Source of the DNA: an uncultured Cellvibrionales bacterium
GTDB lineage: Bacteria > Pseudomonadota > Gammaproteobacteria > Pseudomonadales > Cellvibrionaceae
NCBI GenBank assembly: GCA_913020395.1
Contig: CAJWCA010000003.1
Coordinates: forward strand, 1-40,282
DNA: 40,282 bases
Direction of reading: 5' to 3'
In this document: one piece after another, positions 1 to 40,282 of the stretch
Position numbering within the stretch: the stretch's first letter is position 1
Layout: each line of letters opens with the position of its first letter
Position numbers and translations under genes: made by a program
Notes under the pieces: generated by a model
Seen by the model: only the letters and a program-made list of their open reading frames with translations
What the model was told of the DNA's origin: nothing
Databases searched by the model: none

Positions 1-31
1 TACAGCCCCGTCACACCTGCGTTGAGGTGCC

Positions 32-1258
32 TCAAGCCCGCCAAACGCCGCTGTCACACTCGGTGTAATCCATGGCTTGATAACACGCATCCACCAGTGT
101 CTGGCCCCGCTCGTTGAGCAAAATGCCATTGCCCATCTGGTTCATGTTATACCCAAAGCTCATTTTTGCCTCGGGATCCGCAAAACCAATCGAGCCGCCC
201 ATGCCCACATGCCCAAAGGCGGCATCAGACAAGCGGCAGCTCATGCCGGGTGCATCGGTCACCTTGCGGTTGTCCATGCTTTTCATAAAACCCAGGGCAA
301 ACCGGGTGGGAATCAGCAGTGTGGCGTCTTCGTGGGTCGCCATTGCCGTTCTCCCCATCCTCGATAGGGTATGTTCTGACACCAGGTCTCCCCCGCCGTT
401 GGCCAGGGGTTCATACATGCCCGCCAGCCCACGGCCATTGGTAATACCGCCCGCCGATCCGATTTCCGCTGCGTGAGTCTCCCGGTCATTAAATTTGGTA
501 TTGCCGCCGTTTAATAGAAACAGGTGTGAAGGCGATTCAGGGTCTGACTGCACGGTCTGAGAAAACCGGCTACGCAATGTCGCCTCGTCCGGCACATCGT
601 ATAACATCGGCGCGACACGGGTTTCGTGCTCTTCAGGGAGACCAATCCAGAAGTCCAGACCCAGCGGATCTGCCACTTCCTCTTGAAAAAACGCGCCCAG
701 TCGTTTGCCCGCCACCCGGTGAACCAACTCCCCCACCGTCCAGGCGAAGGTCATGCCGTGGTAACCCTGACGGGAGCCCGGCGCCCAAAAGGGAGCTTCG
801 TTCTCTACCAGGTCAACCATGTACTCATAGTCGTTGTAACCTTTTTCTTTCACCTTGGTACGCACATGGGGAACGCCAGCGGAATGATCCAATAACATCG
901 ATACTCGGGTATCTTCTTTGCCGTTGCTGGCGTATTCGGGCCAGTACTGCGAGACCGGGGCGTCGAGATCCAACAACCCTCGATCGGCCAGCAGGTGTGC
1001 ACACAGGGCGGTGGCCCCCTTGGTGCTGGAGAATACAACACTCAGGGTGTCGCGCTCCCAGGCGTCGCCACCGGGGGTTTTGTGCCCACCCCAGAGGTCC
1101 ACAACGGTTTTGCCTTCCAGCGTAATCGCAACATTCGCCCCCAATTCGCGTCGGGACTCAAAATTCTCGACAAATGCATCACAAACCCCCTGGAACTGCG
1201 GCTCGCAATACCCCTCTACCCGACCAGCAGAAGTCTCAATCAATACATTATTGCTCAT
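32..1258 (-). CDS. Serine hydrolase, beta-lactamase / EstB-type esterase family
   Basis: The protein has the serine beta-lactamase (class C / EstB esterase) fold. From the chosen start it is 408 residues. The nucleophile motif S-x-x-K is at about S77-S78-T79-K80 (FSSTKG), the second catalytic Tyr is probably in GYHGMTFAW, and the C-terminal HVGMGGSIGF stretch replaces the KTG motif, as is usual for the esterase-like members. No clear signal peptide follows the start, so it is probably cytoplasmic. A longer reading frame extends to 1342, but the segment before MSNNVL resembles no family N-terminus and ATG 1258 fits family length. It is divergent from nnrS with a shared promoter region. Substrate is unknown; an ester or a beta-lactam-like amide are both possible, and real antibiotic resistance is unlikely. 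Confidence 0.85.
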   Translation of the reverse strand: MSNNVLIETSAGRVEGYCEPQFQGVCDAFVENFESRRELGANVAITLEGKTVVDLWGGHKTPGGDAWERDTLSVVFSSTKGATALCAHLLADRGLLDLDAPVSQYWPEYASNGKEDTRVSMLLDHSAGVPHVRTKVKEKGYNDYEYMVDLVENEAPFWAPGSRQGYHGMTFAWTVGELVHRVAGKRLGAFFQEEVADPLGLDFWIGLPEEHETRVAPMLYDVPDEATLRSRFSQTVQSDPESPSHLFLLNGGNTKFNDRETHAAEIGSAGGITNGRGLAGMYEPLANGGGDLVSEHTLSRMGRTAMATHEDATLLIPTRFALGFMKSMDNRKVTDAPGMSCRLSDAAFGHVGMGGSIGFADPEAKMSFGYNMNQMGNGILLNERGQTLVDACYQAMDYTECDSGVWRA

Positions 1259-1403
1259 TAAGGCTGTCTCACTTTTTGTTCCCCCAACACCAGAAGACAG
1301 GAAGAATAAGGACAAGGCGCCTGAATGTACACTATTGACCACCCGCGCGTGATTGACTCAGGCCAATGTTTGGTCAATTAGCGCAGTCGGCACACCCGGC
1401 AAT

Positions 1404-1412
1404 TGCTATACT
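1404..1412 (+). promoter_or_regulatory. Extended -10 promoter element for nnrS
   Basis: TGCTATACT matches an extended -10 (TGnTATAAT) with one mismatch. Transcription from it would start near 1420, downstream of the earliest possible TTG codon (1353) and upstream of the TTG at 1458. It therefore supports the later start of nnrS. No convincing -35 is visible, as often for extended -10 promoters. Confidence 0.4.
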
Positions 1413-1457
1413 GAGCCGCTTCTTTTTCCTTCTTTCCAGATATACAGGGGCCCACTT

Positions 1458-2660
1458 TTGCTGAACATTGATGACAACCGCGTCGCGTTAACCATTAGCC
1501 CCATTCTCCGTTTGGCCTTCCGCCCCTTGTTTTTGGGCGGGGCCCTATTTTCCTGGCTGGCGATTGCCTGGTGGAGTTATTTCTGGACCTGGCCTCTGAA
1601 CTGGCAACCTTACGGTGGCGCGCTCTGGTGGCACGGTCACGAAATGATTTTTGGTTTTGGCAGCGCCATTATCGCCGGGTTTTTATTGACCGCAGTCCAG
1701 ACCTGGACAGGGGTTATCGGTTTGCGAGGCGCCCCTTTGGCCCTGTTGGCCGGCACCTGGCTGTTAGGGCGCCTGCTGCTGGCCTTCGACACCGGTCTGC
1801 CGCCTCTGCTGATTGCCATTGTCGACTGTTCATTTTTGTTATTCTCGGCCTTGGCCATGGCCTACCCCGTGATCAAAGTCAGGCAGTGGAAAAACCTGAT
1901 GTTTGTGCCCATGCTGGCACTCATGACCCTGCTGAACGCCGAGAGTCACTACGGTGCTCTGAACCATGACCCGGCATTGGCGATGCGTGCATTGCACGCA
2001 ACGATTCTGCTCATCACACTCATTATCGCCGTGGTTGGGGGGCGGGTGATTCCCTTTTTTACTGCCAATGCAACGGACTACACAAGAAAACCGAATATTT
2101 TGCTATTAGATGCAATTAGTCTGCTGAGCATTCTCACTCTGCTAGCCATGGCGGCGTTTGGCTTCTCTGAAGTTTCCAGTTTTTCACTGACTGTGGCGGC
2201 GGGAGTTGCGGCGGTGAGTAATGCCTGGCGATTTTTTCGCTGGGGCATTCAGGCCAGTTGGCATTCTCCCCTCTTGTGGTCTTTGCACTTGGCCTATTTA
2301 TTTTTACCGCTGGGCATGTTGGCTCTTTTGCTTTTTAGTTTAGATCTGGTTTCGCTCAGCATTGCCTTACACTGTTTTACGGTGGGGGCAATTGGGGGGA
2401 TGATTTTAGCGATGATATCCCGAGTTACATTGGGGCATACGGGACGCCCCATTCACGTTTTGCCCCGGGCGGTGCCAATTGCGTTTGTTGCGCTTTTTGT
2501 TGCAGTTTTGTGTCGGGTTTTGTTGACGGTAATTTTTCCGGGAGAGTCTCGTAGTTTGATTGCTGCTGCGGGGGTGTTTTGGTTGCTAGCTTTTGGTATT
2601 TACCTTTTTAATTATGGACCCATGTTGGTGAAAGTGCGGGCGGATGGGAGGCCGGGGTAA
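1458..2660 (+). CDS. nnrS: NnrS family membrane protein
   Basis: NnrS proteins are polytopic haem- and copper-containing membrane proteins tied to nitric oxide stress. The protein has about 12 hydrophobic helices; the first begins around residue 15 in the typical context SPILRLAFRPLFLGG. The motif WHGHEMIFGFGSAIIAGFLLTA and the later GGRVIPFFTAN are family signatures, with His residues expected to bind metal. The frame is open from a TTG at 1353, but TTG 1458 has an AGGGG ribosome-binding site about 8 nt upstream and lies below a candidate promoter. It gives 400 residues beginning at the conserved N-terminus, so I prefer it. No NO reductase, nitrite reductase or NO-responsive regulator is adjacent. 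Confidence 0.9.
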   Translation: MLNIDDNRVALTISPILRLAFRPLFLGGALFSWLAIAWWSYFWTWPLNWQPYGGALWWHGHEMIFGFGSAIIAGFLLTAVQTWTGVIGLRGAPLALLAGTWLLGRLLLAFDTGLPPLLIAIVDCSFLLFSALAMAYPVIKVRQWKNLMFVPMLALMTLLNAESHYGALNHDPALAMRALHATILLITLIIAVVGGRVIPFFTANATDYTRKPNILLLDAISLLSILTLLAMAAFGFSEVSSFSLTVAAGVAAVSNAWRFFRWGIQASWHSPLLWSLHLAYLFLPLGMLALLLFSLDLVSLSIALHCFTVGAIGGMILAMISRVTLGHTGRPIHVLPRAVPIAFVALFVAVLCRVLLTVIFPGESRSLIAAAGVFWLLAFGIYLFNYGPMLVKVRADGRPG

Positions 2661-2739
2661 TTGAGCGCGATTTTCTGGGACCTTCTGGTTTCCTGCTACA
2701 ATAAAAGGAGTGTTCGAATTTATACTGAGTAACTTTCAG

Positions 2740-3477
2740 ATGGAGCGAATCAAATTAACGGGTGCACTTTGCCTTTGCCAATGTCTCGTGGCGATAAATT
2801 GTCTCGCCTCGGAGGTTTTGGTTTTGGGTCATCAATCCATGCCCTTCTGTGGCATTGTCGACGGACGCAATACGGGCATGGCCGTGGAGATTCTGGAGGA
2901 AGCCAGCCGGTATGGGGGGCCTCAGTTCAGTTTTAATTTGAACATGTCGTGGTCTGATGCCCAAGCCAGTGTCCAGCGAGCGGGCAACACTGCCGTTGTT
3001 ATTATTCCCTTTACAAAAACACCCGAGAGAGTGAATAAGTTTACTTTTATTGCCCCCTTGTTTTCCCATCACATTCGTTTGAGCACTCTAGTACACACGC
3101 CACCCTTAACGTCGGTGGAGGGCGCGACGGATTTGGATGTTGGGGTGTTGCGGGGTAGCGCCATTATTCCAACGTTATCTCAGTTGGGTTTTACTAAATT
3201 GCATACGGCGACCCGAGCAGAACATGTCGCCAAGCTACTAAAATCCGGTCGCATTCAAGTGCAGGCGGAGTCTCAGTGGGTTGATACTTATCACTGGCAG
3301 TTGATAGGTGAAGATATTAGACGGCTTCAAATTGGGCCGACTGTCGGCCCAAATCTGGAGATCTACCTTGCCGGTAATCTTTCTTTTCCCAAAGAGACTA
3401 CGATAGAAATTCAGAACGCACTGAACAGAATGCGTGATGAAGGTAAGTTAGAAGAGATTCTCAAGCGGTGGCGCTAA
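2740..3477 (+). CDS. Periplasmic solute-binding-type protein (SBP_bac_3 family)
   Basis: The protein resembles the periplasmic domain of amino-acid ABC transporters and of two-component sensors. ATG 2740 gives a clear signal peptide (basic MERIK, hydrophobic core, cleavage near CLA-SE). Then come two alpha/beta lobes with the family-typical hinge phrases VLRGSAIIPTLSQLGF and the C-terminal NRMRDEGKLEEILKRW. A GTG at 2710 would add ten residues, but the GGAG before it is too close to serve that codon. It has about 245 residues. No permease or ATPase is adjacent, so it is an orphan binding protein; ligand unknown. A homologous orphan lies at 11946-12767. Confidence 0.8.
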   Translation: MERIKLTGALCLCQCLVAINCLASEVLVLGHQSMPFCGIVDGRNTGMAVEILEEASRYGGPQFSFNLNMSWSDAQASVQRAGNTAVVIIPFTKTPERVNKFTFIAPLFSHHIRLSTLVHTPPLTSVEGATDLDVGVLRGSAIIPTLSQLGFTKLHTATRAEHVAKLLKSGRIQVQAESQWVDTYHWQLIGEDIRRLQIGPTVGPNLEIYLAGNLSFPKETTIEIQNALNRMRDEGKLEEILKRWR

Positions 3478-3518
3478 AGGTTCGAAGACCGGAGCTCTAG
3501 TTCAGCCCGGACTCTGGC

Positions 3519-4601
3519 TTAGACCAGTCCATCAGGTACGCTTCCGTACATCTTGTACATATTGCTAATACCCAAGTCTTTTTGTTTCAAGTTCACAAAA
3601 AACTTCGCCGTTGTGACACCAAAGGGCATTTGCGCAACACCCGAATCTGTTCCCGTCGCCGCGATCACTGCAAATGGAGGCGTTTTATAAGGTTTAACTT
3701 TTTTCCCTTGCTCAGATCTGATCAGAGAGTCCGCCAACACCCCCCCCTGCACACTGGCAACATAACCATGTTTATTGACATCAAGTGCAGCACAATCACC
3801 TAAAGCATACAGGTTCTCATAGCCCTCAATTCTCATATAAGCATCTACTTTGATTAGACCGCTGCCATCAAGAACACCCGGAAGTTCGGCTTTCAAAAAC
3901 TCCGTATTGGGAAGCATCCCGACGCAGGCATAAGCTAGGTCGACCTGAAGCGTTTCATTACTCTTTGAGCAGCGGTAGACATCTACATCTTTCGCAAACC
4001 TACGGTTAAATTTGACTGTCACCCCCCTGTTGTTTAATTGCTCAAGTGCTTTACGCTGCGCTTTGGGTTTCAATGTGTCTAACAAAGCATCGCCAGAATG
4101 GGCCAAAGTAATGACTTTATCAGGAAAGGCGCTTGCAATCTCACCGGCCAATTCAACACCGACTACGCCGCCACCTATCACCAGCACCGATCTTGCAGAT
4201 GTAAGTTTTTGGTGATTGCCGGATATTTCATGGCTACGTTCAGAATAATCCAGTGCGGAAATCGACTTTGCCAATGGCAGCGAAGGGTAACGGCTTCCCG
4301 TCGAAATAATGGCGCGTTTGAAACGAATTATCTCTCCACTTGCAAGCTTGGCTTCTCGATCATTCAGCGACTCTATTGTGCCCTGAATAAATTCTCCTTC
4401 GATAAAATCACTATAGAGCTTACGAGGCATATTGCCAAAAAGCTTGGGATTGGCAACATTGCGCAGCATTGCAAATGTCACTTCAAAATAATTTTTCCTG
4501 TCAACCAAGGTCACGCTGACGCCGCTTTTGCTTAACTTCTGAGCAACGCCAACGCCCCCAAAACCACCACCCACGATAAGTACATCTGTTTGTTTGTTCA
4601 T
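3519..4601 (-). CDS. FAD-dependent NAD(P)H oxidoreductase (NDH-2 / AIFM2-like)
   Basis: This is a pyridine nucleotide-disulphide oxidoreductase fold protein of 360 residues. An FAD Rossmann motif GGGFGGVGVA is at residues 11-20, an NAD(P) Rossmann motif GGGVVGVELAGE near residue 142, and the FAD-closing ALGDCAA near residue 266. There is no CxxxxC redox disulphide. The size and the lack of a long C-terminal membrane helix fit AIFM2/FSP1-like or small NDH-2-like enzymes that reduce quinones, more than lipoamide-type reductases. ATG 4601 has AAAGG 7 nt upstream. It is divergent from a LysR gene with a perfect palindrome between them, so it is the likely target of that regulator. The electron acceptor is unknown. 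Confidence 0.8.
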   Translation of the reverse strand: MNKQTDVLIVGGGFGGVGVAQKLSKSGVSVTLVDRKNYFEVTFAMLRNVANPKLFGNMPRKLYSDFIEGEFIQGTIESLNDREAKLASGEIIRFKRAIISTGSRYPSLPLAKSISALDYSERSHEISGNHQKLTSARSVLVIGGGVVGVELAGEIASAFPDKVITLAHSGDALLDTLKPKAQRKALEQLNNRGVTVKFNRRFAKDVDVYRCSKSNETLQVDLAYACVGMLPNTEFLKAELPGVLDGSGLIKVDAYMRIEGYENLYALGDCAALDVNKHGYVASVQGGVLADSLIRSEQGKKVKPYKTPPFAVIAATGTDSGVAQMPFGVTTAKFFVNLKQKDLGISNMYKMYGSVPDGLV

Positions 4602-4660
4602 AACAACCTTTCTGTATAGAGACTAAATAAAAATTCAATTCACTTGAAGATGGCAAAAGG

Positions 4661-4687
4661 ATAACATTAGCTATTATCTAATGTTAT
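4661..4687. promoter_or_regulatory. Perfect inverted repeat, likely LysR operator
   Basis: ATAACATTAG and CTAATGTTAT form a perfect 10-bp inverted repeat around a 7-nt spacer, lying midway between the divergent oxidoreductase and lysR genes. It contains the T-N11-A core expected of a LysR-type recognition site. It is AT-rich, has no U-tract and sits upstream of both genes, so it is an operator and not a terminator. Confidence 0.75.
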
Positions 4688-4732
4688 TTCGTGATATCTA
4701 TAAAGATGTAAGCTTTCACCTAAGGAGATGGT

Positions 4733-5614
4733 ATGACACTCGACCAGCTTAAGTCCCTGCAGGCAATTGTTGAGGGGGGCTCCCTGAAAGTGGCCGCTCA
4801 AACTCTGCACCGAACACAGCCAACAATCAGCGTGGCTATCAAGAACCTTGAGGATGAGCTGGGATTAAAGATATTTGACCGCGACCACTATAGAAATAAA
4901 CTGACACCACAGGGAAAAGCACTCTATGAAAAGGCCAAGTTGGTTCTAGGGCAGGCACAGTCCTTTAAAACCCTGGCAAAGCAACTGGCCACCGGCGAGG
5001 AGCTCGAGGTGGGCATTGCGTTTACCTCTGCGATTCCCGTCTCACCGATCATCAGCACCATCAGGCAATGTAAAGAGCAGTTTCCTCGCACTCGGCTAGA
5101 GATCTATTCCAAAAATGGAACAGGCCCCTTGGACTTATTAGAAAACGGGCAAGCGTCTATTCTGATCATACCTTGGCTTAAAGACATTGAAAAATTTGAA
5201 TCCATGCACTTCATGAATGTGCGTTTTATTTCGGTGATTGCTGCAAACTCTCCAGTGTTACAAAAGTATGAGGTGGTTCCAAAATCGGTGATTAAAACCT
5301 ACCCACAGGTCATCATTAGCGGTCGCCAATCTTCGAAAAAAACCTATGGGATCATTGAAGGTGGGGATCAATGGAGAGTGAACGACTTCCAGACTAAAAA
5401 GGAAATCATCATGCAAGGCATGGGCTGGGGAAGCTTGCCGGAGCACTTGATAAAAGATGAACTGGCCCAGGGTTTATTAGCTCCCTTAAGGGTTGAAGGC
5501 GAGGTAGAGTCTCCAGGCATAGAGTTTCGCGTTGCCAGATTAAACGCTGAGCCTGTTGGCCCCGTTGCACAAAGACTGTGGCAGTTGTTTAGACAGGGGG
5601 CCAGTGAAAGTTGA
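4733..5614 (+). CDS. LysR family transcriptional regulator
   Basis: The N-terminal winged HTH covers residues 1-60 with the hallmark sequence MTLDQLKSLQAIVEGGSLKVAA and the recognition-helix region RTQPTISVAIKNLEDELG. A two-lobe effector domain follows from about residue 90. It has 293 residues, a normal family length. AAGGAG precedes the ATG by about 6 nt. It is divergent from the FAD oxidoreductase gene and probably controls it and itself through the 4661-4687 palindrome. The effector is not recognisable. Confidence 0.9.
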   Translation: MTLDQLKSLQAIVEGGSLKVAAQTLHRTQPTISVAIKNLEDELGLKIFDRDHYRNKLTPQGKALYEKAKLVLGQAQSFKTLAKQLATGEELEVGIAFTSAIPVSPIISTIRQCKEQFPRTRLEIYSKNGTGPLDLLENGQASILIIPWLKDIEKFESMHFMNVRFISVIAANSPVLQKYEVVPKSVIKTYPQVIISGRQSSKKTYGIIEGGDQWRVNDFQTKKEIIMQGMGWGSLPEHLIKDELAQGLLAPLRVEGEVESPGIEFRVARLNAEPVGPVAQRLWQLFRQGASES

Positions 5615-5646
5615 GACACTCCCTTCGAATAAAGGGAGATCTCAAC
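5610..5646. terminator. Long hairpin between convergent genes
   Basis: GTTGAGA (5610-5616) pairs with TCTCAAC (5640-5646), and CTCCCTT (5619-5625) pairs with AAGGGAG (5632-5638), leaving a small internal loop. The hairpin overlaps the lysR stop codon and lies in the gap before a convergent gene. It has no strong U-tract on either strand, so termination is likely but not certain. Confidence 0.5.
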
Positions 5647-5704
5647 ATCACCGAGAGGCAAAAACAGAGCAAAGGTAAAATTTTCTGTCCCGGCACCTCA
5701 GGTT

Positions 5705-6073
5705 TTAAATTACGCGCTCCAAGTGCCAAACTTTAGACACAATACACCAGCGGTCACCGTCTTTAACGAAGCTCAAATGGTCGACAAACACATTTTTGTG
5801 AGCACGCAGCCGTAGCTTTACTGTCGCGCAATCTTTCGACAACCAATCGATTAAAACAATTTCCTCTTCCCTTGCCTGGTTTTTACTGGCAGGCGAAGGC
5901 CTGGTAGCCACGTCATTACGAAAGTTGGCGATAGGATCAACCAATAGTGAACCCTCATCAACATCAAAAAGACTAGAGGATTTGTGAAATACCTGGTCGA
6001 GCAGCTCAACATCACAATGATAGATTGCGTCCAGGTAAGTGTTTATTGCTGTTAATAGTTCAGTCTCTTTCAT
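5705..6073 (-). CDS. NTF2-fold small protein (putative lumazine-binding / SnoaL-like)
   Basis: This 122-residue protein has the cone-shaped NTF2 fold pattern. It starts with a helical segment with the phrase INTYLDAIYHCDVELLDQVF, has a middle section with IVLIDWLSKDCATVKLRLRA, and ends in antiparallel strands LSFVKDGDRWCIVSKVWH. It best resembles the putative lumazine-binding (Lumazine_bd_2) subgroup. AGGAA lies 9 nt before ATG 6073. No signal peptide is visible. It is divergent from another NTF2-like gene. Enzymatic or ligand role unknown. Confidence 0.65.
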   Translation of the reverse strand: MKETELLTAINTYLDAIYHCDVELLDQVFHKSSSLFDVDEGSLLVDPIANFRNDVATRPSPASKNQAREEEIVLIDWLSKDCATVKLRLRAHKNVFVDHLSFVKDGDRWCIVSKVWHLERVI

Positions 6074-6162
6074 TTTTTGGTTTTCCTAAGCCGAATACAT
6101 CATCAGGGACCCCTATGCGCGGCCCAGAAACTGAATACTAGAGTGTTTGGTCTGGATTCAAT

Positions 6163-6201
6163 ATTGGCTGATAAGACACAATACGTTAATATTCAGCCAA
6201 T
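6163..6201. promoter_or_regulatory. Interrupted palindrome between two NTF2-like genes
   Basis: ATTGGCTGA (6163-6171) and TCAGCCAAT (6193-6201) are perfect inverted arms separated by 21 nt. A further partial half-site TGGCTA follows at 6205-6210. The arms are about two helical turns or more apart, consistent with a dimeric regulator or cooperative sites in the shared promoter region. The binding protein is unknown. Confidence 0.4.
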
Positions 6202-6296
6202 CTCTGGCTAGCGACTGCTTGCCCTGTGTCTATACTGTGTTGAACCAAGGTCCCTGCGATGGGCTTTCAATGAGTACCGTTAAAGGCGTACTACGT

Positions 6297-6698
6297 ATGG
6301 AAGGGGAAAACGGCGATATCATTAGGAAATACATTCAACAGGTTTGGCAAGCCGGTAACTATCGGGTTATTGATGAGCAGCTGGCACCGGATTTTGAGTT
6401 TTACGTCTCCATTACCAACGAGGTCAAAGACAAATATTGGTATTCCCGTTTTGTGCCGACAATGCGACAGCCCTTTGTGAACATAAAGGTAGAAGTGATT
6501 AGCTTGGTAGAGGGTGGCAATGATGTAGCGGTTTATTTCCGCATGAGCGGAAAACAAGTTGATAAAGCCTTTGGCATAGATTCTCAGGGCAAGCAGACCA
6601 TTATCGACATCATGTCTATTTTTGAACTAGAGGACGGTTTGATTAAGCGGTGCAGATCGGTGACTGACCTGGCGGGCCTGAAGGCGAAGCTAAAGTAG
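6297..6698 (+). CDS. SnoaL-like / ester cyclase family protein
   Basis: This small NTF2-fold protein of the SnoaL-like polyketide cyclase family shows the typical opening IIRKYIQQVWQAGNYRVIDEQLAPDFEFY and the later YFRMSGKQVDKAFGID and IIDIMSIFELEDGLIKRC segments. The frame is open from 6147. ATG 6297 (133 residues, AAAGG upstream) begins right at the conserved helix; ATG 6270 is a possible alternative adding nine residues. The SnoaL family contains enzymes and ligand-binding proteins, and no catalytic residues can be assigned here. It is divergent from the other NTF2-like gene, suggesting related use. Confidence 0.7.
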   Translation: MEGENGDIIRKYIQQVWQAGNYRVIDEQLAPDFEFYVSITNEVKDKYWYSRFVPTMRQPFVNIKVEVISLVEGGNDVAVYFRMSGKQVDKAFGIDSQGKQTIIDIMSIFELEDGLIKRCRSVTDLAGLKAKLK

Positions 6699-6770
6699 TT
6701 TAAACCACGCCTCTCGAGTTTTTCCAGCGAGCATTTTTAGTGCCTTGTCCGCCTGATGTGGCTCAGGCAC

Positions 6771-7526
6771 TTACTCAGGCGACGGCAATTCCAATACATA
6801 ATGATTCCCACTTTCTCGCTGAGCATAGATCTCGGCCAGAAAAAACTGCAGGCTCGCCACCTCTTCTATTTGGTGCTGTTGCCACAACGCCATCATTGCC
6901 GGGTGAAATACCTGGGTACGAATAATCCAGTTCAGCACAGGGCCAATAACAGGCAGTTTTGAACCGATTACAGCCTCCACTTTATAGACCGTTCCGCCAT
7001 TTTCTGCCCGATAGCTATGTCGTACTTGTCCAATTTCCATCCCGGCTGCTACGGGCACCGCTAACATACCCGCGTCCGAAAACTCCATCAGACGCGCTGT
7101 GCCTCGGCTATCATAGGGCCCGAACCACTCTTCGCGCATAATTGTCGCCCCCTGGGCCATGCCGGGCAAGCCACTGGGAGCGGCTTCCACCACCTGGATG
7201 CGACCATGCCCCACGGGGTGGAAAATGTGATAAAGCGGATAGGTAGTGCCATGGAGTGACACGGTTGATATTGGCAGCTGCTGATAGAACCACGCCACCA
7301 TTGTTGGAGTAATATCCCTTAGAAAAAGGTGTTCAACTTCTGCGTAAATTCGTCCATCGCGGCCGATTTCCCACTGAGTATGAGCACTGCGGTAATCCGG
7401 CAATACCCAGGGCAGATCTCTAGGCTTGTCCCGCTCCAGTGGACCCGGTGAAAACAACAAAAAACCGACCACTCCCAAAGGCACAAGCAAAAGAAGTGAA
7501 GTCAGTAACTTACGAAGTATTTTCAT
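6771..7526 (-). CDS. Membrane-anchored DAPG-hydrolase (PhlG) family protein
   Basis: The 251-residue protein begins with a single hydrophobic helix (about residues 6-26) followed by a Pro-rich linker, so it is probably anchored and periplasmic. The rest resembles the 2,4-diacetylphloroglucinol hydrolase domain, a Zn-dependent C-C hydrolase fold related to START/Bet v1-like folds. It shows TPTMVAWFYQQL, YHIFHPVGH (H103/H107), REEWFGP (E132/E133), VRHSY (H170) and HQIEE (H218, E222). The H-x3-E pair and the upstream His and Glu match the metal ligands I recall for PhlG. No phloroglucinol synthesis genes are near, so the substrate is probably another carbonyl compound. Family assignment is moderate; catalytic activity is inferred. 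Confidence 0.6.
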   Translation of the reverse strand: MKILRKLLTSLLLLVPLGVVGFLLFSPGPLERDKPRDLPWVLPDYRSAHTQWEIGRDGRIYAEVEHLFLRDITPTMVAWFYQQLPISTVSLHGTTYPLYHIFHPVGHGRIQVVEAAPSGLPGMAQGATIMREEWFGPYDSRGTARLMEFSDAGMLAVPVAAGMEIGQVRHSYRAENGGTVYKVEAVIGSKLPVIGPVLNWIIRTQVFHPAMMALWQQHQIEEVASLQFFLAEIYAQRESGNHYVLELPSPE

Positions 7527-7588
7527 CGAGAGGTATGTGTATCCAATAGTGTCAATCTGGAGTACTTAAGCCATTGCGGCGGTCAGAA

Positions 7589-7616
7589 ACCGTATACCGC
7601 ACGAGCGGCATACGGT
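7589..7616 (-). terminator. Hairpin downstream of the universal stress gene
   Basis: ACCGTAT (7589-7595) pairs with ATACGGT (7610-7616) and CCGC with GCGG, closing an ACGA tetraloop, with one internal mismatch. It sits just beyond the stop codon of the gene ending at 7626. On the minus strand only a short U run (UUU) follows, so it is a weaker terminator or an mRNA 3' stabiliser. Confidence 0.55.
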
Positions 7617-7625
7617 CCTAAATGA

Positions 7626-8435
7626 TTAGTTAACCACCATAACATCAACGTCTTGATTGCCAATCACGCGTGCCGCAGTATTCCCTCGGCGAGAAGATTT
7701 TTTACCGTGCTGGTTTAACGTACCAATAATAACCAAATCAGCATCAATCGCAGCTGCAGTGCTGGCTACCACTTCATCCGTATACCCTTCTGTTACATGC
7801 AAACGTTCTGCCGGTAACTCAGTCTTTTTAGCCAAGGCGCCCCGATCGGGGTAGTGACTGGAATCCACATAGGCATTAACCACATGAAGCTCTGCCCCAT
7901 ACAATACTGCCGTTTTATGACCCCGGTCCAGAATACGCTGATTGAGCGCCTGTTGCTCGGAACCAATCGCCTGGAAATTGACCGCGGCCAGAATCACCTT
8001 GCGTTTTTCCTCCGCACCCGGGCGAACCAGCACCACTGGGCAACTCATACTCTTTAGCAGTTCCCACTTGTTTTCACTAAAGGTGAAGCGCAGGCGGTTT
8101 GTTTTGGGGTGAATGGGCAACAATACTTCGTCGGCGCAAAAACGCTTGGCAGATTCCAGAATAGAATTTTGCCACTCAGAAGACCAAGACACTTCAATTT
8201 CAGACTCCAGCCCGGCATCACTCAGATTATTGAAAATCTCAGTTTCAAACCACTGACGGTCACGCACCAGGTTGTCATTGTTGGCTCGGGTATCAACCGC
8301 TTCCGGGTCCACACCCACAAATACCTTGATCAGCGGAGGCGTCTCCCGTAACGCTGCCGTTACCAGAGTACGATGAAGGGCGACCTGTTCAACATCATTG
8401 GGGTCTACAACAACTAATAACTTTTCCTGGCTCAT
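7626..8435 (-). CDS. Tandem-domain universal stress protein (UspE-like)
   Basis: The 269-residue protein contains two UspA domains, residues about 1-130 and 145-269, as in UspE. The second domain keeps an ATP-binding-like loop GTLNQHGKKSSRRGNTA near its end, which follows the G-x2-G-x9-G(S/T/N) pattern. The first domain has lost it (LPIHPKTNRLRF), suggesting one nucleotide site per chain. ATG 8435 has AAGGAA 7 nt upstream. It is monocistronic, with a hairpin after the stop codon and a terminator of the preceding tldD-pmbA unit before it. Such proteins act in stress survival; the specific role is not visible. Confidence 0.85.
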   Translation of the reverse strand: MSQEKLLVVVDPNDVEQVALHRTLVTAALRETPPLIKVFVGVDPEAVDTRANNDNLVRDRQWFETEIFNNLSDAGLESEIEVSWSSEWQNSILESAKRFCADEVLLPIHPKTNRLRFTFSENKWELLKSMSCPVVLVRPGAEEKRKVILAAVNFQAIGSEQQALNQRILDRGHKTAVLYGAELHVVNAYVDSSHYPDRGALAKKTELPAERLHVTEGYTDEVVASTAAAIDADLVIIGTLNQHGKKSSRRGNTAARVIGNQDVDVMVVN

Positions 8436-8487
8436 CTGAGGTTCCTTTTGAGGTTTGACGTTTAAAATGTGAGGCTAAAAATACACA

Positions 8488-8504
8488 GGCACATTCATTG
8501 TGCC
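8488..8504 (-). promoter_or_regulatory. Small palindrome upstream of the universal stress gene
   Basis: GGCACA-TTCAT-TGTGCC is a perfect 6-bp inverted repeat between the pmbA terminator and the usp start. On the minus strand it is followed by a U-rich run, so it may be a second terminator or an operator for the usp promoter. Confidence 0.35.
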
Positions 8505-8521
8505 CAACCACTTGCTACTAG

Positions 8522-8558
8522 AATAAAACATCTGGGCAATGCCGGTGTTGGCCCAGAT
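8522..8558 (-). terminator. Rho-independent terminator of tldD-pmbA
   Basis: ATCTGGGC (8530-8537) pairs perfectly with GCCCAGAT (8551-8558). On the minus strand the stem is followed by GTTTTATT. It begins 20 nt beyond the pmbA stop codon, which is the expected position. Confidence 0.8.
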
Positions 8559-8577
8559 CAACAATGAAAAGAACTTT

Positions 8578-9909
8578 CTAATCACCCGATATAGCTACAT
8601 CGGCAAAACGAATGGCGGGCATCAAGGCTGAGCGCTCCCAATTCCACCGCTGTTTATCACCTACGGCATTAATCTTGGCCAGCATTTGGTAAAAATTGCC
8701 GGCAACAGTCACACCGCGCACGGGCTGAACCCGCTTGCCGTCACGACAGAGAAAACCCGACGCTCCAAAACTGAAATCACCGGAGACCGCATTGGCGCCC
8801 GAATGGGTGCCCGTTAAATCGGTTAGCTCCAGATACTCACCTGCCAGCAAAGAGTTTGAACCGTCGGTGCCCGCTGCAACGTTTAATTGATGCACAGCAA
8901 CATCGAGCGCTGATTTTGGCCCGCGACTGGCGTTGCCGGTTGTATCCAGATTGAAATGGGCCGCCGTGACGGTATTGTGCACAAAAGAATCCAGACGCCC
9001 TTCCGTGATCAAGGGCACGGACCGGGTTAAACTGCCCTCTGAGTCGAACAGGTGATAAGACAAACCTTCAGTCAACAAGGGTTGATCGCTGATCGTTAAA
9101 CGAGGGTCTGTAATAATCTCCCCCACTTTGTCCCGCATGGGGTTAATGCCATCTTTTGCCGCCTTACCGGAAAACAATGTGCTGAATGCACCAAACACTT
9201 GCGCCTGACACTCTTCGTCAAAAATGACATCATAGTGACCGGTCGCAACGGGTTTGCCTTCCAACAAGGCCAGGCTGCTGTCATACACATGATTAATCAA
9301 ATCTTGGGGTAACAGATTCGAAAAAAGACGTTCCGCCTGACCACTGCCAGACATGACGTTGTGCTCGCCTTTTTCCAACAGCGCATAGGTATAAGCAACG
9401 TTAATCCGGCTTTTTGAATGGGTGGTTCGACCCGCACTGTTATATAGGTAACTTTCCCTTTGAACCTCTTCCAGCCCGTTGTAAGGCACATTTTTAACCC
9501 AGGCTTTTTCCGTTAAGCCGGTTTCCAGTTGCAGGGCCAGTTCGATTTTTTCTTCAATGCCCGTCTCCTGAACCGGGCACAGCAAACTGTCATCGGTAGA
9601 GGTTTCATCACTGCTGGCTGGAATGCGTTCGCGGGCTTCAGTCTCGCTGTAAGTCGCATTGACAAGAGCCTGTTCCACCATGGACTTCAGTGCCGCATCG
9701 TCACTCGCCTCGCTGTAGGCGATACCGGCCTTATTGTCTTTAATAACGCGCAGGCCAAATACCTGGCTGGAACTAACTTTGTGTTCTTCCAGAGTGGCAT
9801 CTTTGACCGACAGGGCCAAAGAGGATTGCTGATCAATTAACAGGTCGCCTTCGGCGCCCGCCTTGTCCAGCAAAGACATCACATAATCGGCTTCGTGTGA
9901 AAGGCTCAT
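8578..9909 (-). CDS. pmbA: Metalloprotease subunit TldE/PmbA
   Basis: TldD and TldE (PmbA) form a heterodimeric metalloprotease that degrades unfolded short peptides and matures ribosomal peptides such as microcins; they also act in CcdA turnover. This 443-residue protein has the family N-terminal alpha/beta domain and the C-terminal beta-rich domain, with the signatures TTGNASRGPKSALDVAVHQLNV and SGANAVSGDFSFGASGFLCRDGK. As expected for the TldE partner there is no HExxxH motif. Its ATG overlaps the tldD stop codon (TGATG), so the two are translationally coupled at equal dosage. A strong terminator follows. No RiPP precursor or maturation gene is visible nearby. Confidence 0.95.
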   Translation of the reverse strand: MSLSHEADYVMSLLDKAGAEGDLLIDQQSSLALSVKDATLEEHKVSSSQVFGLRVIKDNKAGIAYSEASDDAALKSMVEQALVNATYSETEARERIPASSDETSTDDSLLCPVQETGIEEKIELALQLETGLTEKAWVKNVPYNGLEEVQRESYLYNSAGRTTHSKSRINVAYTYALLEKGEHNVMSGSGQAERLFSNLLPQDLINHVYDSSLALLEGKPVATGHYDVIFDEECQAQVFGAFSTLFSGKAAKDGINPMRDKVGEIITDPRLTISDQPLLTEGLSYHLFDSEGSLTRSVPLITEGRLDSFVHNTVTAAHFNLDTTGNASRGPKSALDVAVHQLNVAAGTDGSNSLLAGEYLELTDLTGTHSGANAVSGDFSFGASGFLCRDGKRVQPVRGVTVAGNFYQMLAKINAVGDKQRWNWERSALMPAIRFADVAISGD

Positions 9910-11297
9910 CAGGCGTTACCTCCAACTAAAATCTCGTCAACTTTAAGTGTGGACTGCCCAACTGTCGTTGGCACTGCCCCAGAGACCGAGCCGCACATGC
10001 CGCAGGCCAGGGAAAAGTCGGTGCCCACCATGGAAATCTGTTTCAATACTTCGGGGCCCGTGGAAATCAAAGTGGCGGCTTTAATGGGATATTGAATTTT
10101 TCCGTCCTCCACATAATAACCTTCGGTGACGGCGAAATTAAATTCACCGGTACCGGGTTGCACCGAACCGCCGCCCATATGAGAGGCATAAATTCCGCGG
10201 TCGATAGAACTAATCATGTCGTCTAGCGTGGCATCTCCCGGTTCAATAAAGGTATTGCGCATTCTTGAGGCGGGAGCATATTTGTAAGACTCGCGCCGAC
10301 CAGAACCCGTACGCTCATAACCGGTTCTCTGTGCGCCCATGCGGTCAACGAGAAAGCTCGTCAGTTGGCCGTCTTTAATTAACTGAGTACGTTGAGTAGG
10401 CATGCCTTCATCGTCCAGGTTAATGGAACCCCATTCGTTGACCATTGTGCCATCGTCCACAGCGCTCACCACGGGGCTTGCAATCATGTCTCCCATTCGG
10501 TCATGAAAAACCGAGGCTTTTTTGGCCACCGAGGTTGTCTCCAGCAAATGGCCACAGGCTTCATGAAAGATCACCCCGCCAAAACCATTGCCAATCACAA
10601 CGGGCATTTTACCCGAGGGGCAAGGTTTGGCGCTGAGATTCACAAGCGCCTGCCTGGCGGCCTCACGACCGGTATTTTCGGCTTCCAGCCCTTCACTCAG
10701 CTCCCAGCCCAACAGGCCGCCATCGTTCCAGCCTCCACTGGCCTGCTCGCCCTGGTCGTTAACGGCAATGGCACTGAGACCGGCACGAATATAGTGGCGG
10801 GTATCGTCAACGTGCAAGCCTTCACTGTTAAAAATTTCAACGGCCTGCTCTCGCTGCAAACAAAAACCTTTGGTTTGATTGATGGTGGCGCTTTCATTTC
10901 TCGCGGCCGCATTGGCGGCCATCAAATAGGCCACTTTTGATTCCACATCGAACTGCTTGGACAAGATGCGGGTGGCCGGATGGATAGAGGTGTTTTGTCG
11001 ATAGTCGAAAGTCTTGGTTGACTGAACAGCCTCTCTCAGATCTCTTGCCGCCAGTTCAGAGGCAATTCGTTTCAGTTCCTGTTCATCTGGCCTGTTGGTG
11101 TAGCCGTATAAAATCTTGTCGCCGTAGAATAGGCGAACACCAATACCGAAGTCGATACCCGATTGTACCGATTGCACTTTACTGCTCAGGGTTTGAATGC
11201 TGGAGAGTTGATTGCGCTCCACATATAACTCGGCGAAGTCAGCCCCCAGGCTCAGGGCGTGATCGATCACCGATTGTGCACTTATAGGATTTAACAT
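9909..11297 (-). CDS. tldD: Metalloprotease subunit TldD
   Basis: This is the catalytic subunit of the TldD/TldE protease. It carries the HExxxH zinc motif as HEACGH within FGGVIFHEACGHLLETTSVAKK, plus a C-terminal Cys-rich stretch SLACGMCGSVSGAVPT typical of the family, in which a Cys completes the metal site. The frame extends to 11378, but ATG 11297 has AGGA 8 nt upstream and begins at MLNPISAQSVIDHALSLGADFAELYVER, the conserved N-terminus. That gives 462 residues, slightly shorter than the E. coli protein (about 480). It is the first gene of a two-gene operon with pmbA. Confidence 0.95.
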   Translation of the reverse strand: MLNPISAQSVIDHALSLGADFAELYVERNQLSSIQTLSSKVQSVQSGIDFGIGVRLFYGDKILYGYTNRPDEQELKRIASELAARDLREAVQSTKTFDYRQNTSIHPATRILSKQFDVESKVAYLMAANAAARNESATINQTKGFCLQREQAVEIFNSEGLHVDDTRHYIRAGLSAIAVNDQGEQASGGWNDGGLLGWELSEGLEAENTGREAARQALVNLSAKPCPSGKMPVVIGNGFGGVIFHEACGHLLETTSVAKKASVFHDRMGDMIASPVVSAVDDGTMVNEWGSINLDDEGMPTQRTQLIKDGQLTSFLVDRMGAQRTGYERTGSGRRESYKYAPASRMRNTFIEPGDATLDDMISSIDRGIYASHMGGGSVQPGTGEFNFAVTEGYYVEDGKIQYPIKAATLISTGPEVLKQISMVGTDFSLACGMCGSVSGAVPTTVGQSTLKVDEILVGGNA

Positions 11298-11429
11298 TGA
11301 ATGATCCTGTTTTGTAATAGACGGTGGTAACAATAGTGTTATGGATACGAACCTTAGAGATTTAAAGGCTGCCTTCACTATTTAATTAACAATAAAACTT
11401 AGTGGCATCGATCTTAAAGGACATGGACC

Positions 11430-11813
11430 TTAATGAACATAGGGTGCCAAATTGACATCCAGCCAAGTGCCGGCCGCATTCACAGTGGAAAAGGCCTTGG
11501 ACTGATGTAAGTGCTGGGCTAGCTGGCCGTAGAGCGTGGCGAGTGCAGTGTTACGAGGCGTGCCTACCAACATGGCCGACATTGCCGGGGGTGCGCCCGG
11601 CAACTGGCCGATGCCTCCCACAATATCTTGAACCGCGTCCAATCCGTGGGCGCCATCGAGAGTCCTGAAATCCCATACGGCCTTAAACTGATTGTTGTAA
11701 TTCGCATCCAGTCTTAGCGCATGTATCGAAGAAAGAATCTCTTCAACGTCGACGGTGCCAGAGACGGTGACAACGATCAATGCTTGTTCTGGATGGATGT
11801 TATGCTCAATCAT
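11430..11813 (-). CDS. STAS/SpoIIAA-like small protein
   Basis: The 127-residue protein shows the alternating strand-helix pattern of STAS-like (SpoIIAA-like) domains: ALIVVTVSGTVDVEEILSSI, then KAVWDFRTLDG, then AMLVGTPRNTALATLYGQLA. No canonical phosphorylatable DSS motif as in anti-sigma antagonists is seen. It belongs to the diverse group with no assigned role. It is not obviously cotranscribed with tldD, which starts about 130 bp downstream. Function unknown. Confidence 0.55.
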   Translation of the reverse strand: MIEHNIHPEQALIVVTVSGTVDVEEILSSIHALRLDANYNNQFKAVWDFRTLDGAHGLDAVQDIVGGIGQLPGAPPAMSAMLVGTPRNTALATLYGQLAQHLHQSKAFSTVNAAGTWLDVNLAPYVH

Positions 11814-11945
11814 GTTAGCCCTTCATATATGACATATCACCGGCTCGCCCCTAAGCATAGATCAAGCAGAGGAAAACACCGTTGAATTTTGTCTGTTTTA
11901 GCCAGGCTTTCAGCCGTAGAAACCCTTAGTCATTACGCTGCCTGT

Positions 11946-12767
11946 TCAATGTGTCGCAGCGTTCTTAAGGGATTGGGGGAGATAGAGCGCCGCATGGTAT
12001 TCAAGGCCCCAGCGCTCCAGGAACTGCAGAAAATAACCGTTATCCCACAGCACCTGCAGGCCTTTGCGATAGTTATTCGCCAATTGTTTGGCAGCGGGTT
12101 TACCTCGTTCTCTATGGGAGACACACATAAACACTTCAAGAAAACCCGCTTTAAACACCTCTTGTGTTTGCACGTTCAAACGGCGGGACAAACCTTCTGT
12201 GATGGCATAGTCCGCCAACACCAGGTCAATCCGCCGGCTTTTCAGCATTTTGAATAAGGTTGAGACATCATTGGCTGGTTTAAAGTTAGGTTTTGAGATA
12301 AATGGATCAATATCTTTGCCCAGGCTCCTAAAATAACCAATCGAGTAATATTCAAGGTCGGCCAGCGACAGGCGGTCAGGGATACTATGGTTGTGGGCCA
12401 GTTTGCTGACAATTAGGGGCAAACCGAGGTGAGGATTGTCGGCACAGGAGAACTGCGCATTCTCCGGAATCAGGAACTTGCCGTTAAACCGAAACACCGC
12501 TCCCGCATCAACAATCCCACGGTCGAGATTACGCATCAGGCGAGGGTAGTTATAAGAGTGGAAGGTTGTCTTCGCGCCCATTTCGGAGAATATCTTTCTT
12601 GGCAATTCGATCGCCAGGGCTTTATCGGCGGGGGATTGATCGCTGGACAGGCGACTCAGCACACCTACCTCGAGCTCAAAGTCTTCCGCGCTAACCGCAA
12701 GTCCACAACTGGCCGCCACTGTCACTAAGCTGAGCAACAGGCGTACTACAATACCTCTGACGTTCAA
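11946..12767 (-). CDS. Periplasmic solute-binding-type protein
   Basis: It has a signal peptide at residues 1-27 (basic start, long hydrophobic core, cleavage near VSA-ED). The mature part follows the SBP_bac_3 plan: VGVLSRLSSDQSP, then MRNLDRGIVDAGAVFRFN, a second lobe starting around YSIGYFRSLGKDIDPF, STLFKMLKSRRIDLVLADYAITEG, and a C-terminal helix DNGYFLQFLERWGLEY. It has 273 residues. There is no transporter partner, as for the gene at 2740-3477. Such orphan proteins are common in marine gammaproteobacteria. Ligand unknown. Confidence 0.7.
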   Translation of the reverse strand: MNVRGIVVRLLLSLVTVAASCGLAVSAEDFELEVGVLSRLSSDQSPADKALAIELPRKIFSEMGAKTTFHSYNYPRLMRNLDRGIVDAGAVFRFNGKFLIPENAQFSCADNPHLGLPLIVSKLAHNHSIPDRLSLADLEYYSIGYFRSLGKDIDPFISKPNFKPANDVSTLFKMLKSRRIDLVLADYAITEGLSRRLNVQTQEVFKAGFLEVFMCVSHRERGKPAAKQLANNYRKGLQVLWDNGYFLQFLERWGLEYHAALYLPQSLKNAATH

Positions 12768-12871
12768 TGTTGGTGATATCCCGGCGCTGACCTTGAGTAA
12801 AAGAGCGCGCAGTATACCCCGACTTGCAGGGCGCGACGACAGTCCTGCTCATTATTTCGCCAGCTCCAGGG

Positions 12872-13858
12872 TTAAAATTGTTCCAGCGCAAGCCTTAGCG
12901 CATTTTCATCATCACTCAAGAAATCTGGAGCAACCCCTCTACCCTCCCAGGTTTTGCCTGAGTAGCGCCCAACGGGGCGTTTTGTAGGGATACCCACTAA
13001 AAACCCACCGGCCACCGGTGTCATTGCTTCAAGCATGTGTGCTCCACCGCCTGTGGGTGTGCCTATCACCTTAGCTCTGCCGGCATCCTGCAGCGCAAAC
13101 GCCAATGACTCCGGGGCGGAAAAGGTTTTCCGGTTAACCAGAATGAGCATTTTTTTATCCAAATATCGCGCCCAGCTGAGCTCAGTGGGCAGTTCCATGG
13201 GAGATTGGGAAAGTTTATTGTCGACTCGTGACTCGATAAGCAGCGGTGATTCAATGCCCTTTGGCAGGAAGGTCGCCATGATGTGGTTGGCTCCATCGCC
13301 ATCCCCACCCGGATTATTCCTCAGGTCCAAGATGAGCCCCCTGCTGTGTATGACTTGCTCCATGACCGCCTGAAAGGGTGCCTCGATCAGCTCCGGTGAG
13401 TAAAAGGTCGTTATTTTCAAATAGGCAATGTCACCCGGCAAGAACTCAAGCGGGTCAAAGCCATAATTCACACTGGGCGCCTTAGCGATCCATTCGGCAA
13501 TCCAGCCGTCTTCGCCTTTCTCTTGGTCCACATGCTCCACCATCATGTGACCGTCTTCACTGATCGCCTTCAAATCGCGGCTCAACAATGTCGCCAATGA
13601 CTTTACGTCCGCTGTTCCGGCGGTATATCGGCCTTCGGTCACATTACTGCGTAATTGCTGTGCGATATGCCTGGCCTTTTCAGGGAGGATATACTGGGCC
13701 TCTATAGCACTGGCGATATTTTCGACAACGCTGTGAGACATTGGCATTTCCAGCGCCCTTTGGGCGTTTTCATCGCAGTGGGCAGGTGTTAAACCGGCAA
13801 ACAACAAAAGCAGTGCGAAACAATAAACACCCAAATTAGGCAGGTTTGAAGCATTCAT
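12872..13858 (-). CDS. Secreted S41 family peptidase (tail-specific protease-like)
   Basis: The 328-residue protein has a signal peptide (residues 1-28, ending PAHC, possibly a lipobox-like Cys at 28). An N-terminal helical domain with EDGHMMVEH around 101-109 follows, then the S41 catalytic core. The core has DLRNNPGGDGDGA at 178-190, the nucleophile in KTFSAPES (S247), GTPTGGGAH at 266-274 and TWEGRGVAPD at 303-312. No PDZ domain is evident, so it resembles interphotoreceptor retinoid-binding-like S41 peptidases more than CtpA. AGAGG precedes ATG 13858. Transcription probably starts from a consensus sigma-70 promoter at 13977-14004. Substrate unknown. Confidence 0.85.
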   Translation of the reverse strand: MNASNLPNLGVYCFALLLLFAGLTPAHCDENAQRALEMPMSHSVVENIASAIEAQYILPEKARHIAQQLRSNVTEGRYTAGTADVKSLATLLSRDLKAISEDGHMMVEHVDQEKGEDGWIAEWIAKAPSVNYGFDPLEFLPGDIAYLKITTFYSPELIEAPFQAVMEQVIHSRGLILDLRNNPGGDGDGANHIMATFLPKGIESPLLIESRVDNKLSQSPMELPTELSWARYLDKKMLILVNRKTFSAPESLAFALQDAGRAKVIGTPTGGGAHMLEAMTPVAGGFLVGIPTKRPVGRYSGKTWEGRGVAPDFLSDDENALRLALEQF

Positions 13859-13976
13859 TCTGTTACCTCTCTTTTCTCAGAACACACAAAAGATTGGATG
13901 GCTTGTGGCCAACCGGTCTTCACTGATCGTAAGAATTACAGTTTTCAGGGAATTAACATAAGCAGTTATATAAGTG

Positions 13977-14004
13977 ATTATATATTTCTATATACACCTG
14001 TCAA
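13977..14004 (-). promoter_or_regulatory. Consensus sigma-70 promoter for the S41 peptidase gene
   Basis: On the minus strand TTGACA (13999-14004) is followed after 16 nt by TATAAT (13977-13982). Both hexamers match the consensus exactly. The start site would lie near 13970, leaving an untranslated leader of about 110 nt before ATG 13858, within a 199-bp AT-rich gap that otherwise holds no gene. Confidence 0.7.
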
Positions 14005-14057
14005 TCGCAAACTGACGTCAGTGGAGAAAGTAGTTCAGAAGCTCTTGAAGGGCTGTA

Positions 14058-14900
14058 TTAGTCGGCTAACTTAGCGCTGATCTCACCATAGTTCACCGCT
14101 TGCTCGGCAAAGTGAAAACTCCCCTCTCCCTGCATTTCATCAATCGCACGCATAACCGCACCCAGCGCGGCGCGGGCAAGCGCACTACCAATACTAATTC
14201 GTTTAACACCCAGGCCGGCCAGTTGCTTCACCGTAAAGTTGGCCCCTGCCAAACCCATCACAACATTGAGCGGGCGGTCGACGGAAGACACAATGGCAGA
14301 AATGTCTTCAGCGCGAGTAATGCCCGGTGCATACAACACCTCCGCCCCGGCTTCCTGATAAGCCTGTAAACGTTTTATGGTGTCTTTGATGTCGGGTTTG
14401 CCCATCAAGTAATTTTCAGCACGCCCCGTCAATACAAAATGAGCGCCGTTTGTTTGTATTGATTCAGCGGCCGCACGAATACGGTCAGCAGCGAGCTCAA
14501 TGTCATAAACCGGATTTTTACTGTGACTGTTACTGTCTTCAATGGAACCACCCGCAAGCCCGATACCTATGGCCGCCTGAATGGTTTCAACGACAGATTC
14601 GGGAGAATCGCCAAAACCGTTCTCAAGATCCGCGCTGACGGGCAGTGGCGTGGCCTCCACAATCAACTTGGCGTTAGCCAGAATCGCCTCGCGCCCCAGG
14701 GTATTGTCTTTTTTACCTTTAAAAAATGCACAGCCGGCACTGGTGGTTGCCAAAGCCTTAAATCCGGCCTGGGCCAATAAGTGTGCGGTGCCCGCATCCC
14801 AGGGATTGGGAATAATAAACGCTCCGGGCTCTCGGTGAAGCGCGGCTAAGGCCTCTGCTTTTTGGCGCTGTACTGATTTATCCATTGACGCGGCACTCAT
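14058..14900 (-). CDS. Isocitrate lyase / PEP mutase superfamily enzyme
   Basis: This is a TIM-barrel enzyme of the PEP mutase/isocitrate lyase superfamily, which makes or breaks C-C or C-P bonds next to a carboxylate. Signatures are IIPNPWDAGTAHLLAQAGF, ALATTSAG, SADLENGFGD (Mg-binding Asp and Glu) and GGSIEDS. The KKCGH loop with the catalytic Cys of true isocitrate and methylisocitrate lyases is absent, so it is neither of these. It may be an oxaloacetate or carboxyvinyl-type lyase. ATG 14900 has AGAGGAG 6 nt upstream and is clearly better than the in-frame ATG at 14924. It gives 280 residues. It is divergent from a LysR gene that probably regulates it. Confidence 0.85.
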   Translation of the reverse strand: MSAASMDKSVQRQKAEALAALHREPGAFIIPNPWDAGTAHLLAQAGFKALATTSAGCAFFKGKKDNTLGREAILANAKLIVEATPLPVSADLENGFGDSPESVVETIQAAIGIGLAGGSIEDSNSHSKNPVYDIELAADRIRAAAESIQTNGAHFVLTGRAENYLMGKPDIKDTIKRLQAYQEAGAEVLYAPGITRAEDISAIVSSVDRPLNVVMGLAGANFTVKQLAGLGVKRISIGSALARAALGAVMRAIDEMQGEGSFHFAEQAVNYGEISAKLAD

Positions 14901-14989
14901 GATGACTCCTCTGGTGTTAATCAATTCCCACTGTTTTGCAGCGAGTATGAGGCATGTGAATCAAGCATCAAAGTAAAGATTCTGGAAAG

Positions 14990-15014
14990 CATTTGTGCAA
15001 TACTCGCACAAATG
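14990..15014. promoter_or_regulatory. Perfect palindrome ending in the lysR start codon
   Basis: CATTTGTGC (14990-14998) and GCACAAATG (15006-15014) are perfect 9-bp inverted arms around a 7-nt spacer. The last three bases are the ATG of the LysR gene. It is the likely autoregulatory site of that regulator, and it occupies the place where a ribosome-binding site would lie. Confidence 0.7.
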
Positions 15015-15941
15015 GATATCGAAAATCTGAAAGTCTTTGTCGACGTGGTGCGCCAGGGCAGCTTCTCTGAAGTGGCTCGGCGTCGCCAAGTGTCCCCCTC
15101 GTCAATCTCACGCACAATCTCTACTTTAGAGCAGGAGCTCGGGGTCAGGTTGTTTCAGCGTTCTACCCGCTGCCTCTTGCCAACCGAGGCCGGCACAAAT
15201 TACTTCGAACGGATTGAACCCCTGGTGGAAGAACTGGAAAGTGCCAGCCAGACCATTCAGGAGCAAACCCAGCAGGCACGGGGTGTGGTACGCCTAACGG
15301 CATCCCCCTCCTTCGGTATCAGCTGCATCGCCCCCCGGCTTGCCGAGTTCAGTGAACGGCACCCAGAACTGTCTGTTGAGTTAACGCTTAGCGATAAGCG
15401 GGTGGACTTGATGGCCGACGGCATTGATCTGGCCATTCGACAGGGTTCACTAGAAGATTCATCGCTGGTATCCACTCGGTTTATCACCAGCGGTTTCCGG
15501 GTTTGCGCCAGCCCGACCTATCTCAAGGCAATGGGCCACCCCAACACTCCAGAAGCGCTCGAACAACATCGCTGCATGAGTTTTCCATTTCCGGGGTATC
15601 AATCCACATGGCGTTTCAAACCAATGATGGCCGAGCGCGACGATAACACCGCGATGATCACGGTGCCCATTAACAGCCACATGGTAATCAACAATGGCCT
15701 GGCGTTAAAACAATGTGCCATCGACGGTGCCGGAATTGTTTTGCTTTCCGACTGGCTGGTGGCAGATGCGATTGCCGATGGGCAACTGATTAATCTGTTT
15801 CCCGATCTCCAGGCAACTGCTAGCGAATTTGAAGCCAGAATGAGTTTTGTCTACCCGAGTAAATCCTATGTGCCTGAAAAAGTTCGCATAGTTATGGCAT
15901 TTCTACGGGAAGCTTGTAACGAGTATCAACTCAAGAACTAA
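15012..15941 (+). CDS. LysR family transcriptional regulator
   Basis: The 309-residue protein has an N-terminal HTH (residues 1-60) with MDIENLKVFVDVVRQGSFSE and VSPSSISRTISTLEQELGVRLF. An effector domain follows that resembles the CrgA/DsdC-like group (VRLTASPSFG, DLAIRQGSLEDSSLV, then GLALKQCAIDGAGIVLLSDWLV). The start is fixed by the family N-terminus, yet there is no Shine-Dalgarno sequence before it, since the palindrome 14990-15014 fills that space. It is divergent from the PEP mutase-like gene, its probable target. Confidence 0.9.
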   Translation: MDIENLKVFVDVVRQGSFSEVARRRQVSPSSISRTISTLEQELGVRLFQRSTRCLLPTEAGTNYFERIEPLVEELESASQTIQEQTQQARGVVRLTASPSFGISCIAPRLAEFSERHPELSVELTLSDKRVDLMADGIDLAIRQGSLEDSSLVSTRFITSGFRVCASPTYLKAMGHPNTPEALEQHRCMSFPFPGYQSTWRFKPMMAERDDNTAMITVPINSHMVINNGLALKQCAIDGAGIVLLSDWLVADAIADGQLINLFPDLQATASEFEARMSFVYPSKSYVPEKVRIVMAFLREACNEYQLKN

Positions 15942-15947
15942 AGAGCG

Positions 15948-16685
15948 TCACTGTTTTGCTTTCGATGTTTCCAGTGTTTGACTGAACTGAGCGATAGAAG
16001 ACATCAGAGCCTTTTTATTTTTTCGATTGTCGCTGTCCAGGCAGTAAGCCCTCATATCTTTTGTCAGCGCCACTAAGCCAAACAGCGTTGACTCGGGTTT
16101 TGGCGACCAGGCACTGCCGGCCATGGCCGTAAAACCCTGCACCGGCATTGAGAAATGATAGGTTTCGCCATCCCGCTTCTGGCTTGCACTATCGGGATAC
16201 TTCACGCCCTTGAGCAGGGTCATCCAGATTTGTTCTAAACTGCTGGCCGTTTGCGCCGGGATGTCCGCTTCACAATACACCCTTGGAATATCGTCTGGGT
16301 CATCGGGGTAGAGGTTGCGCAACTCAGCCAAGCCATCTTCATTTTTGGTCCACTCGCCGTCCTCACTCAGCGTTTGCACCGCGCCGCTCTCCATCATCGG
16401 CATCATTTGATAACCCCAGAGATGGATTTCAGGTGCCATATAAAATATCTGGTGGCGCCCTTCACTGTGCTTAACACCCAGCGCATATTCCGGAGAAAAC
16501 GAGGGTGTCACAATCACCCGCAAATTCACATTTTGAGCATAGGCATCCCGCAGATAATAGGCGACCAGTTTATTGTAATCCTCAAGATAGAACCCGCCGG
16601 AGTAAATGGACTCCTCAGGCACCAGGTGATCAACCGAGTGGGCCGATCCAGATATTAATAACAGTGACAACAGCAGGTATTTCAT
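15948..16685 (-). CDS. Secreted hypothetical protein
   Basis: I do not recognise a family. The 245-residue protein begins with a classic signal peptide (MKYLLLSLLLISGSAHS, cleavage near residue 17). The mature part is acidic and rich in Tyr, Trp and Met, with two Cys (in PRVYCEAD and MRAYCLDSDN) that could form one disulphide. It ends in a charged helical tail. A TATAAT sequence on the minus strand at 16712-16717 may be its -10 element. It converges on the LysR gene, with only 6 nt between stop codons. Probably a periplasmic protein; no function proposed. Confidence 0.6.
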   Translation of the reverse strand: MKYLLLSLLLISGSAHSVDHLVPEESIYSGGFYLEDYNKLVAYYLRDAYAQNVNLRVIVTPSFSPEYALGVKHSEGRHQIFYMAPEIHLWGYQMMPMMESGAVQTLSEDGEWTKNEDGLAELRNLYPDDPDDIPRVYCEADIPAQTASSLEQIWMTLLKGVKYPDSASQKRDGETYHFSMPVQGFTAMAGSAWSPKPESTLFGLVALTKDMRAYCLDSDNRKNKKALMSSIAQFSQTLETSKAKQ

Positions 16686-16732
16686 TGGGTTTCCAGCACA
16701 AATTTATCTTTATTATAATGTAGCCCAACAGC

Positions 16733-18565
16733 TTAACGCACTGTGACACTCTTGGCCAAATTCCGGGGTTTGTCTGGATTGTGGCCCCGCAGCGTCGCAC
16801 AGTGATAGGCGAGCAACTGACAGGGAATGATATCTGCAATACCGGCGCTGGGTAAGGTGCCCTTCCCCCCAGTCTCCCCGGCGGCAAAAGGCAGTTCGAT
16901 GAACTCATCAAACAGTTCATTGGTTTTCGTACCAATGGCAATGAGGTGGGCACCTCTGGATTTGAGCTCAGCAGCAACATTGATCATGTAGGCGTCCCCG
17001 TGGTTTACAAAAAGAATGACCGGGGTGCCGGGCTCCAACAAAGCGATCACGCCATGTTTCAGCTCTCCCGCCGAAAACGCTTCTGCGTGAATATAGCTGG
17101 CTTCTTTGATGTTCAACGCCGCAATTTGTGCAACGGCCTGATGCGCCCCCCGCCCGAGAACATAGACATGGCGAGCCCCGTGCAGATTTTTTGCGATCTC
17201 TTTAATGCCCATCGAATAGCTCTCATTTAATCGAAGGCTCAGCGCTTGAGACAAGTTATCTAACTGGGCATCGGCTCGATTCATCTCACCTTGACACGCA
17301 AGCGCTAAATGATAACCAAAGGCAATTTGGGAGGACGCAGATTTGGTGGACAAGACACAAATTTCAGGGCCACAGCGATTCAGAAAAACCTGATCAACCA
17401 ACAGTGACATTGATGAACCAACACAGTTTAACAAAGCAATTGTTTCAAGTTTGCAAGACCGGGCCAGCTCAAGGGCATCCAGGGTATCCGCTGTCTCCCC
17501 ACTTTGGCTAATCGCCAGCATCACATCCGATTCAGACAAAAGCTCTCGATAGTCTTGCACTTCATAGGCGGCGATAGCCTGGGCTGGCACAGAGGCAAGG
17601 GTGCGAAGGTAATAGGCGATTTGGCACGCAGTGAAATAAGCCCCGCCCGCTCCAGTCACCCACACCTGGCGGGCATTGTTCAGGCGAGCGGCCACCTTCA
17701 ACACTCTTTCCCGGCTGTCTCGTGTAGAGGTGGCAATGCTTGACCACTGCTCAAAAATCTCTTTTATCATGAAGTGAGGGTGACCCTCTTTCGACCTGCC
17801 AACATCACTGATATCCAGCGTCTGCCAATGAATGTCGGCGCTGCTATTGCCGGTCTCAGTGCCTTGAATTTGCGTTCCGCTGAGTGAATGGGAGACCAAC
17901 TCCCGATCCTTTAACACGCGATAGTCTTTGGTATATTCAGCGATCGCCAACACATCTGAGGCCAGGTAAATCGCATCGCCATTTCTTCCAAGAATGAGGG
18001 GTGAGCCATCCTTGATACCCACAAACTGCCGACACTCTGCATTCAACACTATCAGGGTATTGCGTCCTGTCAGCTGATTGAAAGCCTGGCGCACGGCCTC
18101 GGCAAACCTGTCGTTCATGCACTGTGCACCCGACTCCACCGATAACTCGTTCAGTATCTGTTCTATCAAGCGGACGATCACTTCCGTATCCGTGTCTGAC
18201 TGAAAGCGGTGCCCACGTTTAATCAAATCCGATTTAAGTCGCTGGTAGTTTTCCACAATACCGTTGTGCGCCAATGAAAAACCCTTGCCACTGGCAAGGT
18301 GTGGATGGCAGTTGGCCAGATTAACCGCGCCGTGAGTTGCCCAGCGGGTATGTCCAATGGCTATCTCGCTGGGTGGCAGTACGTGTGTTTCTTCCAACGC
18401 ACTCACCCCACCAATGGCGCCCAGGTCTTTGTAAACCCGAACGGAATTCTGTGCAATGGTAGACACTCCCCAGGAGTCATAACCTCGATATTCAAGTTTC
18501 TTCAGGCCCTTCACAACTTGGCTAACGGCGTTGCCAGAGCCACTGTAGGCGAATATTCCACACAT
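16733..18565 (-). CDS. glmS: Glutamine-fructose-6-phosphate aminotransferase (isomerizing)
   Basis: GlmS makes glucosamine-6-phosphate from fructose-6-phosphate and glutamine, the first step towards UDP-GlcNAc for peptidoglycan and LPS. This 610-residue protein has the N-terminal nucleophile Cys (MCGIFAYSG), GHTRWATHG and AHNGIVENY of the glutaminase domain, two SIS sugar-isomerase domains (GAGGAYFTACQIAYYL, SQSGETADTLDAL, then GRGAHQAVA), and the C-terminal PRNLAKSVTV tail that closes the active site. AGAGGA lies 8 nt before ATG 18565 inside a palindromic operator. It is divergent from a TrmB-type regulator. I cannot tell whether this is the only glmS of the genome or a second, inducible copy. 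Confidence 0.93.
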   Translation of the reverse strand: MCGIFAYSGSGNAVSQVVKGLKKLEYRGYDSWGVSTIAQNSVRVYKDLGAIGGVSALEETHVLPPSEIAIGHTRWATHGAVNLANCHPHLASGKGFSLAHNGIVENYQRLKSDLIKRGHRFQSDTDTEVIVRLIEQILNELSVESGAQCMNDRFAEAVRQAFNQLTGRNTLIVLNAECRQFVGIKDGSPLILGRNGDAIYLASDVLAIAEYTKDYRVLKDRELVSHSLSGTQIQGTETGNSSADIHWQTLDISDVGRSKEGHPHFMIKEIFEQWSSIATSTRDSRERVLKVAARLNNARQVWVTGAGGAYFTACQIAYYLRTLASVPAQAIAAYEVQDYRELLSESDVMLAISQSGETADTLDALELARSCKLETIALLNCVGSSMSLLVDQVFLNRCGPEICVLSTKSASSQIAFGYHLALACQGEMNRADAQLDNLSQALSLRLNESYSMGIKEIAKNLHGARHVYVLGRGAHQAVAQIAALNIKEASYIHAEAFSAGELKHGVIALLEPGTPVILFVNHGDAYMINVAAELKSRGAHLIAIGTKTNELFDEFIELPFAAGETGGKGTLPSAGIADIIPCQLLAYHCATLRGHNPDKPRNLAKSVTVR

Positions 18566-18566
18566 T

Positions 18567-18585
18567 TGTCAAATCCTCTGTGACA
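18567..18585. promoter_or_regulatory. Operator copy 1 (TGTCA-N9-TGACA) at the glmS start
   Basis: TGTCA (18567-18571), a 9-nt spacer and TGACA (18581-18585) form a palindrome that begins 1 nt upstream of the glmS start codon and covers its ribosome-binding site. The flanks match those of copy 2, giving a shared consensus ATTTGTCA-N9-TGACATA. Confidence 0.75.
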
Positions 18586-18638
18586 TATTGATGATGAAAT
18601 GCACCTTATTTCAGGTACAATCAGCACACAATCCCATT

Positions 18639-18657
18639 TGTCATCAATAAATTGACA
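18639..18657. promoter_or_regulatory. Operator copy 2 (TGTCA-N9-TGACA) before the trmB-type gene
   Basis: TGTCA (18639-18643), a 9-nt spacer and TGACA (18653-18657) repeat the copy-1 palindrome with the same spacing, 72 bp away centre to centre. It ends 5 nt before the regulator's start codon. The spacer sequence differs, so only the arms and flanks are conserved, as expected for a protein-binding site. Confidence 0.75.
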
Positions 18658-18662
18658 TAATT

Positions 18663-19409
18663 ATGAATATACATGCAACCCTTGCAACGCTGGGCCTTGA
18701 GCAGCGGGAAACAGATTTATATCTCGCTTTGCTTAAATTGGGGCCCTCTTCCATTCGAGACATCGCCAGCAGTGCAGGCATCAACCGGGGGACCAGTTAT
18801 GAACTGCTCAAAGGCCTGCAAAAGAAACAATTGGTCACTTATTACCCAAAGGGCAAACGGCGATTTTTCTGTGCAGAAAACCCCGAGCAGCTGCTAGTTT
18901 TAGCAAAAGAGAAAAGTGACAAGCTGCAACATTCCATCGATGTATTACGTCACGAAATTGTGCCCGACCTGAGCAGTTTTCAAAGCAACGACAGTGGTGT
19001 TGATGTTCGGTATTACGAGGGTGATGACGGAATCGAATTTGTCTTAAAGGATATTTTGTCTACGGTGGGTCAATCGGAAGATCAAAGTTATAGCGTGTAT
19101 TCTTCTCGGCTTCTGCGCAAACACCTCTATCGCCCTTTCCCCAATTACACACGACAGCGGGTGCAAAAAGGCATTCGGGTTAAGGTTATTGCCATTGGCG
19201 AAGGGGGTGAAGACGCGCCACTGGCGGAACGTAAATGGATCGATGTATCCGGGCAGGAAAAAAGTGCAAGCTACCTGGCCATTTACCCACCCAAGGTGGT
19301 GATGATTTCACTCACCGAGCGGGATTACCCCACCGCAGTCATGATCGAATCCCAGGGCATTGCCATGGCAATGAAGTTTTCTTTTGATGCGCTTTGGCAG
19401 CGTTTATAA
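18663..19409 (+). CDS. TrmB family sugar-sensing transcriptional regulator
   Basis: TrmB regulators are best known from archaea, where they bind sugars and control sugar uptake and glycolysis; bacteria carry related proteins. This 248-residue protein has the TrmB-type winged HTH at residues 5-75 (LGLEQRETDLYLALLKLGPSSIRDIASSAGINRGTSYELL in sequence segments), a coiled segment at about 80-105, and a C-terminal effector domain with a TrmB-like ligand-binding look. No good ribosome-binding site precedes the ATG, where the operator lies instead. The divergent arrangement and twin operators imply that it controls glmS and itself, with an amino-sugar or sugar phosphate as the likely signal. Confidence 0.8.
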   Translation: MNIHATLATLGLEQRETDLYLALLKLGPSSIRDIASSAGINRGTSYELLKGLQKKQLVTYYPKGKRRFFCAENPEQLLVLAKEKSDKLQHSIDVLRHEIVPDLSSFQSNDSGVDVRYYEGDDGIEFVLKDILSTVGQSEDQSYSVYSSRLLRKHLYRPFPNYTRQRVQKGIRVKVIAIGEGGEDAPLAERKWIDVSGQEKSASYLAIYPPKVVMISLTERDYPTAVMIESQGIAMAMKFSFDALWQRL

Positions 19410-19497
19410 ACACATACTGGGCCCTCTCTCGCCTCTCTGACACTGCCAACGTGAGCGAGTGAAAGAGAGACTGAGGTTTGGCCTTGATCAAGAAGTT

Positions 19498-20130
19498 TTA
19501 TGACTCGGCACGAAATCCATATTCAGCAGATGCGTCTGCAATCCACTTAAACAGGTAGTCTGCAAAGCTGCGGCGAATCACCAGGTCGAAAGACCCATCG
19601 TCTTTTTTGCAAACCAGTGCACCGGCTTTTGCAAAAGTTGTTTGCACACATCGACCCGCACCAAAATGTGAGGGGTGGAAGTCGTAACCACTGGATTTTT
19701 GCAGCAAAGGCAATACATCTTTACCGCTGAGATTCATCAAGGTCTGCCCACCGCTGAGATCCACAACGGCAAAGTGTCCATTCAAAGACTCCCGCAAACA
19801 CCTTTCCAGCTCAGCTTCTGTACCACCAACTACCACAAGCAACCACTCATTGGGGCTCAAGCAATAAACTTGTGTCTCCCCTGAGGCGGCCGACTCGCCA
19901 ATTTTGGTGGGCAACGCCAGACCCAATACTTCTTCGGTGCCGCGCAAAAACAATTCGTTATCGGGGTTGCCGCGCAGACTCAAGTGACCTTTGAGTGGAA
20001 ACTCTTTCAGCAATACGCCGCAATCCGCACCTTCAGCGCTGGACTGCGCCTGAATCACATAGTGCAAAGGAGACTCTCTGCGCACGGCCATTTCTGACTC
20101 AGAACTTTTTTCTCGAAGCGCTTCAGACAT
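19498..20130 (-). CDS. soxG: Heterotetrameric sarcosine oxidase, gamma subunit
   Basis: SoxG is the gamma subunit of the alpha-beta-gamma-delta sarcosine oxidase, a GcvT-like domain protein that packs against the tetrahydrofolate-binding part of SoxA. ATG 20130 overlaps the soxA stop by 8 nt and gives 210 residues starting MSEALREKSS. The longer frame to 20343 runs inside soxA and is not coding. Family signatures are SPNEWLLVV, then VVDLSGGQTLMNLSGKDVLPLLQKSSGYDFHP and VIRRSFADYLFKW. It is the last gene of the betaine cluster. The 88-nt gap to the convergent regulator gene shows no clear U-tailed terminator. Confidence 0.92.
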   Translation of the reverse strand: MSEALREKSSESEMAVRRESPLHYVIQAQSSAEGADCGVLLKEFPLKGHLSLRGNPDNELFLRGTEEVLGLALPTKIGESAASGETQVYCLSPNEWLLVVVGGTEAELERCLRESLNGHFAVVDLSGGQTLMNLSGKDVLPLLQKSSGYDFHPSHFGAGRCVQTTFAKAGALVCKKDDGSFDLVIRRSFADYLFKWIADASAEYGFRAES

Positions 20131-23100
20131 TGTGACGATCTCCCTGTGGATCATAAAAAACAGAACTGACAATTTCAGCGGCGACCGTTTGACCATTGGC
20201 CAGCGGACAGTGAACAATTTCACCCATTCGCTTGAGCCCGCCTTTAACCACCGCCATGGCGATGGAGTGGCCCAGGTTGGCGCTGTAATAACTAGAGGTA
20301 ACGTGGCCCTGCATCGCCATCGGTATCGGCTGATTGGGGTCATTCACAATCTGCGCTCCCTCTGGCAATACCGCTTTGGGGTTGAGGGTCTTCAAACCCA
20401 CCAGCTGTTTGCGACCTTCCCTCACCGTGTCACTGCGATCCAGTGAACGTTTGCCAATAAAGCTAAAGGCTTTTTTCTTGCCAACCACCCAGTCCATATC
20501 CATATCGGGCGGAGTCACAGAACCATCGGTATCTTGACCCACGATAATGAAACCTTTTTCAGCCCGCAGAACGTGCATGGTTTCCGTACCGTAGGGTGTA
20601 ATGTCAAACTCTTTACCCGCCTCTATCAAGGCCTCCCAAATGTGTCGGCCATAATGGGCTGGCACGTTGACTTCATAAGACAACTCGCCGGTAAAGCTGA
20701 TTCGGAATACCCTGGCCTTAATGCCGGCCACGGTACCGTCTCGCCAATCCATGAACTTAAACGCTTCGTTCGACAGCTCAATGTCACTGCACACCTTTTC
20801 AATAACCTTGCGTGCATTCGGGCCCGTGACGGTGGCTGTTGTCCAGTGATCAGTCACCGAAGTGAAATACACATCCAGTTCAGGCCACTCAGTTTGTTGC
20901 CACAACTCAAGCCAGGCCAACACGCCTGCTGCACCACCCGTGGTGGTGAACATCTGATAGTGATTTTCGCCGAGACAGGCGGTGACACCGTCGTCGAAAA
21001 TCATGCCGTCTTCTTTCAACATCACACCATAACGACACTTGCCTTGCGCCAGCTTCAGGTAGGAGTTTGTGTAGATGCGAGTAATAAACTCAGCGGCATC
21101 CGGGCCTTGTATATCAATTTTTCCGAGTGTAGAGGCATCCAAAATACCAACACTGTTACGCACTGCCAAACACTCGCGATCAACCGCCTGATGCATGTTC
21201 TCACCGGCCTTAGGGAAATACCAGGGCCGTTTCCACTGCCCTACATCTTCCCATTGAGCGCCGTGTTCTTCATGCCAACGGTGTACTGCAGTATAGCGCT
21301 CAGGGTCAAACAGGTCTTTCACATCGCGACCGGCAATAGCGCCAAAGGTTGTGGGTGTGTATGAAGGCCTGAAAATGGTAGTGCCCGTTTCGGGAATGCT
21401 CTGGCCCAGGGCCTTGGCTAAAATTGCCATCCCGTTAATATTGCCCAGCTTGCCCTGATCGGTACCAAAACCCATCGCGGTGTAACGCTTAACATGTTCA
21501 ACCGACTCATACCCTTCACGGGCGGCCAGTTCAATACCCGCGGCGGTCACATCCAGCTGGAAATCTACAAACTGACTCGGCGCCCGACTGGCAGGTTTGT
21601 TGTGAGGCACCAGAAACAAAGCTTGCTGCGGGTCTTGAGGCAACTCTTGCGTATTCGGAGAAACAAAACTACTGGTCCCGCTTCCAAACCCAGCCGCTGA
21701 TGCCGCTTGGGCGCCCGCTTTAGCGCCTTCGTTCAAACAGGCCAACAAACTGTATGTGCCTTTGCAGGCGCCCGCGGAACGCTCCGCTTGTTTAGAGGCC
21801 CCCGGAACAAACCCAACAACTTCATCATCCCACTGAGGCTTGGCGCCGGTGTGGGAGCTGAGGTGGATCACCGGGCTCCAACCACCCGAGCAAGCAATCA
21901 AGTCACAGGCCAGGGATTGTGATGGGCCGGTAACCCTGTTGCCTTCTCGATTGAGAGGTGCAACTACCGCCGCCTGCACACGTTTTTTACCAACAGTTTC
22001 AATAATACCGTGGCCATCAATGATTTCGATGCCCAGGTCACGAACGACCTTAACCAGCGCCCCACCAGGGTTCGCTCGGGAATCCACAACCGCCACCACT
22101 CGGCGGCCGGCATTGTGCCAGTCGATCGCAGTCTGGTAGGCATTGTCGTTTGTGGTAAACAGCACCAGGTCCTTGCCAGGCGCCACGGCATAACGATTGA
22201 CATAGGTCGACACCGAAGAGGCCATCATCACGCCTGGCACATCGTTTTTGCCAAATACCAATGGTCGTTCAATGGCGCCAGTTGCCAATACTACCTGCGC
22301 TGCACGCACTCGGTGAAGCCGCTGACGTGTGCCTTTTTCAGCACTCAAACCCAAATGATCTGTACGGCGTTCAAGGATTGCCAAAAAGTTATGGTCGTAA
22401 TACCCAAACACGGTGCTTCGGGGTAACAACAAAACGTTGTCCAGCGCCTGCAATTCGCTCAGTGTTTGCTCCACCCAGGCCCGGGCCGTTTTATCTCCAA
22501 TGTTCTGAGTGGATGCCAGCAGGCTGCCACCACATTCATTTTGTTCATCGGCAAGAATCACTCTTGCGCCGGTTCGCGCAGCTTCCAAGGCAGCCGTCAA
22601 TCCAGCGGGACCGGCGCCAACAACCAATACGTCGCAATGCTGATTAAGTTTGTCGTAAGTGTCTGGATCCGCCTCAACAGGTGCCTTGCCCAAACCCGCC
22701 GCCTTGCGGATAAAGTGTTCATAGGTCATCCACAATTTCTTCGGACGCATGAAGGTTTTGTAATAAAAACCCGGGGGCATCAAACGCCCCAGCGCACCCA
22801 TAGCGCCCATCACGTCGAAGTCGACACTCGGCCAACCGCTGACACTGCTCGCTTCAAGCCCCTCGTATAATTCGACTTGGGTAGCACGCAAATTGGGTAC
22901 CGTTTTTGAGCCACTTCCCAGCTGCATAATGCCGTTGGGTTCTTCCGCGCCGTGTCCAACAATACCCCGAGGGCGGCCATATTTAAAACTGCGCCCTACA
23001 ACATCGACACCGTTAGCCAGCAGAGCAGACGCCAGCGTATCACCCTGCACGCCTCGCAGGGCTTTGCCATTGAAGGTAAAGTTGATGACCGCGTCACGGT

Positions 23101-23137
23101 TCACCAAGCCCCCTTTCATTAATCGATTCGCTTGCAT
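20123..23137 (-). CDS. soxA: Heterotetrameric sarcosine oxidase, alpha subunit
   Basis: SoxA binds NAD+ and tetrahydrofolate and transfers the methyl group of sarcosine to make 5,10-methylene-THF. The 1004-residue protein has an N-terminal 2Fe-2S-ferredoxin-like fold without cysteines (GDTLASALLANGVDVVGRSFKYGRPRG split across residues 35-65), an NAD-binding Rossmann domain (VVGAGPAGLTAALEAARTGA near 170), and a C-terminal GcvT-like aminomethyltransferase domain from about residue 620 (ILDASTLGKIDIQGPDAAEF, then GYGR-type region HYGRHIWEALIEAGKEFDITPYGTE in pieces). Length is normal. The start overlaps the soxD stop (TAATG), indicating coupled translation. Confidence 0.96.
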   Translation of the reverse strand: MQANRLMKGGLVNRDAVINFTFNGKALRGVQGDTLASALLANGVDVVGRSFKYGRPRGIVGHGAEEPNGIMQLGSGSKTVPNLRATQVELYEGLEASSVSGWPSVDFDVMGAMGALGRLMPPGFYYKTFMRPKKLWMTYEHFIRKAAGLGKAPVEADPDTYDKLNQHCDVLVVGAGPAGLTAALEAARTGARVILADEQNECGGSLLASTQNIGDKTARAWVEQTLSELQALDNVLLLPRSTVFGYYDHNFLAILERRTDHLGLSAEKGTRQRLHRVRAAQVVLATGAIERPLVFGKNDVPGVMMASSVSTYVNRYAVAPGKDLVLFTTNDNAYQTAIDWHNAGRRVVAVVDSRANPGGALVKVVRDLGIEIIDGHGIIETVGKKRVQAAVVAPLNREGNRVTGPSQSLACDLIACSGGWSPVIHLSSHTGAKPQWDDEVVGFVPGASKQAERSAGACKGTYSLLACLNEGAKAGAQAASAAGFGSGTSSFVSPNTQELPQDPQQALFLVPHNKPASRAPSQFVDFQLDVTAAGIELAAREGYESVEHVKRYTAMGFGTDQGKLGNINGMAILAKALGQSIPETGTTIFRPSYTPTTFGAIAGRDVKDLFDPERYTAVHRWHEEHGAQWEDVGQWKRPWYFPKAGENMHQAVDRECLAVRNSVGILDASTLGKIDIQGPDAAEFITRIYTNSYLKLAQGKCRYGVMLKEDGMIFDDGVTACLGENHYQMFTTTGGAAGVLAWLELWQQTEWPELDVYFTSVTDHWTTATVTGPNARKVIEKVCSDIELSNEAFKFMDWRDGTVAGIKARVFRISFTGELSYEVNVPAHYGRHIWEALIEAGKEFDITPYGTETMHVLRAEKGFIIVGQDTDGSVTPPDMDMDWVVGKKKAFSFIGKRSLDRSDTVREGRKQLVGLKTLNPKAVLPEGAQIVNDPNQPIPMAMQGHVTSSYYSANLGHSIAMAVVKGGLKRMGEIVHCPLANGQTVAAEIVSSVFYDPQGDRHNV

Positions 23138-23439
23138 TATCGTGTGACTCCTGCGGTCTCTTCTGTAACGCTGGGCTCAGACCCGATGGGATAAGTTTCC
23201 AGAATTTCATAACTCAAGGTATGGCGAGTGACGTTAAAATACCGGCGACACGCCGCCGCGTGATACCACATCTCATGGTGGATGCCACGGGGGTTCTTGC
23301 GGAAAAATAAATAGTCTCCCCACTCCTGATCACTCAGTGCTTCGGGTTCCAGAGGTCGCGCAATGTGCGCTTCGCCACTGTAAGTAAATTCTTCTTCTTC
23401 ACGTGTTTCATTACAGTAGGGGCAGTGAATTTGTAACAT
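23137..23439 (-). CDS. soxD: Heterotetrameric sarcosine oxidase, delta subunit
   Basis: The small SoxD subunit holds a structural zinc ion. In this 100-residue protein the expected ligands are present: C6 and C9 in HCPYCNE, and H60 and C64 in WYHAAACRRYFN. The conserved middle EWGDYLFFRKNPRGIHHEMW is also intact. It is located between soxB and soxA, 11 nt after soxB, and its stop overlaps the soxA start. The extended tail after ETYPIGSEPS is poorly conserved, as usual. Confidence 0.95.
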   Translation of the reverse strand: MLQIHCPYCNETREEEEFTYSGEAHIARPLEPEALSDQEWGDYLFFRKNPRGIHHEMWYHAAACRRYFNVTRHTLSYEILETYPIGSEPSVTEETAGVTR

Positions 23440-23450
23440 CTCAAGGTCCT

Positions 23451-24701
23451 CTAGTGAGCCACACCGGCAGCGCCGTGTTCATCAATTAATGCACCGCTGC
23501 TAAAGCGGTCTATGTTAAATGCCTCTGCCATTGGATGAGGCCGATCATTGGCCACCGTATCGGCAAAGACGTAACCGGACCCCGGTGTTGCCTTAAATCC
23601 TCCGGTTCCCCAACCACAGTTAAAATAAAGCCCTTTCACAGAGGTTTTACTCACAATCGGGCAGGCATCCGGGCAGGTGTCAACAATACCGCCCCACTGT
23701 CGATTCATTCGCACCCGGCTGAAGGCCGGGAACAGTTCGCAAATGGCTTGCACGGTGTGTTCAATCACGTGAAATGAACCCCGCTGACCATAACCATTGT
23801 AGGCATCCACACCCGCGCCGATGACCAGATCACCTTTGTCGGACTGGCTGATATAACCGTGTACCGCATTAGACATAACAACGGTATCCAGACACGGTTT
23901 TACCGGTTCAGACACCAAGGCCTGCAAAGGGCGTGACTCAATAGGCAATCGCAGTCCGGCCATAGCCGCCATCACGCCGGAATTACCCGCGGTCACACAG
24001 GCCACCTTGCGTGCACCGATAAAACCCTTGGTGGTTTCCACGCCGACCACTTCGCCATTTGAGCGACGAATGCCAGTCACTTCTGTTTCCTGAATAAGAT
24101 CCACACCCAGCGCATCCGCCCCGCGTGCGTAACCCCAGGCCACCGCATCGTGACGGGCGGTGCCCCCACGAGGCTGCCAAGAGGCACCCAATACGGGATA
24201 ACGTGAATCGGGTGAGCAGTTCATCAAAGGCACTATGTCCTGCACTTCTGCGGTCGACAATACATGGCCATCAATGCCGTTAAGGCGGTTGGCGTTAACC
24301 CGCCGCTCAATGTCGCGCATGTCTTGAAGAGTATGCCCCAGGTTTAACACGCCACGCTGACTAAACATGACATTAAAGTTCAAGTCCTGACTCAGGTCTT
24401 CCCAGAGTTTTAAGGCAAACTCATACAATTGAGACGCCTCATCCCAGAGGTAATTTGAGCGGATAATGGTAGTATTCCTGGCTGTATTACCGCCGCCGAG
24501 ATAGCCTTTTTCCACTACCGCCACATTAGTAATGCCATGCACCTTTGCCAGATAGTAGGCGGTCGCCAAACCGTGTCCACCACCACCCACAATCACCACG
24601 TCATACACTTTTTTGGGCGTGGGGTTGCGCCAGGCACGCTGCCAATTTTCATGGTATTTGTGTGCGTGCTTGAAAAGTTTCAGGAGCGAATATTTTTCCA
24701 T
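23451..24701 (-). CDS. soxB: Heterotetrameric sarcosine oxidase, beta subunit
   Basis: SoxB is the flavoprotein subunit that oxidises sarcosine. It binds FAD in a Rossmann fold ([19 protein letters not shown], residues about 35-53) and FMN covalently at a His, here probably H184 in [12 protein letters not shown]. The C-terminal [14 protein letters not shown] is also typical. I chose ATG 24701 ([10 protein letters not shown]) because family members begin with that sequence; an in-frame ATG at 24716 adds five residues. Electrons pass to oxygen, giving H2O2, in the isolated enzyme. It is separated from the upstream serine dehydratase-like gene by about 78 nt. Confidence 0.95.
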
Positions 24702-24779
24702 AGTCATCTCAATCAAGTTGTCAATATTAAGTATTCTCGACGCTGGCGATCACGCTGATCGTGCGTCCGTTTTTTATCT

Positions 24780-26084
24780 CTAGCTGGCTCGCAAACTGAA
24801 ACCTTCAACATTCATTGTCTGGTTTCGGTCGTTGGTGGTTTGCTCGCTATAACCATTCATCGCGATAAACGAGGCGTTAATGGCTTTCATCGCTGCCATT
24901 GCACACAGATCATTACTGGACAATTGTTTTAAACCCAGGTGATCATTGATGGCAATTTTTGTAGCATTTTCTATCTGGGTAGGACTTCCGCCCAGCGCTT
25001 CACTCAAACCCGCAGCGGCCATCGCACAGGCAATGCCAAGATCGTCAAGCTCTTCGCCTTCTGCGTTAGAATTTATTCTGTTCTGACTTAAAAGACTGCC
25101 AACGGATCCAGCGGTCAACAAAAAATCAATAATCGATTTTTCGCCCGCGCGATTGGTAAAGCGATTAAAATAATGTAATACCGCAGAAACAACTCCGGCA
25201 TGCTCGTTAGTGGGTGCCGACACAATTCTGCCGCCGCGAGCATTTTCTTCTGCCACCGATAGCGCATAAAGATTTACCCAGGCCATTGCATTAATGGGAG
25301 GGGAAATAGAACGTTGCCGCTGGTCTAGTAACAGTTTTTCATGCAAGCCAGGCGCAATTCTTTTTTCGCCAGAATCAGTGTTTAACGCAGGCGTTCCATC
25401 CAACCCCCGCCTAATACAGTCTCGTATAATTTGCCAAACGCCCAGCAAATCTCCGCGCACTTCCTGTTCACTGCGCCAAAAACATTCATTCTCCAGAATC
25501 AACTCTGATACACGGCTGTCTTTTTCTTCTGCCAGCCGGCAGAGTGATTGAATGTTTGTGACGTTATTGGGCAGCGACAAAGGTTGCATGTGTTCGCCCT
25601 CGTCAGCCAACATTGCCACGTCGCGTATTGTGCCGGCAGAGGCCACACAAAATTCCCTCTGGTGCACCGCTTCGTTCGCTTTGTTGTAGGCTGTGAACCG
25701 CAGAGCGATGCTGTGTTCGTCTATCAACTCATGTGGAAAATAGTGAATGTCGGTTGTGATGGAAAATGGTAATACATGTTTTTGAAGCAGTGATAATTTT
25801 CCGCTATCGACAATACCTTTAAGAATTTTGGCCGCACTTTCTGATTCTAATGTTTCAGGTTCTTCACCTGACAGACCCAACAAAACCGCATCGTCTGTTC
25901 GCTGTTCAAAAGCTGTGGCGGCCAGCGTGCCAAACAAATCAATGCTCACTCGAGAGACATGATTTAACACACCACTGTGACGTAATTCGCTGGAAAATCT
26001 ATTGGCCGCTCGCATAGGTCCCACTGTGCAAGCGCTCGAGGGCCCGACACCGATTTGGAACACATTAAATACACTAATTGACAC
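24780..26084 (-). CDS. L-serine dehydratase-like protein lacking the Fe-S cysteines
   Basis: The 434-residue protein aligns along its full length with single-chain iron-sulphur L-serine ammonia-lyases (SdaA), which turn serine into pyruvate. The fold markers remain: the N-terminal MSISVFNVFQIGVGPSS, GIACAMAAAGLSEALGGSPTQIENA at 350-374 in two stretches, and MKAINASFIAM. The chemistry does not: GPSSSHT reads GPSSACT (14-20), the GKGHxTD loop reads AFEQRTD, APTNGAAG reads APTNEHAG (290-297), the EVGCQGEVG Cys is lost near 343-350, the segment with the next two cluster Cys (GLTCDPVGG...PCIERN) is shortened to GLKQLSSNDLC, and the C-terminal Cys is missing. The frame is intact. The start is GTG with GAGAG 7 nt upstream. 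The context predicts serine metabolism, but the activity must differ or be absent. Confidence 0.85.
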   Translation of the reverse strand: MSISVFNVFQIGVGPSSACTVGPMRAANRFSSELRHSGVLNHVSRVSIDLFGTLAATAFEQRTDDAVLLGLSGEEPETLESESAAKILKGIVDSGKLSLLQKHVLPFSITTDIHYFPHELIDEHSIALRFTAYNKANEAVHQREFCVASAGTIRDVAMLADEGEHMQPLSLPNNVTNIQSLCRLAEEKDSRVSELILENECFWRSEQEVRGDLLGVWQIIRDCIRRGLDGTPALNTDSGEKRIAPGLHEKLLLDQRQRSISPPINAMAWVNLYALSVAEENARGGRIVSAPTNEHAGVVSAVLHYFNRFTNRAGEKSIIDFLLTAGSVGSLLSQNRINSNAEGEELDDLGIACAMAAAGLSEALGGSPTQIENATKIAINDHLGLKQLSSNDLCAMAAMKAINASFIAMNGYSEQTTNDRNQTMNVEGFSLRAS

Positions 26085-26205
26085 AATAATCTCTCACAGG
26101 AAGTTGTCATTATGGGGGTAATTGTCGTGAACTCAGGCTGGTTGTGCTTGCTCAAAAACGACCTGTAGTTAACGCGGGCCACCGGAGCAGATTCAGAGGG
26201 CTCGC

Positions 26206-27006
26206 CTAGCGAACGACACCCTCTTCTAACAACAGAGAAAGGATCGCCTGAGCCTGTTCGCGAGCCGGTTTATCTTTGATAACCTGACCGCCAGAGGCTT
26301 GGGATTTGACGGTGGCCGCCTTAAAACGGTCCGCCGCTGTTTTGGCTTTAGCAATTTTCATTCGTTTTGCACGCTTTCGCGCGGGTGCTCGCTGCACGTC
26401 CAGGGCTGCGTCGTGGCTAGGTTCTGCTTGCTCTTGCACTGAGGCCGCAATGGTACACATAGATCCGCGACTGGCCGGACCAAAGGCACTTTGACGCGGG
26501 CCGGCAGCGGCACCGTCAACACTGGCAATAAACGGCAGCGCGACTTTTAGGATACGGCGCTGCCCTCGGGGCAATGCTTGCAAGACCTCTGCCTCACCCC
26601 CTTCAATTTTAACGATATCTGCGATGGAACTGACCATTGGCCACTGCAGCTGCTCTGCCAACTGATAAGGTGTCATCCCAGAGGAGTCACCACTTTCAGC
26701 CCGAACACCGCTCAATACGATATCCGGCATTTTGGTTTTCACGTAATCACCGAGGGTCTCACTCAGGCTCGAGCCGGCACCCTGCTCCAATACCGTCATT
26801 TCCTCCAGACCCATGCCCAGATAACTGCGCAATGCATCATTGTCGGCATTGTCTGCATTGCCAACGTGTAACATCTCCAAGGCGTTGCCCGATAGGCTCA
26901 GACCCAGCTCCACCGCGCGAGCATCCTGATCCGCACGTCGCGCCCTGCCAGACTTGGGGTGCAAACCTACTGATACCAGGGCGATTATCTTCTCATTACT
27001 GGACAT
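26206..27006 (-). CDS. etfB: Electron transfer flavoprotein beta subunit, betaine-cluster type
   Basis: The ETF beta subunit carries electrons with EtfA, here from the dimethylglycine demethylase to the respiratory chain. The first 160 residues follow the adenine nucleotide alpha-hydrolase-like fold (KIIALVSVGLHPKSGRARRADQDARAVELG, and GMTPYQLAEQLQWPMVSSI as the stretch near 130-148). The AMP-binding signature [20 protein letters not shown] of ordinary EtfB is not recognisable. The tail instead holds a Lys/Arg-rich segment (RKRAKRMKIAKAK near residue 208) before the final helix. It has 266 residues. It overlaps etfA by 11 nt. Confidence 0.85.
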   Translation of the reverse strand: MSSNEKIIALVSVGLHPKSGRARRADQDARAVELGLSLSGNALEMLHVGNADNADNDALRSYLGMGLEEMTVLEQGAGSSLSETLGDYVKTKMPDIVLSGVRAESGDSSGMTPYQLAEQLQWPMVSSIADIVKIEGGEAEVLQALPRGQRRILKVALPFIASVDGAAAGPRQSAFGPASRGSMCTIAASVQEQAEPSHDAALDVQRAPARKRAKRMKIAKAKTAADRFKAATVKSQASGGQVIKDKPAREQAQAILSLLLEEGVVR

Positions 27007-28252
27007 CTGCTGACTCCCCCCGGCGGTGCTCTTTCACCAATTCAACTAATTCGTGCAATATTTCCTGGCTGTCACCAATCACACTCAGATCTGCACGTTT
27101 AACCATGTCACAGCCGGCATCCGTATTAATTGCAATGACCTTTTCACACTGACCGATGCCCTGCATGTGCTGAACGGCACCCGATATGCCCAGCGCGACA
27201 TAAACCCGCGCCGTTACCCAGGTGCCCGTGGCGCCCACTTGAGTGGCGCGAGGCATGAAACCATCATCAACCGCTACCCGACTGGCCCCTTCCGTTGCAC
27301 CCAGAACGGCCGCCGCCTCGTGAAATTGCTGCCAATCGTGAATACCATTGCCTGCAGACAAAATAAACTCCGCTTCTCCCAAAGGTATTTTGCTGGGGTC
27401 GACGGCCAACATGCCAGCGTCTTCTATCCGAGGATCAGTAACAACTTGTGATTCAAGTGTTAACGGCAAAACCTCATGACGGGTTTCATCAATGGGGTGT
27501 GCGCACTCCTCGGCTAACAAGATAAATCGGGGTGTTTTGCGACTGAGGTCTTCCCGGCCACCACAGCCACGACTGATAGCGAGATCTTTATCCACTTGCC
27601 AGGCCTGAGTCGCTACGGGTTCGCCCAGTTTTGCCGCCAGGCGGGAACCTAGATCGCGCCCCCCGTAGATGCTATCGGGAAACAGACAATAACGGGCCTG
27701 CCATTGAGACATTACCTTCTGCAGCGCTGCCACTTGCAACTCGGGGCAATAGCTTTGATAGTTCGGCTGATCAAAATGTATCAGTCGATCAACACCTGCC
27801 TTATCAAACGCCTCTTCTTTAGACTCTCCAAAAACCACCGCTAAAACGGCGCCTTTGTCGCTGTGAGCATTAATGAGTTTATGCGCCTGGCCCAACACAT
27901 CTTTGTCGTGTTCGGTCAGCCTGCCACCCACCAGGTCCAATACCGCCATGATATAAAAATCAGGGTTTTCAATTTTTACCAGCGGTAACTGTTCTAGCAC
28001 AGCCTCTTCTGGCCTGACTCTTCTGCCTGCATTGGCAACAAAACTTCCCACTGAAGAGCGATCAATACGCTTGAGGCCCCCTGGTCCGATAAAACCAATT
28101 GAGTGCAGGTTTTTTCGAACCAAACCCGTAGGCCCCCGTTCAACGCAGGGAAAAACAGTGCCCTGTCCGTGCAAAGGGTGAAGCCGGTTGCGCGCAATCC
28201 AGTCTTGCCTCGGATTGCGCCGGAAACCCGTCGACGTTTCTTGAGTGCTCAT
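26996..28252 (-). CDS. etfA: Electron transfer flavoprotein alpha subunit, betaine-cluster type
   Basis: EtfA binds the redox-active FAD. The C-terminal FAD domain (from about residue 285) has ASRVAVDDGFMPRATQVGATG, then VYVALGISGAVQHMQGIG and AINTDAGCDMVKRADLSVIGD, all typical. At 418 residues it is about 100 longer than the usual EtfA. The extra part is an N-terminal basic extension (residues about 1-90, with QDWIARNRLHPLHGQG and GPGGLKRIDRSSVGSFVANAGRRVRP) before the nucleotide-fold domain. Its ATG overlaps the dgcB stop by 4 nt, so DgcB and the ETF are coupled and the ETF is probably dedicated to dimethylglycine oxidation. Confidence 0.9.
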   Translation of the reverse strand: MSTQETSTGFRRNPRQDWIARNRLHPLHGQGTVFPCVERGPTGLVRKNLHSIGFIGPGGLKRIDRSSVGSFVANAGRRVRPEEAVLEQLPLVKIENPDFYIMAVLDLVGGRLTEHDKDVLGQAHKLINAHSDKGAVLAVVFGESKEEAFDKAGVDRLIHFDQPNYQSYCPELQVAALQKVMSQWQARYCLFPDSIYGGRDLGSRLAAKLGEPVATQAWQVDKDLAISRGCGGREDLSRKTPRFILLAEECAHPIDETRHEVLPLTLESQVVTDPRIEDAGMLAVDPSKIPLGEAEFILSAGNGIHDWQQFHEAAAVLGATEGASRVAVDDGFMPRATQVGATGTWVTARVYVALGISGAVQHMQGIGQCEKVIAINTDAGCDMVKRADLSVIGDSQEILHELVELVKEHRRGESADVQ

Positions 28253-30153
28253 GAATGCTGCTCCTCAAGTAATACATCAACAACAATCTCGGCGATATCT
28301 TTGACTTCGGGACGTGGCTCCACAACACCTTCCAACATGGCGGTGCACTGCTGACAGCCAACCGCGAGCAATTCTGCTCCAGTCGCTTTTACGTCTTCCA
28401 TTCTCATGTCGGCGATGCGACGCTCTCCGGGAATATCGGTAATGGGAGCACCACCGCCTCCACCACAACAACGGGAGCGGAAACCAGACCGTTCCATCTC
28501 AGCCAATTCAATACCCAGAGCCTTCAATAGCTCCCGGGGTGAGTCGTATTCACCGTTGTAACGCCCGAGGTAACAGGGGTCGTGATAGGTCACCGTGCCG
28601 CCTTTAAATTCGCCCAGCGCCAAGCGCCCTTCTTTAACCAGCGCGTTGATAAAACTCGTGTGGTGCAATACTTCGTAGTGGCCACCCAAATCCGGGTATT
28701 CATTTTTCAGGCAGTGAAAGGCGTGCGGGTCAGTAGTAACAATTTGTTTAAAAGAATACTGATTCAAAGTCTCAATGTTCTGCTTCGCCAAACGCTGAAA
28801 AGTAGCATCGTCACCCAGACGGCGAGCCACGTCGCCCGAGTCACACTCTTCGTTACCCAGCACCGCAAAATTGACACCCGCCGCTTTCATTACCGAAACA
28901 AACGCGCGCAATATTCTCTGGCTGCGCATGTCAAAAGCCCCATCGCTCACCCAGAACAGAACGTCGGCTTGTTTCACATCTGCCATCAATTGCAAGTTTT
29001 GATCGGCAGCCCAGTTCATTCTGTCGCCCGGATTTGCGCCATTGGGATTGTCTGTGGCTATGAGGTTATCCAGCACTTCGGCACCCTTGTTGGGTGTGCT
29101 GCCTTTCTCCAGAGTGAGATAACGGCGCATGTCGACGATAGCATCCACATGCTCAATCATCATGGGACACTCCTCCACACAGGCGCGACACGTAGTACAA
29201 GACCAGAGTGTCTCGGGGTCGAGTAAACCCTCCGTTATAATTTGATTGCCGCCCCCCTTTGCCTGACCCACATCGCGCCCGGGATAAGGGCTGCCCGCGT
29301 AATGTTCATCGCTGCCTCCCGCAAACCCGACCACCATATCCTGAATCAGTTTTTTGGGGTTGAGTGGTTGGCCTGCCGCAAAGGCCGGACACACGGCTTC
29401 GCAACGACCACACTGAACGCAGGCGTCAAAACCCAGCAGCTGATTCCACTTAAAGTCTGTGGGTTGAGCCACGCCGAGCCGACTGTCATCGAGATTGAGT
29501 AATTTTATGCCTGTTGAGCGCCCGCCGTTAAAACGTTCCGGGCGACGGTGAAAGGCCAGGTGCAGCGCACCGGCGAAGGCGTGTTTCATCGGCCCGCCCC
29601 AGGCCATGCCAAACAGCATTTCCCCAAGCCCCGCTATCACACAAACCAACAACAGAGCAGATAAAAGCCAGCCACCCGCTTCTTTCGGAAGCAGGCCGGC
29701 GGCGGGCAAGGTAATAATAAAAAAGGTAGCAGAGAACACCAGTAAGCTTTTAGGCAGGCGCATCCAGGGGCCCTTCGACAAACGCGCAGGTGGATTGCGC
29801 CTGCGCCCGTAGACAAACAGGGCGCCCACAAACATACACGCCGAAGACGCCAGCAAGGCCCAGCTCAGCCATCGGTTATCTAGCCCACCCAAGTGAACCA
29901 TCAGAATGAAAATCAGCGATGCAACAAAACCACCGGCGGTTGCCACATGGGTTTTGGACATGTAACTATCGCGTTCCACCACGTGGTGAAGGTCGACCAA
30001 GTAACGCTGGGGTATGGCTAACAGACCCCTGAAAAAATCAACCGGCTGCGCCTGTCCACTGCGCCACAACAGGACACGCCGGAGCGCACCCACCAAAGAC
30101 AACACCAGAACAGCCACCAGCAAACCCGGAAGTAATCCGTCGAGATTCATCAT
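28249..30153 (-). CDS. dgcB: Dimethylglycine demethylase, membrane Fe-S subunit DgcB
   Basis: DgcB is the membrane-bound Fe-S partner of DgcA. This 634-residue protein starts with about five hydrophobic helices (residues 5-200, with HHVVERD giving likely haem or quinone-site His). Two [4Fe-4S] ferredoxin motifs follow, CVQCGRCEAVCP and CTTCRACVEECP. The C-terminal half has CCG-type domains like heterodisulphide reductase HdrD (HDPCYLGRYNGEYDSPRELL, then RCCGGGGGAPI and VGCQQCTAMLEG). Such proteins pass electrons from ETF or flavin enzymes to quinone. It starts 29 nt after dgcA. Confidence 0.92.
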   Translation of the reverse strand: MMNLDGLLPGLLVAVLVLSLVGALRRVLLWRSGQAQPVDFFRGLLAIPQRYLVDLHHVVERDSYMSKTHVATAGGFVASLIFILMVHLGGLDNRWLSWALLASSACMFVGALFVYGRRRNPPARLSKGPWMRLPKSLLVFSATFFIITLPAAGLLPKEAGGWLLSALLLVCVIAGLGEMLFGMAWGGPMKHAFAGALHLAFHRRPERFNGGRSTGIKLLNLDDSRLGVAQPTDFKWNQLLGFDACVQCGRCEAVCPAFAAGQPLNPKKLIQDMVVGFAGGSDEHYAGSPYPGRDVGQAKGGGNQIITEGLLDPETLWSCTTCRACVEECPMMIEHVDAIVDMRRYLTLEKGSTPNKGAEVLDNLIATDNPNGANPGDRMNWAADQNLQLMADVKQADVLFWVSDGAFDMRSQRILRAFVSVMKAAGVNFAVLGNEECDSGDVARRLGDDATFQRLAKQNIETLNQYSFKQIVTTDPHAFHCLKNEYPDLGGHYEVLHHTSFINALVKEGRLALGEFKGGTVTYHDPCYLGRYNGEYDSPRELLKALGIELAEMERSGFRSRCCGGGGGAPITDIPGERRIADMRMEDVKATGAELLAVGCQQCTAMLEGVVEPRPEVKDIAEIVVDVLLEEQHS

Positions 30154-30182
30154 TCACTTTCACCTAAACCGCCGACAGAGAC

Positions 30183-32246
30183 TTAAAGGTCTTTACACAG
30201 TCGTAATGCATCGTAAATAGCCGCGTGTGTATTGCGTTGCGACACACCATCACCCAAACGCCACAGCACCATATCATCACTGCCGTCAGTCAAGCTGGGC
30301 TGCACAACGCCGGCAAACAACGCTTCCACATCCACCTGGCCTTTATTGCACGATTCCTGTTTCAGGGCGTAATACAAGGCTTCATCAGGGCGCACACCAT
30401 TTTCAACCACCACCTGATCAACCACTCGTTCTTCCTGTTGACCGGTGTATTCGTTTTCCAGAACGGCAACCAATTTGTCACCTTCGCGGTACACTTTCTC
30501 CAGCAGAAGATCGGAAGACATAATGACTTCTTTCTCATACAGACTGCGGTAATAGGTTGGAAAAGTTGTACCGCCAATACCCGCACCGGGTTTAATATCA
30601 TCGGTAACAATCTCAACCAATGAGCCTTTGGCCGCGAGGTAATCCGCCGCTGACAAACCTGAAAATTCACAAATGGTATCGTAGATCAATACATTTTTGC
30701 CGGGTTCAACCGCGCCGCTAAGAATATCCCAGGTAGAGACCACCAAACCTTCAGCGGCACCCCAGGCTTCGTTCTGCTCCAGGAAGGGCTGCCCCCCCAG
30801 GGCCAAAATGGTGACGTCGGGGCGCAGGTCACGAATGGTATCGGCATCCGCTTCGGTGCCGAGGCGCAGATCAACACCCAGGCGCTCAAGCTCCATTGAG
30901 AACCAACGTGTAATACCTGCAATTTGGTCCCGTTGTGGTGCCTGGGCGGCGAGAGTAATTTGTCCGCCAAGTGCCTCTGCCCGCTCAATTAGCGTAACGT
31001 CGTGCCCGCGTTCTGCGGCCACTCGCGCCGCCTCCATACCGCCGGGGCCTCCACCAACGACCACAACTTTTCGCACAGGGCCTTCAGTCTTTTCAATCAG
31101 GTGAGGCATGTTCTGGTACTCTCGCGACGTGGCCGCGTTCTGAATACACAAGACATCCAAACCCTGGTACTGTCGGTCAATGCAGTAGTTTGCACCCACA
31201 CATTGGCGAATCTGATCGACCTGATCCATTTTAATTTTGGCAATCAAATGCGGATCTGCAATCTGCGCTCGCGTCATTCCCACCAGATCAACATAACCGG
31301 CTTCCAAAATCCGCTGCGCCTGGTTGGGGTCTTTAATGTTTTGGGCATGAATCACAGGCACATCAACAACCGACTTGATTCCCGCCGCCAGGTGAAGAAA
31401 AGGCTCGGGCGGGTAACTCATATTGGGAATCACATTTGCGAGCGTATTGTGTGTATCACAACCGGAACCCACCACGCCAAAAAAGTCCAACAAACCGGTG
31501 TCGTTGTAATACTTGGCGATTTTTTTCATCTCTTCGTGATCGAGGCCATCCGGGTGAAATTCGTCACCACACAGACGCATGCCAACGGCAAAATCCCGCC
31601 CCACTTCTTCGCGCACCGCCTTCAATACTTCCATGCCAAAACGCATGCGGTTTTCAAAGCTGCCACCCCATTCGTCATCCCGTCGGTTGACCCTGGGAGA
31701 CCAGAACTGATCAATCATGTGCTGGTGAACCGCCGACAACTCCACGCCGTCCAAACCGCCGTCTTTAGCCCGGCGAGCGGCCTGGGCAAAATCGGCGATC
31801 ACGCGGTGTATTTCTTCCACCTCGATAGTTTTACAGGTGGCGCGATGAACGGGTTCACGAATGCCAGAAGGGCTCATGAGGTTTGGCCAGTTTTCACCGT
31901 CCCAGCGAGAACGTCGCCCCATGTGGGTAATCTGGATCATGATCTTGCCGCCGTGTTTGTGCACGGCGTCCGCCAAATTCTGGAAGTGCGGAATAATGCG
32001 ATCCGTCGACAGATTCACCGAACTCCACCAGCTTTGCGGACTGTCTATGGAGACCACACTCGAGCCACCACAAATACTCAAACCACATCCACCCTTGGCT
32101 TTTTCTTCGTAATACTTGATATAACGCTCAGTGGTCATGCCGCCGTCAGTGGCATACACTTCTGCGTGGGCAGTACTGACAACACGGTTACGCACTGTCA
32201 GTTGATTGATCGTCAGCGGCTGAAAAATGGCTTCATACTGGGACAT
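30183..32246 (-). CDS. dgcA: Dimethylglycine demethylase, flavin subunit DgcA
   Basis: DgcA oxidatively demethylates dimethylglycine to sarcosine and formaldehyde. The 687-residue protein belongs to the trimethylamine dehydrogenase / 2,4-dienoyl-CoA reductase family. It has an Old Yellow Enzyme-like FMN barrel at residues 1-345, a short Fe-S segment at 349-367, and an ADP/FAD-binding Rossmann part from 390 (VVVVGGGPGGMEAARVA). The barrel active-site loop reads ELSAVHQHMIDQFWSPRVNRRDDEWGG in pieces. The Fe-S segment has C349, C355 and C367, while the position of the second Cys is A352. It starts 11 nt after the V4R gene. Confidence 0.93.
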   Translation of the reverse strand: MSQYEAIFQPLTINQLTVRNRVVSTAHAEVYATDGGMTTERYIKYYEEKAKGGCGLSICGGSSVVSIDSPQSWWSSVNLSTDRIIPHFQNLADAVHKHGGKIMIQITHMGRRSRWDGENWPNLMSPSGIREPVHRATCKTIEVEEIHRVIADFAQAARRAKDGGLDGVELSAVHQHMIDQFWSPRVNRRDDEWGGSFENRMRFGMEVLKAVREEVGRDFAVGMRLCGDEFHPDGLDHEEMKKIAKYYNDTGLLDFFGVVGSGCDTHNTLANVIPNMSYPPEPFLHLAAGIKSVVDVPVIHAQNIKDPNQAQRILEAGYVDLVGMTRAQIADPHLIAKIKMDQVDQIRQCVGANYCIDRQYQGLDVLCIQNAATSREYQNMPHLIEKTEGPVRKVVVVGGGPGGMEAARVAAERGHDVTLIERAEALGGQITLAAQAPQRDQIAGITRWFSMELERLGVDLRLGTEADADTIRDLRPDVTILALGGQPFLEQNEAWGAAEGLVVSTWDILSGAVEPGKNVLIYDTICEFSGLSAADYLAAKGSLVEIVTDDIKPGAGIGGTTFPTYYRSLYEKEVIMSSDLLLEKVYREGDKLVAVLENEYTGQQEERVVDQVVVENGVRPDEALYYALKQESCNKGQVDVEALFAGVVQPSLTDGSDDMVLWRLGDGVSQRNTHAAIYDALRLCKDL

Positions 32247-32257
32247 GGTAATTTCCG

Positions 32258-32800
32258 TCAGCTAGAGGTTTCTAAAGATTTTGCAACTTCGAATGTGCAG
32301 TGATCCTGGTGCCCTTCGCAGGCACACTGGGTTTCATCACACACAACCTTGACCGGGTTGCCCGTATTTTCACCCACCCACTCCATGGCGCCGGCAAACC
32401 AGCCCGCAAACATGTAACACACCCGGCGGCCGGCATCGCGACCGTATTGAGCCACAAATGCCGAATGGTCCAGGCGAATCCGCGCCGTGCCGGCTTCGGG
32501 GTCAATGGCGTCAAGGGAAAACAAACCCCAGCCACGCTGAGACAAACGCAAGAGGTAGTGCTCAAAAACATCCACTCCGCTCAAACCGTGGGTGCTGGCC
32601 TCTTCTTCACACCAGAAGTAGGCAGACTTATAGCCGGCGGCGCCAAGAATATCGCGATACTTCTCTTCACCCAGGGCCTCTTCAACGGCCTTGTGGTTAT
32701 TGACAAAAAAGTGCTGAGGCACATAAATCATGGGCAGGCCATCAGTGCTCCACACGCCCGTTGATTCATGTACTTCGATTGGTAGTTTTGGCGTTCCCAT
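32258..32800 (-). CDS. V4R-domain (4-vinyl reductase-like) protein of the betaine cluster
   Basis: This 180-residue protein is of the type found beside dgcAB in pseudomonads. The C-terminal half is a V4R domain, a small-molecule-binding or metal-binding fold, with a Cys cluster CDETQCACEGHQDHC near residues 153-167. The conserved N-terminus MGTPKLPIEVHESTGVWSTDG is followed by FWCEEEASTHGLSGVDVFEHYL. I chose ATG 32800, which lies 2 nt after the dipeptidase stop with GGGGAG just upstream; an in-frame GTG at 32815 is less likely. It has no known reaction. The location implies a structural, sensing or maturation role in dimethylglycine demethylation. Confidence 0.75.
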   Translation of the reverse strand: MGTPKLPIEVHESTGVWSTDGLPMIYVPQHFFVNNHKAVEEALGEEKYRDILGAAGYKSAYFWCEEEASTHGLSGVDVFEHYLLRLSQRGWGLFSLDAIDPEAGTARIRLDHSAFVAQYGRDAGRRVCYMFAGWFAGAMEWVGENTGNPVKVVCDETQCACEGHQDHCTFEVAKSLETSS

Positions 32801-32802
32801 GT

Positions 32803-33780
32803 TTATTCTCCCCACACGTCTTTCAAAATTCTCATCCAGTTTTCACCCATGACTTTACGGATTCGGGTGTCTGACCAACCCGCCCGCGACATGGCCTCTG
32901 TTAAATTGGGAAACTCGCCCAGGGTTCTAATGCCCTCGGGGTTAACAATTTTGCCAAAGTCGGTTAACTTGCGGGCATAACCTTTGTCGTGCACCAGCCA
33001 GTCAAAAAAGTCACGACCGTGATCCTGAGTAAAGTCAGTGCCAATTCCGACACAATCTTCACCCGCAATATTGATCACATAATCAATCGCTTCAACATAG
33101 TCATCTACTGTGGAGTCGGGTCCATTTCTCAGGAAAGGCGAGAACATGGTGACACCCACAAAACCACCGTGATCGGCGATGAACTTCAACTCTTCATCGG
33201 ATTTATTGCGTGGATGATCCTTCAAACCCGAAGGTAAACAGTGTGAGTAACAAACAGGTTTTGTTGATTCCAGGATCACTTCCTGAGAGGTGGTGGCGCC
33301 CACATGACTTAGGTCACACATCACACCCACGCGGTTCATTTCCGCCACAATTTCACGACCAAAACCCGACAAGCCGCCATCGCGTTCATAACAACCGCAA
33401 CCCACCAGGTTTTGTGTGTTGTATGCCATCTGAACAACACCCACACCCAAATCTTTAAACAGCTGCACATAACCCAGCTGGTCTTCATAGGCACTAGTAT
33501 TTTGAAAACTGAGGATAATACCGGTTTTGCCCTGACGTTTGGCTTCAAGAATATCTGCCGTGGTTTTCACTGGCATAATCAAGTCGCTGTTGTCCCGGTA
33601 AAAACCGTTGAACTCCACCAGGTTATTCATGGTGGCTTGAAAACCCTCCCATACCGACATTGTGCAGCTCGCACCTGTCAGCCCACCGCGGCGCATATCT
33701 TCAAATAACTCACGGCTCCAATTGGCAATGACCAAGCCGTCGATCACAATCATTTCGTCGTGCATCGCTGTGGTTTTCAT
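32803..33780 (-). CDS. M19 membrane-dipeptidase-like protein of the betaine cluster
   Basis: The 325-residue protein is a renal-dipeptidase (M19) homologue of the type found next to dgcAB in pseudomonads. It has no signal peptide, so it is cytoplasmic. Retained residues: H159 (CDLSHVG), H180 (CYSHC), R191 (HPRNKSDEE) and D249 (GIGTDF). Lost residues: the N-terminal H-x-D metal pair (here L16 and I18 in IDGLVIAN) and the bridging Glu (Q93 in LSFQN). It therefore cannot hold the normal binuclear zinc site. A role as a dipeptidase is doubtful; the position next to a V4R gene and dgcA suggests a dedicated role in the pathway. Confidence 0.85.
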   Translation of the reverse strand: MKTTAMHDEMIVIDGLVIANWSRELFEDMRRGGLTGASCTMSVWEGFQATMNNLVEFNGFYRDNSDLIMPVKTTADILEAKRQGKTGIILSFQNTSAYEDQLGYVQLFKDLGVGVVQMAYNTQNLVGCGCYERDGGLSGFGREIVAEMNRVGVMCDLSHVGATTSQEVILESTKPVCYSHCLPSGLKDHPRNKSDEELKFIADHGGFVGVTMFSPFLRNGPDSTVDDYVEAIDYVINIAGEDCVGIGTDFTQDHGRDFFDWLVHDKGYARKLTDFGKIVNPEGIRTLGEFPNLTEAMSRAGWSDTRIRKVMGENWMRILKDVWGE

Positions 33781-33821
33781 GGTTTGTCTAACTCCTCGAC
33801 CAGTTTTCTTCTGTGGGCAGT

Positions 33822-33857
33822 GTATCGCCAGATTGAGCTTGCGGCTCCCAGCGATAC
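33822..33857 (-). terminator. Intercistronic stem-loop between glyA and the M19-like gene
   Basis: GTATCGC (33822-33828) pairs with GCGATAC (33851-33857), and within it GAGC (33835-33838) pairs with GCTC (33844-33847). It lies in the 149-nt gap after glyA. There is no U-tract, so it may be an mRNA processing or stability element more than a terminator. The same gap has the short direct repeat GTTAAGAA twice near 33899-33920. Confidence 0.35.
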
Positions 33858-33929
33858 GACCTTGGCTTATTGATTTGCGGCGTTCTATTCGTTTCTGTTG
33901 TTAAGAATCAAGTGTTAAGAAACAGGTGT

Positions 33930-35183
33930 TTAGGCATAGACGGGAAAATCCGAACACAAACCCAGTGCGCGCTGCTTAACCTCTTCAATGACGGCTTCGT
34001 TTTCAATATCGTCCAGCACGTCGCACATCCAGGTCGCAACCTCTTCACACTGGGGTGTTTTGAATCCACGTGTAGTCACAGCCGGCGTACCGATTCGCAA
34101 ACCGCTCGTCACAAAGGGCGACTGAGGGTCATTGGGCACCGTATTTTTATTGACCGTGATGTTGGCGCGGCCCAGCGCTGCATCGGCAGCCTTGCCGGTA
34201 ATGCCTTTGTCAATCAGGTCCAGCAGAAACAGGTGATCGTCGGTGCCGTCAGAAACAATTTTGTAACCGCGCGCCTGAAATACCGACACCATCGCTCTGG
34301 CATTATCGACAACTTGCTGTTGATAATGCCCAAACTCAGGACTCAAGGCTTCTTTAAACGCCACCGCTTTTGCCGCAATCACATGCATCAAAGGACCGCC
34401 CTGCCCGCCGGGGAAAACCGCGGAATTCAATTTCTTTTCAAGCTCGGCATTGGCCTTGGCCAAAATCAGACCGCCTCTGGGGCCTCGCAACGTTTTGTGA
34501 GTGGTGGTTGTCACAACATCGGCAATGGGTACCGGGTTTGGGTATTGACCAACCGCAACCAGACCGGCTACGTGAGCCATGTCTACAAACAGGTAGGCAC
34601 CCACCGAATCGGCAATATCGCGAAAACGTTGCCAGTCCATCACGCGGGAGTAGGCAGAAAAACCAGCAACAATCATTTTGGGATTGTGTTGTTTCGCAAG
34701 TTCAGCAACCTGCTCGTAATCCACCTCGCCTGTCTGCTCATTCAAACCGTATTGAATGGCGTTATAGGTTTTACCTGAAAAATTAGGTTTTGCGCCGTGG
34801 GTCAGGTGTCCACCGTGATCGAGGCTCAAACCCAAAATAGTATCTCCAGGCTGCAACAGCGCCAGGTAAACCGCAGCATTGGCCTGAGAACCAGAATGGG
34901 GCTGCACGTTCACATAGTCGGCACCAAACAGCTCTTTGGCTCTGTCAATCGCCAGTGTCTCTACAGTATCAACGTGTTCACAGCCACCGTAATAACGCTT
35001 TCCGGGATAACCTTCCGCATATTTGTTTGTCAGTGCAGAACCCTGCGCTTTCATCACACGTGTGCTGGTGTAGTTTTCTGAAGCAATTAATTCAATGTGT
35101 TCTTCTTGCCGAATTTCTTCGCGGCTCATCGCTGCCCACAATTCGTCGTCAAAGCCTGCTATTTCATCTTGTTTATTAAACAT
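33930..35183 (-). CDS. glyA: Serine hydroxymethyltransferase
   Basis: GlyA uses PLP and 5,10-methylene-THF to interconvert glycine and serine. In this cluster it would run from glycine towards serine, consuming the C1-folate made by sarcosine oxidase. The 417-residue protein has the family N-terminus [28 protein letters not shown] in pieces, [18 protein letters not shown], and the PLP-lysine motif [15 protein letters not shown] (the His-Lys pair near residue 229). GGGAG precedes ATG 35183. It lies 61 nt after gbcB. It is probably a pathway-specific second copy, since most genomes also have a housekeeping glyA. Confidence 0.96.
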
Positions 35184-35244
35184 ATTTATTCACTCCCGCT
35201 CTTTATCTGTAATCTGATAGGAACATCAGCGCGCTGTTATTGGT

Positions 35245-36348
35245 TTAATATTCGACGGCCACATCACCCTGGGGCACACTACAACAGCTGAGAATATAAC
35301 CTTCCTCAACGTCACTATCGGTGATGCCACCGTTGTGGGTCATAACGACTTCGCCGGACTTTTTGTACACTTTACAGGTGCCACAAATACCCATACCACA
35401 GGCTTTGGGAATATGAAGACCCACTTTTGCAGCCGCTTCGTGCACGGTTTCACCCGGTACAATTTGTGAGCCTTTGCCGGTTTTAGTAAATTCAACCAGG
35501 TGCAAAGCGCTCTCATCAATATTGTTCAGTTGATCCTGTGCAAACTCTGCTTGCTCAACCGCATCGTCCATGACTTCTTCTGGTGAGCTGCCAAAACTCT
35601 CCTCATGGTAGCGCTCCATCGGAAAACCACTTTCTTTCAAAATGGTTTTGATCGCGCTCATATAAGCCGCGGGCCCGCAACAGAAAATTTCCCGCTCCAT
35701 AAAGTCTGGCGTAATCAGGTGCAACATGTTGCTGTTGAGGTAGCCGGTGTAACCACACCAGGATTCACCAATGTCGTAACCTTCACAAATGATCGAGAGA
35801 TTAAAACTGGGAATGCGCGAGTCCATATACTCCAGCTCGCGCCGGTAGATAATATCTTTGGGGGTACGTGCACTGTGCACAAACGCCATATCAACAGCGC
35901 TATTGGTATCAAAACACCAACGCGACATAGACATCAACGGCGTAATGCCCACACCACCCGACAACAGCAACACTTTCTCAGCGGGGTAGTCAATATTATT
36001 AAACTCTCCCACAGGACCGTGCACAGCCAACTCAAAACCTTCCACCAAGTTGTCGTGTATCCAGTTGGACACCAGCCCGTCGGACACACGTTTGATGGTG
36101 ACTGAAAAGCTATAGGGCACTGAGGGCGAAGAGGAGATTGTGTAACTTCGCATGACCTGCTGCCCATCGATTTCAAGCTCCAGGGTAATGAACTGCCCGG
36201 GTTTGAAAAAATACATCACCGGCATTTCTGCACTAAAACAAAAGGTGCGAACGTCTTCGGTTTCCTGAATGACTTTTACACAGCGCACCACATGGCGGCC
36301 ACTGGTCCAGGTCTGGGTGTTGATGGGGTTCATAAAGGCTGCGGTCAT
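35245..36348 (-). CDS. gbcB: Glycine betaine monooxygenase, reductase subunit GbcB
   Basis: GbcB passes electrons from NAD(P)H to the Rieske oxygenase GbcA, which removes one methyl from glycine betaine as formaldehyde. The protein (367 residues from ATG 36348) has an FNR-type FAD domain (RSYTISSSP near residue 66), an NAD domain (SGGVGITPLMSMSR, then EIFCCGPAAYM), and a C-terminal [2Fe-2S] ferredoxin (CGMGICGTC followed by a distal Cys in LSCC). An in-frame extension to 36390 exists, but GAGAG before 36348 and family length favour the later start. gbcA itself is not in this window. Confidence 0.92.
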   Translation of the reverse strand: MTAAFMNPINTQTWTSGRHVVRCVKVIQETEDVRTFCFSAEMPVMYFFKPGQFITLELEIDGQQVMRSYTISSSPSVPYSFSVTIKRVSDGLVSNWIHDNLVEGFELAVHGPVGEFNNIDYPAEKVLLLSGGVGITPLMSMSRWCFDTNSAVDMAFVHSARTPKDIIYRRELEYMDSRIPSFNLSIICEGYDIGESWCGYTGYLNSNMLHLITPDFMEREIFCCGPAAYMSAIKTILKESGFPMERYHEESFGSSPEEVMDDAVEQAEFAQDQLNNIDESALHLVEFTKTGKGSQIVPGETVHEAAAKVGLHIPKACGMGICGTCKVYKKSGEVVMTHNGGITDSDVEEGYILSCCSVPQGDVAVEY

Positions 36349-36381
36349 CGTTTCTCTCTCAAAAAAATTCGGCCATGTAAT

Positions 36382-36414
36382 GCTTGTCACGCGAACAACA
36401 GTGCCGCTTGTTAC
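36382..36414. promoter_or_regulatory. Candidate AraC-type site upstream of gbcB
   Basis: GCTTGTCAC (36382-36390) recurs as GCTTGTTAC (36406-36414), a direct repeat with one mismatch and a 24-bp period. The same stretch also contains AACAA-N9-TTGTT. Direct repeats at about two helical turns are typical of AraC-family binding, and two GbdR-type genes are adjacent. Assignment to GbdR is inference. Confidence 0.35.
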
Positions 36415-36513
36415 ACGTGCTGAGTCTGGGGTCAGCGTTGGGCGTATTGTGCCTACAGGAAAGTTTTGTCAGTTAGCTGGAAACGACACCAACTTATCTT
36501 TGCGACACTTTTT

Positions 36514-36545
36514 AAAAAAGAAATCGGCCCCATAAAGGGGCCGAC
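36514..36545 (-). terminator. Rho-independent terminator of the gbdR paralogue
   Basis: TCGGCCCC (36524-36531) pairs perfectly with GGGGCCGA (36537-36544) around a 5-nt loop. On the minus strand it is followed by a U-rich run (TTTCTTTTTT). It lies about 50 nt beyond the stop codon at 36596 and separates the regulator gene from the gbcB promoter. Confidence 0.9.
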
Positions 36546-36595
36546 TAAAAGAACATCAAGGAGTGAATTAAGAAAGGAATATAAAGCCCGAAGGC

Positions 36596-37576
36596 CTAGT
36601 GCAAACCGAGGCGTTCTGATCTGGGCGGCTTGCCATACTGTTCGCTATAACACTTACTGAAATGGGGCGCGGCGGAAAACCCGCAACTAATGGCCACATC
36701 AATAATCGGCAAATTGGTTTGCAATAATAACTGGCGCGCTCGACTCAGCCGCAATTCCATGTAATAACGCGAGGGTGCGTAATTGAGATGTTTTTGAAAC
36801 AAACGCTCCAACTGACGGCGGGAAATACTCAAATACCCCGCAATATCATCGAGACTCAAGGGCTCTTCGATATTGGCCTCCATCATTGAAACCGCATCAA
36901 CCAACTTGGGTTGATTGGCTCCCAACAAATGTTGAAGCGGCACACGCTGGGCGTCGGTGGATGTACGCACCCGTTCGTGACTAAACTGTTCTGATATTTG
37001 TTGCACGAGCTGATTGCCGTGAATGCTGGCAATCAGATTTAACATTAAGTCGATTGAACTCACACCGCCGGAACAAGTAAAGCGATCGCGATCAATCACA
37101 AACAGGTTCGAGGTGAGCTGCAGGCCGGGAAACTGCTCTCGCAATCCACTCAGGTTTTCCCAGTGGACAGTGCAGCGATAGCCCTCAAGAAGCCCCGCTG
37201 CAGCTAATATATACGTACCCGTGCAAAGTGCACCCAGTGGCACGTTGTTGGCAGCCTGGGCACGCAGCATCTCCAGCACCGGTTTACTGCTCTGTTTTTC
37301 AATTTCGTAACCGCCACAGACAAAAAGCAAAGAGACCGGCCCAAGCTCTTCGATACTGCTGCCGGGGTTCAGTTCAAGGCCATCACTGGAGGCCACCGGG
37401 CGGCCATCCATCGTCACACTGGTCCAGCGATAGAGCTCGCGACCACTTTGCCTGTTGGCCATGCGCAAAACGGCAACGGCATTGGCGAAGGTGATCATGG
37501 AATAATCGGGCATAATCAAAAAGCCGATATGGACGGGGCCTTCGGCATCTACGGGTAGATTATCGGTCTGGGACAT
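36596..37576 (-). CDS. GbdR-type AraC family regulator, paralogue
   Basis: The 326-residue protein has an N-terminal DJ-1/PfpI-like (GATase1) ligand domain (residues about 15-190, with GALCTGTYILAAAGLLEGY carrying the Cys position) and a C-terminal AraC double HTH (about 230-326, LSLDDIAGYLSISRRQLERLF in pieces, then FSAAPHFSKCYSEQYGKPP). This layout is that of GbdR, SouR and CdhR, regulators of betaine, sarcosine and carnitine catabolism. The protein is clearly homologous to its neighbour at 37710 but less like pseudomonad GbdR. GAGGAAGAGG precedes the ATG. It may answer to sarcosine or another intermediate. Confidence 0.88.
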   Translation of the reverse strand: MSQTDNLPVDAEGPVHIGFLIMPDYSMITFANAVAVLRMANRQSGRELYRWTSVTMDGRPVASSDGLELNPGSSIEELGPVSLLFVCGGYEIEKQSSKPVLEMLRAQAANNVPLGALCTGTYILAAAGLLEGYRCTVHWENLSGLREQFPGLQLTSNLFVIDRDRFTCSGGVSSIDLMLNLIASIHGNQLVQQISEQFSHERVRTSTDAQRVPLQHLLGANQPKLVDAVSMMEANIEEPLSLDDIAGYLSISRRQLERLFQKHLNYAPSRYYMELRLSRARQLLLQTNLPIIDVAISCGFSAAPHFSKCYSEQYGKPPRSERLGLH

Positions 37577-37709
37577 GGCCCTCTTCCTCGCAGTTGTTTA
37601 CTTTAAATACCGGGCACCCACCAGCAGAATGGCGCCTATACATACATTCTAGCATTGGAATTCTGGATGAAAAATCGACAAAACGACATCGGCTTCACCA
37701 AAAACGTCT

Positions 37710-38678
37710 CTAGCCGGCGTTACTGGCTCGCTCATCCCGGGGAGGAAAACCAAAAAACGTCCGGTAACAACCGCTAAAATGGGGGGTTGAGACAAAACCA
37801 CAGGCTGTGGCCACCTCAATAATGGACAATCCGGTCTGTTTTAAGAGCTGCTGGGCACGCAGCAAACGTAAATTCACATAATAACGTGAAGGCGAGCAAC
37901 TCAGGTGCTTCTGGAACAGTCGCTCCAGCTGGCGCCTGGACAGGCCGACATAGCCCGCCAGCTCGTCCAGAGTGATGGTTTCTTCGATATTGGCCTCCAT
38001 CAGGGCCACAATTTCCTGCAACTTTGGCTGAGCATTGCCAATCCGGTGTTTGAGCGGCACACGCTGCAGGTCTGAGCAATCGCGCATTCGGTCATAAACA
38101 AACATTTCAGAAATAGCAGCACTCAAGGTTTTGCCATGTTCCATGCCGATGACATTCAGAATCATATCCATAGGCGCGGTGCCACCACTGCAGGTCAGGC
38201 GATCACGGTCTATGCAATAGAGGTGGTCGCTGCTCTTAATGAGCGGAAACTCCTCTCTCATGCCCGCCAGATGTTCCCAGTGAATGGTACACAAATAGTC
38301 GTCGAGTAAACCCGCTTTGGCCAGCAGGTAACTGCCTGTGCAAATACCACCCATTGTCACCCCTGAACGAGCCTTCCGACTCAACCAACGCAATGTTTGT
38401 TTGTGGTAATTTCGGTCGATGTCCACCCCGCCGCAGGCGATAATTGTGTCGAACTTGACCTCGTCCTCAATCCCATAATCCGCCGCCAGCCTGATGCCGT
38501 CGCTGGCGCACACCTCACCGCCATCGTCACTGATCACACTCCAGCGGTAGAGCTCCTTGCCGGAAATATGATTTGCCATGCGCAGCGGTTCAATTGCCGA
38601 CGAAAATGCCAACAAGGTAAATTCGGGGACTAATAAAAACCCCAAATTATGAGGCGCAACATTTGCGTCTGTGGTCAT
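37710..38678 (-). CDS. gbdR: Glycine betaine/dimethylglycine-responsive regulator GbdR
   Basis: GbdR activates betaine catabolic genes in pseudomonads when betaine or dimethylglycine is present. The 322-residue protein has the GATase1-like sensor domain (LGFLLVPEFTLLAFSSAIEP, then GGICTGSYLLAKAGLLDDY) and AraC HTHs (ITLDELAGYVGLSRRQLERL, then GLSIIEVATACGFVSTPHFS and FFGFPPRDER). Close agreement with remembered P. aeruginosa GbdR phrases (FVSTPHFS, QRVPLKH, QPKLQEIVALMEANIEE) makes it the better GbdR candidate of the two. AGGAA lies 7 nt before ATG 38678. The upstream region holds a phased AGCT array and a palindrome. Confidence 0.88.
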   Translation of the reverse strand: MTTDANVAPHNLGFLLVPEFTLLAFSSAIEPLRMANHISGKELYRWSVISDDGGEVCASDGIRLAADYGIEDEVKFDTIIACGGVDIDRNYHKQTLRWLSRKARSGVTMGGICTGSYLLAKAGLLDDYLCTIHWEHLAGMREEFPLIKSSDHLYCIDRDRLTCSGGTAPMDMILNVIGMEHGKTLSAAISEMFVYDRMRDCSDLQRVPLKHRIGNAQPKLQEIVALMEANIEETITLDELAGYVGLSRRQLERLFQKHLSCSPSRYYVNLRLLRAQQLLKQTGLSIIEVATACGFVSTPHFSGCYRTFFGFPPRDERASNAG

Positions 38679-38696
38679 TGCAAGTTCCTAAAGTTG

Positions 38697-38739
38697 AGCT
38701 CTGCAGCTGATTCAGCTCATCGAGCTGGACAGCTGAGCT
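38697..38739. repeat. Phased AGCT mini-array upstream of gbdR
   Basis: AGCT occurs at 38697, 38705, 38714, 38723, 38731 and 38736, with spacings of 8, 9, 9, 8 and 5 nt. Several copies extend to CAGCTG or AGCTGA. The array starts 19 bp before the gbdR ATG, in its leader or promoter. Confidence 0.6.
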
Positions 38740-38818
38740 AGTCACTCCACTCCTTTGGAATCATAAACAAAATCATTTGCGAGATCATGTTTACGCCGTT
38801 AGCCGGACCGTGTCAATG

Positions 38819-38845
38819 GGCATGATCCGCTGCGCAGATCATGCC
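38819..38845. promoter_or_regulatory. Perfect 9-bp inverted repeat between fdhA and gbdR
   Basis: GGCATGATC (38819-38827) and GATCATGCC (38837-38845) are perfect arms around a 9-nt spacer. It lies 60 bp beyond the fdhA stop and 141 bp before gbdR. There is no U-tract on the minus strand, so an operator or mRNA 3' hairpin is more likely than a classic terminator. Confidence 0.5.
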
Positions 38846-38878
38846 ACTTTGCACGTCTTTTTACATGTCTTTTTTCCT

Positions 38879-38906
38879 AGCTTTTTACAGAGCTTTTTAC
38901 AGAGCT
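38879..38906. repeat. Tandem 12-bp repeat at the 3' end of fdhA
   Basis: The unit AGCTTTTTACAG occurs twice in a row (38879-38890 and 38891-38902), followed by a partial third copy, AG at 38903 and the first bases of the fdhA stop region. It abuts the stop codon of fdhA (38905-38907). Probably a slippage duplication. Confidence 0.6.
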
Positions 38907-40110
38907 AGGCAGCGATCATGCCATGGGGGTCAATCACAAACTTCTTCGCCGCACCCTCATCAAAATCGGCATAACCTTCAGGTGCATCATCAAGCGAAAT
39001 CACTTGCACGTTAACCGCCGCGGCGATATCGATTTTGTCCCACAATATCGCTTGCATCAATTGCCTGTGGTATTTCATTACAGGGCACTGACCCGTGACA
39101 AAGTAATGAGACTTCGCCCAGCCCAGACCAAAACGCATGCTGAGCTGACCGGTTTTGGCCGCCTCATCAACTGCGCCCGGGTCACCCGTAACATAAAGAC
39201 CGGGCACACCAATACCACCGCCCGCACGAGTAACTTCCATCATCGTGTTCAAGACAATGGCGGGCTGCTCACGGTGGTGACTACAGCCGTGACTATGTGC
39301 TTCAAAGCCAACACAATCAATACCGGCATCCACTTCTGGCTCTCCGAGAATTTGCTCCAGCAATTCAGGCACCGAGGCATCCTGACGCAGATCAATGGTT
39401 TCACAACCAAAACTGCGCGCCTGCTCCAGGCGATGGGGATTCATATCACCAACGATCACACAAGCAGCACCCAACAATTGGGCCGAAGCCGCGGCGGCCA
39501 AACCCACGGGGCCCGCTCCTGCAACATAAACAGTTGACCCCGGTTGCACACCCGCCGTCACCGCACCGTGATATCCCGTAGGAAAAATATCAGACAACAA
39601 AGTGAGATCGCGAATTTTTTCCATTGCGCGATCGCGATCGGGAAATTTCAATAAATTAAAATCGGCATAGGGCACCATTACATACTCCGACTGCCCCCCT
39701 ACCCAACCACCCATGTCAACATATCCGTAGGCCGCACCCGGGCGCGCCGGATTTACGTTGAGGCACACACCGGTGTTTCCCTCTTTACAATTGCGACAGC
39801 GACCGCAGGCAATATTAAAGGGAACAGACACAATGTCGCCAACATCGAGATATTCAACATCGCGCCCACACTCTACAATTTGACCCGTTATTTCGTGCCC
39901 CAACACCAGGCCGGGAGATGCTGTGGTGCGACCTCGCACCATGTGTTGATCACTACCGCAGATATTCGTAGAGATCACTTTTAAAATAACACCGTGCTGG
40001 CAAGCGCGATTGCCCAGCGCCAGTTTGGGTGCATCAATTGATTGAACTTCTACCTTGCCGGGACCCGAGTAAACAACGGCGCGATTTCCATGATTTGAAC
40101 ACATAAACAT
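38905..40110 (-). CDS. fdhA: Glutathione-independent formaldehyde dehydrogenase
   Basis: FdhA oxidises formaldehyde to formate with NAD+ and no glutathione, detoxifying the formaldehyde from the GbcAB and DgcAB steps. The 401-residue zinc-dependent medium-chain dehydrogenase has the catalytic zinc residues (TNICGSDQHMVRG, then GLVLGHEITG), the structural zinc lobe CGRCRNCKEGNTGVC, and the NAD Rossmann motif VAGAGPVGLAAAASAQLLGA in pieces. Agreement with P. putida FdhA is very close along the chain. AAGGGGA lies 4 nt before ATG 40110; the second ATG at 40104 is an alternative start. It is a separate unit following a terminator at 40250-40282. Confidence 0.95.
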   Translation of the reverse strand: MFMCSNHGNRAVVYSGPGKVEVQSIDAPKLALGNRACQHGVILKVISTNICGSDQHMVRGRTTASPGLVLGHEITGQIVECGRDVEYLDVGDIVSVPFNIACGRCRNCKEGNTGVCLNVNPARPGAAYGYVDMGGWVGGQSEYVMVPYADFNLLKFPDRDRAMEKIRDLTLLSDIFPTGYHGAVTAGVQPGSTVYVAGAGPVGLAAAASAQLLGAACVIVGDMNPHRLEQARSFGCETIDLRQDASVPELLEQILGEPEVDAGIDCVGFEAHSHGCSHHREQPAIVLNTMMEVTRAGGGIGVPGLYVTGDPGAVDEAAKTGQLSMRFGLGWAKSHYFVTGQCPVMKYHRQLMQAILWDKIDIAAAVNVQVISLDDAPEGYADFDEGAAKKFVIDPHGMIAA

Positions 40111-40249
40111 CCCCTTATTAGCCTGTAAAAAGAGAGCGTAGTAGACCGTGTTTAACTCAGGAGAACATATCTAAATAAGACACCGACATATCAATTCCAG
40201 ACATCAGTTTCAAATTATTTTAAAAACAAGAAATAATAAAAAGGCGGGC

Positions 40250-40282
40250 AAAAAAAATGCACAGACAACTTTCGTCGCCTGT
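40250..40282 (-). terminator. Rho-independent terminator of an upstream gene outside the window
   Basis: On the minus strand ACAGGCGAC and GTTGTCTGT form a 9-bp stem with two G-U pairs, closed by a GAAA tetraloop, followed by GCA and eight U residues (A-tract at 40250-40257). It ends 140 bp before fdhA. A minus-strand gene must therefore end just beyond 40282. Confidence 0.8.

Follow-up and report, generated by a model that had tools for sequence, protein, structure and literature searches.

A diverged homologue of L-serine dehydratase without the [4Fe-4S] cluster ligands in the betaine/sarcosine operon of an uncultured Cellvibrionales bacterium

The window, by which we mean the whole stretch of 40,282 nucleotides that was analysed, carries on its minus strand an operon whose genes run in the order fdhA, two AraC/DJ-1 regulators, gbcB, glyA, M19 dipeptidase, DUF5943, dgcA-like, dgcB-like, etfA, etfB, sda', soxB, soxD, soxA and soxG. 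The two regulators are presumably similar to GbdR. The operon is that of the route from glycine betaine to serine, in which serine dehydratase is the last step (PMC12093977, in its accessible part). The genes and the matches by which they were named are as follows, G001 being a genome of the same genus.

38905..40110, minus strand: fdhA, glutathione-independent formaldehyde dehydrogenase (TIGR02819, 781.4 bits; 87% identity to G001)
36596..38678, minus strand: two tandem AraC-type regulators with a DJ-1/PfpI domain (domain matches)
35245..36390, minus strand: gbcB, glycine betaine monooxygenase reductase (NF058606, 661.5 bits)
33930..35183, minus strand: glyA, serine hydroxymethyltransferase, which acts one step ahead of serine dehydratase (NF000586, 660.9 bits)
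32803..33780, minus strand: M19 dipeptidase (domain match)
32258..32815, minus strand: DUF5943/V4R protein (domain match)
30183..32246, minus strand: dgcA-like FMN/FAD oxidoreductase (PF00724; best NCBIfam match TIGR03997, below its cut-off; named by position)
28249..30153, minus strand: dgcB-like iron-sulfur protein (PF11982, Fer4 and CCG domains; named by position)
26996..28252, minus strand: etfA (NF051845, 617.8 bits)
26206..27006, minus strand: etfB, directly upstream of sda' (NF051844, 352.8 bits)
24780..26084, minus strand: sda', a diverged homologue of SdaA without cluster (434 aa from a GTG start; Pfam and TIGR00720 matches)
23451..24716, minus strand: soxB, sarcosine oxidase beta, directly downstream of sda' (TIGR01373, 707.9 bits; 92% identity to G001)
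23137..23439, minus strand: soxD, sarcosine oxidase delta, 100 aa (TIGR01374, 123.9 bits)
20123..23137, minus strand: soxA, sarcosine oxidase alpha (SO_alpha_A3 and GCV_T domains)
19498..20115, minus strand: soxG, sarcosine oxidase gamma (PF04268, 131.2 bits; start assumed, the listed ORF opening further upstream)

No terminator-like site was found within 24000-26600. The sda' frame is initiated by GTG and encodes 434 amino acids with no internal stop, and the opposite (plus) strand across 24780-26084 is full of stops; the original prediction had given the intact 434-codon frame and its coordinates correctly, and the strand that it left out is the minus strand. Pfam recognised SDH_beta (136.1 bits) and SDH_alpha (122 bits) in the protein, the homology spanning nearly its full length, and the order SDH_beta-SDH_alpha is that of SdaA/SdaB, the [4Fe-4S] L-serine dehydratases (TIGR00720; solved example 4rqo). 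TIGR00720 itself scored 345.7 bits, its cut-off being 345.1. The place upstream of soxB is also common to SdaA/SdaB and sda'. In Hahella (L006), Marinobacterium (L012) and Thalassolituus (L021) soxB is directly preceded by a canonical sdaA, which itself has glyA before it, and the same arrangement was found in two genomes of the same family (G098 and G086; loci L033 and L034). No glyA was detected in Marinomonas pollencensis (L016), where sdaA precedes soxB, and in Oceanobacter kriegii (L018) soxB begins further downstream of sdaA. Since canonical sdaA sits upstream of soxB in these other genomes, sda', lying between etfB and soxB, occupies the place of the canonical gene, as had been predicted from its neighbours.

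Compared with SdaA/SdaB, the sda' protein is without the cluster cysteines and without His61, has an eight-residue deletion and ends in a shortened tail. Residue numbers of the canonical enzyme are those of LpLSD, for which the accessible portion of PMC12647591 proposes His61 as the catalytic base, and the ligand and base positions of LpLSD were mapped onto the 4rqo chain. The census alignment held 94 homologue rows, 90 of them distinct, and each count given here is of the rows covering that position. The alignments located the following changes.

26028..26030, minus strand: codon 19, Cys for the His of GPSSSH (GPSSSHT reads GPSSACT; His19 in 88/88 covered homologues)
25902..25904, minus strand: codon 61, Gln for His61, the proposed catalytic base (GKGHGT reads AFEQRT; His in 88/88 covered homologues)
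25200..25205, minus strand: codons 294-295, Glu-His for Gly-Ala (APTNGAAG reads APTNEHAG)
25050..25052, minus strand: codon 345, Glu for cluster ligand Cys343, in the acidic loop NAEGEELDDLG (canonical GAEVGCQGEVG; alignments and census)
24924..24929, minus strand: codons 386-387, which flank the loss of 8 residues, ligand Cys385 among them (canonical LGLTCDPxGGLVQ(V/I)PCIERN reads LGLK, the gap, then QLSSNDLC)
24915..24917, minus strand: codon 390, Ser for ligand Cys396 (Cys in 86/86 covered homologues)
24780..24785, minus strand: last codon, Ser434, and stop of a shortened C-terminus without Cys458 (final Cys in 86/86 covered homologues)

Cys343 was present in 87 of 88 covered homologues and Cys385 in 86 of 87, and the single exception in both cases was L134, a 201-residue beta-domain fragment whose letters at these two columns are not a true alignment. 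All full-length proteins of the census keep the four cluster cysteines and His61, none of which is present in the sda' protein: the three cluster cysteines 343, 385 and 396 correspond to a Glu, a deleted position and a Ser, the C-terminal tail carrying Cys458 is absent (434 residues, compared with 460 in, for example, L005), and position 61 is Gln. The altered motifs named in the original prediction (GPSSSHT, the His of GKGHxTD, APTNGAAG and the Cys of EVGCQGEVG) are all borne out by the alignments, as is the loss of the Cys of the C-terminal tail. Its statement that an eight-residue deletion removes the cluster ligands holds for Cys385, whereas the Cys396 column is still aligned and that ligand was substituted rather than deleted. 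Motifs were read in the 90 distinct homologues, the remaining database matches being judged by identity. A base set of 58 canonical proteins leaves out L026 and L027, whose main frame lacks a GPSS motif, and also L029, which is shorter than 300 residues; all three retain whichever motifs they cover.

Seven cysteines are left in the sda' protein (19, 146, 182, 201, 223, 353 and 394). The columns of Cys223 and Cys353 are Cys throughout the A1 alignment, and Cys394, four residues off the Cys396 column, is the sole near candidate for a ligand in the sequence. That sda' still encodes an Fe-S L-serine dehydratase, one with an unusual cluster site, is very unlikely: the TIGR00720 cut-off is passed, by 0.6 bits, but the four cysteine ligands and His61 are all absent and each of the seven remaining cysteines lies off the ligand columns. 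The sda' protein is outside the normal range of the Fe-S L-serine dehydratase family.

An AlphaFold2 model of the sda' protein reached a pLDDT of 82.7 and a pTM of 0.83, compared with 85.5 and 0.86 for the canonical control L014, from an input alignment of 19 canonical relatives on which the model leans. The model aligned with 4rqo over 396 residues (Z 44.5, rmsd 2.3), and the predicted fold is still that of L-serine dehydratase. Low confidence in loops was considered as a sign of disorder and dropped, as the canonical control was low there as well. The SDH_beta domain of the model matched part of serine-bound phosphoglycerate dehydrogenase (3dc2, Z 9.5), a part that we take to be the regulatory, serine-binding region of that enzyme. 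The overall fold of the model resembled that of L-cysteine desulfidase CyuA (Z 19-22, 11-12% identity), described in the available section of PMC12647591 as a [4Fe-4S] enzyme with Cys23/Glu25. Its alpha-domain fold resembled the MmgE/PrpD family (PrpD, cis-aconitate decarboxylase and iminodisuccinate epimerase) at Z 12.3-14.1 and 9-14% identity, and that family, like sda', is without a [4Fe-4S] site.

The likeness to MmgE/PrpD bears on the idea that sda' is a neofunctionalised, cofactor-free lyase or epimerase, in which Cys19, Glu294-His295 and Glu345 with its acidic loop could perform acid-base chemistry on another substrate, perhaps with a divalent metal. We consider this rather unlikely. 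The modelled matches to iminodisuccinate epimerase, cis-aconitate decarboxylase and PrpD/MmgE speak for it, the first two being enzymes whose mechanism needs no cofactor according to the accessible part of PMC12647591, and among 20 proteins scanned with the Pfam family MmgE_PrpD_N the strongest match was that of sda' (E 5.8e-5). This match, at 22.9 bits, is nevertheless below the Pfam cut-off of 32.1, and the family was matched (E up to 10) by 16 of the 20 members of the SdaA family, so that it reflects shared ancestry. The catalytic His of the HPS loop of MmgE/PrpD is H102 of Bacillus IRG1 (PMC7347537, in its accessible part), to which we read His112 of E. coli PrpD as equivalent. A low-confidence profile alignment (hhalign, 11 MmgE/PrpD sequences) placed this column on Ala290 of sda', with APTN over HPSD, and gave no support to His295 as the equivalent of that His. 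A new enzyme also has against it that no pathway step requiring one was seen to be missing and that no conserved relatives were found. The more specific proposal that in sda' the L-serine dehydratase fold has its first member to work without a cofactor, the Fe-S site having been rebuilt as an acidic/His cavity for another metabolite of the betaine-sarcosine-glycine pathway, seems less likely again. No MmgE/PrpD gene above cut-off was found in the organism's own genome.

The source genome bin is 83.9% complete, with 5.3% contamination, and consists of 402 contigs. A second, canonical sdaA, for which the original prediction had advised a search, was found in it on contig C353 (L100; G000:C353, 1-2114), with all motifs present and 698.5 bits to TIGR00720; it is divergent from a gbcA fragment that is cut by the contig end (NF058607, 220 bits over 140 aa). 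In G001 a gbcA match is divergent from fdhA, unlike the gbcA of the present genome, which is divergent from sdaA. On the chromosome, contigs C3 and C353 may lie near each other.

The operon of G001 keeps this gene order, with protein identities from 92% (soxB) to 53% (etfB and soxG), and in it etfB is followed by soxB without sda'; glyA is also missing from its place. The glyA gene, which lies between gbcB and the M19 dipeptidase gene in the window, is, like sda', an operon gene in one of two same-genus genomes. An assembly or binning artefact could be suspected in a fragmented bin with this estimated contamination, but the flanking operon is collinear with that of G001 at 53-92% protein identity and the changes in sda' are in-frame and scattered, unlike those of a chimera; such an artefact is hardly credible. 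The etfB-sda' spacer resembles the etfB-soxB spacer of G001 (score reached by 4 of 300 shuffles), and the sda'-soxB spacer shows no resemblance to it (121 of 300 shuffles). No remnant of sda' was found in G001; the one weak stretch (E 0.11) falls within another open frame, which looks like a peptidase. The gene may have been gained in its own lineage or lost in G001. The only SdaA found in G001 (L031; G001:C21) is divergent and motif-complete (ISAAEVGCQGEIG) and has a long branch (1.63); it is 38% identical to the sda' protein.

Orthologues were sought in overlapping samples of 2 genomes of the genus, 144 of the family, 390 of the order, 369 of the class and 398 of the phylum, with E cut-offs of 1e-85 for the class and 1e-88 for the phylum. 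Genomes with any match numbered 79 of 144 in the family and at least 198 of 390 in the order; among the matches listed, 6 genomes came from the class sample and 3 from the phylum sample. Judged by identity, none of the family, order, class and phylum genomes held an orthologue of sda'. Besides the protein itself, the best full-length matches among those listed were 42-43% identical, with short segments up to 50%; L101 and L064, which rank highest by bits or identity, are both canonical. GTDB r220 contigs, of close relatives only, gave 27 loci, all canonical at the motifs that they cover, and no orthologue. Plasmids gave 135 records, all below 60% identity (the best of 15 listed was 40.6%) and with no orthologue when judged by identity only, and none was found in viral contigs. 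The motif changes of sda' were seen in none of the 90 distinct homologues. An independent, equally diverged variant elsewhere could be missed by identity-based judging. Among the publications returned by literature searches on inactive or cluster-free forms of L-serine dehydratase, none had this subject by its title.

The sda' protein is 29-41% identical to the census homologues over at least 380 columns. In the phylogeny its branch, at about 10 changes per column, is saturated, so that its origin within the SdaA tree is unreadable. As far as searched, sda' is carried by a single genome and G001 does without it, and the new class suggested by the original prediction finds no support in the genome samples, contigs, plasmids or viral contigs, nor in the operon of G001. 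Resting on one genome bin, sda' is a lead and not a new class.

A gene of this kind might be a relic, a copy of sdaA freed by the second sdaA and drifting to loss, and already lost from G001 or never present there. Its occurrence in a single genome, its absence from G001, its extremely long branch and its redundancy with the canonical sdaA all favour a relic, and its pattern of change was compared with that expected under decay. The 58 canonical proteins share 152 columns that are invariant in at least 98% of them, and sda' keeps 82 of these and loses 70, the lost ones including the missing tail; in the core, 52 of 131 conserved columns are lost. Within six residues of His61, Cys343, Cys385 or Cys396 the losses amount to 24 of 34 columns, compared with 28 of 97 elsewhere (Fisher p 2.4e-5), and the contrast was unchanged with windows of 4 and 8 residues. 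It was weaker (30 of 55 vs 22 of 76) when the GPSSSH and APTNGAAG motifs were added to the near set. Core losses were also clustered, in 47 runs compared with 63.6 expected (p 0.0017). In 200 neutral simulations, started from the genome's own sdaA and continued until the same share of core columns was lost, about 341 changes accumulated with 9.9 nonsense changes on average and at least one in every run, under the assumption of uniform neutrality from a canonical start and with frameshifts not counted. The synonymous codon score of sda' (-1.181) compares with -1.344 (sd 0.024) for random synonymous codons and is within the range of the other genes in the window (-1.01 to -1.22); its GC3, 0.45, is among the lowest in the window.

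The profile of the 58 canonical proteins gave sda' 380 bits, less than it gave the neutral copies (mean 431.8, sd 33.2), and by this measure no constraint on sda' is visible, a further point for a relic. The neutral copies were 62% identical to their start, and the sda' protein is 37% identical to the same start. Because the losses concentrate at the active site and neutral drift meets about 10 nonsense mutations, the sda' protein was probably kept under selection after the loss of catalysis. On balance, the protein, and not only its DNA, appears to have been maintained while the active site was dismantled, which falls short of proving a present-day function. An intact 434-codon frame, gene-like codon usage and losses that centre on the active site instead of being scattered make a relic fairly unlikely. 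The original prediction had named a lone degenerate copy without conserved homologues as a finding that would refute it: sda' is lone as far as searched, and it is not clearly degenerate, since frame, codon usage and loss pattern argue against simple decay.

The explanation that we favour, tentatively and at somewhat less than an even chance, is that sda' encodes a lineage-restricted, cluster-free pseudo-serine-dehydratase, in which the two-domain scaffold has survived the loss of the catalytic base and of the [4Fe-4S] site and which would bind serine or the canonical SdaA. That the protein is dead but retained is the better supported half of this explanation, and the binding partner is a guess. 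Such a protein should be unable to dehydrate serine by the known mechanism and would be made together with the betaine/sarcosine enzymes. Through its SDH_beta domain and the dimer surface of the family it might bind serine or a canonical SdaA subunit, and the binding would tune the last step, serine to pyruvate, during betaine degradation. A sensing role is plausible because the modelled SDH_beta domain resembles part of serine-bound phosphoglycerate dehydrogenase, and sda' may regulate the canonical enzyme or pair with it in a heteromer. Since the protein retains none of the known cluster ligands, its frame is intact, its fold is predicted to be preserved and the genome has a canonical sdaA besides, it may be a regulatory or scaffolding paralogue or act on a different substrate. 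Points against a retained pseudoenzyme are the occurrence in one incomplete and fragmented bin as far as searched, the absence from G001, the low GC3, the profile score beneath that of the neutral copies, and the long saturated branch, because weakly constrained genes can look so.

The Fe-S L-serine dehydratases are otherwise very uniform, the full-length relatives that we compared keeping the same ligands down to about 30% identity to sda'. If the favoured explanation is true, a cluster-free paralogue retained in an operon that yields serine would offer a natural experiment on the role of the scaffold without its cofactor, be it the sensing of serine, the control of heterodimers or a new reaction. 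It would also test the interconversion of Fe-S and cofactor-free lyases of one fold. Should sda' instead be a cofactor-independent enzyme, it would show the conversion of an Fe-S lyase into a cofactor-free one, like its MmgE/PrpD cousins.

Several minor observations concern the neighbouring genes. Against G001, etfA and etfB are 61 and 53% identical, and gbcB, dgcAB, dipeptidase, DUF5943, soxA, soxB and fdhA are 73-92% identical; soxG (53%) and the regulators are likewise low, the latter being in tandem in G001 as well (64 and 70% identity). Transfer of etfAB-sda' as one block was considered and dropped, the 61% of etfA to G001 being ordinary, with a best value of 64% among the genomes of the order. 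Direct repeats flanking sda' were also dropped, since their score was reached by 59 of 2000 shuffles and exceeded by other spacer pairs. In G113, soxB (89% identity) has a divergent AraC-type gene upstream. The family, probably Cellvibrionaceae since it includes Candidatus Endobugula, contains a genome whose SdaA homologue (L038) is identical in protein sequence to that of Candidatus Endobugula (L004).
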